Positions 1-48,701 of a stretch of 48,701 nucleotides of DNA are shown here, piece by piece. A program made the translations under genes and the position numbers. The stretch's first letter is position 1. Each line of letters begins with the position of its first letter. The stretch comes from Anaerolineaceae bacterium (lineage in GTDB: Bacteria > Chloroflexota > Anaerolineae > Anaerolineales > Anaerolineaceae). The notes below the pieces were generated by a model that ran no database searches, had not been told where the DNA came from, and was given only the letters and a program-made list of their open reading frames with translations. Location of the stretch: positions 1 through 48,701 of the forward strand of contig JAFGLU010000121.1 in NCBI GenBank assembly GCA_016927865.1, read 5' to 3'.

Positions 1-225
1 AAAATGCGGGGTTCACCACGCCAATTCCCAATGACCCCCTTTCTTTTCTTATCTTACCCCCTCTCGCAAAACTTTGAAACACACTCAGTTACTCAAAAAG
101 TCTTGCATCCGGCGCATTTTCAGCGGATAATTGATAAACATTAACGACCTCTCTGCCGAAGGTAGAAGAGGGGAAATTTCCTCGCTCTCTCAGCGAACCA
201 CCTTCATCCAGAATCATTTTTTCTC
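1..225. other. Intergenic region before the first gene
   Basis: No coding region is visible here. Bases 1-34, read on the minus strand, carry an AATTGGCGTGGTGAA-type segment that recurs near 7620-7655, 12829 and 16825 (see the repeat entry). Around 145-175 there is a weak hairpin built from CCTCT and AGAGG. I could not pick out a convincing -35/-10 pair or a Shine-Dalgarno sequence for the gene starting at 226. Confidence 0.5.
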
Positions 226-3200
226 ATGACACTGCTCAACATCCAGTGCTTTGGCGCATTCCAAGTCAGCCTGCCCGGGCAGCCCCTCAGCGCGTTTGGC
301 GCCGAGAAGGTGCGTGCTCTGTTAGCTTACCTGGCGGTTGAGTCCGACCGTCCCCACCCCCGTCGCCGCCTGGCTGGGCTGCTGTGGCCCGACCAGCCTG
401 AAGAACGCGCCCTGCACAACCTGCGTCAGGCCCTCTCCACCCTGCGCAAACTGCTCCCCGACCCGCCCACCGGAGAACCATTCTTCCTTGTCACCCCCGA
501 CACAGTGCAGTTCAACCCGCGCAGCCCCCACAACCTCGATTTGCGCGAGTTTCAGCGTTTGCTGGATGAAGCCCTGCGCCACCTCTCCGACCGGCCCTGC
601 GCCGGGCGGCCCGTGCTGCCCATGCTCCAGTCGGCCCTGGCCCTCTACCATGGGCCGTTCCTTGAGCATTTCAACCTGGATGACAGCAGCGAGTTCGACG
701 AATGGGCCTTCATGCTACGCGAAAGCAGCAATCAACGCGCCGTCCAGGCGCTGGTCCTCCTGGTGGATTATCACGAGCGGCGTCACGAGTTCGAACTCGC
801 CCGCCGGGCTGCCGAGCGATTGGTCGAGCTGGCTCCCTGGGACGAAACCGCCCACAACCAGGTCATCCGCCTGCTGGCCCAAAACGGCCAGTGCAGCGCC
901 GCCCAGGCTCGTTATGCCACCTTGCGCCGCTACCTTGCCGATCAAATGGGCCTGGAGCCTTCCGCCGAAACCGTGGCTCTTTTTGAGCAGGTGCGCCAGG
1001 CCGCAGCCGCCCGCCAACCGCTGCCCGCCCCCACGCCGTCCTCGCCCCACAATCTGCGCCTGCCCGCCAGCCCTTTCATTGGGCGCGAACCCGAGCAGTT
1101 GCAGCTTGCCGAACTGCTGGCCGATCCTGTCAACCGCCTCATCACCCTGCTGGGCGCGGGCGGCATGGGCAAAACTCGCCTTGCCCTCCAGGTTGGCTAT
1201 GCGCAGATCGGTCTCTTCTCCGATGGCGTTTGGTTTGTGCCCCTCCTCGAAAGCGGCCTGATCGCAGCCATTGCCGATGCCCTCCAATTCACCTTCGCCG
1301 GCCCTGACGGGCCCCACGCCCAGTTGGTCAACTTCCTCTCCGGCAAGTGCGCCCTGCTCATCCTGGACAGCTTCGAACACATCCAAAATGAGGTTCCCCT
1401 GCTGGCTGAGCTGCTCGAAGCTGCTCCCAACCTGGTGTTCCTGGTTACCTCTCGCCTGCGCCTCGACCTGCACGCCGAAATTGTCTTCCCCGTAGAAGGC
1501 CTCGAAATCCCCCCCGACTCAGCCGAGCTGCTATCCGACCCCCAGCGTTACAGCGCCCCCGCCCTGTTCCTCTCTCGGGCGCGCCGCCTGCGCCGCGACC
1601 TGGCCTTCGGCGAAGCCGATGCTCCCGCTTTGCTCGAAATTTGCCGTCTGCTCGACGGCATGCCCCTGGGCCTGGAGCTGGCTGCCGCCACCGCCTGGAG
1701 CCGCTCCCTGCCCGAAATCGCCGCCCAAACCCGCGCCAGCCTGGACTCGCTTTCGGCCAATTTCCCCGACCTGCCCGCCCGCCATCGCAGCCTGCGCGCG
1801 GTCTTTGACAAATCCTGGACCTTGCTCACCCCTCAGTTACAAGCCTGCCTGGCGCGCCTGTCCGTTTTTCGCGCCGACTTCCTTCCGGCTGCCGCCGAAG
1901 CTGTGGCTGACTGTACGCCCGAGTTTTCCTCTGCCCTGCTCGATCGCTGCCTGCTGCGCCAAAACGGCGAAGGCCGCCTGCAAATCCCCGAGCCCATCCA
2001 ACCCTATGCCGCCGATCAGTTGGCCACGCTCGATTCTCAGGTCGCGGAAGTCCATGCAGCCCACGCCGCTCACTATACCGTGCTGCTGTCCAGCCAAAAC
2101 GACACGCTCACCGGCGCGGAAATGCGCGCCGCGCTGGCGGTTCTGCTCCCCGAAATGGAAAATCTCCGCCAGGCCTGGCTGTGGGCCGCGGGAAATCAGC
2201 GCGCCGATCTGCTCGACCAGGCCTTGCAACCCTTGCACCAGTTCCTCTACACCCGCAGCGCTTTCCAGGAAGCCATTCGCCTGTTTGAGGCCGCCCTGAC
2301 TCACTCACAAGATGCCCCCCTCGCCGCCCGCCTGAAAAACCGCCTGGGTGTCTATTACATACGACTGGGTCGCCACGATGCTGCCCAACAGACCTTACAG
2401 GAAGGTCTGCAAGGTTCGCGCGACCATAATCTCACTCATGAAATGATCCTGGCCCTCAGCCACCTGGCTAACCTGCATCACAAGCACGGCGAGCCCGCCG
2501 AAGCCATGCGCCTGATCGAGGAACTCCTTGCGCTCTCCCAATCCATTGACCATCTGGAAGGACAGCGCAGCGCCCATTACTTGCTGGCACGAATTTACTA
2601 TAATCGCGGCGACCTGGCCGAAACTGTCCAGGCTATGAACGCTTCGTTGGAAATTGCCCGCCGTATCGGCAATCCTCTAGGTATTCTCACCGCCCTCAAC
2701 GTGTTGGGTGATTATTACTGCAACCAGGAGCAGTATCTCGAGGCGCTGCGTATCTACGAGGAATGCCTGGAGATTTCACGCTCGTTGGGCAGCCGCTTCC
2801 ACATTGCCATGCAGCTCAACAACCTGGGCGTGGTGCATCACATGACTGAAAACTTCGCCGAGGCCACGCGTTATTATCTGGAGAGCCTGGACATCTGCCG
2901 CGACACCGGCGACCTGGAAGGCGAAAGCGTGGCCCTGTGCAACCTGGGGGAAGTCGCCACCCTCACCGCCGATTACCCCGCCGCGCAGCACTATTACGCC
3001 CAGGCCCTGGAAATTGGCCGCCGCATCGAAAACGCCTGGACCATTGCCGTGGCGAACAACAACCTGGGCGAAACGCTGCGCCGCATGGACGACCTGCCCG
3101 GCGCCTGGAGCAACTTCGCCCAGGGATTGCGCATCGGTTGGGACAGCGAGGCCCTCTCGCAAGTCATGGAGTCGCTGGCCGGGATGGGCGCTATTCTGAT

Positions 3201-3390
3201 CCAAACCGGTTCGGTGAGCCTGGGGAAACAAACCCTGGCCACCGTCCGCGACCATTCCATCAGCGAGCCCAAAGACCGCGCCCTGGCCGTCGCCGGGTTA
3301 GAAGCGCTTTCTCCCTTCACCGAGCCTCTCCCGCCCCTGGAAGATCTTGTCGCCCGGCTGCTGGCGCTGCCCGGAATTCCAACCCGCTAG
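226..3390 (+). CDS. BTAD/SARP-type transcriptional regulator with NB-ARC-like ATPase and TPR repeats
   Basis: A 1054-residue signalling regulator. Residues 1-95 resemble the OmpR-like winged helix of SARP/BTAD regulators (start MTLLNIQCFGAFQVSLPG, then a KVRALLAYLA helix). Residues 100-260 form the bacterial transcriptional activation (BTAD) helical repeat region. A P-loop GAGGMGKT lies near residue 308, followed by a Walker B-like CALLILDSFEH and an NB-ARC/STAND-like ATPase. Residues about 690-1000 are tandem TPR units (repeated LGDYYCNQEQYLEALRIYEE-like blocks). This is the usual STAND plan: sensor repeats, ATP switch, DNA-binding head. Family knowledge suggests transcription activation after ligand sensing; the target is unknown. 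It stands alone and converges on the NUDIX gene 3 bp downstream. The start is the first ATG of the frame, with no clear Shine-Dalgarno. Confidence 0.85.
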   Translation: MTLLNIQCFGAFQVSLPGQPLSAFGAEKVRALLAYLAVESDRPHPRRRLAGLLWPDQPEERALHNLRQALSTLRKLLPDPPTGEPFFLVTPDTVQFNPRSPHNLDLREFQRLLDEALRHLSDRPCAGRPVLPMLQSALALYHGPFLEHFNLDDSSEFDEWAFMLRESSNQRAVQALVLLVDYHERRHEFELARRAAERLVELAPWDETAHNQVIRLLAQNGQCSAAQARYATLRRYLADQMGLEPSAETVALFEQVRQAAAARQPLPAPTPSSPHNLRLPASPFIGREPEQLQLAELLADPVNRLITLLGAGGMGKTRLALQVGYAQIGLFSDGVWFVPLLESGLIAAIADALQFTFAGPDGPHAQLVNFLSGKCALLILDSFEHIQNEVPLLAELLEAAPNLVFLVTSRLRLDLHAEIVFPVEGLEIPPDSAELLSDPQRYSAPALFLSRARRLRRDLAFGEADAPALLEICRLLDGMPLGLELAAATAWSRSLPEIAAQTRASLDSLSANFPDLPARHRSLRAVFDKSWTLLTPQLQACLARLSVFRADFLPAAAEAVADCTPEFSSALLDRCLLRQNGEGRLQIPEPIQPYAADQLATLDSQVAEVHAAHAAHYTVLLSSQNDTLTGAEMRAALAVLLPEMENLRQAWLWAAGNQRADLLDQALQPLHQFLYTRSAFQEAIRLFEAALTHSQDAPLAARLKNRLGVYYIRLGRHDAAQQTLQEGLQGSRDHNLTHEMILALSHLANLHHKHGEPAEAMRLIEELLALSQSIDHLEGQRSAHYLLARIYYNRGDLAETVQAMNASLEIARRIGNPLGILTALNVLGDYYCNQEQYLEALRIYEECLEISRSLGSRFHIAMQLNNLGVVHHMTENFAEATRYYLESLDICRDTGDLEGESVALCNLGEVATLTADYPAAQHYYAQALEIGRRIENAWTIAVANNNLGETLRRMDDLPGAWSNFAQGLRIGWDSEALSQVMESLAGMGAILIQTGSVSLGKQTLATVRDHSISEPKDRALAVAGLEALSPFTEPLPPLEDLVARLLALPGIPTR

Positions 3391-3393
3391 ATA

Positions 3394-3861
3394 TCAAATA
3401 TTCTGGCGCGCCAGTTCAATCACCTGCCGGTGCTGCCCCGCCACGCACGCCGGAAGTGCATCGGGCGCAAACCAGCTTGCCTCCAGCACCTCCCAAGAGT
3501 CCACGTGAAGCTCACTACCAACCGATTGGGCCGTGAAATAAGCCTCCACGCGCAGCTTGTACCCGCTGAGAACGTATAGTAAGCGCGCATCTCGAATAGA
3601 GACGCCCGTTTCTTCGCGCACCTCGCGGGCAAACCCCACTTCCCAGGTCTCGCCGCGCTTCACAATCCCGCCCGGCAAGCTCCATTCATCCTTGGCGCCC
3701 AGACGCGCCCGCACCAACAGCACCCGCCCAGCCTGGTCAAACACCGTCCCGTGCACATCCACAAAAAATTTGGCGCTGAACAGCCAGATCAAATACCACA
3801 GGTAGGTGCCGTTGATCTTATGCCAGACGTCCGCGAAAACAGAAGCAAGTTTGTTCCTCAT
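3394..3861 (-). CDS. NUDIX hydrolase
   Basis: A 155-residue NUDIX-fold pyrophosphohydrolase. The NUDIX box is complete: G65, E71, R79-E80, E83-E84, G86 in the order G-x5-E-x7-RE-V-REE-T-G-V, so Mg-dependent hydrolysis of a nucleoside diphosphate derivative is expected; the substrate cannot be read from the sequence. Residues 18-33 (GTYLWYLIWLFSAKFF) are strongly hydrophobic and could tether the enzyme to the membrane or pack on the domain. The chosen ATG at 3861 follows a TTG at 3864 in the same frame, which could also start it. The start lies 12 bp after the stop of the penicillin-binding protein, so the two are probably co-transcribed. It converges with the BTAD regulator. Confidence 0.85.
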   Translation of the reverse strand: MRNKLASVFADVWHKINGTYLWYLIWLFSAKFFVDVHGTVFDQAGRVLLVRARLGAKDEWSLPGGIVKRGETWEVGFAREVREETGVSIRDARLLYVLSGYKLRVEAYFTAQSVGSELHVDSWEVLEASWFAPDALPACVAGQHRQVIELARQNI

Positions 3862-3873
3862 CAAAGCACAGCG

Positions 3874-6800
3874 CTAAGCCCCCAGGGTGGGCGTCTCCGT
3901 CGGGGTTTCCGTTGGAGTTGGCGTCTCGGTGGGCGTTTCGGTAGGCGTAGGCGTTATGGTTGGCGTCTCGGTGGGAGTCGGCGTTAGCGTTGGCGTGGGG
4001 GTATACGTCGGGGTAGGGGTTGGCGTGGGTGTAGGGGTTGGCACCTGCAAATTGAGCCGCAGGCGCTTCTCGGCATGGCGGTCCTGCGTACTCTCCATAT
4101 AAATCCGCAGGGTGATCTCCCCGGCGGGGATATCCTTCAAATCCCAACTGTAAATCCGGTCCGGCGAGCGCACCGGTTGGTCCACGCCTTCCAGTAACGT
4201 TTTCCATTCGGCAGGGTCACTCCCCACACCCCATTCCAGACGGAACTTGCGGAAATCCGAACTGGCATCCACCACCGCGTAGATATCCAGCGGGCGAGAA
4301 GTGATCGTCTGCCCGTCGCTCAGCCCTGCAAAGTACAGGCTAGGCCGCGAATCACTGCCGCGGCACTCGCGCTCAGGCACAAAAGTCAGCTTGTCGTCAA
4401 AGCCGTTGCTTTGTGCCCAATTGCGCCCGTCGTCGGTCTCGCGGATCCACTTCACCGCCGAGGCATCCGTCACATTAATCGCAAACAGGTCGTCGGTGAA
4501 CCCCGTGCACTCCGCCGAGGCCGTCAGGCCTGTCCAGGTATCGATAGTCACCTTCTTCCAAAGGTCTTCCGTTTTGGGCAGCGGCAGCTGGTGGGCGGCA
4601 AAAATCTCAGAGCGCTGCGCGGGACACCATTCCGAAGGCTCTGTGCCCGACACCGAACATACCACCCGATCCACAATCCCCGCCGGGCGGGAGAAAGGCG
4701 AGGGGTTGCCGCCGGTCAAGTTTTGAATGGCTCCTTGCATGAAGGTGCTCCAAATCGGCGCGGCTCCGGTCAAACCGGACACATTCTGCATCGGGGTGTA
4801 GTCGGCGTTGCCCACCCACACTCCCACCGCCAGGTCGGGGTTGTAGCCCATTGTCCAGTTATCACGGAAATCGTTGGTCGTGCCGGTCTTAGTCGCCGCC
4901 GGGAAGGGCAGATTGAGCACCGAATTGGGTCCAAAAGCCGGCCTCCGGGCTTCGTTATCCGACAGAATCGAAGTGATCAGGTAGGCATGCTCCACGGCAA
5001 CCACCTGATCTCCTGCCGGAACCTGATACTCATACACCAAATTTCCAGCAAAATCCACAATCTTGGTGATCGCTACCGGCGGGATGCGTTTTCCACCGTT
5101 GGCAAGCGTGGCAAAGGCCCCGGTCATCTCCAACAGCGATACGTCGCCGCCGCCCAGGGTCAGAGCCAGTCCGTAATCGTCACGCGTCAGGGTGGTGATG
5201 CCCAGCCGTTTGGCCATGCCAATCAACCCTTCCGATTGGGCGGTGGCGGGGTCGTCAAACACATTTACAAATGAAAGTGTTTTCACCGCAGGAATATTGT
5301 AAGAGTTGGCCAGCGCCGAGCGCACCGTGACCGGCCCGTGGAATCGCCCATCATAATTCACCGGGCGGTACGGCTCGCGGGTGTCATCGGCGCGCCCCGA
5401 AGGCGGGAACTCGCTGGGTACATCCCAAATCAACGTGGCCGGTGTCCAGCCCTGTTCAAACGCCGCCAGGTAGGTCAACGGCTTGATCGACGAACCCGGC
5501 TGGCGCGGCGAAACGCTCATGTTCACCTGACCCGAGATGGCTTCATTGTTGAAGTCCGCCGATCCAACCATCGCCAGGATCTCTCCCGTGCTCGGCCTCA
5601 CCGCAACCAGCGCGCCGTTGCTGGCATTGCGGTCCGCCAATGAGTTCACCTGCTCGCTCACGATCTGCTGGGCCATGTCCTGCAAGCCCGGGTCCAAGGT
5701 GGTGTAGACGGTGAATCCCGAGCGATAAATCGTTTGCGCGTCGTACTGATCTTCCAGCAACATGCGGATGTAATTCACCCAATGTGGGTAACGCATCCCA
5801 AACGAGGGCGTGGGGAAATTGTAGTTCTCCATCTCTTGGGCGGCCTGAGTGGCAGTTGCAGCGTCCACGCACACCCGCTCGGTGCTGTTGCTCACTTCAA
5901 TACAATCCTTCTCAATGGAAAGCTCGTACATGAGCACCAAGATGGTCTTGTGGCGGTTGAGGGTAGCGTCGCGGTTGGTATAAATATCATAGGTGGATGG
6001 CAGCTGGACCAATCCCGCCAGGAAAGCAGCCTGGCTCAAGTTCAGGTTTTGCGCGGAGGATTTGAAATACATCTCCGAAGCCGCTTCCACCCCATAGGAT
6101 AGGTTGCCGTAATTCACTTCGTTCAAATACAACTCCAAGATTTCATCCTTGGAATACTGGCGGGTGATTTCCGCCGCCAGAACAATCTCGCGGGACTTGC
6201 GCTCATAGCTCACTTTCGCCGCCTCTTCCGGGCTGAGCAGCAACATACGCGCCAGTTGCTGAGTGATGGTGGACGCCCCCGAAACTACCTCGCCGGAGGT
6301 GTAATTCTGCCAGAAAGCCCGCGCAATGCCGATTGGGTCGAAGCCGGGATTGTTATAAAATTCCTTGTCCTCGGTGGCAATGATCGCCGCCACCATATAC
6401 GGTGAAATACGCGACAAAGGCACGTAGGTGCGCCGCCCGGCGTTGGGGTCCAGAATTTCATATAAGGCGTTACCGTTGCGGTCCAGGATGCGCGTGGTCT
6501 CAAACTGCGAGGCCCGTTCACGCAGCGTGCTCACGTCGGGAAGGTCGCGTGCAATCCGGTAGTATTGGAAAATCACAAAACCGGCCCCAATTCCACCGAT
6601 CAAGATCAACACCGCCAGCGCGGCCACAAACAGCTTGAACAAGCAGCCCATTGCCTTGACCCAATCCGAGCCTCCCCCAGAGCGCTTTTGGGGCTTCGCG
6701 GGCGGCCTTACCGGCGGCTGGCCAGCCGCCGGACGTCCGGCTGGCTGACCGGTCTGAGCGGCCACAATCCGGCGCTGGGTTTGCGAACGGGCCCGCTCCT

Positions 6801-7578
6801 GATAAGCAGCCGGCGTCACTTGCGTTGCATTGATGTCGCTTTCTTCCACCCGCGGCGGCAAGGTAGGTCCCGCTGTGGCTCTACCAACAGAAGGCTGTGT
6901 GTAGGGAACGCGGCGGCTGGGCGGGGTAGCATCCGCCGGGGGCGGGAAGGTGCGGTCATCAAATGGCGTCCCGCTCACCGGGTCCGAGGCAGTCACCGCG
7001 GATTGTTCTCTCTGGATTGGAAGTGTGTTCCAATCCATCGACTGTGTAGTGAACGGAGGGATGGTAGCATCGGGGTCGGCCACCGGCTGGCCGGGTGCCG
7101 GTTCGCTGACCTGGGTTGCCGCGAGGTTGGGCGGCGGCTGGGTTGGCTCTTCGCTGTAACGGGTCGCGGGCGCCTCCTCTTTTGGCTCAAGCACCTGCGT
7201 CTCAGCCAGCGCAGCCTCAACATAAGCGGACTGGGAGGGGGCCTCCTCGGGCTCAAGCGCCTGCGTTTCTGCAAGCGATTCTTCCATCGAAGCCGCAGCA
7301 GGCTCCTCACCTTCCGGCGTGAACACCAGGTCATCGTCCGATTGCTTCTCTTGGGGCTCGAACACCACTGTGTCTTCTGTTAAAACAGGCGGAATGGCCC
7401 CCAAATCAATCTCAGATTCAGGTTCAGCGCCTGCCGCGTCTTGCTGAGGAGCATCGATAGGCAAAGTCTGCCCCAATTCCGCTTGCTCGCCTGCTTCAAT
7501 CAATCGGCGCAGCCGGTTGGCCGCGGTGTTTTCAATATTTTTTTCGCCGTCCTGCGGCGCCTGTTCGGAGTTGTCCAT
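3874..7578 (-). CDS. Bifunctional penicillin-binding protein (GT51 transglycosylase / transpeptidase)
   Basis: A class A PBP that polymerises lipid II glycan strands and cross-links peptides outside the membrane. At 1234 residues it is much longer than the usual 700-850. Residues 1-305 are a charged, Pro-rich cytosolic tail with repeated TQ motifs (T105-Q, T127-Q, T155-Q, T252-Q). A membrane helix spans about 309-340. The GT51 domain has the catalytic EDKEFY motif (E403) and [13 protein letters not shown] near 434-446. The transpeptidase has SSIK (catalytic S696, K699), SYN (759-761) and KTG (897-899). Residues about 1085-1180 form a beta domain, followed by a Pro-Thr repeat tail (1179-1231) of [12 protein letters not shown] units. 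A promoter lies at 7604-7632, and the NUDIX gene follows. Confidence 0.93.
3880..4045 (-). repeat. Short tandem repeats coding for the Pro-Thr tail of the PBP
   Basis: On the plus strand this stretch is a run of near-hexamer units such as GTTGGC, GTCTCG and GTGGGC. On the coding strand it makes alternating Pro-Thr dipeptides with Glu-Thr variants. The related linker in the L,D-transpeptidase (about 14370-14530) is built the same way. The units differ at third positions, so the repeat is old or under selection for protein sequence rather than a fresh microsatellite. It produces long open reading frames on the opposite strand that are not genes. Confidence 0.75.
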
Positions 7579-7603
7579 AGGTCTATGTTACCTCGTTGGC
7601 CTC

Positions 7604-7632
7604 ATTCTAGCATATCTTTCGGCAATTCCCAA
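7604..7632 (-). promoter_or_regulatory. Predicted sigma70-like promoter of the PBP gene
   Basis: On the minus strand: -35 TTGGGA (7632-7627), a 17 bp spacer, then -10 TAGAAT (7609-7604). This puts transcription start near 7597, giving a leader of about 19 nt before the ATG at 7578. No strong Shine-Dalgarno is present in that leader. Confidence 0.5.
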
Positions 7633-7877
7633 AATGCGGAATTCACCACAGCAACATCCAAAGAGCCCTGCTTTCTCTATAGTATCTTAACGTCGCAGGT
7701 ACTGGATTTGCTCCATAGACCACCCGAACAGGAGCACGCAAAAGTCGGCCTTCTCCCAAATCCGTTCTTGATTTGGGAGAAGGAAGGGGATGGAGGTTGA
7801 ATTCGCCAACAACCTTTGCAGGCACATGAAACGAACCGTGCTGAACCGTTGACCCTATTCTTTGTTACAATACATGT
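7620..7877. other. Intergenic region with a hairpin and repeat fragments
   Basis: Between the divergent PBP and glycosidase-like genes. Bases 7620-7655 contain an AATTCCC/AATGCGG/TTCACCAC segment shared with bases 1-34. A 12 bp perfect hairpin sits at 7751-7781 (TTCTCCCAAATC, loop CGTTCTT, GATTTGGGAGAA). A -10-like TACAAT is at 7866-7871, only 6 bp before the ATG at 7878. The nearby TTGACC (7849-7854) is only 11 bp from it, too close for a normal -35. No gene is seen. Confidence 0.5.
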
Positions 7878-10259
7878 ATGCGCACATGGAAACTCACCGC
7901 TGAAGACCCGCGCCAGTTGACCCTGGCTGCCGACGCCCGCATTACCCCCACTGATTATGTAAACGATATCATCTGGGAAATCAACCCTGGCCTGGGCGAA
8001 CCTCCCGCGCTGGCTGTGCAAACCACCTTTGGCTTGCGGGCGCGCCTCATGCAGTTTTTCCCTTCCTTCACCCGCCTGGGCAAAACCCGCACCGACCCGG
8101 CCTCGTTTCACCAGCCGCCGGTCATCACCCGCTGCTACCCCAATTACATCTCCCTGGCCTGCGAGCCCTTTGACGGCGTCAACCTGACTGCCGAATACCA
8201 TGTGCCGGTCTCTTCCGCGCTGGCCGGCCGCTTCACCTTCCACAATCGCAGCATCTTACCTCACAACGTCCGCCTGGAATGGTCCGGCCTGCTCAGCCCG
8301 CTCAGCGGTGGCGAGGGCATGGTTGCTCAAACCGTCGAATACAGCACCGTTTTGCAGGGTCGAACCGCTGAACTGGCGGTCATTGGCTTCTTTTCGGGCG
8401 GCCCGGCCGCCGCCAAAGGCCCCTACCCCGGCCTCACCACCCAACTGGAGCTTTACCCCGGCGCCACGCAGACCTTTCAATGGAGCGTGGCGGCCATGCC
8501 CAGCACCGCCGAGGCTATGGAACTGGCGCGCGCCACCGCCTCTCGTCCCTGGGAAGCCGAAATTGCCCGCATTGAGCTTCTCAATACCGCCGAAACGGTC
8601 GAATTTGAAACCGGCCGGGCCGATTGGGACGCCGCGTTGACCCTGGCGCAAAAAACTGCCTTTAGTTTGTGGCACACCCCCACCCAGGCTTTGCCCGCAC
8701 CCTCCATCGTCCTCTCTCGCCGCATTGACCAGGGGGCCGCCGCCCGCGAGGATGGCAGCGACTATCCCTACCTGTGGAGCGGCCAGCCCACACAGGAGGC
8801 TGCCTACCTGGCTGGTCAGCTCCTGCCCGGTGCGCCACAGCACAGCCTGAACCTGCTGGATAATTACCTCCACACACAAGATGACTCCGGCTTTATCGAC
8901 TGGAAGCCCGGCCTGGGCGGGCAGCTCACCCGCCAACTGGCCCCACCCATGCTCACCAGCCTCATTGACCCCGCTCAAATTGCCCCCGAATGGTTGTCTG
9001 TGCGCTGGCCGGCCTTACTGCGCTTCACGCGCCTGTGGCTCTCCCCGCTCCACGATCGTGACCAGGACGGCCTGCCCGAATGGGACCACCCCTTGCAAAC
9101 CGGCCTCGATACGCTGCCGCTCTTTGACCGGTGGAATCCAGCCGCCCAGGGAGTGGAAATTAGCACCGTAGAAAGCCCGGCTCTGGCGGCCATGCTGTAC
9201 CGCGAATGCGAAAATCTGTTGACAATGGGCCGCAAGGCCCATCTCGAGGAAGATTTCGCCGAAGACCTGGCCTGGCTGGAGGAAACCATCACACGCCTGC
9301 GAGAAGCCGTTGAAGAAACCTGGGACTCCCAGGCTCATCTTTACCGCTACCGCGATGCCGCCACGCATCGCAGCCTCAGCGGGCGCACCTTGTTTGAATT
9401 TTCTGGCGCCGGCGACTTCGCCATCCACAAGCGGCTGCGTTCGGCTCAGCGGCTGGTCCTCCAAATCGACGCCGTCGGCGAAGGCACCCGGGCCGTCATC
9501 GTTCGCCTGGCCGGGCTAGACACCAAGAATCGCCCCGTGGAGGAAACCCTGCTCCCGCGCAGTTTCACCTGGAGCCGCCGCCGTGGAGTGGCCACCTCGC
9601 GCCAGGTCTACTCGCGCGTCGAGCGTATCGAAATAGAGGGCCTGGCGGATGAGGACCGCGGGCGCCTGCGCTCCGTCGATTTAAGTCAGACGGATCTCAG
9701 CCTCTTCCTGCCCCTCTGGGCCGGAATCCCCTCCTCTGAGCGCGCCGCCGAGATGATCGAGCAAACTCTCCTGCCCCCATTCCTTTCGCCCGCCGGTTTT
9801 ACCACCTGCGCCGGTGAAAGCTGCCTGGGTGGCCCGCCCGAACTGTCCTACATCAGCCTACCCTGGAACACCTGGATCCTCGAAGGCATGTTGCATTATG
9901 GCTATCGCAAAGAAGCCGCCCAGGTGTTTACCTGCCTGATGGATACCGCCGCCCTCGCCTTGAAGAATGAACGCACCTTTTACCAGTACTACGAAGCCAA
10001 AACCGGGCAAGTCCGCGGTGAACGCGGCCATCTCGCCGGAATTTCACCCGCCGGGCTGTTTTTGCGCTTGATCGGAATTGATCGCTTGACACCTGATGAA
10101 ATTTGGGTGCGAGATTCATGCCCTTTCCCGTGGACAGTTACGGTAAAATATCGTACGATAGTATTAACTCGAAAAGGTGACCAAACCACCATAACACTCC
10201 CTGGCGTCACCCCATTATCCTTAACCGGGCCGGGGCTACACCAAATCAGCCTTACCTGA
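7878..10259 (+). CDS. Six-hairpin glycosidase-like protein (GH63/MGH1-type)
   Basis: A 793-residue protein with the look of an (alpha/alpha)6-barrel glycoside hydrolase. Residues about 1-210 are an N-terminal beta-sandwich. The barrel has DRDQDGLPEWDH near 391-402, a motif placed like the catalytic loop of GH63, trehalase and mannosylglycerate hydrolase relatives. Later come SYISLPWNTWILEGMLHYGY near 657 and FYQYYEAKTG near 700, which match the family's tryptophan-rich substrate motif and its C-terminal Glu motif. Between about 498 and 600 there is a beta-rich insertion that does not look like barrel helices. There is no signal peptide, so it probably acts in the cytosol. A TACAAT box ends 6 bp before the ATG, suggesting a leaderless message. 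It is 22 bp upstream of the PII-like pair and probably in their operon. Substrate unknown. Confidence 0.6.
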   Translation: MRTWKLTAEDPRQLTLAADARITPTDYVNDIIWEINPGLGEPPALAVQTTFGLRARLMQFFPSFTRLGKTRTDPASFHQPPVITRCYPNYISLACEPFDGVNLTAEYHVPVSSALAGRFTFHNRSILPHNVRLEWSGLLSPLSGGEGMVAQTVEYSTVLQGRTAELAVIGFFSGGPAAAKGPYPGLTTQLELYPGATQTFQWSVAAMPSTAEAMELARATASRPWEAEIARIELLNTAETVEFETGRADWDAALTLAQKTAFSLWHTPTQALPAPSIVLSRRIDQGAAAREDGSDYPYLWSGQPTQEAAYLAGQLLPGAPQHSLNLLDNYLHTQDDSGFIDWKPGLGGQLTRQLAPPMLTSLIDPAQIAPEWLSVRWPALLRFTRLWLSPLHDRDQDGLPEWDHPLQTGLDTLPLFDRWNPAAQGVEISTVESPALAAMLYRECENLLTMGRKAHLEEDFAEDLAWLEETITRLREAVEETWDSQAHLYRYRDAATHRSLSGRTLFEFSGAGDFAIHKRLRSAQRLVLQIDAVGEGTRAVIVRLAGLDTKNRPVEETLLPRSFTWSRRRGVATSRQVYSRVERIEIEGLADEDRGRLRSVDLSQTDLSLFLPLWAGIPSSERAAEMIEQTLLPPFLSPAGFTTCAGESCLGGPPELSYISLPWNTWILEGMLHYGYRKEAAQVFTCLMDTAALALKNERTFYQYYEAKTGQVRGERGHLAGISPAGLFLRLIGIDRLTPDEIWVRDSCPFPWTVTVKYRTIVLTRKGDQTTITLPGVTPLSLTGPGLHQISLT

Positions 10260-10281
10260 CGAGCTCGCCTAAGGAGGTCCT

Positions 10282-10635
10282 ATGACTGATAAACCTGTTC
10301 ACAAACCAGATCAAGAAACCATGATGATCGCGGTGGTCCAGTCCCAGGATGCGGAAATTGCGCGTGAGGCACTGGCCAAACTGGGATTAGTCGTTGAACG
10401 CCTGCCCAGCACGGGCGGTTTTCTTGGACGCCGCAACGCCACCCTCATCATTGGCCTGCCAGATGAAATGCACGATACCGCCTGCGAAGTCCTCAATCAA
10501 AACTGCCGCCAGCGCGTCGAATTCATCGCTGTGCCGTTGGAAAGCGCGCCCCTTCCGCTGCCTACCCCCACCCCTGTCACCGTGGGTGGCGCCACGATCT
10601 TTTCTTTGGATGTCGAGCACTACGAGGAGATATAG
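10282..10635 (+). CDS. PII-like cyclic-di-AMP receptor family protein (DUF970/PstA type), first copy
   Basis: A 117-residue member of the DUF970 family, whose characterised member PstA/DarA is a trimeric PII-like protein that binds cyclic-di-AMP. Signatures seen: MIAVVQSQDAEIAREALAKL at the start, the ligand-loop motif STGGFLGRRNATLIIGLPDE, and the C-terminal C-x4-R-x-EF segment (CRQRVEFI). It starts at an ATG with an excellent Shine-Dalgarno (AAGGAGG, 6 bp spacer). It ends 2 bp before the next ATG. The ligand loop has RRNATL where the canonical motif is RxGNTT, so binding may differ. Its partner is unknown. Confidence 0.8.
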   Translation: MTDKPVHKPDQETMMIAVVQSQDAEIAREALAKLGLVVERLPSTGGFLGRRNATLIIGLPDEMHDTACEVLNQNCRQRVEFIAVPLESAPLPLPTPTPVTVGGATIFSLDVEHYEEI

Positions 10636-10637
10636 CC

Positions 10638-10904
10638 ATGAAACTAATCATTGCCATCCTGCGTGATATTGACCACGATGCCGTTTCCCAATCGCTGACC
10701 GCCGCTGGATTCCGCGTCACGATGATCGCCTCGACGGGCGGATTCTGGCGCCGCGGCAACACCACCCTCATGGTCGGCTGCGAAGACGAACAGGTCGAAC
10801 CGGCTCTCAATGTCATCCGCCAAAGTGTCTCGCCCGCCTCCGAGCCCGGCACCCGCCACGCCACAATCTTCGTCATCAAAGTCGATCAGTACGTCCACTT
10901 CTAG
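10638..10904 (+). CDS. PII-like cyclic-di-AMP receptor family protein, second copy
   Basis: An 88-residue paralogue of the preceding protein. MKLIIAILRDIDHDAVSQSL aligns with its start, and STGGFWRRGNTTLMVGCEDE keeps the canonical GNTT of cyclic-di-AMP-binding PstA proteins. It is shorter by about 20 residues, lacking the upstream extension of copy one. Shine-Dalgarno GAGGAGA lies 8 bp upstream. The genes are 2 bp apart, so translation is likely coupled, and the two proteins could form mixed trimers (inference). A GGGCAGCC/GGCTGCCC hairpin follows at 10912-10932. Confidence 0.8.
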   Translation: MKLIIAILRDIDHDAVSQSLTAAGFRVTMIASTGGFWRRGNTTLMVGCEDEQVEPALNVIRQSVSPASEPGTRHATIFVIKVDQYVHF

Positions 10905-10911
10905 GTCGTCC

Positions 10912-10932
10912 GGGCAGCCTTCATGGCTGCCC
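10912..10932 (+). terminator. Weak terminator-like hairpin after the PII-like pair
   Basis: Perfect 8 bp stem GGGCAGCC / GGCTGCCC with a 5 base loop TTCAT, followed by TTTCATTCC. The T tract is short, so termination may be partial and the next gene (10967) may be reached by read-through. Confidence 0.45.
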
Positions 10933-10966
10933 TTTCATTCCATTAAATTCTGAGAAGGAGATAAAG

Positions 10967-11620
10967 ATGGACTTCGGCAGAGCGTTCTCTTATGTATTCC
11001 AGGATCCGGATTGGGTTAAAAAGGTGCTCCTGGCAGCCCTCATATCACTTATCCCTATCGTAGGCCAGTTGTACCTGGTGGGCTGGGGCCTGGCTGTGGC
11101 CCAACGCATCATCCGTGGGCAGCAAGATTTGTTGCCCGAAATTGAATTTGGCGAGCACCTTGGCCGCGGATTCAAAGCAGCCATCATCGGGCTGGTCTAT
11201 GCCCTGCCCGCCATCCTCTTTGCGACTCCCATTTGGCTGTTCCCCATCATCGGCGTTTCTGCTGAAATGAGCGAAGAGACCCTGTCCATCGTGACCCTCA
11301 TCCTCTCTCTCTGCTGCGGCGGCCTGGTTTTGATCTATTCCATCTTGATGGCCCTGATGGTCCCCGCTGCCACCGGCAACTTCCTGGCCTCTGGACGGCT
11401 GGGCGCGGCCTTCAATTTTGGACAGGTATTTGGCCTGGTGCGCGCGGCCCCCGGCCCCTACCTGATGGTCCTTCTGGGCAGCATCATCGTCGGCCTGATT
11501 GCCCCCTTAGGATCGATCGCCTGCGCGGTTGGCGTGTTTGTCACCGCTGCCTACGGCACCTTGATCACCTCTCACCTGATCGGCCAGGCGTACCGCTCGG
11601 CTGTCAGCCTGCGGCGCTAG
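10967..11620 (+). CDS. DUF4013 family membrane protein
   Basis: A 217-residue integral membrane protein. The start MDFGRAFSYVFQDPDWVKK followed by a glycine-rich helix fits the DUF4013 family, which has no defined biochemical role. Hydrophobic segments lie near 20-45, 73-95, 107-135, 155-178 and 180-205. The start ATG has a Shine-Dalgarno AGAAGGAGA 7 bp upstream. It lies 62 bp after the PII-like pair, separated by a weak hairpin, and is followed by a strong bidirectional terminator at 11634-11674. Its position suggests a link to the cyclic-di-AMP receptor pair, but this is only inference. Confidence 0.75.
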   Translation: MDFGRAFSYVFQDPDWVKKVLLAALISLIPIVGQLYLVGWGLAVAQRIIRGQQDLLPEIEFGEHLGRGFKAAIIGLVYALPAILFATPIWLFPIIGVSAEMSEETLSIVTLILSLCCGGLVLIYSILMALMVPAATGNFLASGRLGAAFNFGQVFGLVRAAPGPYLMVLLGSIIVGLIAPLGSIACAVGVFVTAAYGTLITSHLIGQAYRSAVSLRR

Positions 11621-11633
11621 TCTTTATTAGCCG

Positions 11634-11674
11634 ATAACAGAACAGCGTGCGCGATGCGCACGCTGTTCTGTTAT
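11634..11674. terminator. Bidirectional terminator hairpin between convergent genes
   Basis: A 19 bp perfect stem (ATAACAGAACAGCGTGCGC and its complement) with a 3 base loop GAT. It lies between the stop of the DUF4013 gene (+) and the stop of the AMMECR1 gene (-), so it can serve both. Confidence 0.8.
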
Positions 11675-11683
11675 GGAAACAAC

Positions 11684-12262
11684 TCACTTTTCTTCTTGAA
11701 ATTCTTCAACCTGGTAAATTTCTACCGAAAGCAGCTTTCGGCGCCACAAATCCCCTGCCGCCCCCATCTTTTGGCACAAATGCCCCAGAAAGGTCTGCGC
11801 ATCAGGCAGTTTCTCCCACACCTGCGGCAAGAAAGTAGCCCGGCGGAACCCATCGCGCAAAATAACTCCGTCCACGCCGGGCCGCAAGCGCTCTGGTAAT
11901 TCCTCAGGGCGGTCATAATTCAACGGCTGGGGCGGCGTCAACCTCGAAATTTCAATGTGCAGCCTGATCACCTCATCCGCCTGCACCGGCTGGAAGCGAT
12001 AGTCATCCAGCGCCGCCGCCACAGCATGTTCGCGGACGTCCAATGCCAGCGGCTGGTAGGCTTCCAGCGCACCAATACAGCCGCGCAGCTCGCCCCGCGC
12101 ATCGGTAAGCGTCACAAACGTCGCTCCCTCTGCCCGCAAGTTGGCCGTCAATTGAGTCAAATCCAACTCCGGCGGCGGCATCCCTTGCGTGGCAGCCTCA
12201 ATGGACTGGCGCGCCAGCCGCAGCAGAAAAGCCCGTTCATCATCCGTCAAACGAGTGTCCAT
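11684..12262 (-). CDS. AMMECR1 domain protein
   Basis: A 192-residue AMMECR1-family protein from the chosen ATG. Characteristic pieces are the FVTLTDARGELRGCIGALEA block, with the family's LRGCIG motif, and LRLHIEISRLTPP-like text (here VIRLHIEISRLTPPQPL). The family is widespread in archaea and bacteria; its activity is unproven, and a nucleotide- or RNA-related role has been suggested. The start is ATG at 12262, which overlaps the TGA of the upstream flavin reductase gene (ATGA), implying translational coupling. An in-frame extension upstream to 12394 would run through the neighbour and is rejected. The gene is followed by a bidirectional terminator. Confidence 0.82.
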   Translation of the reverse strand: MDTRLTDDERAFLLRLARQSIEAATQGMPPPELDLTQLTANLRAEGATFVTLTDARGELRGCIGALEAYQPLALDVREHAVAAALDDYRFQPVQADEVIRLHIEISRLTPPQPLNYDRPEELPERLRPGVDGVILRDGFRRATFLPQVWEKLPDAQTFLGHLCQKMGAAGDLWRRKLLSVEIYQVEEFQEEK

Positions 12263-12759
12263 CAGCCCCCCATTCGGTGATACTTCCGGTTCCAATACAC
12301 CAGCGGTTGTTCTTCCGGGCCTTGCCAAACATCTTCCACCTGGCCAATAAACAGGGTCGAATGGGACATCGGAAAACTGTGGACCACCCGACATTCCAAC
12401 CCTGCCAGCGCCCCGGCAAGCAGCGGCACGCGCCCGGCTCGCTCAACCACTTCCACCCCGGCAAAACGGTCGCCGCCATCGGGAACGCGCCCCGCAAACC
12501 GGTCGGACAACTCCTGCTGTCTTTCGCTCAAAATGCTTACGCCAAACCAGCCGGCTTGTTCCACCAGGGCATGCGTGCGCGTGTCGTTGGCCAGCGTTAC
12601 CGTCACCAGGGGTGGGTCTAGCGACACGGAAGTAAACGAGTTCACCGTCATTCCATGTTGCAAGCCGTCATGTTGCGAACTAACCACCGTCACGCCCGCC
12701 ACCCAATGGCGCATGCTCTGGCGCAGCAGTTCAGGCAAGAATCTTGCATCGTTGTTCAT
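12262..12759 (-). CDS. Flavin reductase-like (FMN-binding) protein
   Basis: A 165-residue protein of the flavin reductase-like split-barrel family. MRHWVAGVTVVSSQHDG, then GMTVNSFTSVSLDPPLVTVTL, are the standard first half of this family, which binds FMN and reduces it with NAD(P)H or serves as the reductase part of a two-component monooxygenase. No monooxygenase is nearby. The start is the ATG at 12759; the TATAAA-rich leader upstream on the minus strand may hold the promoter. Its last codon overlaps the start of the AMMECR1 gene, so both are made from one message. Confidence 0.85.
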   Translation of the reverse strand: MNNDARFLPELLRQSMRHWVAGVTVVSSQHDGLQHGMTVNSFTSVSLDPPLVTVTLANDTRTHALVEQAGWFGVSILSERQQELSDRFAGRVPDGGDRFAGVEVVERAGRVPLLAGALAGLECRVVHSFPMSHSTLFIGQVEDVWQGPEEQPLVYWNRKYHRMGG

Positions 12760-12822
12760 AGGTTCAGTGAAGTTCCTTTATATCTTTATACTGTTAAGCC
12801 ACAGCCCAAGTCAAGAGGGGCC

Positions 12823-12850
12823 GTTGGAAATTGGCGTGAAGAACCCTGTA
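12823..12850 (+). repeat. AATTGGCGTG-type dispersed segment (family D, tentative)
   Basis: GAAATTGGCGTGAAGAACCC at about 12829 resembles segments at 1-34 (minus strand), 7620-7655 (minus strand) and 16825-16840. The shared core is AATTGGCGTG, sometimes followed by GTGAA and CCGCATTT. The copies are fragmentary and I cannot define the ends. Confidence 0.35.
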
Positions 12851-12899
12851 TTTGGGCATCGTAGGTGCAATTCATGAATTGCACCTACGATGCCCAAAT
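12850..12899. repeat. Perfect 50 bp palindrome, family B (TTCATGAA centre)
   Basis: A perfect inverted repeat with no loop, centred between 12874 and 12875. The half-site reads from ATTTGGGCATCGTAG to GTGCAATTCA. The core GTGCAATTCATGAATTGCAC is close to the cores at 24461, 36781 and 47989. It lies in the divergent gap between the flavin reductase (-) and the amidase (+). Confidence 0.85.
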
Positions 12900-12993
12900 G
12901 CGGCGCCTCCCACGGCACTCCCAAAGTGCTGGGCACTGCTGTAGATATGGTATCATCAACAATGAAGGATTGCAAAAAGCCATGCGCAACCGC

Positions 12994-13023
12994 TTGCTAT
13001 CCACGCCTGTTTTGAGGTAGTAT
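12994..13023 (+). promoter_or_regulatory. Predicted promoter of the amidase gene
   Basis: -35 TTGCTA (12994-12999), 18 bp spacer, -10 TAGTAT (13018-13023). The start of transcription would fall at about 13030-13033, that is, at the ATG at 13033 itself, so the message is probably leaderless. No Shine-Dalgarno lies before that ATG. Confidence 0.5.
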
Positions 13024-13032
13024 CATTAATCA

Positions 13033-13851
13033 ATGGACAAACGAGCTGTACTCACTCGGATTCCCGCCTCGCGCAGCCGCCGCCGGCGCAGCGCGTACCC
13101 CCAGACCAGTGTCTGGCGACTGATGCAAAACGTCATCGGTGTTGGGGTGCTGTTTGCCACCCTATTCACCCTTTGGACACCCAACAACCTGTTCTCTGGC
13201 AACCTGGTCGACCGCATGCTCCTGTCCCTGCAACCACAGACCAGCATTGAACAAGCCTACCCCACGGCCACGCCCTCGCCTCGCCCGCGCATTGGCATTG
13301 TCGCCGGGCACTGGGGCAACGACCCCGGCGCGGTTTGCCCCGATGGGCTGACCGAGGAAAAAGTCAACCTCGAAATTGCCAACCGCGTCAAAGAAATCCT
13401 GGTGCGCGAAGGTTATGACGTTGATTTGCTGCAGGAATTTGACGCCCGCCTGATTGAATACCAGGCTCTGGCCCTCATCTCAATCCATAACGACTCTTGC
13501 GATTACATCAATGACCAGGCCACCGGCTTCAAAGTCGCCGCGGCCCCCTCCACCGTCTACCCCGAGAAAGCCACTCGCCTGACGGCCTGCATGACTCAAC
13601 GTTACCAGGCGGTCACCCACCTGCCCTTCCATTACAATACCATCACTGTTGATATGAGCGAGTATCATGCCTTCCGGGAAATCCACAGCGACACCACTGC
13701 GGCCATCATCGAAACTGGCTTCCTCAATTTAGATCGCCAGATCCTCACCGAACAGCCCGATCTGATCGCCCAAGGGGTGGCCGAAGGCATCCTCTGCTTC
13801 GTACGCAACGAAAACGTCCCCGCGACTGAAATCCAGCCCGTAACACCATGA
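13033..13851 (+). CDS. N-acetylmuramoyl-L-alanine amidase (Amidase_3), membrane-anchored
   Basis: A 272-residue zinc amidase that cleaves the bond between N-acetylmuramic acid and the stem peptide. A hydrophobic anchor spans about 33-55 after a basic N-terminus (RIPASRSRRRRSAYP). The catalytic domain begins near 93 with IGIVAGHWGNDPGA (Zn His in GHWG), then LTEEKVNLEIA (Zn Glu), ISIHND (Zn His), and AAIIETGFLN (catalytic Glu). All four expected residues are present. Pro-rich spacer residues (ATPSPRPR) separate anchor and domain. The gene overlaps the next one by ATGA, so the amidase and the L,D-transpeptidase are made together, a sensible cell-wall remodelling pair. Confidence 0.88.
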   Translation: MDKRAVLTRIPASRSRRRRSAYPQTSVWRLMQNVIGVGVLFATLFTLWTPNNLFSGNLVDRMLLSLQPQTSIEQAYPTATPSPRPRIGIVAGHWGNDPGAVCPDGLTEEKVNLEIANRVKEILVREGYDVDLLQEFDARLIEYQALALISIHNDSCDYINDQATGFKVAAAPSTVYPEKATRLTACMTQRYQAVTHLPFHYNTITVDMSEYHAFREIHSDTTAAIIETGFLNLDRQILTEQPDLIAQGVAEGILCFVRNENVPATEIQPVTP

Positions 13852-14903
13852 GCACGCCGGCCCAAGAATGCATCCAACTGGCCTGGAAAGCCATGCGCGG
13901 CAAAGACCGCTCGGCTGCCCGGCGATATGCCGCCGAAGCCGCCCGCCTCGATCCCAGCCTGGAAGAGCCCTGGTTGATCCTGGCAGCCCTGGCCTCTCCG
14001 GAAGCCAGCGTGAACTACCTGCAGCGCGCCCTGGAGATTAATCCAGCCAGCCCTCGAGCTCGAAAAGGCATGCATTGGGCCGCTGAGCGGCTGCGTAAAT
14101 CGGCGCCAACCGCCGCCAAAGTCTACTTCACCCCGCCGCCGGTATTAGGCGACACCATGCCCCTGCATCGCAAGGCCGAGGCCACCCAGCCTGTGGTTGT
14201 TGGCTCCAAACCCCAGCCTTCTCGGCCCTTGCTGGCCCTGGCCGGCGCCGCGGTCATCCTTCTGCTGGTCCTCACTGCCCTGTTCAGCATCAACAACGGC
14301 TGGACGGTGTTTGCCCGCAGCGCCTCGGTCGAGCGCCCCATCGGCATGTTGTTCAAACCGTCGCTCACTCCCACCTCAACCCCCACCTTTACGCCGACGC
14401 CCACCTTCACGCCCACCCCCACCTTCACACCCACGCCTACAGCGACTCCGACCGAGACGCCCACCCCCACCGAGACTCCTACCCCTGAGCCTACCGAAAT
14501 TCCCACAGAAGTGCCCCCCACCGAGCCGCCACCGCCCCCCATTTCTGCAGATGGCCGCTGGATTGACGTGAACCTTTCTGAGCAAAGGTTGTATGCTTAC
14601 GAAGGTGACAATATTGTCAATTCCTTCCTCGTCTCCACGGGCACCTGGCAATATCCAACAGTGACAGGCCAATTCAGCGTATACGTGAAATACCGCTACA
14701 CCGATATGTCTGGCCCCGGGTATTACCTGCCCGATGTGCCCTACACCATGTATTTTTACAAAGGCTACGGCATCCACGGCACCTACTGGCACAGCAATTT
14801 TGGCACGCCCATGAGTCACGGCTGCGTGAACATGCAAACCGACGAAGCCGGCTGGCTGTTCGATTGGGCCTCGGTCGGCACCCTGGTGAACGTCCACTAC
14901 TAA
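13848..14903 (+). CDS. L,D-transpeptidase (YkuD domain) with TPR-like N-terminus and Pro-Thr linker
   Basis: A 351-residue enzyme that makes 3-3 peptide cross-links, or attaches proteins, in peptidoglycan. Residues 1-90 are a cytosolic alpha-helical, TPR-like region (ARRYAAEAARLDPSLEEPWL). A membrane helix lies near 120-145. An extracellular Pro-Thr linker of TPTPTF/TETPTP units spans about 165-225. The YkuD domain follows from about 232, with H310 in GIHGTYWH and the nucleophile C326 in SHGCVNM. The usual motif ends in R; here it is N, a known variant. It starts by ATGA overlap with the amidase. Terminator hairpins follow at 14925 and 14977. Confidence 0.9.
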   Translation: MSTPAQECIQLAWKAMRGKDRSAARRYAAEAARLDPSLEEPWLILAALASPEASVNYLQRALEINPASPRARKGMHWAAERLRKSAPTAAKVYFTPPPVLGDTMPLHRKAEATQPVVVGSKPQPSRPLLALAGAAVILLLVLTALFSINNGWTVFARSASVERPIGMLFKPSLTPTSTPTFTPTPTFTPTPTFTPTPTATPTETPTPTETPTPEPTEIPTEVPPTEPPPPPISADGRWIDVNLSEQRLYAYEGDNIVNSFLVSTGTWQYPTVTGQFSVYVKYRYTDMSGPGYYLPDVPYTMYFYKGYGIHGTYWHSNFGTPMSHGCVNMQTDEAGWLFDWASVGTLVNVHY

Positions 14904-14924
14904 TTCCTCACAACCTGAGGGTAT

Positions 14925-14975
14925 CAGGGAGTTTTTGTCGCACGAAGTGTGACTAAAACTCCCTGTTTCTTTTTT
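14925..14975 (+). terminator. Intrinsic terminator after the amidase/L,D-transpeptidase operon
   Basis: CAGGGAGTTTTTGTCGCAC and GTGTGAC..AAAACTCCCTG pair around a GAA loop (14925-14965), followed by TTTCTTTTTT. A second small hairpin, GGCGGGC-AAA-GCCCGCC (14977-14993), comes directly after. Confidence 0.85.
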
Positions 14976-15107
14976 AGGCGGGCAAAGCCCGCCATTCAAT
15001 ACCGACCACGATTTGATGCAGTGCTACATAGCACCATAAAAGTATCTGAAATTTGTTAATCTTTTTGTGGGGCGTTGAATGATCCCCGCAGTGCCTTATA
15101 ATAAACA
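14976..15107 (+). other. Intergenic region with promoter
   Basis: Holds the second GC-rich hairpin (14977-14993) and then an AT-rich stretch leading to the promoter at 15075-15102. No gene is seen. Confidence 0.5.
15075..15102 (+). promoter_or_regulatory. Predicted promoter abutting a family A element
   Basis: -35 TTGAAT (15075-15080), 16 bp spacer, consensus -10 TATAAT (15097-15102). Transcription would start near 15109, which is the first base or two of the family A element at 15108. The message of the 15279 gene would then carry the whole element as its 5' leader. Confidence 0.5.
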
Positions 15108-15220
15108 GTAACTGCTCAGACAGAGGTGTAAGAGACCCAATTTTGATGTGTTGGTGGGGTGCTTCGCACCCCACCAACACATCAAAATTGGGAACTTTCT
15201 CCCACCCTCTAATTAGTTAC
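15108..15220 (+). mobile_element. Family A MITE-like palindromic element, copy 1
   Basis: 113 bp, ends GTAACTGCTCAG and CTAATTAGTTAC. A perfect 27 bp stem with TTC loop lies at 15136-15192 (starts CCCAATTTTGATGTG). It is flanked by AATAAACA (15100-15107) and AATCAACA (15221-15228), a 7/8 match that looks like an 8 bp target duplication. No coding capacity. Confidence 0.85.
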
Positions 15221-15278
15221 AATCAACATAGGCCGGTAATCACGGCTCATGTGTTCAGATTATCGAATAGGAGCTGCT

Positions 15279-15716
15279 ATGCCTCGCCAACCTCTTTTTG
15301 CCGGACTGGTCATTGACGAATTCGACCGGCTGGCCGAAACAGCATACGTCGGCGATGAACCTTGCTACGTAGTCGACGATCAAGGTTTTCGCCGACATAT
15401 TCCCTCAGAACAGGTCGACCGCCAGGTGTTGGCGTCCATGCGCGAACAGGTCCGCGGTCACGAAGACATTCTCAGTGAGCAAACCGCCAAGATGCTCGGC
15501 CAGGACGATATCTTCAGCCGCGCCATGATCGAAAATCAACTCAAGAACATCGACCAGCAGTTGGACCAGCTTCTGGAAAACGGCATTCCCGAATCGGGCC
15601 GCGCCTATATGGGCATGATGGGCTTTCGCGTCGTCATCAACGTCCACGGCGACGTGGTGCGCATCGATCAGCCTGCCGCCGCTGCCGGCGGAGATGAAGG
15701 CGGCGGGGATGAGTGA
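15279..15716 (+). CDS. Hypothetical protein
   Basis: 145 residues, no family recognised. Residues 1-50 look like a small beta-rich domain (FAGLVIDEFDRLAETAYVGD, then CYVVDDQGFRRHIP). Residues 50-105 are a charged helical region (REQVRGHEDILSEQTAKML, IENQLKNIDQQLDQLLENG) that could be a coiled coil. The C-terminus is Ala/Gly/Glu-rich (AAAAGGDEGGGDE). The ATG at 15279 is chosen because GAATAGGAG stands 6 bp upstream; an upstream ATG at 15249 lacks a ribosome site. It overlaps the DUF4037 gene by 8 bp, so they are probably co-translated. Confidence 0.7.
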   Translation: MPRQPLFAGLVIDEFDRLAETAYVGDEPCYVVDDQGFRRHIPSEQVDRQVLASMREQVRGHEDILSEQTAKMLGQDDIFSRAMIENQLKNIDQQLDQLLENGIPESGRAYMGMMGFRVVINVHGDVVRIDQPAAAAGGDEGGGDE

Positions 15717-16806
15717 GCCCTCGCCGCAGGATATTTCGGGCCTGGAGTTGAGCCGCCGCTTCTACCACGAAGCCGTCCAACCCATCCTGAAACGGTCTTT
15801 TTCGCGCCTGCCCCACAGCGCCGCGCTCATCGGCTACGGCTCCGATGTAATCGGCTGCGACGATGCCCGCTCGCGCGACCACATGTGGGGTCCGCGTATG
15901 GTACTGTTCCTCCCCGAGGATGACTTTGAGTCTGCCCGCTCCGCTGTTGATCTGGCCTTGCGCCGTGGACTTCCTCCTTCCTTCTGCGGCTACCCCACCC
16001 ACTTCGGCGCGCCGGACAAGGAAGGCATTCGCCAACTGGCCACGCCGGAAGGCGGCGAGATTGGCCATCTGGTGGAGCTGTGGACTCTGCCGGACTATTT
16101 CAATAAAGAAATCGGCTGGGACACGCGCACCCCGCCCACCACCGCCGACTGGCTGACCTTTTCCGAGCACAAGCTGCTCACTCTCACCACCGGCGGGGTC
16201 TGGCATGACGACCTGGGCCTGGCTGCCATCCGCGCTCAACTCGCCTATTACCCCGACCCCATCTGGCGCTACATCTTAGCCAGCCAATGGATGAAGATCA
16301 GCCAGGAAGAGCCCTTCGTCGGGCGCACCGCCGAGGTCGGCGACGAGCTTGGCTCGCGCATCCTGGCTGCACGTTTGGTCGAAGCCGTGGTGGTGCTGGC
16401 CTTCCTGCTCGAAAAGGCCTACGCGCCCTATAGCAAATGGCTGGGCACCCGCTTCCGCTCGCTCAGCCTGGCCCCGGTGCTGCTGCCACATCTGCACGCA
16501 GCCCTGGCCGCGGCGGATTTTCCCACCCGTGAAGAACATCTCAGCGCAGCCTACATCCTCTGCGCGCAGCGGTTCAACCAGTTGGTCATCCTTCCCCCCG
16601 TACCAGAAGAAGTATCGTTCTTCTTTGATCGCCCCTTCAAAGTCATTCACGCAGGCGAGATTGCCGAGCAGATCATGCAAACCATCCCCAACATCGGCCT
16701 GCCCTCGCTGCCCAGTCTAATCGGCTCGGTCAACCAGATCAGTTCCTCCACCAACGTGATCTCGGATGTGGAGGTTTGTCAGAGGTTGAAACACCTCTAC
16801 CAGTAA
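15709..16806 (+). CDS. DUF4037 domain protein (nucleotidyltransferase-like)
   Basis: A 365-residue protein resembling the DUF4037 family, which has a nucleotidyltransferase-like N-terminal domain. The motif SAALIGYGSDVIGCDDARSRDH (about residues 35-56) looks like the G-S-x-x/D region of that fold; SRDHMWGPRMVLFLPEDD follows. The C-terminal two thirds are helical (ILAARLVEAVVVLAFLLEKA). The natural substrate is not known. ATG 15709 is chosen because GAAGG lies 8 bp upstream; the ATG at 15694 has no room for a ribosome site. It overlaps the previous gene. Confidence 0.7.
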   Translation: MSEPSPQDISGLELSRRFYHEAVQPILKRSFSRLPHSAALIGYGSDVIGCDDARSRDHMWGPRMVLFLPEDDFESARSAVDLALRRGLPPSFCGYPTHFGAPDKEGIRQLATPEGGEIGHLVELWTLPDYFNKEIGWDTRTPPTTADWLTFSEHKLLTLTTGGVWHDDLGLAAIRAQLAYYPDPIWRYILASQWMKISQEEPFVGRTAEVGDELGSRILAARLVEAVVVLAFLLEKAYAPYSKWLGTRFRSLSLAPVLLPHLHAALAAADFPTREEHLSAAYILCAQRFNQLVILPPVPEEVSFFFDRPFKVIHAGEIAEQIMQTIPNIGLPSLPSLIGSVNQISSSTNVISDVEVCQRLKHLYQ

Positions 16807-16942
16807 GAAACAGGGGCATTGAGAATTGGCGTGGTTGGCCACGGCGATTCCCAGACAGCCAAGGAACATTTCCGCTCTCCTTCTCCGATTTCCGATATAA
16901 TTCTAATAACACCCTGGTATAGTATCAGGGAAGGAGTGTCCT
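16807..16942 (+). other. Intergenic region before the thioredoxin-TPR gene
   Basis: Contains another AATTGGCGTG segment (about 16825), a consensus TATAAT at 16896-16901 without a clear -35, and TATAGT at 16918-16923. The Shine-Dalgarno GGAAGGAG is just before the ATG at 16943. Confidence 0.4.
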
Positions 16943-17779
16943 ATGATGGCTTCAGGCTTTATTGTTAACGTCTCTGAAACCGATTTTGAATACGAAGTGC
17001 TGGCCTTCTCCCAGAATACCCCCGTGGTGGTGGACTTCTGGGCGCCGTGGTGCCAGCCCTGCAAACAAATTGGCCCGCTTCTCGAAACGCTGGCCCGCGC
17101 CGGCGGCGGCAACTTCCGCCTGGCTAAGGTCAACGTGGACGAAAACCCCAACCTGGCCCTGCGCTACGGCGTACGCTCTATTCCCACGGTCAAAGCCTTT
17201 AGCCAAGGACAGGTGGTGTCTGAGTTTGTTGGTTTGCAACCCGAAGCTCGCATCGTCGAGTTCATCAGCCGCCTCAGTCCACCCTCCGAGGCCGCCCTGG
17301 CCCTCGAAAAAGCCGCCAGTCTACTCGGCGAGCAAAACTGGAAAAGCGCTGAACAGCTTTTCCGAAAACTGGAAGAGCATGATCCCGGCAACCCTGCCGT
17401 CCAATTGGGCCTGGCAAAATCCTTGCTGGCCACCGGTCAAGCCGGGGAAGCCGCGTTCATTTTACGCGCCTTCCCCGCCAGCAAGGAATATGCTGCGGCC
17501 GAAAAATTGCTGCCCCTGGCCAATGACCTGGTGAAATTGGGCCGCAATGAACTGCCCGCCGAAACCGACCTGGACACGGCCTTTCACAATGCCGTGCGCC
17601 TGGCTGGGCGCGGAAACCTGGAAGCCGCCATGGATGGTTTTCTCGACATTCTCCGTCAGGATAAACATTACCGCGGTGACTCAGCTCGACGCTTGCTGCT
17701 GAGCATCCTGGAACTCTATGCGCCCGACGATCCTACCGCTCGGCAGTATCGTTCCGAAATGGCCACCGTGCTGTTCTAA
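16943..17779 (+). CDS. cnoX: Thioredoxin-TPR co-chaperone-like protein (CnoX/YbbN family)
   Basis: 278 residues. An N-terminal thioredoxin fold (about 1-110) has the active site WCQPCK near 34-39 and the cis-proline segment SIPTVKAF near 76-83. The C-terminal region (about 118-275) is a set of TPR-like helices (ALALEKAASLLGEQNWKSAEQ, then AVQLGLAKSLLATGQAGEA). This two-part plan is that of YbbN/CnoX, a redox-active holdase that hands clients to GroEL or DnaK. E. coli CnoX lacks a CxxC; this protein keeps both cysteines, so it may also be a disulfide reductase. Shine-Dalgarno GGAAGGAG precedes the ATG at 16943; the next codon is also ATG. It ends at a bidirectional terminator. Confidence 0.85.
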   Translation: MMASGFIVNVSETDFEYEVLAFSQNTPVVVDFWAPWCQPCKQIGPLLETLARAGGGNFRLAKVNVDENPNLALRYGVRSIPTVKAFSQGQVVSEFVGLQPEARIVEFISRLSPPSEAALALEKAASLLGEQNWKSAEQLFRKLEEHDPGNPAVQLGLAKSLLATGQAGEAAFILRAFPASKEYAAAEKLLPLANDLVKLGRNELPAETDLDTAFHNAVRLAGRGNLEAAMDGFLDILRQDKHYRGDSARRLLLSILELYAPDDPTARQYRSEMATVLF

Positions 17780-17796
17780 GCCTGCTAAAATTCCTG

Positions 17797-17847
17797 AAAA
17801 TAAAGTACGCGTGCGGGGCTTCGCCTCGCACGCGTACTTTTTATTTC
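17797..17847. terminator. Bidirectional terminator between convergent genes
   Basis: Stem AAAGTACGCGTGCGG paired with CTCGCACGCGTACTTT around a TTC loop, with A-rich left and TTTTTATTT right flanks, so it works in both directions for the CnoX gene and the lipoprotein gene. Confidence 0.85.
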
Positions 17848-17863
17848 GGAAAATCTTCAAGAA

Positions 17864-18805
17864 TTATTTTAACACCAGGTCGCCCCAGGTGGTCGGATCG
17901 GTTAGCATGCGCCCGGGCGCATTGGACACCATCGACTCTTGCTGCGTGCCAGGGCTGTCGTTATCCGATACCGAAATCGCGAAGCCCAGGTGCATGCCCT
18001 TATACGGGGTGATCCCCAAAACCGACCAGGGGATGGCTGCTTCCAGCCGCCACAAGCCGGAGGATGAGACTGAGCCAATGGTCACATTGGTCAGTGCCCC
18101 GGCCTTTCCAGAGGGATACCAACGGTAGGCTTCCCTTGTTCCACTTGTATCCGGGCGGCCCGGCGACAAACCGATCTGGTAGTCATCACCGCTCAGTGAT
18201 TGCACGAAGAAATCACCCTGCAAGTCGGTGTCGATCAGCAGCTCGATGCTGTCGCCCTTGTAAATGTTTTCACCGGTGGCTTCCTGGACGTACTTGTCAT
18301 CCCCCACCTTGACAGCAACATACAGGTTATTGGCGTCCCAACCCACGTAATAGGACAGCCCCGAATCGGCTTCGTCGACCCGGTTGCTCTTGCCATAAAC
18401 CACGTTGCGGGCCGGGTATTCCTTGCCCTTGCCCTTCCACTCGGCCCAATCACCATCGATCGTCGGTGTGATGTTCGCTGCCTCCACGCTCACCGAAGTG
18501 CGATAAGGCGGGCGCGTGGCGGTCGGCGGCTGAAGAGTCGCCGAAGGCGCCGCGGTGACCGGCGAATTCGTCGGCGCAACCGCCTGGGTGTTGGTCGGAG
18601 CTACCACCTGGCTGGTCACCGTCGCTGTGGGCGGCTGCGGCTGGGGTGTCTTCGTCGCCGGGATCGCCGAGGCCGTGGCATACAATGCCGTCAACGTTTG
18701 TTCCAGTGGTGGAATGGACGGTTCTTCCGGCGTGGTGGGCAAATTGCACGAAGAAAGCAGCAAAATCGCTACCAGCATCAACCCAATTACTCTCTTCTTC
18801 ATCAT
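17864..18805 (-). CDS. Lipoprotein with a CBM9-like (carbohydrate-binding/DOMON-like) domain
   Basis: A 313-residue secreted lipoprotein. The signal peptide MMKKRVIGLMLVAILLLSSC ends in a lipobox (LSSC, Cys20). Residues about 25-105 are a Thr/Pro/Ala-rich linker. From about 107 the sequence ITPTIDGDWAEWKG, then SYYVGWDANNLYVAVKVGDD and GDSIELLIDTD, reads as a family 9 carbohydrate-binding-like beta-sandwich, with the IPWSVLGITPYKGMHLGFAI closing strand. It probably binds sugars at the cell surface; the ligand is not known. Shine-Dalgarno GGAGGAGAAGG precedes adjacent ATG codons at 18805 and 18802. It lies opposite the NrtR-like regulator. Confidence 0.82.
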   Translation of the reverse strand: MMKKRVIGLMLVAILLLSSCNLPTTPEEPSIPPLEQTLTALYATASAIPATKTPQPQPPTATVTSQVVAPTNTQAVAPTNSPVTAAPSATLQPPTATRPPYRTSVSVEAANITPTIDGDWAEWKGKGKEYPARNVVYGKSNRVDEADSGLSYYVGWDANNLYVAVKVGDDKYVQEATGENIYKGDSIELLIDTDLQGDFFVQSLSGDDYQIGLSPGRPDTSGTREAYRWYPSGKAGALTNVTIGSVSSSGLWRLEAAIPWSVLGITPYKGMHLGFAISVSDNDSPGTQQESMVSNAPGRMLTDPTTWGDLVLK

Positions 18806-18930
18806 CCTTCTCCTCCATTTCCTGCCGGTTCATCCTTCCGGCGTTTGGTCTCAGTTGACCTGCACAATCAATTCCGCGAAACATCCATCAAGCCAGTACA
18901 TTTATGATAACACGCCCGTCAACATCAGGT

Positions 18931-18936
18931 TATAAT
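18931..18936 (+). promoter_or_regulatory. -10 box of the NrtR-like gene, leaderless start
   Basis: A consensus TATAAT that ends 9 bp before ATG 18946, so transcription should start at or next to that ATG. No good -35 is seen at the normal distance. The Met at 18946 is preferred over the upstream frame start at 18904, which would lie upstream of the -10 box. Confidence 0.45.
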
Positions 18937-18945
18937 TTGATTCAT

Positions 18946-19650
18946 ATGGAACCTGTAATGGACACACCTCCAACCTCGCTCACAACCGGCTCAATGGCCG
19001 ATCTTGAAGTGCGCTTCGTCGCCTTTAGCCTGCGCAACGACCATCTTCACGTATTACTGGCTCCTGCCGCTACGGCGCTCCCCGACCATTGGGAGATCCC
19101 CGGTGCTCCCTTCCAACCCGATCTGTCCATCGAAGATACCGCCGCCGAGCGTCTGGAAGAACTCACCGGGCTGCGCGAAAGCTACCTGGAGCAGCTTTAC
19201 ACCTACGGCGAGCCGGGACGCTATCCTGGCGGGCAGCGCGTCTCGGTGGCCTACTTTGCCCTCATCCCAGCCGGAATGACCGAGTCGCAGCCTTTTAACC
19301 AAGACGCTGCCAGGGCGCATTGGTTCCCGGCCGATCATCTCCCGGACCTGGCCGGCGATCATGCCGAGATCCTGGCTTATGCCATGCGCCGCCTGCGCTA
19401 CAAACTGGAATACAGCGCCGTAGGCTTCCAACTGCTGCCAGAGACCTTCACATTAAGTGAGTTGCAAAAAACGTACGAGATGATCCTCGGCGAGGATTTG
19501 GACAAACGCAACTTCCGTCGTCGCATTCTGGAAGCGGACATCATCGAAGAAACTGACTTATTTCGCGCAGGTGAAGGCCGCCCCGCGCGACTGTTCCGCT
19601 ACCGCGCCGACGCCGTTGCCGAGGTCAAAACCCGCCGGTTGTTTCCTTAG
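18946..19650 (+). CDS. NUDIX-related transcriptional regulator (NrtR family)
   Basis: A 234-residue regulator with a NUDIX-fold sensor (about 20-150) and a C-terminal winged helix (about 155-225: LSELQKTYEMILGEDLDKRNFRRRILEADIIEETD). NrtR-family proteins bind ADP-ribose or related ligands and repress NAD or sugar metabolism genes. The NUDIX box is degenerate (DTAAERLEELTG instead of REUXEEXG), as expected for a sensor rather than an enzyme. Methionines at 18946 and 18958 both give complete domains; 18946 is chosen from the -10 box. No NAD genes are nearby, so the target is unclear. Confidence 0.82.
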   Translation: MEPVMDTPPTSLTTGSMADLEVRFVAFSLRNDHLHVLLAPAATALPDHWEIPGAPFQPDLSIEDTAAERLEELTGLRESYLEQLYTYGEPGRYPGGQRVSVAYFALIPAGMTESQPFNQDAARAHWFPADHLPDLAGDHAEILAYAMRRLRYKLEYSAVGFQLLPETFTLSELQKTYEMILGEDLDKRNFRRRILEADIIEETDLFRAGEGRPARLFRYRADAVAEVKTRRLFP

Positions 19651-19659
19651 CCACGTCTA

Positions 19660-19771
19660 GCAACTACTCAGCCAGAGACGGAAGAAGTCTGAAATTAAAG
19701 CGTGTGTGGGGTGCTTGGCACCCCACACACGCTTTAATTTCAGGGATTTTTTCCACCCTCTGAGCCGTTAC
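19660..19771 (+). mobile_element. Family A MITE-like palindromic element, copy 2
   Basis: 112 bp, ends GCAACTACTCAG and CTGAGCCGTTAC. A perfect 26 bp stem with a TTG loop lies at 19689-19743 (starts CTGAAATTAAAGCGTG). The flanks CACGTCTA and GATTTCTA share the last four bases plus one other, a possible decayed 8 bp duplication. It lies between convergent genes. Confidence 0.8.
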
Positions 19772-19776
19772 GATTT

Positions 19777-20535
19777 CTAAAGAACGTCTCGCCGGGTGAA
19801 TAGAATCATTCCAAACAGCCCCGTCACCGCCGCCCCCGCCAGAGCCCACAGGGTGATCGTTGTCACGTTGAAAATGCCATCCATCCCTGGCAGCACGCTG
19901 GCGGGCATACTCCAGGGAAAATATTGAATACCGTTATCCGAACTTATCGCGGCCAGATTGATCACCGAGGCCACCATTCCCGCGCCGAACGCTACCGCTA
20001 TACTGCGGTAGCGGTTCGCAATGTAGGTGTGGATGGAAAGGATAAAGAGCGAAATGACAAAGGCTTTCGCGCCCACCAAGAGGAACGGCAGTACAGGCAC
20101 ATCCAAGGATAAGTTCAAGTCAGGGCGCATAGAGCGGATCAGCAGCCCATTCAGAATGGTGAAAACCACCAAAACCAGGCTGGAAGCCGCTGTCAAACCG
20201 GCCCCCACCAGCCACTTGGCTGCGTACACCGTCCAGCGCGGCAGCGGCATGGCAAACAGATGCTTCCAGGCCTTTTCACTATGCTCGGCATTCGCCATCA
20301 GCGCGGTTTCCAATGTGATGAATAACGGCAGCGCTAAGATCGTCCAGAAGGACAGGTGGTTACTGGCCAACGCCATCCAGGTATCCTCTAAACTGCCAAA
20401 GGTATTCTCCTGGTCCGAAGCGATCATCAAGTTTATAAAGCATACTACCGCCGGGGTCACCCACACCATGGCCACCGCCAGGGTGCGGCGCAACTTCAAA
20501 ATTTCAGCGCTCAGCGCACGCATCAATGCATTCAT
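19777..20535 (-). CDS. ABC-2 type transporter permease
   Basis: A 252-residue membrane subunit of an ABC exporter. About six hydrophobic segments are visible (AMVWVTPAVVCFINLMIA, then FWTILALPLFITLETALM, then AASSLVLVVFTILNGLLI, FLLVGAKAFVISLFILSI, AVAFGAGMVASVINLAAI and LWALAGAAVTGLFGMILF). The plan matches the BcrB/lantibiotic-immunity group of ABC-2 permeases. Its Shine-Dalgarno TAGGAGGAG overlaps the stop of the ATPase gene, so the two subunits are made together. Substrate could be a peptide antibiotic, but this is only by analogy. Confidence 0.82.
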   Translation of the reverse strand: MNALMRALSAEILKLRRTLAVAMVWVTPAVVCFINLMIASDQENTFGSLEDTWMALASNHLSFWTILALPLFITLETALMANAEHSEKAWKHLFAMPLPRWTVYAAKWLVGAGLTAASSLVLVVFTILNGLLIRSMRPDLNLSLDVPVLPFLLVGAKAFVISLFILSIHTYIANRYRSIAVAFGAGMVASVINLAAISSDNGIQYFPWSMPASVLPGMDGIFNVTTITLWALAGAAVTGLFGMILFTRRDVL

Positions 20536-20544
20536 TTTCTCCTC

Positions 20545-21477
20545 CTAGCCAACCGGGCTTTTTGTTAACGTCATGAAAATATCTTCCAGTGAAGGCTGCA
20601 CCAGTTCTAACTGGTGAACATTCACGCCATCCTGAACCAACTGCCGGTTCACCAAGGCCGCGTCGGCTGGGCCGTTCACCTCCAGCTTCAAACGCCCATT
20701 GGAGCCCGGCAACAAGCGCCAGCCGTTGCGGGTCGCCAGTTCGCGAGCTTGCTCTGGTCGGTCGCTGGCAAGCAAGAGGTACTGCTGGCGTTCGGCCTGA
20801 AGCTGGCTGAGCGAACCCTCGAAGAGCAGCTTGCCGTGGTTGATAATCCCAATGTGGGTGGCCACCTGCTCCACCTCGCTGAGCAGATGACTGGATAGAA
20901 ATACGGTCGTACCCATATTCTTTGGCAATCCCGCAATCAGTTCGCGCACGTCCAGAATGCCTTCGGGGTCCAGCCCATTGGTTGGCTCGTCCAATATCAG
21001 CAAAGTCGGCTCGGGCATCAAAGCCATTGCCAACGCCAGGCGCTGCTTCATGCCCAACGAATAAGCGCGTACCAACCGGTTCTTAACGTCCAGGATACCG
21101 GCCATGCCCAAAGCCCGATCTATGGCCTGACGCGGCAATCCCAGCATGCGCCGGGTCACCTCCAAATTCTCGCCCCCGGTTAGCTGCGGGTACAGGCTGG
21201 GCGATTCCACCAGCGCGCTCACCTGCCGCAGCACCTCCAAACGGTGGCTGCGCAGCGGTTTTCCAAACAGACTCACCTCGCCCGCATCGGGGCGAATGAG
21301 GCCCAGCAGCATGCGGATGGTGGTGGTCTTCCCAGCACCGTTGGGCCCCAAAAAGCCGTACACGCTCCCAGCCGGCACATTCAACGAAAGCTGGTCCACC
21401 ACCGTTTGGCGGTCAAATTTGCGGGTCAGCCCGGTGGTTTGGATTAATACATCGGGGTATTTCTTGTCAATCATCAT
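20545..21477 (-). CDS. ABC transporter ATP-binding protein
   Basis: A 310-residue ATPase. Walker A is GPNGAGKTT, the ABC signature is YSLGMKQRLALAMAL (LSGGQ-like with SLGMKQR), Walker B LLILDEPTNGLDPEG, and the H-loop SSHLLSEVE. The C-terminal 80 residues (LLLASDRPEQARELATRNG) are the extra domain typical of BcrA-type exporters. ATG 21477 is chosen since AGGAGC lies 6 bp upstream; an in-frame ATG at 21528 has no ribosome site. It pairs with the permease and lies next to the two-component genes. Confidence 0.9.
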   Translation of the reverse strand: MMIDKKYPDVLIQTTGLTRKFDRQTVVDQLSLNVPAGSVYGFLGPNGAGKTTTIRMLLGLIRPDAGEVSLFGKPLRSHRLEVLRQVSALVESPSLYPQLTGGENLEVTRRMLGLPRQAIDRALGMAGILDVKNRLVRAYSLGMKQRLALAMALMPEPTLLILDEPTNGLDPEGILDVRELIAGLPKNMGTTVFLSSHLLSEVEQVATHIGIINHGKLLFEGSLSQLQAERQQYLLLASDRPEQARELATRNGWRLLPGSNGRLKLEVNGPADAALVNRQLVQDGVNVHQLELVQPSLEDIFMTLTKSPVG

Positions 21478-21615
21478 CTTGTGCTCCTTTTTGAACCTGC
21501 ACAAGATGATACAAGCAAGCTGTCTCAAGCCTGTTGACGAAATGTCGCAAATCTGTCGCGAATGCCTTTGACTGGCCTCCGCGTCCTGAGGGAGGGTTTC
21601 AACCCGACCGAATCT

Positions 21616-22110
21616 TTATCCCCCCACCACCTTGCTGCGCCGTTCCATCAGGATCGTATCCTCCCACACTCCGCGCAACTGGGCTATCTGCTCGCGACGG
21701 CCCACCTCGCGGAAACCACAGCGCCGGTGCAATTGCAGGCTGGCCGTATTGCGCGCGAAAATCGTCGCTTGTAACGTCCAGATACCATTTTCCTCCGATG
21801 CTTCGATCAAAGCTTGCAGCAGCGCCCGACCGCCGCCCTGCCCTCGAACCGCCGCGCGCACATACACGCTGACTTCGGCCACCCCGCGATAAGCCTCGCG
21901 CTTTGAAACCGGGTTGAGCGCCGCCCATCCCAACAAAGTCTCGCCCTCTCTCAGCGCCAGCCGCCCAAAAGGCAAATGACCCGCGTTCCAGGTCTCCCAG
22001 CGGGGCGCATGCGTTTCAAACGTGGCCAGCCCGGTGGCGATGCCTTCCAGGTAAATCATACGCGCCGCGGGCCAGTCCTCTGGGCGCAGGGTATCAATGA
22101 TCCAGTTCAT
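21616..22110 (-). CDS. GNAT acetyltransferase, phosphinothricin acetyltransferase-like
   Basis: A 164-residue GNAT-fold N-acetyltransferase using acetyl-CoA. TGLATFETHAPRWETWNAGH resembles the GNATFET/E segment of PAT (phosphinothricin/methionine sulfoximine) acetyltransferases, and YRGVAEVSVYVRAAVRGQGGGRALL holds the CoA-binding R/Q-G-x-G-R/G loop. LQLHRRCGFREVG is the usual fourth motif. PAT-like enzymes acetylate amines such as methionine sulfoximine; the true substrate is uncertain. The start ATG 22110 lies inside the end of the sensor kinase gene, with AGGAG 10 bp upstream, so it belongs to the two-component operon. Confidence 0.85.
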   Translation of the reverse strand: MNWIIDTLRPEDWPAARMIYLEGIATGLATFETHAPRWETWNAGHLPFGRLALREGETLLGWAALNPVSKREAYRGVAEVSVYVRAAVRGQGGGRALLQALIEASEENGIWTLQATIFARNTASLQLHRRCGFREVGRREQIAQLRGVWEDTILMERRSKVVGG

Positions 22111-23677
22111 GCGCTTTTTTCTCCTCTGGGAACGAGACCCAAAAACGGCTGCCTTCGCCGGGCTGGCTGGTGACGCCTGCCTCACCGCCCATTAACGCGG
22201 TCAGTTCCTTGACCAGCGCCAGACCCAAACCCGCCCCGCCTTCGCTGCCCTCGCTGTGATAATACCGCTCCCAGATGAGCGGCTGTTCCTCAAGGGGAAT
22301 ACCCACCCCGCTGTCGGCCACCGTAATAATCACTCGCCCGTCGCCTGCTTCCGCGCCCACCAGCACAATCCCACCGGGCGGAGTGTAACGAATGGCGTTC
22401 TGCACCAGGTTGGTAATGATTTGTTCCAGGCGGATCTCATCCACATGCACTGGCGGTAGGTTTTCGGCTGGCTGGGCAACCACTTCCACGCGCCCGCGCT
22501 GCCAGGCCAGCGGCGCAGCCGTCTCGGCCACGCGGCGGGCCACCTCGCCGACGTCCACGCTGCGCAGTTGCAAATCCAGGGCGTTGACTTCCGTCCGGGC
22601 CAGCACAAACAAGTCGTCGATCAGGCGCTGCAAGCGCAGGCTTTCCCGTCCAATCACCTCCAGGCTGCGCCGCTGTTCCTCGTCGCTGAGTTCGTCCCAA
22701 TGCTCCAGCCCGCGCTCGGCATACCCCCGCACGGTCGCCACCGGCGTGCGCAGTTCGTGCGCCACCCCGGCTTCCAGCTCGCGCTGTGTTTGCAGCAGCC
22801 GGGCCAACCTGTCGCGCTCGGTTTGCAAATCGGTAGTCGCCTGCTGCAAGCCTGCCGCCATCTGGTTAAAAGTCGCTTGCAACTGGGCCAGCTCGTCCTG
22901 CCCCTCCACCATCACCCGCACAGCCAAATCCCCGCCGCGCAGCTTGCCTGCTGCGCCTGCCAGACGCTCCAGCCGCCCTGTCACTTGCCGGGCCATCAGG
23001 TAAGAAAGCCCGCTGAACAAAGGCACCAACACAATCATCGCCCCCCCAAATAACACCGCCATCAACGCGATACCGGGAAACACGGTAAACAAAAGATAAG
23101 CCATCACCCGGGTAAAGAGCGAAGGCGAGTCGATGGGGAACTCTAGGCTGCCCGATGGGTTGACAAAAATATAAGCCAGAACAAACAAAACCCCCGTCCC
23201 AACTGCCGAGATCAATAAAAGCCAATGGGTCACCGACCACACCAGGCGGCGCTGTCGAAGCCGGTTCCACCATCCCAAGATCGTGAATGCGACCCGCAGC
23301 GCCAGGAATCCGGGCCCTCCGGAAAACAGCAAGGCCAGCACGCCCCAATTGGCGGAGTTTAGGATCAACGATTCCGTTTCACCAGCCACTAACGCCCCCA
23401 GATACGCCCCGGCGACCAATGCCACCGTCAGCACGATGCTTGCGGCAAGCTCGCACGCCACGACCCGCCACCGCTTTTCCCCCCTCACGCGCAGACGCAG
23501 CGCTGCCAATGTCCCGCAAACCGCGCCAGCAACCATAAAGCCGCTGTTTAGTTGGGATGGAAAGAATTCGCTCGCTAACCGTCCATACAAGAAATAAAAA
23601 AAGCCGCAAAGCAAGCCGCTTTCCAGGCACACCCGCCATAAAGGCGCGGACTGGTACCAACGCGACAGAATTTTCAT
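22094..23677 (-). CDS. Sensor histidine kinase (HAMP, HisKA, HATPase)
   Basis: A 527-residue membrane kinase. About the first 240 residues carry several hydrophobic segments (VCLESGLLCGFFYFLYGRLA, then SIVLTVALVAGAYLGALVAG, then LLLISAVGTGVLFVLAYIFV and VMAYLLFTVFPGIALMAVLF). A HAMP linker follows, then the H box with phospho-acceptor His307 (VAHELRTPVATVRG), N box (EQIITNLVQNAIRYT), G1 (ITVADSGVGIPLEEQ) and G2 (GGAGLGLALVKELTALMGG). ATG 23677 overlaps the stop of the response regulator gene (ATGA). A TTG in the same frame at 23707 is less likely. The stop overlaps the start of the acetyltransferase. Confidence 0.9.
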   Translation of the reverse strand: MKILSRWYQSAPLWRVCLESGLLCGFFYFLYGRLASEFFPSQLNSGFMVAGAVCGTLAALRLRVRGEKRWRVVACELAASIVLTVALVAGAYLGALVAGETESLILNSANWGVLALLFSGGPGFLALRVAFTILGWWNRLRQRRLVWSVTHWLLLISAVGTGVLFVLAYIFVNPSGSLEFPIDSPSLFTRVMAYLLFTVFPGIALMAVLFGGAMIVLVPLFSGLSYLMARQVTGRLERLAGAAGKLRGGDLAVRVMVEGQDELAQLQATFNQMAAGLQQATTDLQTERDRLARLLQTQRELEAGVAHELRTPVATVRGYAERGLEHWDELSDEEQRRSLEVIGRESLRLQRLIDDLFVLARTEVNALDLQLRSVDVGEVARRVAETAAPLAWQRGRVEVVAQPAENLPPVHVDEIRLEQIITNLVQNAIRYTPPGGIVLVGAEAGDGRVIITVADSGVGIPLEEQPLIWERYYHSEGSEGGAGLGLALVKELTALMGGEAGVTSQPGEGSRFWVSFPEEKKAHELDH

Positions 23678-24372
23678 CCTCGTTTCAGGCGGTAGCCCAC
23701 CCCCCAAACCGTCTCGATAGCTTCGCCCAACTGCCCTAGCTTCTTGCGCAGGCGCAGCATGGCGTTATCCACCGAACGGTCACCCTCGATATACGGCTGC
23801 TGCCAGACTGCCTCGCACAGGTACGAGCGGCTGAACGTTCGCCCTGGGTTGCTGATAAACAAGCGCAGCAGATCAAACTCGGTACGCGTCAAATCGAGGG
23901 ACTCGTTGTTCAAGGTAGCCGAATAGCCTTGCGGGTCCAACTCCACCTCGCGCCAGCGCAGAATCCCCTGCCCACCTTGGCGGTCGGCCTCCAGCATCTC
24001 CTGGACTCGTTCTGCCCGCCGCAGCAGCGCCCGCACCCGGGCCACCAACTCGCGCATTCCAAAGGGCTTGGGCAGGTAATCATCGGCGCCCACTTCCAGG
24101 CCAATCACGCGGTCCACTTCGTCACCTCGCGCGGTCAGCATCAACACAGGCACCGCGCTATTCTGGCGGATGCGGCGCAGCACCTCTAACCCGTCCATGC
24201 CCGGCAGCATCCAATCCAGCAAGACGCACTCCGGCGCCGATTGCGTAAACGCCGCCAACCCGCTGGGGCCGTCGGCGCACACGCGCACCTCAAAGCCCGC
24301 GCCCTCCAGTTCCGCCCGGATTAATGCCGCCAGATCGGCGGAATCTTCAATGAGTAATAATCGCTGAGACAT
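23674..24372 (-). CDS. Response regulator, OmpR/PhoB family
   Basis: A 232-residue regulator. Receiver domain residues: acidic pair E9-D10, phospho-acceptor D53 (LLDWMLPGMDG), T/S at about 82 (LTARGDE) and K about 104 (YLPKPF). The C-terminal winged helix is DLTRTEFDLLRLFISNPGR and RSVDNAMLRLRKKLG, the OmpR/PhoB signature. ATG 24372 is chosen because AAGGAA stands 5-10 bp upstream. The kinase gene follows by ATGA overlap, and the ABC exporter is two genes on. A -10-like TATAAT at 24397-24392 (minus) is a likely promoter element. It may switch on the exporter and acetyltransferase (inference). Confidence 0.92.
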   Translation of the reverse strand: MSQRLLLIEDSADLAALIRAELEGAGFEVRVCADGPSGLAAFTQSAPECVLLDWMLPGMDGLEVLRRIRQNSAVPVLMLTARGDEVDRVIGLEVGADDYLPKPFGMRELVARVRALLRRAERVQEMLEADRQGGQGILRWREVELDPQGYSATLNNESLDLTRTEFDLLRLFISNPGRTFSRSYLCEAVWQQPYIEGDRSVDNAMLRLRKKLGQLGEAIETVWGVGYRLKRG

Positions 24373-24391
24373 AATTCCTTCCCTCGCGTCC

Positions 24392-24397
24392 ATTATA
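24392..24397 (-). promoter_or_regulatory. -10 box of the two-component operon
   Basis: On the minus strand the sequence GTGTATAATGG has TATAAT at 24397-24392, about 20 bp upstream of the ATG. No clear -35 is seen at 17 bp. Confidence 0.4.
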
Positions 24398-24460
24398 CAC
24401 TGCTCGAAAATCAACCCGCCCGAAACCAGGAATCAACGAGGGCAAAAAAACCTATGAGAT

Positions 24461-24498
24461 GTAACGGAGGGGCAATTCATGAATTGCCCCTCCGTTAC
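24461..24498. repeat. Perfect 38 bp palindrome, family B
   Basis: Centred between 24479 and 24480, half-site GTAACGGAGGGGCAATTCA. The GGCAATTCATGAATTGCC core resembles the palindromes at 12850, 36781 and 47989. Adjoining it on the right is a family A right half. Confidence 0.85.
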
Positions 24499-24538
24499 GC
24501 ATCAAAATCGGGAACTTTCCCTGTTTTGGTAAGTAGTT
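24499..24538 (+). mobile_element. Truncated family A element (right half)
   Basis: CATCAAAATCGGGAACTTTC is almost identical to the right side of family A copy 1 (CATCAAAATTGGGAACTTTC), and it ends in AAGTAGTT, where intact copies end in AGTAGTTAC. A family C element is inserted directly at this AGTAGT. The left half is absent. Confidence 0.65.
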
Positions 24539-24815
24539 TTGACAATGTCACTTTAAAATTTCGAGCTCGTGGCCCCACCCCCGCCCGCTACGCGACCCGC
24601 TGGCAAAATTACTCGCAAAATTCAACCCATGTGCGGGGAGGGAAAGAATTCTGCAAAAGAGAGGGGCTGAAAGCCCCTCTCTTTTGCAGAATTCTTTCCC
24701 TCCCCCGGCAAAACACTTAAGTGATTGAGAATCAAGGTGGCCGGGTCGCGCAGCAGGTAGGGTGGGGGTAACACCTGAGTTCGAAGGCCATAGCGTTTTA
24801 AAGTGACATTGTCAA
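24539..24815. mobile_element. Family C MITE, copy 1
   Basis: 277 bp with a perfect 20 bp terminal inverted repeat TTGACAATGTCACTTTAAAA / TTTTAAAGTGACATTGTCAA. Inside, 24635-24705 is a perfect 34 bp stem with a 3 base loop (core AGAGGGGCT-GAA-AGCCCCTCT). No transposase or other coding capacity. Flanks AGTAGT(T) and GGTAGA are a diverged version of the 6 bp AGTAGT duplication seen at copy 2. Confidence 0.85.
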
Positions 24816-24825
24816 GGTAGATATC

Positions 24826-24854
24826 TTTACAAATTAGAATTATTGTTCTATAAT
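24826..24854 (+). promoter_or_regulatory. Predicted promoter of the DUF3795 gene
   Basis: -35 TTTACA (24826-24831), 17 bp spacer, consensus -10 TATAAT (24849-24854). Start near 24861, about 66 nt of leader to ATG 24927. It lies 10 bp after the family C element. Confidence 0.65.
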
Positions 24855-24926
24855 CCTATCAACGTATCCATTTTTTACTGCTCACATCTCAATGAGCAGT
24901 TCCACACATTCCTGGGAGGGAATGCC

Positions 24927-25262
24927 ATGACCACCATGATCGTCTATTGCGGTTTGGATTGCGCCTCGTGCGAGGCCTACAAAGTGACCCTGTTCAATGA
25001 TCAAGAAGCCATGCAGCAGCTTGTCGCAAAGTGGCGCCAGGAGTACAATTCTCCCGATATGCCGCTCGAAGCGGTGATCTGTGACGGATGCCGCGGGCCG
25101 CGCCTAGGAGGCTACTGCTCCGAATGCCCCATTCGCGCCTGCGCCGTGGAGCGCGGCTTCCAGACCTGCGCCGAATGTCCCGAATACGGCTGTGAAAAGC
25201 TAGAAAGTTTCTTCAAAATGGCCCCCCACGCGCGTGCCAATCTGGAGGCACTGCGCGCCTGA
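24927..25262 (+). CDS. DUF3795 cysteine-rich protein
   Basis: 111 residues with Cys-rich pattern typical of DUF3795: YCGLDCASCEAYK near the start, CDGCRGPRLGGYCSECPIRACA in the middle and CAECPEYGCEKL near the end. The twelve cysteines probably bind zinc; the function of the family is unknown. ATG 24927 follows GGGAGGGAATGCC, a usable Shine-Dalgarno. The glycosylase gene begins 20 bp later and probably shares the message. Confidence 0.85.
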   Translation: MTTMIVYCGLDCASCEAYKVTLFNDQEAMQQLVAKWRQEYNSPDMPLEAVICDGCRGPRLGGYCSECPIRACAVERGFQTCAECPEYGCEKLESFFKMAPHARANLEALRA

Positions 25263-25282
25263 TTTTCACTCAGGAGAACCGC

Positions 25283-26092
25283 ATGCCCGAATTACCCGAA
25301 ATTACCAACCTGGCAGATCAACTCAACCAGCGCCTGGCCGACCGCCGCATCAGCGGCATCGAAGTCCTGCAGCCCAAGTGCCTGAACCTGCCCGTGGAAG
25401 ACTTTCAGACGGCCCTCACCGGCGCGACCATCGGCGACACGCACAACCGCGGCAAGTGGGTACTCACCCACACCGACCGCGGCTGGCTACTGCTGAACCT
25501 GGGTATGGGCGGCGAGCTGCTCATCGTCGACCGCGCTACCCTGCCCGAAAAGCGCCGCCTCATCATTGACTTCGATGACGGCGCCTGCCTGAGTGTCAAT
25601 TTCTGGTGGTTCGGGTATGTACACTATGCCCCCGAAGGCGCTCTGGAAGCACACCCCATGGTGGGCAAGCTGGGCCCCAACGCCCTCGACTTGACCCCCG
25701 CCCGGTTGAAAGACCTGCTCACGGGTGCGCGCGGCACGCTGAAGACCTTTCTCCTCGACCAGGACAAGATTGCCGGAATCGGCAACTTCTACATCCACGA
25801 TATTCTCTTCACGGCAAAGCTGCACCCTCTGCGGAAAATTCCCAGCCTGACCGAAGCAGAAATTGAGTCCCTGGCCAAGGCCATCCATAACAATCTGAAA
25901 TTCAGCCTGGAGAAAGGCGGCGCATTCTACGAATTGGATACCTACGGCAACAAAGGGGGCTTTGCCAACGAGGACATCCTCATCGGCTACCGCGACGGCA
26001 AACCCTGCCCCACCTGCGGCACGCCCATCGAAAAACTCAAAACCGGCTCTACCAGCGGTTTCATCTGTCCTGCTTGCCAGCCGCTCTCGTGA
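25283..26092 (+). CDS. Fpg/Nei-family DNA glycosylase, divergent
   Basis: A 269-residue base-excision repair glycosylase/lyase relative. The MPELPEI start gives the catalytic Pro2 and Glu3. A conserved Lys is in NRGKWVL. The H2TH region has KIAGIGNFYIHDILF, where the family usually has GIGNIYADEILF. The C-terminal zinc finger is CPTCGTPI then CPACQ, but the Arg found in Fpg and Nei zinc fingers (GGR-x-T) is replaced by Thr (GST-S-G). The key catalytic parts are retained, so it could still be active, with a changed damage preference. Shine-Dalgarno CAGGAGA is 7 bp upstream. It ends in a GTGA overlap with the next gene. Confidence 0.82.
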   Translation: MPELPEITNLADQLNQRLADRRISGIEVLQPKCLNLPVEDFQTALTGATIGDTHNRGKWVLTHTDRGWLLLNLGMGGELLIVDRATLPEKRRLIIDFDDGACLSVNFWWFGYVHYAPEGALEAHPMVGKLGPNALDLTPARLKDLLTGARGTLKTFLLDQDKIAGIGNFYIHDILFTAKLHPLRKIPSLTEAEIESLAKAIHNNLKFSLEKGGAFYELDTYGNKGGFANEDILIGYRDGKPCPTCGTPIEKLKTGSTSGFICPACQPLS

Positions 26093-26925
26093 CCAACCTG
26101 ATCTCCGATCTACTCCTCCGCTCTGTCACCATCCGGCGTGCCTTCACCTGGCCCGACCGCTTTCCCTACAACGTCCCCGTGCTGGCCACCCTGGAGCGCC
26201 TGGATTTCACCGCCCCGGTCACCTTCCTGGTGGGCGAAAACGGCTCGGGCAAATCGACCCTCCTCGAAGCCCTGGCCTGCGCCGCCGGCTCTATCACCGC
26301 CGGCAGCGAGGAAACCGGGCGCGACGAAACCCTGGACGAGGTTCGCAAGCTGTCCAAAGATCTAAAATTAACCTGGTCCAAGCGCACCCGGCGCGGCTTT
26401 TTCATGCGCAGCGAGGACTTCTTCGGCTTTGCCCGCCGCATGGACCGCACTCGCTCCGAAATGCAGCGCAACCTGGAAGAAGTCGACCGCGAATACGAAG
26501 GCCGCTCCATCCTGGCCCAACAAATGGCCCGCTCGGCTTACGTGGGGCAATTGGGCGCCATGGAGCAGCGCTACGGCGAGGGGGTGGATGCCCGTTCGCA
26601 CGGTGAAAGCTACCTGCGCTTCTTCCAGGCCCGCTTCACCCCCGGCGGGCTGTACCTGCTAGACGAGCCGGAAGCGCCGCTTTCGCCCGTGCGCCAACTG
26701 TCTTTCCTGGTGCTCCTAAAATCCATGATCGAACAGCAATCGCAGTTCATCATCGCCACCCACTCCCCCATCCTCATGGCCTTTCCCGGGGCCGAGATTC
26801 TGAGCTGCGACGGCGGCAAGATCAGCTCCATCGCTTACGATGAGATTGAACATGTCGCCATCACGCGCACCTTCTTGCAAAATCCACAGCGTTACATGCG
26901 CCACCTGGGCATCCTCGACGAGTAG
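26089..26925 (+). CDS. AAA/ABC-type ATPase (predicted ATP-binding, AAA_21-like)
   Basis: A 278-residue ATPase of the SMC/ABC-like superfamily. Walker A FLVGENGSGKSTLLEALAC (about 42-60), signature-like region SHGESYLRFFQ, Walker B GLYLLDEPEAPLS, then the H motif IIATHSPIL. It is the type of stand-alone ATPase often annotated as AAA family ATPase, or ABC transporter-like. The GTG at 26089 overlaps the TGA of the glycosylase (GTGA), which is the best start; a TTG at 26074 would lie inside the neighbour. Coupling to the glycosylase suggests a DNA-related role, but there is no direct evidence. Confidence 0.8.
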   Translation: MTNLISDLLLRSVTIRRAFTWPDRFPYNVPVLATLERLDFTAPVTFLVGENGSGKSTLLEALACAAGSITAGSEETGRDETLDEVRKLSKDLKLTWSKRTRRGFFMRSEDFFGFARRMDRTRSEMQRNLEEVDREYEGRSILAQQMARSAYVGQLGAMEQRYGEGVDARSHGESYLRFFQARFTPGGLYLLDEPEAPLSPVRQLSFLVLLKSMIEQQSQFIIATHSPILMAFPGAEILSCDGGKISSIAYDEIEHVAITRTFLQNPQRYMRHLGILDE

Positions 26926-27015
26926 GGGCGCAGCAAGAGGCGAAAACAGACCAATTCCCCAGTATCTCGCTGCGCCCGAGGGGCAATCCTCTACCATTCC
27001 GACCCACATATCCCG

Positions 27016-27044
27016 TTACGAATCTCGCTCATTGGGGTTAGAAT
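27016..27044 (+). promoter_or_regulatory. Predicted promoter of the acyltransferase/phosphatidyltransferase operon
   Basis: -35 TTACGA (27016-27021), 17 bp spacer, -10 TAGAAT (27039-27044), the same -10 as upstream of dnaA. Start near 27051. Confidence 0.5.
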
Positions 27045-27057
27045 ATATAGACACAGT

Positions 27058-27084
27058 CGGGGGATGTGACCCCCCGGCTTTTTT
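27058..27084 (+). terminator. Intrinsic terminator-like hairpin in the acyltransferase leader (possible attenuator)
   Basis: CGGGGG (27058-27063), loop ATGTGAC, CCCCCG (27071-27076), then GCTTTTTTC. It begins only about 7 nt after the predicted transcription start and ends 35 nt before the ATG at 27120. Hence most transcripts could stop here unless something prevents it. Confidence 0.6.
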
Positions 27085-27119
27085 CTTTGTACCGCAGCCG
27101 CTTGGACCAAGCCAAAACC

Positions 27120-28019
27120 ATGAACCTGCAAACACTCGCCAACACCCCCTTCAGCGTCGGCACCGCCATGTTCCTGGCGCGTGTCTCTCCGCCTGCGGTC
27201 GGGCATTGGCTGGCAGACCACATCGCAGCAATCCTGGCCTCCCGCACCCGTTCCGGGCTCGTCCAAACCATCCGTCAAAACCAGCAGGGCATCTTCGCCG
27301 GCCGCCTGAGCCCCGCAGAGCTCGATCAAGCTGTCGCAGCGGTGTTACGGCATGATCTCCGCAGCATCTACGACTACTACCACCTGGCCAACCAGCCCCA
27401 AAAATTGCTCACGCGGGTCACCTTCACCCCCGCTGCGCTGGCCGGCATGCAGCGCACCCAGCAAAACCTTCCCACCGTCTTTGCTTGCGCTCATCTCGGC
27501 AACTTCGACCTGATGGGCCGCGCCCTGGCCCTCAGCCACTACCCCTTTCTGGTGCTATCCTACCCCAACCCCAACCAGGGCTACAAAATGCAAAACTGGC
27601 TGCGTTCACGCTTCGGCCTTGAGGTTTCGCCCATGAATCTTGAGTCGCTGCGACTCGGAAAACAGCGCCTCAAATCCGGCGGCAGCGTCCTCACCGGCCT
27701 GGACCGCCCGCTGGCCAATCAGGGACTTCAAAAATACCAACCCCGCTTCTTCGGCAAACCCGCCAATCTGCCCGTGGCCTACATCCGCCTGGCCATGGAC
27801 ACCGGCACCCCCGTGATCGTGATTGCCTGCACCATCCAGCCCGATGGCAGCTACCGGTTGCACGCTTCAGCCCCCATCCAAATGAACTCCAGCGGCGATC
27901 TGCATGCCGACATCATCCACAATGCCGAAGCCGTTCTGGGCTTTGCCGAAGGACTCGTCCGACAGTATCACGATCAATGGCTTATGTTTTACCCCGTATG
28001 GGAAGGAGACGAAGAATGA
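27120..28019 (+). CDS. LpxL/HtrB-family lysophospholipid acyltransferase
   Basis: A 299-residue acyltransferase. The catalytic HX4D motif is HLGNFD (about 141-146 from this start). CAHLGNFDLMGRALAL and the later LTGLDRP and FFGKPANLPVAYIRLAMDTG fit the LpxL/PatA type. In Actinobacteria the relative PatA acylates phosphatidylinositol mannoside, and it sits beside a CDP-alcohol phosphatidyltransferase, as here. The ATG at 27120 is preferred: the GTG at 27066 lies within the terminator hairpin. Neither start has a good Shine-Dalgarno. The stop overlaps the next start (ATGA). Confidence 0.82.
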   Translation: MNLQTLANTPFSVGTAMFLARVSPPAVGHWLADHIAAILASRTRSGLVQTIRQNQQGIFAGRLSPAELDQAVAAVLRHDLRSIYDYYHLANQPQKLLTRVTFTPAALAGMQRTQQNLPTVFACAHLGNFDLMGRALALSHYPFLVLSYPNPNQGYKMQNWLRSRFGLEVSPMNLESLRLGKQRLKSGGSVLTGLDRPLANQGLQKYQPRFFGKPANLPVAYIRLAMDTGTPVIVIACTIQPDGSYRLHASAPIQMNSSGDLHADIIHNAEAVLGFAEGLVRQYHDQWLMFYPVWEGDEE

Positions 28020-28822
28020 CAAATCAAGCCCAAAGCAAACGGATCAACGACATCTTCTTTGGCCCGCTGGAACGACCCGCCCTACAATGGCTGGCCAAAC
28101 GCATGCCCGCCTGGGTCACCCCCGACACACTCACGTTGATCGGTCTCTTCGGCACCATCTTGATCTTTACTTCGTACGCCCTCACCGGATTCAGCAGGTA
28201 TTTCATCTGGCTGGCCAGCCTGGGCTATATCATCAACTGGTTCGGCGACAGCCTGGACGGCACCCTGGCCCGCTACCGCCACATCGAGCGTCCCCGTTAC
28301 GGTTTCATGCTCGATCACCTCGTTGATTGTTTCGGCTCGGTGCTCATCGTCCTCGGCATGGGCCTCTCCCCCTTTGTCAACTTCACCGTGGCCTCGCTGA
28401 CCTTGATCGCCTACCTGATGGTGTCCATCCTGGTTTATATTATAACCATCACCAACGGCGTCTTCCGCATCTCCAGCGGAAAAATCGGCCCCACCGAACT
28501 GCGGGTCTTCCTCATTCTGGCCAACACGGTGGCCTTCTTCTACGCGAAGCCGCTCTTCACCGTGGCCTTCGGCAGCTTCACCATCTTTGATGTGCTGCTG
28601 GCGGTCATGGGCCTGGCGCTGGTGGTCCTTTACGCGGTCAATTCCATCACTGAATCAGCCAGGCTGGCCGCCCTCGAACCCGCCACGGCCATCATCGCCC
28701 AACGCAAAGCCGAAGCCCGCCAGGCAAAGATCGAAGCCCTGACCCGCAAGAAAGCACGCCGCCAGTCTTCCAAGCGCACCCACGCATCCATCAGCACGGC
28801 GGTCTCTCACCGCTCGGGCTGA
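28016..28822 (+). CDS. CDP-alcohol phosphatidyltransferase
   Basis: A 268-residue membrane enzyme that transfers a phosphatidyl group from CDP-diacylglycerol to an alcohol. The family signature D-G-x2-A-R-x8-G-x3-D-x3-D is intact: DGTLAR then YRHIERPRYG then FMLD and HLVD (about 78-104). Several hydrophobic segments follow (SVLIVLGMGLSPFVNF, then LIAYLMVSILVYIITI, then FLILANTVAFFYAKPLFTVA, VLLAVMGLALVVLYAV). The C-terminus is strongly basic (AKIEALTRKKARRQSSKR). It starts by ATGA overlap with the acyltransferase. The alcohol cannot be read; inositol phosphate or glycerol phosphate are options. Confidence 0.88.
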   Translation: MTNQAQSKRINDIFFGPLERPALQWLAKRMPAWVTPDTLTLIGLFGTILIFTSYALTGFSRYFIWLASLGYIINWFGDSLDGTLARYRHIERPRYGFMLDHLVDCFGSVLIVLGMGLSPFVNFTVASLTLIAYLMVSILVYIITITNGVFRISSGKIGPTELRVFLILANTVAFFYAKPLFTVAFGSFTIFDVLLAVMGLALVVLYAVNSITESARLAALEPATAIIAQRKAEARQAKIEALTRKKARRQSSKRTHASISTAVSHRSG

Positions 28823-28846
28823 TTTCTTGCGTGGGTCGAAAAACCG

Positions 28847-28883
28847 CAAGACAGGCAGTTGTTAGGGCTGCCTGTCTTGTTTT
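28847..28883. terminator. Bidirectional terminator, partly within the ParB-like gene
   Basis: A 12 bp perfect stem CAAGACAGGCAG / CTGCCTGTCTTG with a 9 base loop, followed by TTTT. It ends the phosphatidyltransferase operon (+). Its right arm (28868-28879) codes for the last few residues (KQDRQP) of the ParB-like gene, and the TAA stop of that gene lies in the loop. Confidence 0.8.
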
Positions 28884-29308
28884 AAATTCATGTACGATCG
28901 CTGCTCTTCCGGGCTGTTGAACCACACGACCACCCAATAGCGTTCAACTCCGCTGCGGCGCAGCGCCGCGTAGCGGTGATTTCCATCCCGGATTGACAGC
29001 TTTCCAGCGTCGTAGCTGGCAATCAGCGGAGCGGGCTTCCAACCCTTTGCCAAACTGTCCGCCATGCTCGTCACGTGCCGCTCGAACCCGTCCGCGTCCA
29101 CCACGTATTCCAGGTCCGGGTCAGGCCCGCAGCAGATTTCCAGCGCATCCAGCGGAATCTCTAGCGGGCCCAACCAAAATCTCGGCTGACGCTTGAGCCC
29201 CTCGGAGAACGGCAGATTCCGCCCAACCCCCAGCAGGAATTCATGCACCCAGGCCTCAATCTGCCCGCGGCGCGCAGCTTCCAGGGCCGGGGTCAGTTCA
29301 TCGTTCAC
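28862..29308 (-). CDS. ParB/sulfiredoxin-like nuclease-fold protein
   Basis: A 148-residue protein with the ParB-N/sulfiredoxin-like motif LSIRDGNHRYAALRRSGVERY (about 104-124), which is the DGxHRxxA-type nucleotide-binding loop. The rest, including FLLGVGRNLPFSEGLKRQP and EIPLDALEICCGPDPDLEYVVD, matches small ParB-N-like proteins of unknown function. The stop codon sits inside the bidirectional terminator. No partition partner (ParA) is nearby, so a chromosome-partition role is not supported. Confidence 0.65.
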   Translation of the reverse strand: MNDELTPALEAARRGQIEAWVHEFLLGVGRNLPFSEGLKRQPRFWLGPLEIPLDALEICCGPDPDLEYVVDADGFERHVTSMADSLAKGWKPAPLIASYDAGKLSIRDGNHRYAALRRSGVERYWVVVWFNSPEEQRSYMNLKQDRQP

Positions 29309-29400
29309 AGAAATTACTCCTCCCTTTTACTTTCGATTTTGCTCATCTCGGTTGACGTTCTATCCGTTCCGACCGCGTCAACGCCCGAAGAACTTTTTTC

Positions 29401-29512
29401 GTAACTACTCAGCCAGAGGCGGAAGAGGCCCGAATTTGAGGTGTGTGTGGGGTGCTTCGCACCCCACACACACCTCAAATTCAGGGACTTTACCCACCCT
29501 TTGAGTAGTTAC
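29401..29512 (+). mobile_element. Family A MITE-like palindromic element, copy 3
   Basis: 112 bp, GTAACTACTCAG at the left and TGAGTAGTTAC at the right. A perfect 24 bp stem with a TTC loop lies at 29432-29482 (starts GAATTTGAGGTGTGTG). It is flanked by CTTTTTTC on both sides (29393-29400, and 29512-29519 if the last C is counted in), an 8 bp target duplication. Confidence 0.85.
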
Positions 29513-29523
29513 TTTTTTCAACG

Positions 29524-30108
29524 TCATGCAGAGCAAGCTTTCGGAGTATATCTGTTTGGAAATTCTCTTCTGGCCACTTCGGTGTGTTTATTTATGTACT
29601 GTCCTTTTGCTCCGGTATAACCATCCCGATCGAAAGTGAACTGACCTTTAAGTTTTTGTTTGAGTACTACATATTCATTGGCAATATCGGGATGAGCAAT
29701 TAAGTAATCCCGAAAGTAGAGTTCTCCCCAATCGCCAAGATGGCGGACATGAATATGCACTGCCTGGCCTTGAAATCCCTGCGGGGTGTAACCTTTAAGA
29801 TACATAATGATATCATCTTGGGGTGTATTGACAACGTAGCCTTCGTCTTTCATTCTTTCTGTTACGCTTTGCAAATCAATATCATCAGAGACTTCAAGCA
29901 AAATGTCAACCGTTGGTTTAGCAGTTAGACCGGGCACGGATGTGCTGCCAATATGGTTGATCCTGATCAGGTTTTTGCCAAAAATGGTTTCAAGAAACTT
30001 TTTTTCTTGAAGATAATACTCTGTCCATTGCGGATTAAATTCTTCAAGGAGAATTGGGAACAATTCCGCAAGTCTTTCTGCGGATACCTGCGAGAAATCT
30101 AATCTCAT
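29524..30108 (-). CDS. GrpB family protein (UPF0157)
   Basis: A 194-residue GrpB/UPF0157 member. The family motif HIGSTSVPGLTAKPTVDILL (about 53-72) is clear, then HIHVRHLGDWGELYFRDYL. GrpB proteins have a nucleotidyltransferase-like fold and no settled role. By eye it is much richer in A and T than all neighbours, with codons such as AAA, GAT and TTA, so recent transfer is likely. It has its own short, AT-rich leader. It is directly next to family A copy 3. Confidence 0.88.
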   Translation of the reverse strand: MRLDFSQVSAERLAELFPILLEEFNPQWTEYYLQEKKFLETIFGKNLIRINHIGSTSVPGLTAKPTVDILLEVSDDIDLQSVTERMKDEGYVVNTPQDDIIMYLKGYTPQGFQGQAVHIHVRHLGDWGELYFRDYLIAHPDIANEYVVLKQKLKGQFTFDRDGYTGAKGQYINKHTEVARREFPNRYTPKACSA

Positions 30109-30157
30109 AAAAACTCCAATTCCTATGAAAACAGTCTCCGAATTTTCGGACAGGTAC

Positions 30158-31393
30158 TTATTCTCTTGACATCAACACGATCGTCTCAACGTGATAAGTC
30201 TGGGGGAATAAATCGAAGGGCGTGATCTGCTCCAGCGCATATCCGCCTACCAGCAAGCGCTTGATATCCCGCGCCAGGGTAGCCGGATCGCAAGAAACAT
30301 ACACCAGAAGCGGCGACTGCATCGCAATGATCTCATCCAAAGCGGACCTTTCCAGGCCGGCTCGGGGCGGGTCCACCACCACCACGTCAGGATGCAAGTC
30401 CAGCCTTTGCAAAATCTCACCCGCCGGACCTTGATACAGCGCCACGTCTTCAAATTCATCCAGGTTCACGGCGAAATCTTCGCAGGCCGCCTCAGAAGCT
30501 TCCACGCCGGTCACCAACGCTCCCCGCTCGGCCAGGAAAGCACTGAACAACCCCACCCCGCAATACAGATCCAGCACGGTCTTCCCCGTCCATTCAGGAA
30601 CCAGGTTCAGCACGTGCTTGACCATCTGCTCCGCCTGGGGGATGTTGACCTGGAAGAACGACCCCGCGGAGACACGAAAGGCTCGTCCGTTCACCTCCTG
30701 GACAATGGCCTCGTCCCCAGCCAGCACCAGCGTGCCGCCCGGCCCCTGGTGCACCACCGAAACGGGCAGTTCTTCCACGCTCAACTCCGGAGCTTCCAGG
30801 GTGCTGCCTTCCAGCACCATCAGCAGGTCCGCGTTCGCGTCCGCGCCCGCACGCAGCCCCACGCGCTCCAGCCCCGGCACGGGCTCCAGGTCCAACTGCG
30901 GCCACAATTCGTTTAAAGCTGCCTCGGGCAGGTGGCACTCGCTGATCTCAACCACCTCGTTGCTCTCGCCCCGCTGAAAGCCCAGCTTGCCCGCCGGGCT
31001 GAGGTGAAACTGCACTGAGTTGCGGTAATTCCAGGCTTGCGGCGAGGGCACAATTGCTTGCACCGCGGGGTTCGCCACCCCGCCAATGCGCTCAATTTGG
31101 TCGCGTACCACAGCTTCCTTTGTCGCCAACTGATCGCTGTAATCCATGTGCTGGTAATGGCAGCCGCCGCAGGCGCCAAAATGCTTGCAACGCGGCTGAA
31201 TGCGATTCGCTGCCCCGCGCAGCACCTGCACCAGCTCGGCGCGCACAAAACCGCGTTTTTCCTCCACCACCCTGGCCAAAACACGCTCGCCGGGCAGCGC
31301 AAAAGGCACAAACACGGCCCGCCCGTCTTCCATGCGGCCCATCGCGGCCCCGCCATACACCAGAATTGTTAACTCAACCTCAAATTCATCCAT
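30158..31393 (-). CDS. rlmD: 23S rRNA (uracil-5-)-methyltransferase, RlmD/RumA type
   Basis: A 411-residue SAM-dependent uracil C5 methyltransferase. An N-terminal TRAM-like domain (about 1-58) precedes the iron-sulfur cysteines in CKHFGACGGCHYQH. The SAM region is LDLYCGVGLFSAFLAERG; then VVVDPPRAGLE; the nucleophile Cys is in VYVSCDPATLARD. These are the RlmD/RlmCD/TrmA group hallmarks; which uracil it modifies cannot be told. Shine-Dalgarno TAAGGAG precedes the ATG. It lies 23 bp after the HAMP-protein stop and is likely the last gene of the cyclase operon. Confidence 0.85.
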   Translation of the reverse strand: MDEFEVELTILVYGGAAMGRMEDGRAVFVPFALPGERVLARVVEEKRGFVRAELVQVLRGAANRIQPRCKHFGACGGCHYQHMDYSDQLATKEAVVRDQIERIGGVANPAVQAIVPSPQAWNYRNSVQFHLSPAGKLGFQRGESNEVVEISECHLPEAALNELWPQLDLEPVPGLERVGLRAGADANADLLMVLEGSTLEAPELSVEELPVSVVHQGPGGTLVLAGDEAIVQEVNGRAFRVSAGSFFQVNIPQAEQMVKHVLNLVPEWTGKTVLDLYCGVGLFSAFLAERGALVTGVEASEAACEDFAVNLDEFEDVALYQGPAGEILQRLDLHPDVVVVDPPRAGLERSALDEIIAMQSPLLVYVSCDPATLARDIKRLLVGGYALEQITPFDLFPQTYHVETIVLMSRE

Positions 31394-31416
31394 CTTACTC
31401 CTTACTTACGGGTTGC

Positions 31417-32238
31417 TCAACGAATCTTAACCCGAATTTCCTCTGCCTCTTGACGGAGCAGCGTGGTGCGCTGTTCCACAGCATTGGCCATCCCGGCAAA
31501 TTCTCCGGCCATGTAGCCGATTTCATCATCGCGCCCGACCAATTTCTTCAGCGCCTGTTCTTCCACTTTTCCAGCAAGCAAACCTCCGGCAGCCTCGGTA
31601 AGCGTTTCCAACGGGCGATTGATCTGATTGTAAATCATCCACGCCACCGCCACCGCCAGCGCCAGGAAGATCAGCGGGGCCACAATGCTGCCAATCCAGG
31701 CCACCCCATTCAGCGTGTCCACCTGCGCATTGGCATCGTCCAGATAATCGGTTGAACTCTGCGTGACAGCATCCAGGCTCTCGTACATGCCAGGAATATG
31801 CTGATAGACTTCATCATCCAGGGCTACCACCCGCTCCCAATCTTCGGCCAGAACGGCTTGCTCAATCTGCCCGACCAACGGAACCAGCGCGAAACGCCCT
31901 TGTTCGTACGCATCGAGTGCGGAGATCTCTTCCTCGATCATTTGCGGGCGCAAGTTTTCAACCATATCTTCCATCCGCGAAGCATACCCCGTGGCCCGCT
32001 GCAGGTTTGCATCCGAGCCGTTGGCCTCGTAATAGTTCAAAGCCTGCTCGAACTGCTGAGTCACGCCTACCAAACGGTAGACCTGCCGGTTCAGTTCAAA
32101 GGCGGCCTGGGCCTGGTTGTGCAAGCCCACCATGCGCACGGCATTATACAGGAAAAAGGCCAGCACCACCACGCTGAAGGCGAATAAAATCGTGAACGTC
32201 CCAAACAATTTGGACTGCAAACTTCCGCGCGTTTTCAT
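31417..32238 (-). CDS. Two-helix membrane protein with HAMP-like domain, no output domain
   Basis: A 273-residue protein laid out like the sensor half of a chemoreceptor. TM1 spans about 11-33 (LFGTFTILFAFSVVVLAFFLY); a helical extracellular region follows (about 35-178); TM2 spans about 180-203. The HAMP-like segment (about 204-257: NQINRPLETLTEAAGGLLAG) ends in a short charged tail. It has no methyl-accepting, kinase or cyclase domain. It starts by ATGA overlap with the next upstream gene, and those two plus the cyclase are all of the same build. A partner that feeds signals into the cyclase is a fair inference. Confidence 0.7.
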   Translation of the reverse strand: MKTRGSLQSKLFGTFTILFAFSVVVLAFFLYNAVRMVGLHNQAQAAFELNRQVYRLVGVTQQFEQALNYYEANGSDANLQRATGYASRMEDMVENLRPQMIEEEISALDAYEQGRFALVPLVGQIEQAVLAEDWERVVALDDEVYQHIPGMYESLDAVTQSSTDYLDDANAQVDTLNGVAWIGSIVAPLIFLALAVAVAWMIYNQINRPLETLTEAAGGLLAGKVEEQALKKLVGRDDEIGYMAGEFAGMANAVEQRTTLLRQEAEEIRVKIR

Positions 32239-33158
32239 TGCTTGCCTCCTTGCCGCTCATCCCGGAACAGCTTTAACCGCCTCCGCCGTGATTCGTACAA
32301 CTGCGCGCGCAGCGACTCAATTTCATTTTTCAAGCCCGCGTCCCGCGCCTGCACTCCCGCCGCCAGCTCATTCAACGCCCGCGCCAGATTGCCCGCCGGG
32401 CCGCCTTTCTTCAACAGCCCGCCCAATAGTTCCGGGCGGTACTGATCGCCGCCAATGGCCGTGGTGGCATTGGCCAGATCGCTCAATGGGCGGGTGGTGG
32501 CTGAAATGCGCTGGTATCCCAACAAAGCCAGCACAATCACAACTGCAAAGCCAAGCGCGGCCCACTGCACGCCAATATTGGCGTCACTTGGAAAGTCCAT
32601 GGCGGCATATACGCGGTGTTCCTCCACCCAGTCAATCAGCTCTTTGAGCTTGGCGTTCAACTCATCATTCTGGTCAGCCGCTTCTTCTTCCAAAACCCAG
32701 GCACTTTCCAGGTCGCCCGCATCGTACGCGGCAACGATCTGGTCAAAAGTGGCCCGGTGCGTGCTGCGCAGTTCGTTGAATTCGGCAATCAACGAATCCG
32801 GCGAATACACCTCGTCCTCGTACTCGACCGGCTCGAAATAGCCGTAGTCTTCCATCTCGGCCAACGCCTCGCCGATGGCTGCATCTTCGGCCAGCGCATC
32901 GTCCAGGTGCGATTGAGCATCCAGTTCATACTCTCTTGAGTACACATAGAAAGACTCGCTGGTTTGCATAGCGCCCAACCGTTGAGAAATGTTGCCCTCC
33001 AACTCGGTCAAGGCATATACCTTTTCCATCTCTGTGTCAAAAGGCACGGAGCCCTGGCTGAAAGAAGCAAATTCGATCACCCCCGCCATCAGCAGGATGA
33101 TCACCCCCAGCCATCCCAGGGTGCCCAGCGCTTTGATTGGTGCAAAAAGTTTCTTCAT
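32235..33158 (-). CDS. Two-helix membrane protein with HAMP-like domain, paralogue of the cyclase input half
   Basis: A 307-residue protein. TM1 is about 12-31 and TM2 about 197-215, with a Glu/Asp-rich extracellular helical region between (EMEDYGYFEPVEYEDEVYSP). The cytosolic part (about 216-307) has a HAMP-like segment including QYRPELL (239-245), like TYRPEML of the cyclase, then a basic helical tail (SRRRRLKLFRDERQGGKQ). No enzymatic output. ATG 33158 is chosen because CGGAGG lies 6 bp upstream; a longer in-frame start at 33386 would run through the cyclase gene. It starts 13 bp after the cyclase stop. Confidence 0.72.
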   Translation of the reverse strand: MKKLFAPIKALGTLGWLGVIILLMAGVIEFASFSQGSVPFDTEMEKVYALTELEGNISQRLGAMQTSESFYVYSREYELDAQSHLDDALAEDAAIGEALAEMEDYGYFEPVEYEDEVYSPDSLIAEFNELRSTHRATFDQIVAAYDAGDLESAWVLEEEAADQNDELNAKLKELIDWVEEHRVYAAMDFPSDANIGVQWAALGFAVVIVLALLGYQRISATTRPLSDLANATTAIGGDQYRPELLGGLLKKGGPAGNLARALNELAAGVQARDAGLKNEIESLRAQLYESRRRRLKLFRDERQGGKQ

Positions 33159-33171
33159 CGTGCGCCTCCGC

Positions 33172-34836
33172 TTATTTGCTTTCCATGACAATTGCGCCAT
33201 TCCAGTCGGACGGCAGCGGGCGATCCACCCGGTCAGCGCACTGCTCCAGGTACACCCTGGCGGTCTTATCACTGGGGTCTTGGGCCAGAACACGGTCAAA
33301 GGCCAGCCCTGCCTCGCGGAGCTTGCCCTGCGCAAACAACGCCACGCCTTGCTCAAAGTCGGCGCGGGTTTCTTCCCGCCGGGCAATCACCTCTCTGCTC
33401 AACCCATCCAGTATCTCGTACAAACCCAGCGGGTCCACCCGTCCTTTCACCACGGCCTTACCCAGGTAACGCAAGCGATAGTTCACCGGCTGGGGCAATT
33501 GGTCCAGCGTGTCCTGCGAGATGATCATGGACGTGCCGTAGAATTTATTCAACCCCTCAATGCGCGAGGTCAGGTTCACGTTGTCCGAGAAGGCATCGCC
33601 TTGCATGCGCAGGCTCTCGCCGATCATTCCCACCATCATCGGCCCGGTGTGAATACCAATCCCCACCGAAATCGGCCCCAGCCCGTGCGCCTTGATCCGC
33701 TCGTTAAACTGCTGCACCGCCATTTCCTTCTCAATGCCCGCCTTCACGGCGTCATCCACCCCGTAAGGGAAAATGGCCATCATGCCATCGCCCAAAAACT
33801 TAACGATAAAGCCTTCATGCTTCTGGATCAACGGGCTGACCAACTCCAGATATTCGTTGACAAAGTCGAAGTTTTGTTTGGCCGTCATGCCTTCTGACAT
33901 GCTGGTGAAGCCGCGAATATCCGAAAACATAACTGCCATCTCCGCGCTCACATGGTCGCCCAATTGCACATCGGTGATGCTCGGTTTCTCCAGGAACTCC
34001 AGGTACTGCACCGGGATGAAGCGTTTGGCCGCCGTAAGGAACTGCTCCTTCGTGCGATTTGACGCGCTGATCGACTCCGCCATACCCCCCACCGCTCGCG
34101 CCAGGCTGCCCAAATCATCGGGCCGCGCCTGGTGTCGCCGGAGCATTTCCGGCCGGTAGGTGTTGTTCTCAAAGGCCACCACCGCCGAGGTCAACCCGTC
34201 CAGCGGCTCAGAGATGTTCAAGGTCACGTACACTCCCCACACCACCAGCGCCGCCGCCAGAACCAGCACCACCATGCCGGTGATGGCGTTGGTTTGAGTG
34301 CGGTCTTCCAGGGTCGCCATATGGTCCCTCAAAAATTGAACATCCCACGCATTCAGGTTCTGCACTTCGTTTTCCAACCGCGCTGCGGCAGGGTCCACTT
34401 CATCGATCAGTAAAGCGGCAGTTTCCGATCCCAAATCACCGTTCCAGGCCTTATCAATGAATTGGTCTCGGGCAGCTTCCCAGACCTCCAGGCTGCTGTT
34501 CAGACCCACCAGTTCTTCGTCTGGCCAAGCCAACCACTGGGAATAGGCATATTCAGAAATATCTTCCTGGTAGCGAAATTCGTCGCCGAAATCTTTCACC
34601 CCGCTGTCATCGCTAAGCAGCATGTTCTTCATGGCAAGTTGATTTTTTAGTACTGCTGCTCGCGCATCAGCATGCTGCTCCAGCGAAACCGTCAGGTCTT
34701 TCAGGTAGGCAAGCTCTTCCTGCATGGCAGCCGCGTTAATCACGCTTACCACCGCGGTGACCACCGCCAGAAGGGCCAGCGCGCCGGTCAAAACGGCGAT
34801 CCTGGCCTGGGTCGTTTTAAACTGAAACCATTTCAT
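33172..34836 (-). CDS. Class III adenylate/guanylate cyclase, membrane-bound, with C-terminal TPR-like region
   Basis: A 554-residue cyclase. TM1 is about 13-35, an extracellular helical sensor spans 36-185, and TM2 about 187-205, followed by a HAMP region with TYRPEML (226-232). The catalytic domain is about 298-440. Metal-binding D306 (SDIRGF) and D350 (FLGDGMM) are present; K346 and D418 are at the positions that specify adenine, and N421 and R425 stabilise the transition state. It looks like a functional adenylate cyclase, with dimerisation required. A TPR-like tail spans about 488-535. Shine-Dalgarno AGGGAG precedes the ATG. It heads a likely operon with the two HAMP proteins and rlmD. 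Confidence 0.88.
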   Translation of the reverse strand: MKWFQFKTTQARIAVLTGALALLAVVTAVVSVINAAAMQEELAYLKDLTVSLEQHADARAAVLKNQLAMKNMLLSDDSGVKDFGDEFRYQEDISEYAYSQWLAWPDEELVGLNSSLEVWEAARDQFIDKAWNGDLGSETAALLIDEVDPAAARLENEVQNLNAWDVQFLRDHMATLEDRTQTNAITGMVVLVLAAALVVWGVYVTLNISEPLDGLTSAVVAFENNTYRPEMLRRHQARPDDLGSLARAVGGMAESISASNRTKEQFLTAAKRFIPVQYLEFLEKPSITDVQLGDHVSAEMAVMFSDIRGFTSMSEGMTAKQNFDFVNEYLELVSPLIQKHEGFIVKFLGDGMMAIFPYGVDDAVKAGIEKEMAVQQFNERIKAHGLGPISVGIGIHTGPMMVGMIGESLRMQGDAFSDNVNLTSRIEGLNKFYGTSMIISQDTLDQLPQPVNYRLRYLGKAVVKGRVDPLGLYEILDGLSREVIARREETRADFEQGVALFAQGKLREAGLAFDRVLAQDPSDKTARVYLEQCADRVDRPLPSDWNGAIVMESK

Positions 34837-34944
34837 CGTTTTTTCTCCCTGGGTCGATTGAAGGGACTATTATTCGGGGGGTCGACAGACGAATTGTCAT
34901 GCTCCATTATAAATGCGAGTGCTTTCAGCCCCGCACTCATGTGC

Positions 34945-34973
34945 ATGACATTCCTTTGCAAAATGCTTACAAT
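34945..34973 (+). promoter_or_regulatory. Predicted promoter abutting family A copy 4
   Basis: -35 ATGACA (34945-34950), 17 bp spacer, -10 TACAAT (34968-34973). Start near 34980, within the first bases of the family A element (34978). The message for the 35159 gene would carry the element as a leader. Confidence 0.45.
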
Positions 34974-34977
34974 ACAA

Positions 34978-35085
34978 GTAACTACTCAGCCAGAGGTGGA
35001 AGAGGCCCGAATTTGAGGTGTGTGGGGTGCTTCGCACCCCACACACCTCAAATTCGGGAACTTTCACCACCCTCTGAGCAGTTAC
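34978..35085 (+). mobile_element. Family A MITE-like palindromic element, copy 4
   Basis: 108 bp, ends GTAACTACTCAG and CTGAGCAGTTAC. A perfect 25 bp stem with a TTC loop lies at 35006-35058 (starts CCCGAATTTGAGGTG). It is flanked by CAATACAA (34970-34977) and CAATACAA (35086-35093), an exact 8 bp target duplication. This copy defines the element's ends. Confidence 0.92.
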
Positions 35086-35158
35086 CAATACAATCAAACG
35101 CAGCAGGAGGATACTTTCCGCCTGCCTGACATTCTACAACCACTTGAAGGATCGCCTC

Positions 35159-36760
35159 ATGACCGAAATTCGCTCTCCCCAACGCCTGTGGCTGGTTGCC
35201 CTCATCATCGCCTGGGCCGTCGATTTGCTCTTCTGGAACACCCCCGCTGGGGTATCTTACCTTATCTGGATCACCCTGGGCACGGTGGGCATGTTTGCCC
35301 TGGCTCTCAGCGAAGGCCGCCGTCCGCCGGCATCCTCCTATGTGCTGGCGGCAGTCAACCTGGCCCTGGCAGCCACCCTGCTCCTGCGCAGCGAGCCGTT
35401 CACCTGCTTCCTGGGCGGGTTCATCTCTTTAATCGGCAGCGGTATGCTGGCCATGACCCTCACCACCGGGCATTGGCTGCGCTTCCGCCTGGGCGACATC
35501 ATCATCGCCATGCTGACGATGGTTGCCTCGGGTGTCGTGCGCGGTGGCGAACTACTCACCCGGCGGGCTGCCTCGACTGAATCCGGCGCTGTGGCCTCCA
35601 CGAGCAAGGGCGGCACCCGCCGGCATTTTTTCCCCATAATTCGCGGCTTGCTATTGGCCCTGCCGGTGGTCGCGGTGCTGGCGGCTTTGCTGGCCTCCGC
35701 CGATCTAGTCTTCGCCGAGCGGCTGGAGGGCTTGCTGGACGTTTTCAAACTGGACAACCTCGCCGAATATCTCTTCCGCCTCGGTTATATCCTGGTTCTC
35801 ACCTACGCCTTCGCCGGGCTGCTGGCGCAAGCCCTCTCACCCAAAGGCTCCACCGAAGCACCCAACCCTCACGAACCCTGGAAGGCGCGCTTCCTTGGTT
35901 CCACCGAGACCTTTATCATCCTTGGCAGCGTGGTGGCCCTGTTTGTCTTCTTCCTGGCCATCCAGCTCCAATACCTGTTTGGCGGGCAAGCCAACATCAC
36001 CGCCGCGGGTTTCACCTACTCCGACTATGCTCGCCGCGGATTCTTTGAGCTGGTAGCAGTGGCTATTCTCAGCCTGAGCCTGTACCTGCTCCTCAGCACC
36101 ATCACCCGCCGCACTGAATCCCGCCAGCAAACGACCTTCAGCGGGCTTTCCATCCTGCTCATCGCCCTGGTGCTGGTCATCCTCGTCTCGGCCCTGCAGC
36201 GCCTGCTGCTCTATGAACAGGCTTACGGCTTCACTCGCCTGCGCACCTATACACATATCTTCATCCCCTGGCTGGCGCTGCTCTTGCTGGTCACCATCAT
36301 CCTCGAGGCTCTGCGCCGCCCCGGCCACTTCGGCCTGGCTCTGGTGATGTGCGTGTTCGGCTTCAGCTTCACCTTCACCCTCATCAACGTAGACAGCCTC
36401 ATCGCCCGCCTCAACCTCGACCGCGTCCGCGCCGGGCAGGTGGTGGAGTCTGAAAATTTGCGTGGCGAAGCCGACCTGGACGCCCGCCACCTGACAGACC
36501 TCTCCGCCGATGCTGTGCCGGTCATTGCTGCCGCTTATGGCGACTCGCGTTACGACGCGGAAACCCGCAACCAGCTTGGCGCGGTGCTGGCCTGCCACAG
36601 CCTGAAACTGGATGACGACCCCGATTGGCGCTCCTTCCGCATCCCCGAGGCCACCGCCCGCGCCGCCCTGGGGCGCATAGACCTGTCCGAGTATATTGAG
36701 GGCGAAAGCGTCTCGCTCAACGGCGAATCGTTCCCATGCTACTGGGAGTACATGGATTAA
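35159..36760 (+). CDS. DUF4173-type multi-pass membrane protein
   Basis: A 533-residue membrane protein. About eleven hydrophobic segments are seen, starting WLVALIIAWAVDLLFW, then LAAVNLALAATLLLRS. The segment FRLGYILVLTYAFAGLLAQAL and ITAAGFTYSDYARRGFFELV (a conserved YxxYxRxGFxEL motif) match the DUF4173 family. The last 130 residues are soluble and Asp-rich (SENLRGEADLDARHLTDLS, DSRYDAETRNQLGAVLA). Function is unknown. ATG 35159 has GAAGG 9 bp upstream; a TTG at 35144 is less likely. Family A copy 4 lies 73 bp upstream. Confidence 0.78.
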   Translation: MTEIRSPQRLWLVALIIAWAVDLLFWNTPAGVSYLIWITLGTVGMFALALSEGRRPPASSYVLAAVNLALAATLLLRSEPFTCFLGGFISLIGSGMLAMTLTTGHWLRFRLGDIIIAMLTMVASGVVRGGELLTRRAASTESGAVASTSKGGTRRHFFPIIRGLLLALPVVAVLAALLASADLVFAERLEGLLDVFKLDNLAEYLFRLGYILVLTYAFAGLLAQALSPKGSTEAPNPHEPWKARFLGSTETFIILGSVVALFVFFLAIQLQYLFGGQANITAAGFTYSDYARRGFFELVAVAILSLSLYLLLSTITRRTESRQQTTFSGLSILLIALVLVILVSALQRLLLYEQAYGFTRLRTYTHIFIPWLALLLLVTIILEALRRPGHFGLALVMCVFGFSFTFTLINVDSLIARLNLDRVRAGQVVESENLRGEADLDARHLTDLSADAVPVIAAAYGDSRYDAETRNQLGAVLACHSLKLDDDPDWRSFRIPEATARAALGRIDLSEYIEGESVSLNGESFPCYWEYMD

Positions 36761-36780
36761 TCTGCTTGACGAGGATCGTA

Positions 36781-36832
36781 GTGCCAGCAGCAGTAGTGGC
36801 AGTTCATGAACTGCCACTACTGCTGCTGGCAC
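36781..36832. repeat. Perfect 52 bp palindrome, family B
   Basis: Centred between 36806 and 36807, with the TTCATGAA core and a GTGCCAGCAGCAGTAGTGGC half-site. Each half contains a CAG-type triplet run (CAGCAGCAG). It is the longest of the four family B copies. Confidence 0.88.
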
Positions 36833-36841
36833 CACAGCCGG

Positions 36842-36897
36842 TTCGCCGAAAGCGCTGATTTGGGTTAAAATAGCTTTCAATAGCCGCTTTGCGGCTA
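36842..36897 (+). promoter_or_regulatory. Weak promoter and leader hairpin of the small-protein/flippase operon
   Basis: -10 TAAAAT (36866-36871) with a poor -35 TTCGCC 18 bp upstream (36842-36847). Just downstream is a perfect 7 bp hairpin TAGCCGC-TTT-GCGGCTA (36881-36897), without a T tract. The start would be about 36878. Confidence 0.4.
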
Positions 36898-36925
36898 AAA
36901 GTAATTGCCTGATAGGAGTAAGTGA

Positions 36926-37057
36926 ATGGCTCAGCCCAAACAGACAAAGAAAGGCATGTCCACCGAGCAGCGCGCTTTGCGCCGCAATCAGATCATCTGG
37001 GTATCCCTCTCTGGCATCATTATTCTAACCATGCTCATCTCGCTCATCCGGTTCTAA
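36926..37057 (+). CDS. Small membrane protein, 43 residues
   Basis: An ATG-to-TAA frame of 43 codons: a basic, Gln/Lys-rich N-terminus (MAQPKQTKKGMSTEQRALRR) followed by a hydrophobic helix about residues 23-41 (IIWVSLSGIIILTMLISLI). A Shine-Dalgarno ATAGGAG stands 7 bp upstream. It ends 5 bp before the flippase-like ATG, so coupling is likely. A single-pass helix with positive N-terminal charges predicts N-in topology. No family recognised. The overlapping +1/+2 frame that runs into the next gene lacks a ribosome site and is not favoured. Confidence 0.7.
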   Translation: MAQPKQTKKGMSTEQRALRRNQIIWVSLSGIIILTMLISLIRF

Positions 37058-37062
37058 ACACC

Positions 37063-38079
37063 ATGCTCAAACGCTGGCAGTTCTGGGTCGGCCTGCTCAT
37101 CAGCGCCTTCTTCCTTTACATCTCGCTGCGCAACCTCGAACTAGGTGAGGTATGGGAGACGATGAAGACCGCCAAATACCTGTGGCTCATCCCTGGCGTG
37201 GCGGTTTACTTTATTGGCGTGTGGGTGCGCTCCTGGCGCTGGCACTACATGCTGCGCCCGCTCAAAAAGATCCCCGTGCGCACCATGTTCCCCATCGTCT
37301 GCATCGGCTACATGGGCAATAACATCTATCCGGCCCGCGCCGGCGAGGTGCTGCGCGCCGTCATCCTCAAACAGCGCGAGGGCGTGCCCGTCTCGGCCTC
37401 GCTAGCCACGGTCATCGTCGAGCGCATCTTCGACGGCGTGGTTATGCTGGCGTTTGTCTTCGTCAACCTCACCGAACTGGCCCGCCTGACCCACGACTCG
37501 GGCATCATCGCCAATCTCGATATCCGCACCGTGGCTATCATCGGCACGGTGGCTTTCGTCGGCGCGCTGTTGGTGTTCCTGCTCGCCGCCATGTTCCCCC
37601 GGACCACTGAGCACTTACTGGACGTATTCCTGCGCCTCGTCCCTGAACGCTTCCGCGTCAAAACGCGCGACATTGCCATGCGCTTCCTCACCGGTCTCGA
37701 GTCCCTGCGCTCGCCCGCCGATGTGCTGATGATCTTCGTCACCACCGTCATCATCTGGCTGCTCGAAACCGCCAAGTACTGGTTCGTCATGCACGCCTTT
37801 GACTTCTCGGTCGGTTTCTTCGGTCTCATGCTGATGAACGGCATCGTCAACCTCATGACCACCCTGCCTTCCGCGCCCGGTTATGTGGGCACCTTTGACG
37901 CCCCCGGCATCGCCGTGCTGCAGGCTTACGGCGTGCCCGGTGAAATCGCCGCCGGATATACGCTTGTTTTGCACGCAGCGCTGTGGTTCCCCATCACTCT
38001 CCTGGGCGCCTACTATTACCTCCGCCAGCCGCTGCGCTGGGGCAAGGATATAAAAGCCGAATCAGCAGCCACCCCTTGA
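37063..38079 (+). CDS. Lysylphosphatidylglycerol synthase TM-type flippase-like protein (UPF0104/AglD-like)
   Basis: A 338-residue multi-pass membrane protein. FWVGLLISAFFLYISLRNLE, then YLWLIPGVAVYFIGVWVRSWRWHYMLRPL, then GNNIYPARAGEVLRAVIL, ERIFDGVVMLAFVFVNL fit the UPF0104/flippase-like family related to the membrane half of MprF and AglD. Members are linked with lipid-linked sugar or lipid transfer; the actual cargo is unknown. ATG 37063 is the start: it is 5 bp after the small-protein stop and the frame before it would overlap that gene. The FAD oxidoreductase follows 29 bp on. Confidence 0.83.
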   Translation: MLKRWQFWVGLLISAFFLYISLRNLELGEVWETMKTAKYLWLIPGVAVYFIGVWVRSWRWHYMLRPLKKIPVRTMFPIVCIGYMGNNIYPARAGEVLRAVILKQREGVPVSASLATVIVERIFDGVVMLAFVFVNLTELARLTHDSGIIANLDIRTVAIIGTVAFVGALLVFLLAAMFPRTTEHLLDVFLRLVPERFRVKTRDIAMRFLTGLESLRSPADVLMIFVTTVIIWLLETAKYWFVMHAFDFSVGFFGLMLMNGIVNLMTTLPSAPGYVGTFDAPGIAVLQAYGVPGEIAAGYTLVLHAALWFPITLLGAYYYLRQPLRWGKDIKAESAATP

Positions 38080-38108
38080 ACTTCGCCAGCCCCTCGAAAG
38101 GATCAATC

Positions 38109-39428
38109 ATGACCAACACCCCTCATGTCGCCGTCATTGGAGCCGGAATCGGTGGAATGGCCGCCGCCTATGATCTGCGGCGCGCCGGGTTCCAGGTCAC
38201 CATCTTCGAAGCCGCCGACCAGGTGGGCGGCCTTGCCTCGGGGTTCAAAGAACCCCACTGGGATTGGTCTGTGGAGCGTTTTTACCACCATTGGTTTCAA
38301 TCCGACAACCAAATGCTCGGCTTGATCAATGAACTGGGTTGGAGCGACAAGGTTCTCTTCCCCTTGCCCAAAACCGTGGTGTACGCCAAGGGCGGCTTCC
38401 ACCCCCTCGACAGCCCCCTGGCCGCCCTCACCTTCCCCGGCTTCACCTTCCCCGATATGGTCCGTTTCGGCCTGGTCACCGTCTACCTGCGTTACCTCTC
38501 TTCCTGGCAATCTCTGGAACGATTCCGCGCCGATGAATGGATCCGCAAGTATTACGGCAAGAACCTTTACGCTTCCTTCTTCGAGCCCATGCTGGTGGGC
38601 AAATTTGGCCCGCACTACCAGGACGTCAACATGGCCTGGATGTGGGCGCGCCTGAAGACCCGCACCACCCGCCTGGGCACCTTCCAGGGCGGCTTCCAGG
38701 CCTTCTGCGACCTGTTCGCCGAGCGGCTGCGCCAGGACGGCGTGGAGATCCGCCTTTCTACCCCCATCCAGCATATTGAACCCCTCCCAGAAAGCGGCTT
38801 GCGCATCGACCTGCCCGACGGCGCGCAGGAATTCACTGCCTGCCTGTCCACCACTTCGCCCGGCCTCATGGCCCGCCTGACCCCCACTCTGCCCCCCGAT
38901 TACCTCAACGGGCTGCTTTCGCTCAAGAATATGGGCGCAGTGGTCATGGTGCTGGCCCTCAAGCAGCAGCTTTCCCGCGAGGGTTACTATTGGTACAACA
39001 TTCCCAAAGCCGCCGGGTTCCCCTTCCTGGCGCTGGTCGAACACACCAACTACCTCAAGCCTGAATACTTCGGTGGCGATCACATCATCTACTGCGGCGA
39101 CTATCTCGACCAGGGGAACGAATACTTCAGCCTCAGCCAGGATGAATTGCTCCAACGCTTCATGCCAGCCCTGGCCCGCATCAACCCCGAATTTTCCCCC
39201 GATTGGGTGCGCAAGACCTGGTTGTGGAAAACCCAATACGCCCAGCCCATTCCCCTGGTCAATCACTCCCGCAACATCCCCGATCTGCGCACGCCCATCC
39301 CCGGTTTATACTTCGCCTCGATGAGCCAGGTATACCCTTGGGACCGCGGCACCAACTTCGCCGTCGAGATCGGCCGGCGGGCTGTTCAGCGAATGTTAAG
39401 TGAGATTCCGCTCTCTTTCAAAAATTGA
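38109..39428 (+). CDS. NAD(P)/FAD-dependent oxidoreductase (amine oxidase/protoporphyrinogen oxidase-like)
   Basis: A 439-residue flavoprotein. The N-terminal dinucleotide-binding motif is VIGAGIGGMAAAYDLRRAG (GxGxxG at about 11-16), followed by FEAADQVGGLASGF, the usual Glu and GG motif of the amine oxidase/phytoene desaturase superfamily. The C-terminal FAD motif reads TPIPGLYFASMSQVYPWDRGTNFAVEIGRRA. Relatives near glycosyl or lipid genes are often uncharacterised. Shine-Dalgarno AAAGGA precedes the ATG at 38109. It is the last gene of the small-protein/flippase operon; the substrate may be a sugar- or lipid-linked compound (inference). Confidence 0.85.
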   Translation: MTNTPHVAVIGAGIGGMAAAYDLRRAGFQVTIFEAADQVGGLASGFKEPHWDWSVERFYHHWFQSDNQMLGLINELGWSDKVLFPLPKTVVYAKGGFHPLDSPLAALTFPGFTFPDMVRFGLVTVYLRYLSSWQSLERFRADEWIRKYYGKNLYASFFEPMLVGKFGPHYQDVNMAWMWARLKTRTTRLGTFQGGFQAFCDLFAERLRQDGVEIRLSTPIQHIEPLPESGLRIDLPDGAQEFTACLSTTSPGLMARLTPTLPPDYLNGLLSLKNMGAVVMVLALKQQLSREGYYWYNIPKAAGFPFLALVEHTNYLKPEYFGGDHIIYCGDYLDQGNEYFSLSQDELLQRFMPALARINPEFSPDWVRKTWLWKTQYAQPIPLVNHSRNIPDLRTPIPGLYFASMSQVYPWDRGTNFAVEIGRRAVQRMLSEIPLSFKN

Positions 39429-39521
39429 GACATGACTCTACGAAAACGCCGCGCGAAGGAGATTCTTTTCTTTTGGATTAGCCCCCGCATTTATGGAACA
39501 TTTGACCAAAATTTAATAATT

Positions 39522-39539
39522 ACCACCATATATGGTGGT
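39522..39539. promoter_or_regulatory. 18 bp perfect palindrome upstream of dnaA, possible operator
   Basis: ACCACCATA / TATGGTGGT, centred between 39530 and 39531, in an AT-rich area about 140 bp before the dnaA promoter. Short perfect palindromes of this size are typical of dimeric repressor sites; nothing links it to a particular regulator. Confidence 0.4.
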
Positions 39540-39678
39540 GTCGGGGAGCGGCAAACCTCACTAGTAGAATTTGCCAGTAGCAATTTTCATGCCGCAGATT
39601 AACAATTGTTTTGCTGATTCTTTAACATAACCAACCTTAAAAATTCAAAAATTTTTAGGCGGGCGTAGGCTATTCGCC

Positions 39679-39707
39679 TTGTTTCTCGGGCGGCTTTTTG
39701 TTAGAAT
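39679..39707 (+). promoter_or_regulatory. Predicted promoter of dnaA
   Basis: -35 TTGTTT (39679-39684), 17 bp spacer, -10 TAGAAT (39702-39707). Start near 39714, giving a leader of about 150 nt. Confidence 0.6.
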
Positions 39708-39790
39708 ACCCTTACGCTGAAGTGATGGCAAATCCTTCTCGCCCACAATCAATTTGATAACAGGCAGAAACGAATAACGGGTCGACTTTT

Positions 39791-39815
39791 CCCGCTGCAA
39801 AACCATTGCAGCGGG
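39791..39815 (+). terminator. Hairpin in the dnaA leader (possible attenuator)
   Basis: Perfect 10 bp stem CCCGCTGCAA / TTGCAGCGGG with loop AACCA, followed by TTTGT. It lies in the leader between promoter and ATG. The T tract is short, so it may pause or control rather than stop transcription. Confidence 0.5.
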
Positions 39816-39867
39816 TTTGTATCCCTGTTTGCCCCAACACAGCAAATTCAACCTGGAGGGATAGGGC

Positions 39868-41211
39868 ATGAATCCACAACAGGCATGGCAGGCAACTCTG
39901 GGCCAGCTCCAGATGGAAATGTCAAAAGCAGCTTTTGACACCTGGGTACGTAATGCTGAGTTCGTATCGTACGAGAACAATACCTTCCGCATCGGTGCGC
40001 AGAACGCCTACGCTCGCGACTGGCTCGACAGTCGTTTGAGCAGCACGGTGGCGCGCATGCTCACCGGGCTGATGGGCGCTACCCAATCCGTCGAATTTGT
40101 TGTCTGGCACTTTGAAGAAGAGACTCTGCCCGCCGAACCTGCTGCCGAAACCCTCCCCAACGAACCCGCCCCCCGCGGCAACGCCACCATCAACCCGCGC
40201 TACACCTTTGAAAACTTCGTGGTCGGGGCCAGCAACCGCCTGGCACATGCCGCCTGTATGGCCGTTGCTGAAAACCCCGCCCGTGCCTACAACCCTCTCT
40301 TCCTCTATGGAGGCGTGGGGCTAGGCAAAACCCATCTCCTTCATGCCATCGGCAACGCCGCCCACAAGCGCAACCTCACCGTGATGTACGTCTCGTCGGA
40401 AGAATTCACCAACGACCTGATCAACTCGATCCGCACGCACAACACCACTGCCTTCCGCGAACGCTACCGGCGCATCGATGTACTCCTGATCGACGACATC
40501 CAGTTCATCGCCGGCAAGGAATCGACACAGGAAGAATTCTTTCACACCTTCAACACCCTTCACGGTCAGGACAAGCAAATCGTCATGTCCTCCGACCGCC
40601 CTCCCAAGGCCATGATCACCCTGGAAGAGCGCTTGCGCTCACGCTTCGAGTGGGGCCTTACCGCCGACATCCAGCCGCCCGACCTCGAGACTCGCATGGC
40701 CATTCTGCGCTCCAAAGCCGAGCGCAACAACCGCCAGGTGCCCAGCCCCCTCATCGAGACCATCGCCCGCCTGGTACAGTCCAACATCCGCGAGCTGGAA
40801 GGCGCCCTGACCCGCATCATGGCCTTTGCCGAGCTCTCCGGTCAGCCCATCACCAACCAGCTCATTCAAACCGCCCTGGCCGACTTGCTGCCGCAGCGCA
40901 GCTCGCTCGAAACCAGCCAGGTGCTGGAAGCCGTGGCCTATATCTTCGGCATCTCCACCGACGAACTGGTCGGTCGCAGCCGCACGCACGACATCGCCCT
41001 GCCTCGCCAGGTGGCCATGTACCTGATGCGCGAAGAAGTCAACGCCTCGCTGCCCCAAATTGGCGAAGCCCTGGGCGGCCGCGACCACACCACGGTCATG
41101 TACGCCTGTCAAAAGGTCGCCGACATGATCGAACGCGACGACCGCCTCCGCCGGCAGGTCATCCAAATCCGCGAGAAGCTCTACGGGCGTTCTATGCCCG
41201 TTATGGTTTAG
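39868..41211 (+). CDS. dnaA: Chromosomal replication initiator protein DnaA
   Basis: A 447-residue DnaA that opens the replication origin. Domain I is about 1-75 (PQQAWQATLGQLQMEMSKAAFDTWV). The linker is short. Domain III: Walker A GGVGLGKT (148-155), Walker B VLLIDDIQFIAGK, sensor region SSDRPPK, box VII RSRFEWGL. Domain IV: the DnaA signature GGRDHTTVMYACQKV (about 407-421) binds DnaA boxes. Shine-Dalgarno TGGAGGGATAGGGC precedes the ATG. The usual neighbour dnaN is absent; RNase J follows, with a family C element between. Confidence 0.98.
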   Translation: MNPQQAWQATLGQLQMEMSKAAFDTWVRNAEFVSYENNTFRIGAQNAYARDWLDSRLSSTVARMLTGLMGATQSVEFVVWHFEEETLPAEPAAETLPNEPAPRGNATINPRYTFENFVVGASNRLAHAACMAVAENPARAYNPLFLYGGVGLGKTHLLHAIGNAAHKRNLTVMYVSSEEFTNDLINSIRTHNTTAFRERYRRIDVLLIDDIQFIAGKESTQEEFFHTFNTLHGQDKQIVMSSDRPPKAMITLEERLRSRFEWGLTADIQPPDLETRMAILRSKAERNNRQVPSPLIETIARLVQSNIRELEGALTRIMAFAELSGQPITNQLIQTALADLLPQRSSLETSQVLEAVAYIFGISTDELVGRSRTHDIALPRQVAMYLMREEVNASLPQIGEALGGRDHTTVMYACQKVADMIERDDRLRRQVIQIREKLYGRSMPVMV

Positions 41212-41237
41212 AAAACACTGAGACCTACAATAATTCT

Positions 41238-41261
41238 GTAACTGCTCATTGGGTGAGTAGT
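41238..41261 (+). mobile_element. Family A remnant interrupted by a family C element
   Basis: GTAACTGCTCA, TTGGG, TGAGTAGT: the two ends of family A brought together without the inner palindrome. The right end resumes after the family C element as AGTAGTCAC (41534-41542). The flanks ATAATTCT and AAAATTTA share 5 of 8 bases, a possible eroded 8 bp duplication. Confidence 0.6.
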
Positions 41262-41533
41262 TTGACAATGTCACATTAAAAACAATATAACTTCCGAGCT
41301 TCGGTATTGCCCCCACCCTGCCTGCTGCCCGACCTGGCGGCCAAGATGATCAATAAGTCAAGCGTTTTACCGGGGAAGGGAAAGAATTTCGCAAAAGAGA
41401 GGGGCTGAAAGCCCCTCTCTTTTGCGAAATCTTCTCCCCTCCCCGCCCCTGAACCAAAATTTTGCATGTTTTTTCCAGCGGGGAGGGGCGGGGGTGGGGC
41501 CACATGCTCGAAGATAGAATGTGACATTGTCAA
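41262..41533. mobile_element. Family C MITE, copy 2
   Basis: 272 bp, inverted ends TTGACAATGTCACATT / AATGTGACATTGTCAA (16 bp perfect), flanked by an exact AGTAGT duplication (41256-41261 and 41534-41539). It has an internal hairpin similar to copy 1 but with CGCAAAAGAGAGGGGCT-GAA-AGCCCCTCTCTTTTGCG. It is inverted relative to copy 1: its right arm matches copy 1's left arm in reverse complement. Confidence 0.88.
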
Positions 41534-41558
41534 AGTAGTCACAAAATTTATTGCGATT

Positions 41559-41587
41559 TTGACATTTCACCACCTCTATGTTAAAAT
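41559..41587 (+). promoter_or_regulatory. Strong promoter of the RNase J gene
   Basis: Consensus -35 TTGACA (41559-41564), 17 bp spacer, -10 TAAAAT (41582-41587). Start about 41594; leader about 157 nt. Confidence 0.75.
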
Positions 41588-41593
41588 CGCCTC

Positions 41594-41707
41594 AGAATAA
41601 GGAAATAGCCGGGTTAACCGGTGTTTGAATCGATTGGGTGACCAACCTTCTTACGCTGTACTGTTCCGCCCTGGCTGGAAATTCCAGACCGGGGCGATTT
41701 TCTTTTA
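41594..41707 (+). ncRNA. Candidate structured leader / small RNA ahead of RNase J
   Basis: From the predicted start to a terminator-like hairpin plus U-tract is about 114 nt. Includes the CCGGGTTAACCGG palindrome near 41608. The sequence matches no riboswitch class I recognise. It could be an attenuated leader or an independent short RNA. Confidence 0.3.
41667..41707 (+). terminator. Intrinsic terminator-like hairpin in the RNase J leader
   Basis: CGCCCTGG pairs with CCGGGGCG (one G-U), then CTGGAA with TTCCAG across a single A bulge; ATTTTCTTTT follows. It is 44 bp upstream of the RNase J ATG. Confidence 0.65.
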
Positions 41708-41750
41708 TACCGAGGGAGCAATACCCTCTTTCAAGTACGAGGTTTATTAA

Positions 41751-43397
41751 ATGAGTTCTGAAACATTGCGCATCATTCCCCTGGGAGGCCTGGGAGAAGT
41801 TGGCCGCAACATGATGGTGTATGAATATGGCGACGACATTCTGGTCGTGGACAGCGGATTAATGTTCCCTGAAAACGACATGCTCGGCATCGACTACATC
41901 ATCCCCGATATGACCTACCTGGAACAACACAAAGAGCAGGTCCGCGGCATCGTCATTACCCACGGTCACGAAGACCACATCGGCGCCATCCACCACCTGC
42001 TCAACATTGTCAACGTGCCCATCTATGCTACGCCCCTCACCCGCGGCTTGCTCGAAGTCAAACTGGGGCGCAACGGGCTGGGCAGCAAGGCCGTCCTGAA
42101 CACCGTTCAGGCCGGAGAAACCGTGCAGATCGGCCCCTTCAAGGTCGAATTCTTCCACGTCTGCCACTCCATCCCCGACGGCGTCGGCCTGGGCATCGAA
42201 ACCCCCGCCGGTCTAATCGTCCACTCTGGTGACTACAAGTTTGACCACACACCCGTGGACGGCTGGCCCTCCGATTATGCCAAACTAGCCGAGTTCTCGC
42301 AGCGCGGCGTATTGGCCCTGCTGTCCGACTCGACCAACGCCGAGCGTGCCGGCTGGACCCCTTCCGAAAAGGTTGTCGACGCCGCCCTCGAGACGGTTTT
42401 TCAGCAGGCCAAAGGCCGCATTATCATCGCCAGCTTCGCCTCGCTCGTCTCGCGCATGCAGCAGATTGCCAACGCCTCAGCCCGCCACGGCCGCAAGCTG
42501 GCCTTCGTCGGCCCCAGTATGATCGATAATATGAAGATGGCTCGCAAGCTGGGCTATCTGGATATTCCCGAGAACCTGGTCATCCCCATCGATCAAGCCT
42601 TGCACCTGCCCGATGAAGAAGTCGCCATCATGTGCACCGGCTCGCAGGGCGAGCCGACCTCCATCATGGGGCGCCTCTCAGTGGGGTCTAACCGCCTGTT
42701 CGACCTCAAGTTCGGCGACACAGTGGTGCTCTCCTCGCACCCCATTCCCGGCAATGAGGAAGCCGTCTATCGCGTCATTAATCGCCTCATCCAGCGCGGC
42801 GCCGACGTGGTCTACGAAGCCATCGCCCCGGTGCACGTTTCGGGTCATGCCAGCCAGGAAGAGATGAAACTCCTCCTGCACCTCACCCGCCCTAAGTACT
42901 TCATCCCCATCCATGGCGAGCTGCGCCAGCTTCACCAGCACGCCCGCCTGGCCCGCACCATCGGCCTGGAGCCTCAAAACATCCAGATTATCGAAAACGG
43001 GCAAATCGTGGAGTTTACCGACGGGCAGATGAGCCTTTCGGATGAACGCGTCCCGTCCACTTACATCTTTGTGGACGGCTCCGGTGTAGGCGATCTGGAT
43101 CCAGACGTGATGCGCGAGCGGGAAGCCCTTTCTCGCGACGGTATGATCATGGTCAACATGACCCTCAGCCGCGACCTTGGCCAGGTGGTGTACGATCCTC
43201 AAATCGCCACTCACGGCTTCATGCTTCCGCGCGAAGCCGAGCAGTTATTTGAAAACACCCGCCAACAGGCCATCCAGGCCGCCTCAAAGGCCAACGGCAA
43301 CATCAAGCGTGACGTAGAAGAAGCCGTGCGCGAGCACATTTACAGCGAAACCCGCCGCCGCCCGTTGATCTTTGTGACCGTCAGTAGAACGTTTTAA
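41751..43397 (+). CDS. rnj: Ribonuclease J
   Basis: A 548-residue metallo-beta-lactamase-fold RNase with 5'-3' exo- and endonuclease activity in mRNA turnover. GGLGEVGRNMMVYEYGDDIL starts the RNase J domain; HGHEDHIGAI (about 70-79) holds two zincs; then HSGDYKFDHTPVDG, the beta-CASP region with SDSTNAERAG and CTGSQGEP, and VHVSGHASQEEM. The C-terminal dimerisation region is about 450-548. The start ATG lacks a strong Shine-Dalgarno (CGAGGT nearby). It is alone in its message, controlled by the long leader. Confidence 0.96.
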   Translation: MSSETLRIIPLGGLGEVGRNMMVYEYGDDILVVDSGLMFPENDMLGIDYIIPDMTYLEQHKEQVRGIVITHGHEDHIGAIHHLLNIVNVPIYATPLTRGLLEVKLGRNGLGSKAVLNTVQAGETVQIGPFKVEFFHVCHSIPDGVGLGIETPAGLIVHSGDYKFDHTPVDGWPSDYAKLAEFSQRGVLALLSDSTNAERAGWTPSEKVVDAALETVFQQAKGRIIIASFASLVSRMQQIANASARHGRKLAFVGPSMIDNMKMARKLGYLDIPENLVIPIDQALHLPDEEVAIMCTGSQGEPTSIMGRLSVGSNRLFDLKFGDTVVLSSHPIPGNEEAVYRVINRLIQRGADVVYEAIAPVHVSGHASQEEMKLLLHLTRPKYFIPIHGELRQLHQHARLARTIGLEPQNIQIIENGQIVEFTDGQMSLSDERVPSTYIFVDGSGVGDLDPDVMREREALSRDGMIMVNMTLSRDLGQVVYDPQIATHGFMLPREAEQLFENTRQQAIQAASKANGNIKRDVEEAVREHIYSETRRRPLIFVTVSRTF

Positions 43398-43463
43398 CGC
43401 CGTCCGCGCTCCGCTGTCCGCTTTAGAGCGAAAAGCGATGTGCGAACAGCGTTAAGCGTCTCC

Positions 43464-44126
43464 TCACCATTCCCCCTCTTTCCAGCCACCTTCCCCGCGC
43501 AGCGGTACAAACGCCACGGGGAAGATTGATTCCATCTCAAAGCGCGCGCCCACTCGTTGCCAGCGCTGCAAATCCTGGCTGCCGTGCCCGCCCACCGGCG
43601 CCACCAGGAAGCCGCCATCGGCTAGCTGCTCCAGCAGCGCCTGGGCCAGCCCCGGAGTCGCAGCCGTGACCATGATGCCCTGGTATGGCGCATAAGAAGG
43701 CCAGCCCAGCGAACCGTCTCCGCAATGAACCACCACGTTGCGCACGCTAAGGCTGTTTAGCACCTGCCGCGCGGCGGTTGCCAGTTGGGGATGCCGCTCC
43801 ACCGTATGCACCTCCGCCGCCAATCGCGCCAGTACCGCCGCCTGGTAACCCGACCCCGTGCCGATTTCCAACACCCGCTCTGTGCCTTGCAATTCCAGCA
43901 GGCTGCTCATCACCGCCACCATATACGGCTGCGAAATCGTCTGGCTTTGCGCAATGGGCAGCGGGCAGTCATCGTAGGCCTGCCCCTGGTATTCCTGCGT
44001 CACAAACAAGTGTCTCGGCACAGCCCGCATGGCCGTCAGCACCCGCGCATCACGCACATGCCGCCGCTCAATCTGCTCGCGGACCATTTCTTCACGTTCC
44101 CGGGAATAAAGCGCTTCGTTTTCCAT
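43464..44126 (-). CDS. pcm: Protein-L-isoaspartate O-methyltransferase
   Basis: A 220-residue SAM-dependent repair enzyme for damaged Asp/Asn residues. The family motifs are present: VREQIERRHVRDARVLTAMRAVPRHLFV at the start, then YDDCPLPIAQSQTISQPYMVAVM, VLEIGTGSGYQAAVLARL (SAM loop) and GDGSLGWPSYAPY. On the minus strand a -10-like TATGAT (44140-44135) ends 8 bp upstream of the ATG, suggesting a leaderless message. No Shine-Dalgarno is visible. The RNase J gene converges from the left with 66 bp between. Confidence 0.92.
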   Translation of the reverse strand: MENEALYSREREEMVREQIERRHVRDARVLTAMRAVPRHLFVTQEYQGQAYDDCPLPIAQSQTISQPYMVAVMSSLLELQGTERVLEIGTGSGYQAAVLARLAAEVHTVERHPQLATAARQVLNSLSVRNVVVHCGDGSLGWPSYAPYQGIMVTAATPGLAQALLEQLADGGFLVAPVGGHGSQDLQRWQRVGARFEMESIFPVAFVPLRGEGGWKEGEW

Positions 44127-44376
44127 GCATTCTTATCATAGTACAAATGGCGGCCCGTTGCGTTAAATATCGAGCGCCTCTTTGTAGCGCGGGTTTCTTA
44201 CCCGCGTCCGATACCGTGTCATAACCAAAAATCAGCACTCTTTCGCGGAAAAATTCTTTCTTCTCTGCGACCCTCTGCGCCCTCTGCGCCTCCGCGGTGA
44301 ATCCTCATCCAACAGGCGCAGCGCGACTCTGGTCGATTCGCTTGCCTTATCCCATCGCTGCCGCCCCTACAAGCCC
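44127..44376. other. Intergenic region with repeat fragments
   Basis: 250 bp between pcm and mutY, no gene. Has a small hairpin CGCGGG-TTTCTTA-CCCGCG (44188-44206), and the CTCTGCG-type tandem repeat at 44264-44303. Confidence 0.6.
44264..44303 (-). repeat. Short tandem repeat of CGCAGAGGG units
   Basis: On the minus strand: CCGCGGAGG, CGCAGAGGG, CGCAGAGGG, TCGCAGAGAAG. This type of CGCAGAGG-rich segment is common in intergenic DNA of several bacterial phyla; its function is unknown. Confidence 0.6.
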
Positions 44377-45441
44377 CTACCGGTTCGCCAACACCTTGGA
44401 TATTTGCCGGTCGATCTTGCCCATCGGGTAATCCTTCAACTCCCCCACCGTCACCCAACGCACCTCTTGCGCCTCCACCGCGCGCGGCTCGCTGCCGTCT
44501 GCCAGTTCGCAATGGAAAGCATGTAAGGTCACCTTGAAATGCGTGTACGCGTGGCGGAACACCCCCAACTCTTCCCCCACGCTAATCTCCGCATCCAGCT
44601 CTTCGCGGATCTCTCTGCTCAGGCAATCGGGCAGCTTTTCGCCCGGCTCCACCTTCCCGCCGGGAAACTCCCACATGCCCCCCAGCAGCCCATCTGCCGG
44701 GCGCATGGCCAGCAGCACCCGCCCTGCTCGCCAGATCACCGCCGCCGTGACGGTAACGTGCGGCACGGCCTTCTTCTCTTCCATCACCGGGCGCAGCTCC
44801 TGCAAAGCCAGTTCGCGTGACTTGCACACCTCTGCCAGCGGGCAGATCAAACAGGCCGGCTTCGCCGGCGTGCAAATGGTCGCACCCAGGTCCATCAAGG
44901 CCTGGTTATAATCACCCGCCCGGCCCGGTGGCAAATGGGCCTGGGCTAATTCCCACAACCTCCGCTCTCCTTCTGGCGAGCGGGCCGGCAGACTCACATT
45001 CTCCACCCGCGCCAGCACCCGCCGGATGTTGCCATCCAACGCCGCCTCATCCAGCCCAAAAGCCATCGAGGCGATCGCCCCAGCGGTATAACGCCCAATC
45101 CCAGGTAGTCGCTCCAGCGCAGCCCGTTCGGAGGGCAACTCGCCTCCGTACTCAGCCATCACCACTCGCGCCGCACGGTGCAGATTGCGCGCCCGGCTGT
45201 AATAACCCAGACCTTCCCACAGGCGCAGCACATCCTGCTCGTCGGCTTCCGCCAGCGCAGCCACGGTTGGAAAGCGCTTTAGCCAGCGGTCATAATAGGG
45301 GATCACTGTCTCCACGCGGGTCTGCTGGAGCATGATCTCCGAGACCCACACGGCATAGGCGTCTGTCTCACCGCGCCAGGGAAGGCTGCGCGCAGCCCTG
45401 GCGTACCAATCCAGCAGCCGCCGCGACACCTCTGTCAGCAT
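44377..45441 (-). CDS. mutY: Adenine DNA glycosylase MutY with C-terminal NUDIX-like domain
   Basis: A 354-residue glycosylase that removes adenine paired with 8-oxoguanine. The N-terminal domain has SEIMLQQTRVETVIPYYDRW (catalytic Glu), the helix-hairpin-helix LERLPGIGRYTAGAI, and the Asp in YNQALMDLGATIC. The iron-sulfur cluster has C-x6-C-x2-C-x5-C (CTPAKPACLICPLAEVC). The C-terminal NUDIX-like domain (about 230-354) recognises 8-oxoG and keeps an MWEFPGGKVEPGEKLPDCLSR box. It follows two other genes with 9 bp spacing, so it is the end of a three-gene message. Confidence 0.95.
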   Translation of the reverse strand: MLTEVSRRLLDWYARAARSLPWRGETDAYAVWVSEIMLQQTRVETVIPYYDRWLKRFPTVAALAEADEQDVLRLWEGLGYYSRARNLHRAARVVMAEYGGELPSERAALERLPGIGRYTAGAIASMAFGLDEAALDGNIRRVLARVENVSLPARSPEGERRLWELAQAHLPPGRAGDYNQALMDLGATICTPAKPACLICPLAEVCKSRELALQELRPVMEEKKAVPHVTVTAAVIWRAGRVLLAMRPADGLLGGMWEFPGGKVEPGEKLPDCLSREIREELDAEISVGEELGVFRHAYTHFKVTLHAFHCELADGSEPRAVEAQEVRWVTVGELKDYPMGKIDRQISKVLANR

Positions 45442-45450
45442 TCGATCCCG

Positions 45451-45753
45451 CTAGAACTGAAATCCGCCGCGGGTTTCGACGACTTTTTGATCGTAATTCT
45501 GCACAAAATCCATCAATTGATCGTACAGCCGCTGCCAATCATCAGACTGCAAAACGCGGGTAACCCGCCCCAGGGTGGGCAGGCTGGCGCCAACCATCAC
45601 CTGCGGGCGCCGTCCATAGATTGTCGCCCACGCATCGGTTAGCTCAAAACCCAGGCGCTTCACGCCAGGAATAAACTCACGCACCACAAACTCGAAGTAC
45701 TCTTGGTCTCGTTCTGGACGAATGTCCCAGGTCATGATGAGTTTGCAGCTCAT
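45451..45753 (-). CDS. Hypothetical protein, possible dimeric alpha-beta barrel
   Basis: 100 residues from ATG 45753: CKLIMTWDIRPERDQEYFEFVVREFIPGVKRLGFELTDAWATIYG, then QVMVGASLPTLGRVTRVLQSDDWQRLYDQLMDFVQNYDQKVV. A ferredoxin-like dimeric alpha-beta barrel (similar to EthD or NIPSNAP-like proteins) seems possible, but no motif proves this. AAAGGAG precedes the ATG at 5 bp; a GTG at 45759 in the same frame is too close to that site. It sits between the MBL-fold gene and mutY. Confidence 0.7.
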   Translation of the reverse strand: MSCKLIMTWDIRPERDQEYFEFVVREFIPGVKRLGFELTDAWATIYGRRPQVMVGASLPTLGRVTRVLQSDDWQRLYDQLMDFVQNYDQKVVETRGGFQF

Positions 45754-45763
45754 GGACACTCCT

Positions 45764-46411
45764 TTATCCCCGCTGGTAATCGAGCACCACCACCCGAGTC
45801 TCCTCAGGCAGCGCAGAATTTCCGGTCAGTTTGAGCATAGGCTGCACTTCCAGGTCAGAAAGGCCCATTTCTTTGAGAAACTTGTTCAACGGATCCAACT
45901 GCGGCAGGCTGTCCTTGGTCGCATAATGCATCGGGATGACAATGTTAGGCTCGATCAGGCTAATCACTTCCGCCGCCTTGGCCGCGTTTAAGCTGGGGCC
46001 ATCTCCCACCGGAACCAGGGCCACATGCACGTTGCCCAGCGCCTCCACCTCAGACTGCGATGGGACGTGGGTCATGTCGCCCAGGTGCGCCACATTGACA
46101 CCATTGAAATCGAACACATACAGGGTGTTGCGCAGTTCGCCTTCTTTGCCCGAGCGGTGATTGGTTTGAATTGCGGTAATGAAAACCCCGCCAATCTCAA
46201 ACTCCCCCGGACCGGTGATGACATGCGAAGTGCCCTTAACGGCTTCGCTAAAATTGTGCGACGGAGTATCGTGGCTAATCGTCACGATATCGGCGCGGAG
46301 TTTCAATGCTTCGTATCCGGTAACACGGTGATCGAACGGGTCGGTCACCACCGCGGCCATACCGCGTTCCATCATCCGGAAACAAGAATGTCCATACCAA
46401 GTAATTTCCAT
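45764..46411 (-). CDS. Metallo-beta-lactamase-fold protein, UPF0173-like, with degraded metal motif
   Basis: A 215-residue MBL-fold protein. MEITWYGHSCFRM, ADIVTISHDTPSHNFSEAVKG, GPGEFEIGGVFITAI and LNAAKAAEVISLIEPNIVIPMHY fit UPF0173/YtkL-like proteins. In most relatives the loop is HxHxDH. Here SHDTPSHN has Thr where the second His should be, and Ser where the Asp should be. His residues at both ends (about 48 and 53) remain, and later H (TNHRS, VAHLGD, MHYATK) also. It may have lost or changed activity. Shine-Dalgarno TTGGAGGATGC precedes the ATG. Confidence 0.82.
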   Translation of the reverse strand: MEITWYGHSCFRMMERGMAAVVTDPFDHRVTGYEALKLRADIVTISHDTPSHNFSEAVKGTSHVITGPGEFEIGGVFITAIQTNHRSGKEGELRNTLYVFDFNGVNVAHLGDMTHVPSQSEVEALGNVHVALVPVGDGPSLNAAKAAEVISLIEPNIVIPMHYATKDSLPQLDPLNKFLKEMGLSDLEVQPMLKLTGNSALPEETRVVVLDYQRG

Positions 46412-46477
46412 GCATCCTCCAAAGTTCAGCCCTGATTATACTATGGTATTCGCAGCCTCGCCCGTCATTCTAGCCGG

Positions 46478-46539
46478 GTAACTAGATTCTCGAATTTGAG
46501 GTGTGTGGGGTGCTTCGCAGCCCACACACCTCAAATTCG
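46478..46539 (+). mobile_element. Truncated family A element, copy 5
   Basis: GTAACTA followed after a few bases by the inner palindrome CGAATTTGAGGTGTGTGG...GAATTCG-type at 46491-46539, stem with one G-G mismatch at 46510/46520 and a TTC loop. The right end (AGTTAC) is not recognised. It lies between divergent genes. Same orientation as the other copies. Confidence 0.75.
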
Positions 46540-46550
46540 GGCTTCGGCGG

Positions 46551-46580
46551 TTAGCAATTCATTGCCAAATCAGATATACT
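46551..46580 (+). promoter_or_regulatory. Predicted promoter of the beta-propeller lipoprotein gene
   Basis: -35 TTAGCA (46551-46556), 18 bp spacer, -10 TATACT (46575-46580). Start near 46587. A Shine-Dalgarno CTGGAGG follows before the ATG at 46610. Confidence 0.45.
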
Positions 46581-46609
46581 ATACCAACAATTTAATCTGG
46601 AGGCCTTCC

Positions 46610-47971
46610 ATGCGTCGCTTAACCATCCGCCTGATCCTCGTATTCTCCGTCCTTGCCTCGGCTGCCCTGGCCTGTGTGCTGCCGGGCGGCTCTTCCACCC
46701 CCGTGCCTAACCCCGCCCTCACCGCTGCCGTGGAGACCCTTGCGGCGCTCAACACCGCCCTGGCCCCCACCGAGGCCCCTCCCGCCGCCGAAGTTGTCCC
46801 TCCATCGCCCACTCCCACCGAGACGGCCATCGCCAAGCCCCTTCCTGACGCCCCGTCCGGCGTAGATTTGATCTATAAAGACGCCCCGCGCAACCTGTGG
46901 GCATGGAAAGAAGGATCTGCACCCATACAACTCACCACCTCCGGCGATGTCGAGTCCATCGCCCTCTCCCCCGACGGCACGCTGGCCGCCTTCACCCGCA
47001 GCAGCGACTATTTGAACTACACCTTGTGGGTTGTGCCCACGGCTGGCGGAAGCGAACGCCGCCTGCTGACCGCGAGCGAAATATTTAGCCTGGGCAGGAT
47101 CGACGGCGCTGTCTCAGCCGCTATCGATTCTCTGGCTTGGGTTCCCGGCACGCATAAACTGGCCATCAGCACCTACCCACTCTTTGAAGGCCCCGGCCTC
47201 CTGCGCAACGAAGACCTGACCTTTATCGACGCCGACAGCGGCGTCCAAACACCCATCTTCGCCCACGGCGAAGGCGGCATCTACAGCTTTTCCCCCGATG
47301 GCGCCCGCATGGCCATCTCGCGCACCGACCGCGTTGACCTGGCCAACGCTGATGGCAGCGGCCGCCTGAACGGGTTGGTCAGCTTTACTCCCGTACTCAC
47401 CTACAGTGAATACGCCTACTATCCCGAAGCATTCTGGGCTCCCGACAGCAGCCGCTTTGGGGTTGCCATCCCACCCTCGGCTTCGCTGGATTCGAACGGT
47501 CCCACCACTCTGTACCAGGTCAACCTGGATGGCTCCGCTACCACCCAAAGGAGTTTTGAGACCGCGCCGCTCATGTGGATCACGCTCTCCCCCGACCTGA
47601 ACCAGGCAGCCTATCTGACCACAATTGGCGACCCTTTCAATCTCATGCTGGTTCAATCCAGTGGCGACCTGGGCGGCTTGAGTATTCCTTCCGTACGTTC
47701 GTTCCTGAGCTGGGCGCCCGATTCGGTGCACTTCGCCTACGTCGATAACACTTCCGGCGCGGTGAACATTGGCAGCATCGCCGGAACGCCTTCGGCTCTA
47801 CCCGGAGCTGTGGACGTGACCAGCCTGGCCTGGCTGCCCGACGGGCGCGTGGTGTTCATCACCCGTTCTGGCTCCAGTGGGGATTTATACATTTCAGACC
47901 TTAGCAGCCCCGCAACGTTGCTGGCATCTCTGGGTTCTGGTTCTGGCTTTCCATCCTTCGACCTGCCCTGA
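46610..47971 (+). CDS. Lipoprotein with WD40/TolB-like beta-propeller
   Basis: A 453-residue secreted protein. The signal peptide MRRLTIRLILVFSVLASAALAC has a lipobox at LALAC (Cys22). A Pro-Thr-Ala-rich linker spans about 24-80 (APTEAPPAAEVVPPSPTPTE). The rest has repeated SPDG motifs (SIALSPDGTLAAFTR, YSFSPDGARMAIS, WAPDSSRFGVA, TLSPDLNQAAYLT, WAPDSVHFAYV, AWLPDGRVVFIT), a beta-propeller of about six blades like TolB/PD40. A ligand-binding or scaffold role on the cell surface is likely. Start: ATG 46610 with CTGGAGG 7 bp upstream; a longer frame from 46496 runs through a repeat. Confidence 0.82.
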   Translation: MRRLTIRLILVFSVLASAALACVLPGGSSTPVPNPALTAAVETLAALNTALAPTEAPPAAEVVPPSPTPTETAIAKPLPDAPSGVDLIYKDAPRNLWAWKEGSAPIQLTTSGDVESIALSPDGTLAAFTRSSDYLNYTLWVVPTAGGSERRLLTASEIFSLGRIDGAVSAAIDSLAWVPGTHKLAISTYPLFEGPGLLRNEDLTFIDADSGVQTPIFAHGEGGIYSFSPDGARMAISRTDRVDLANADGSGRLNGLVSFTPVLTYSEYAYYPEAFWAPDSSRFGVAIPPSASLDSNGPTTLYQVNLDGSATTQRSFETAPLMWITLSPDLNQAAYLTTIGDPFNLMLVQSSGDLGGLSIPSVRSFLSWAPDSVHFAYVDNTSGAVNIGSIAGTPSALPGAVDVTSLAWLPDGRVVFITRSGSSGDLYISDLSSPATLLASLGSGSGFPSFDLP

Positions 47972-47988
47972 TCGCATCCATGAACCTT

Positions 47989-48020
47989 TTGTAGGTGCAC
48001 TTCATGAAGTGCACCTACAA
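47989..48020. repeat. Perfect 32 bp palindrome, family B
   Basis: Centred between 48004 and 48005, TTGTAGGTGCACTTCA and complement. The GTAGGTGCA half is the same as that of the 12850 copy, with CTTCATGAAG at the centre. Confidence 0.85.
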
Positions 48021-48049
48021 GGAATACCTTTCTCCTTTCTCCTTTTTCC

Positions 48050-48078
48050 TTGACGCACCACCCAAGGGATGATAAACT
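48050..48078 (+). promoter_or_regulatory. Upstream promoter of the tRNA-tuf cluster
   Basis: -35 TTGACG (48050-48055), 17 bp spacer, -10 TAAACT (48073-48078). Would give a longer transcript covering the second promoter. Confidence 0.5.
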
Positions 48079-48136
48079 CCTCACCCGTTGGGTAGATTCG
48101 CCTGAAAGATCTCCTCAGATGACTTAGGCCGAAACC

Positions 48137-48165
48137 TTGTCTGGAGTTCATTCCTTTGGTATAAT
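48137..48165 (+). promoter_or_regulatory. Main promoter of the tRNA-tuf cluster
   Basis: -35 TTGTCT (48137-48142), 17 bp spacer, consensus -10 TATAAT (48160-48165). Start near 48172, about 32 bp before the first tRNA. Confidence 0.7.
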
Positions 48166-48203
48166 CTACCCGCTGTGTAACGAGCCTTAACAACTTAGTT
48201 TGC

Positions 48204-48278
48204 GCCGGCGTAGCTCAATGGTAGAGCAACCGCCTTGTAAGTGGTAGGTTATGGGTTCGATCCCCATCGTCGGCTCCA
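48204..48278 (+). tRNA. tRNA-Thr (anticodon TGT)
   Basis: Cloverleaf: acceptor GCCGGCG / CGTCGGC with one wobble pair, D arm GCTC-AATGGTA-GAGC, anticodon loop CTTGTAA (TGT), T arm ATGGG-TTCGATC-CCCAT, discriminator T and an encoded CCA end. Confidence 0.95.
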
Positions 48279-48353
48279 GTTACAGGTTGGCGAGTAAAGT
48301 GGAAGCAAAGCCACTTTGCTCTCGAGCTGGTAACGGTTCGCAGGTTTTTTTAT

Positions 48354-48437
48354 GGGTAGTTAGCCAAGTGGCCAAAGGCGACTGACTGTAAATCAGTTGG
48401 GGCATCCCCTTCGTAGGTTCAAATCCTACACTGCCCA
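48354..48437 (+). tRNA. tRNA-Tyr (anticodon GTA)
   Basis: Class II tRNA with a long variable arm. Acceptor GGGTAGT / ACTGCCC, anticodon loop CTGTAAA (GTA), T arm GTAGG-TTCAAAT-CCTAC, discriminator A, no encoded CCA. Confidence 0.95.
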
Positions 48438-48488
48438 CTGGTCGCAAGACCAACAATAGAATCACCCGCGAGGGTGGCATAACGGCAA

Positions 48489-48561
48489 GCCCTCATAGCT
48501 CAGTTGGTAGAGCGTGCCCTTGGTAAGGGCAAGGTCATGGGTTCGAATCCCATTGGGGGCT
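48489..48561 (+). tRNA. tRNA-Thr (anticodon GGT)
   Basis: Acceptor GCCCTCA / TGGGGGC (one mismatch-like G-A/T position), D arm GCTC-AGTTGGTA-GAGC, anticodon loop TTGGTAA (GGT), T arm ATGGG-TTCGAAT-CCCAT, discriminator T, no encoded CCA. Confidence 0.95.
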
Positions 48562-48615
48562 CTTTGAGCCGTTTAGAGCACGAAGGTCTTGGTATTAATT
48601 ATCAAGGAGAAGATC

Positions 48616-48701
48616 ATGGCGAAGCAGAAGTATGACCGAAGCAAACCGCATCTGAACGTAGGGACGATGGGACACATCGACCACGGGAAGACCACGCTGA
48701 C
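48616..48701 (+). CDS. tuf: Elongation factor Tu, partial (5' end)
   Basis: The first 28 codons of EF-Tu, cut by the window edge. [20 protein letters not shown], then IDHGKTTLT, contains the first GTP-binding motif, with GHIDHGKT where most EF-Tu proteins have GHVDHGKT. Shine-Dalgarno AAGGAGAAG precedes the ATG. The position right after tRNA-Thr is the classic one in bacteria. Confidence 0.97.

Follow-up and report, generated by a model that had tools for sequence, protein, structure and literature searches.

Among described mobile elements, the nearest counterparts of the repeat family considered here are insertion sequences of the IS66 family. One of them, the ISBst12-group element ISDge4 of Deinococcus geothermalis, is described as having terminal inverted repeats GTGACTACTCAGCA and GTAACTGCTCAGCA and an 8-bp repeat, and its transposition has been observed (PMC12898284). 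Other reports give IS66 itself GTAAGCG ends and 8-bp repeats (PMC11946415) and state that classical IS66 elements typically contain several ORFs (PMC3281130). The family described here, termed family A, resembles ISDge4 and the ISBst12 group in its GTAACTGCTCAG end, in its 8-bp duplication and in the single transposase ORF of the autonomous relatives that we found. It differs from ISDge4, with which it was compared at the ends alone, in having no transposase and in having its autonomous relatives in the order of the host. With classical IS66, family A shares the GTAA start and the 8-bp duplication, but GTAA is followed by CTRCTCAG in family A and by GCG in IS66, and the autonomous relatives have one ORF rather than several. 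Like bacterial MITEs in general, family A is short, has terminal inverted repeats and target duplications, is present in many copies and shares its ends with an IS, whereas its central hairpin of about 50 nt, with co-varying arms and a loop that occurs in both orientations, sets it apart. Homogenisation of arms and inversion of the spacer are a footprint of template switching, and the change from ttc to gaa has a counterpart among inverted repeats corrected in this way; however, the cases described in these reports concern yeast genes and RNA genes, while here the repeats are multi-copy mobile elements in which the target duplication supplies a clock (PMC8604942, PMC8794818). Within the open-licence literature consulted, no earlier description of such MITEs driven by IS66 was found. 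We regard family A as a novel MITE family of an established type, with a probable IS66/ISBst12-type partner, and its natural copies allow arm correction and loop inversion to be timed against the decay of the target duplication.

The window, by which we mean the whole analysed stretch of 48,701 nucleotides from an Anaerolineaceae bacterium, contains several copies of family A, all on the plus strand and located between long ORFs. The focal copy 4 (108 bp, subfamily A1, 34978..35085) has the ends GTAACTACTCAG and inverted GTAACTGCTCAG. As an earlier note made from the letters alone had stated, flank comparison places it between identical 8-bp target duplications, to which no strand is assigned, reading CAATACAA on the left (34970..34977) and on the right (35086..35093). 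Copy 1 (113 bp, 15108..15220) is flanked by AATAAACA and AATCAACA, and the 7/8 match given for it previously is confirmed. Copy 3 (112 bp, 29401..29512) had been credited with CTTTTTTC on both sides, which is correct for the left flank; the strict 8-mer on the right is TTTTTTCA, a 5/8 match, and the claimed exact duplication is off by one base because the right-hand CTTTTTTC takes in, as if it were flank, the terminal C of the element's GTTAC. Our guess is that the mismatch reflects a one-base loss in this terminal GTTAC. Copy 2 (112 bp, 19660..19771; ends GCAACTACTCAG and inverted GTAACGGCTCAG) has the flanks CACGTCTA and GATTTCTA, which match at 5/8 positions by eye, and a degraded, internally deleted fifth copy (about 46478..46555, limits set by eye) keeps the hairpin, both of its ends being mostly deleted. 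The end motif GTAACTRCTCAG, already given in the earlier note, occurs nine times in the window at up to one mismatch, compared with a mean of 0.11 in shuffled sequence, and two of the nine matches (at 37607 and 41238) are not ends of full copies. The statement that the window lacks a transposase held for the ten ORFs at 27977-41211, none of which matched a transposase family; the other ORFs of the window were covered only by the IS66 search of the whole assembly, which found none. Two of the ten scanned ORFs have no Pfam match, and DnaA gives an additional match to the IstB ATPase model.

The genome as a whole yielded 72 distinct copies, defined by one exact end, a second end with at most three mismatches and a distance of 40-200 bp between the ends. 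They were drawn from loci around 100 of the 108 exact motif places and from BLAST matches, a procedure from which ends cut by contig edges drop out; of the 12 single ends among the places listed, 10 lie at a contig end or close to one. The copies span 44-170 bp (56 of them 108-113 bp) and none has a transposase of its own. Since the earlier note had made its proposal dependent on duplications at further copies, we compared all flanks, picking right ends blind to the flanks: the 8-bp flanks are identical in 30/72 copies and differ by at most one base in 51/72, leaving 21 with two or more mismatches. A previous count that favoured flank-supported right ends gave the same 30 and 51. When flanks were paired between different copies, 0/5112 pairs were identical and 7/5112 had seven matches, and other duplication lengths gave no exact match at 9-12 bp and at most two each at 3-7 bp. 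Together with the IS66/ISBst12 elements that have the same ends (see below), these counts support the proposal of a non-autonomous element of about 110 bp moved in trans by an enzyme that makes 8-bp duplications. Family A could also be read as REP/BIME-like palindromes or as a structural RNA family with coincidental duplications, as might be suggested by its strong central hairpin, its high copy number and its location between long ORFs in the window; set against this are the exact duplications in 30 of 72 copies and in none of 5112 controls, and an Rfam scan of the window in which the matches at gathering thresholds are three tRNAs only. To our knowledge REP/TnpA-REP palindromes have no target duplication, a feature in which family A departs from them, and we give this reading practically no credence.

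Elements too short for the central hairpin also have exact 8-bp duplications, as seen in derivatives of 47, 47, 47 and 58 bp in the own genome and in elements of 41 and 59 bp in G029, a genome of the same order, so that the hairpin seems not to be needed for movement. Two of the 47-bp derivatives (L243 on contig C99 and L252 on contig C115) have the same internal junction, one base apart, and different exact 8-bp duplications. The right end of both reads GTAACACC, from which it appears that the short form may itself have moved.

The motif GTAACTRCTCAG occurs in the own genome 108 times exactly, versus 0 for the reversed pattern, and 275 versus 24 times at up to one mismatch. Counting the own genome and its relatives, 16/41 genomes contain it exactly, with the highest numbers in G029 (122), the own genome (108), G005 (27), G031 (17) and G027 (14). 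The genomes of the same genus have four (G001), one (G003) or none (G002 and G004), and the remaining genomes with a match have 1-3 each, which is near the level of the reversed control. The MITEs of G029, G031 and G027 have the 12-bp ends of family A and different interiors, suggesting that about 12 bp of end sequence are sufficient for mobilisation; among the fetched loci, exact 8-bp duplications are present in 7/15, 4/9 and 2/6 elements of these genomes, respectively. Single exact matches to GTAACTRCTCAGGCTGGTG were observed in Enterobacter, Leptospiraceae, Erwinia and Bacteroidetes records (L144, L149, L151 and L153). A further record (L143) has a matching end, beside which a search for an adjacent transposase found none, and UBA6668, reached through L148, gave no match to the window stretch.

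A full-length insertion sequence with family A ends, which the earlier note had suggested looking for, was sought in related genomes and found in the form of elements that measure about 1.5-1.6 kb and contain a single IS66-family frame. When 301 genomes were searched with a G029 peptide homologous to the C-terminal stub of the own genome (see below), 32 genomes gave matches at E values up to 0.5. Most of these were weak, with only G000, G029, G247, G284 and G300 at E values of 0.01 or below; the elements of G106, G148, G198, G265, G298 and G229 were weak in this peptide search but gained confirmation from their frames, ends and Pfam matches. Four elements have two ends. L189 (G148, 1569 bp) has GTAACTGCTCAG at both ends, a 498-codon open frame and flanks matching at 0/8 positions; L186, from a genome (G198) of the window's own taxonomic family, is 1545 bp long with GTAACTACTCAG at both ends, a longest frame of 372 codons and 2/8 matching flanks; L188 (G265, 1604 bp) has GTAACAACTCAG ends, 527 codons and an exact 8/8 duplication, TAAAAATC; and L191 (G106, 1473 bp) has GTAACTACACAG ends and 450 codons and lies at a contig end, so that its flanks are not comparable. 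Matching flanks are thus found in L188 only. Both termini of L189 and L186, and the right one of another element, L185, carry the motif GTAACTRCTCAG, and in L189 and L188 a single ORF nearly fills the element, with no tnpA/tnpB. All six proteins match the Pfam DDE_Tnp_IS66 domain (PF03050), with E values from 8e-45 to 2e-48 for L189, L185, L188 and L190, 4e-47 for L186 and 1e-41 for L191, and the NCBIfam IS66 transposase model (NF033517) was matched by L189 (2e-95) and L188 (4e-87). The sequence common to MITE and IS amounts to only about 12-14 bp. A search of nine relatives for PF03050 gave matches in two (G026 and G029); the G029 element (L061, contig C248) was considered as a partner and rejected, being an IS66 element with an exact 8/8 duplication, CTCAATTT, but with different ends, GTAACCGTTCAG.

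We infer with confidence that an IS66-family transposase of the single-ORF ISBst12 type moves the MITEs of family A in trans. Such a transposase would recognise the 12-bp ends GTAACTRCTCAG and take up whatever sits between them; the element would then be joined to target DNA whose strands are cut 8 bases apart, and repair would yield the 8-bp duplication.

In the own assembly (84.5% complete, 147 contigs) neither a PF03050 search nor an alignment of five related transposases gave any match, an absence that lost multi-copy elements may explain, and the same searches found no IS66 transposase body in G005, G027 and G031, though MITE ends are present there. At several contig starts the sequence lies 84-99 bp into an element, as is usual for assemblies broken at repeats. 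Two contigs of the own genome, C63 and C64, begin with the same 87-bp stub, which is unlike the MITEs and encodes the C-terminus DVLQMAVSGSPFVPPFLQARLDSPA, with the stop codon inside the end motif. The peptide of this stub is identical to a G247 peptide at 18/25 positions, and the G247 peptide to the C-terminus of L189 at 21/36. A 100-aa bridge fragment from G247 had no Pfam match above cut-off, a Pfam search with either C-terminal peptide gave no match, and a 29-aa query against plasmids found nothing. When left ends bearing the flank of C63 or C64 were sought in the own genome, 29 places emerged at up to two mismatches. None of the 29 is a left end carrying the C63 flank, and one is the start of C90, which reads ACATATTC-GTTACTGCTCAG and is not a MITE end; its 84-bp stub can be aligned, as far as the ATG, with autonomous elements at their left ends, and the left end on C90 reads GTTA. 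Given this alignment, the position of both ends at contig starts and the 8-bp flank ACATATTC common to C90 and C64, an IS66 element with an unassembled body very probably lies between these two contigs in the own genome. That this element encodes an IS66 transposase is suggested by the DNA of its ends and by a C-terminal stretch of about 25 residues. A GTTAC right end, the same variant as the left end of the own IS, is found in 10/14 copies of subfamily A2.

Several transposase families make 8-bp duplications, ISL3, IS1595 and IS256 being candidates, and one of these could in principle have moved family A instead. The duplication length would fit, as would the absence of an IS66 body from the own assembly and from G005, G027 and G031, but IS66 transposases are what the full-length elements with the identical 12-bp ends encode, and the own genome has the two ends of a related IS66-type element, which makes a mover from another family very unlikely.

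The centre of copy 4 is a perfect hairpin (35006..35058, plus strand), with 25-bp arms at 35006-35030 and 35034-35058 and a TTC loop at 35031-35033, and as single-stranded DNA the whole copy folds at -44.5 kcal/mol (z -12.5). Perfect 25-bp arms are found in 39 of the 56 copies of 108-113 bp, and in the same 56 copies the subterminal 16 bp differ within a copy at a mean of 9.7 positions. Relative to the consensus of each subfamily, in A1 (33 of 42 copies used) 78 positions are changed in both arms, all 78 in a complementary manner, and 11 in one arm, where 8.5 and 150 would be expected under independence; in A2 (12 of 14 copies used) 14 are changed in both arms, all complementary, and five in one arm, with 0.9 and 31 expected. 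This expectation assumes independent sites and copies, and kinship inflates the raw counts; the nine A1 and two A2 copies left out had a low orientation score or more than eight differences from the arm consensus, a possible register shift. Because related copies are counted repeatedly, we also give distinct changes, of which 28 in A1 (16 private to one copy) and 11 in A2 (nine private) are paired, and 10 and five, respectively, affect a single arm. Among 52 copies whose flanks match at 5/8 positions or better, flank pairs differ at 36/416 sites versus 25/1300 for arm pairs (Fisher p 4e-9), a comparison in which setting the arms at their best-pairing position introduces a slight bias toward pairing. 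The loop reads TTC in 22 A1 and seven A2 copies and GAA in 17 and six (four have other loops), and both orientations occur within five of six groups of copies that share a 20-bp stretch of arm.

It is most likely that replication template switching keeps the hairpin arms matched. We lean towards a self-correcting palindrome, in which template switching after each insertion keeps using one arm to rewrite the other and inverts the 3-base loop; the copies would then be a natural archive of quasipalindrome correction in an Anaerolineales genome, timed by the target duplication of each. Selection for a function of the hairpin, as a terminator, as RNA structure or as a fold employed during transposition, is a less likely source of the pairing, though one with observations in its favour: the 39 perfect copies, the long elements of G031, all eight of which have 24 or 25 of 25 arm matches, and the lack of a clear rise of arm mismatches with flank decay. 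Selection on pairing alone, however, does not predict a loop in both orientations, as template switching does; exact duplications also flank the hairpin-less copies, and at most 15/25 arm matches, by a gap-free measure, are found in 11/13 same-end elements of G029 and 4/6 of G027.

Stretches of the same-genus genomes G001, G002 and G004 that were examined for empty sites have no paired ends and differ in gene order. For the gene that lies downstream of copy 4, the stretch next to its orthologue in G001 and G004 is not a clean empty site, as gene order differs and identity is about 70%, and a joined-flank search with all 72 copies, run against the fetched loci, matched their own loci only, giving no empty site. 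In G001 (L220 2304-2404, contig C70) a single end-like motif, GTAACAGCTCAG, is present close to the orthologue of a gene situated beyond copy 3; behind it come a different, GC-rich stretch resembling a hairpin and a second, weak end, and the whole is possibly a decayed relative in the same genus.

Other repeats were observed in the window. A second palindromic family (24538-24802 and 41262-41534) has TTTGACAATGTCAC ends and a near-perfect central hairpin, and both copies adjoin, by eye, family-A-like sequence (24500-24537 and 41238-41261), which suggests nested insertion. One of them directly follows the dnaA gene (39868-41211, Pfam Bac_DnaA), near which a replication origin may lie. A third family consists of short palindromes such as CGTAGGTGCAATTCATGAATTGCACCTACG (12860-12896, 24465-24501 and 47990-48026), and short repeats at 12- or 18-base spacing are located at 3886-4035 within a long minus-strand ORF.
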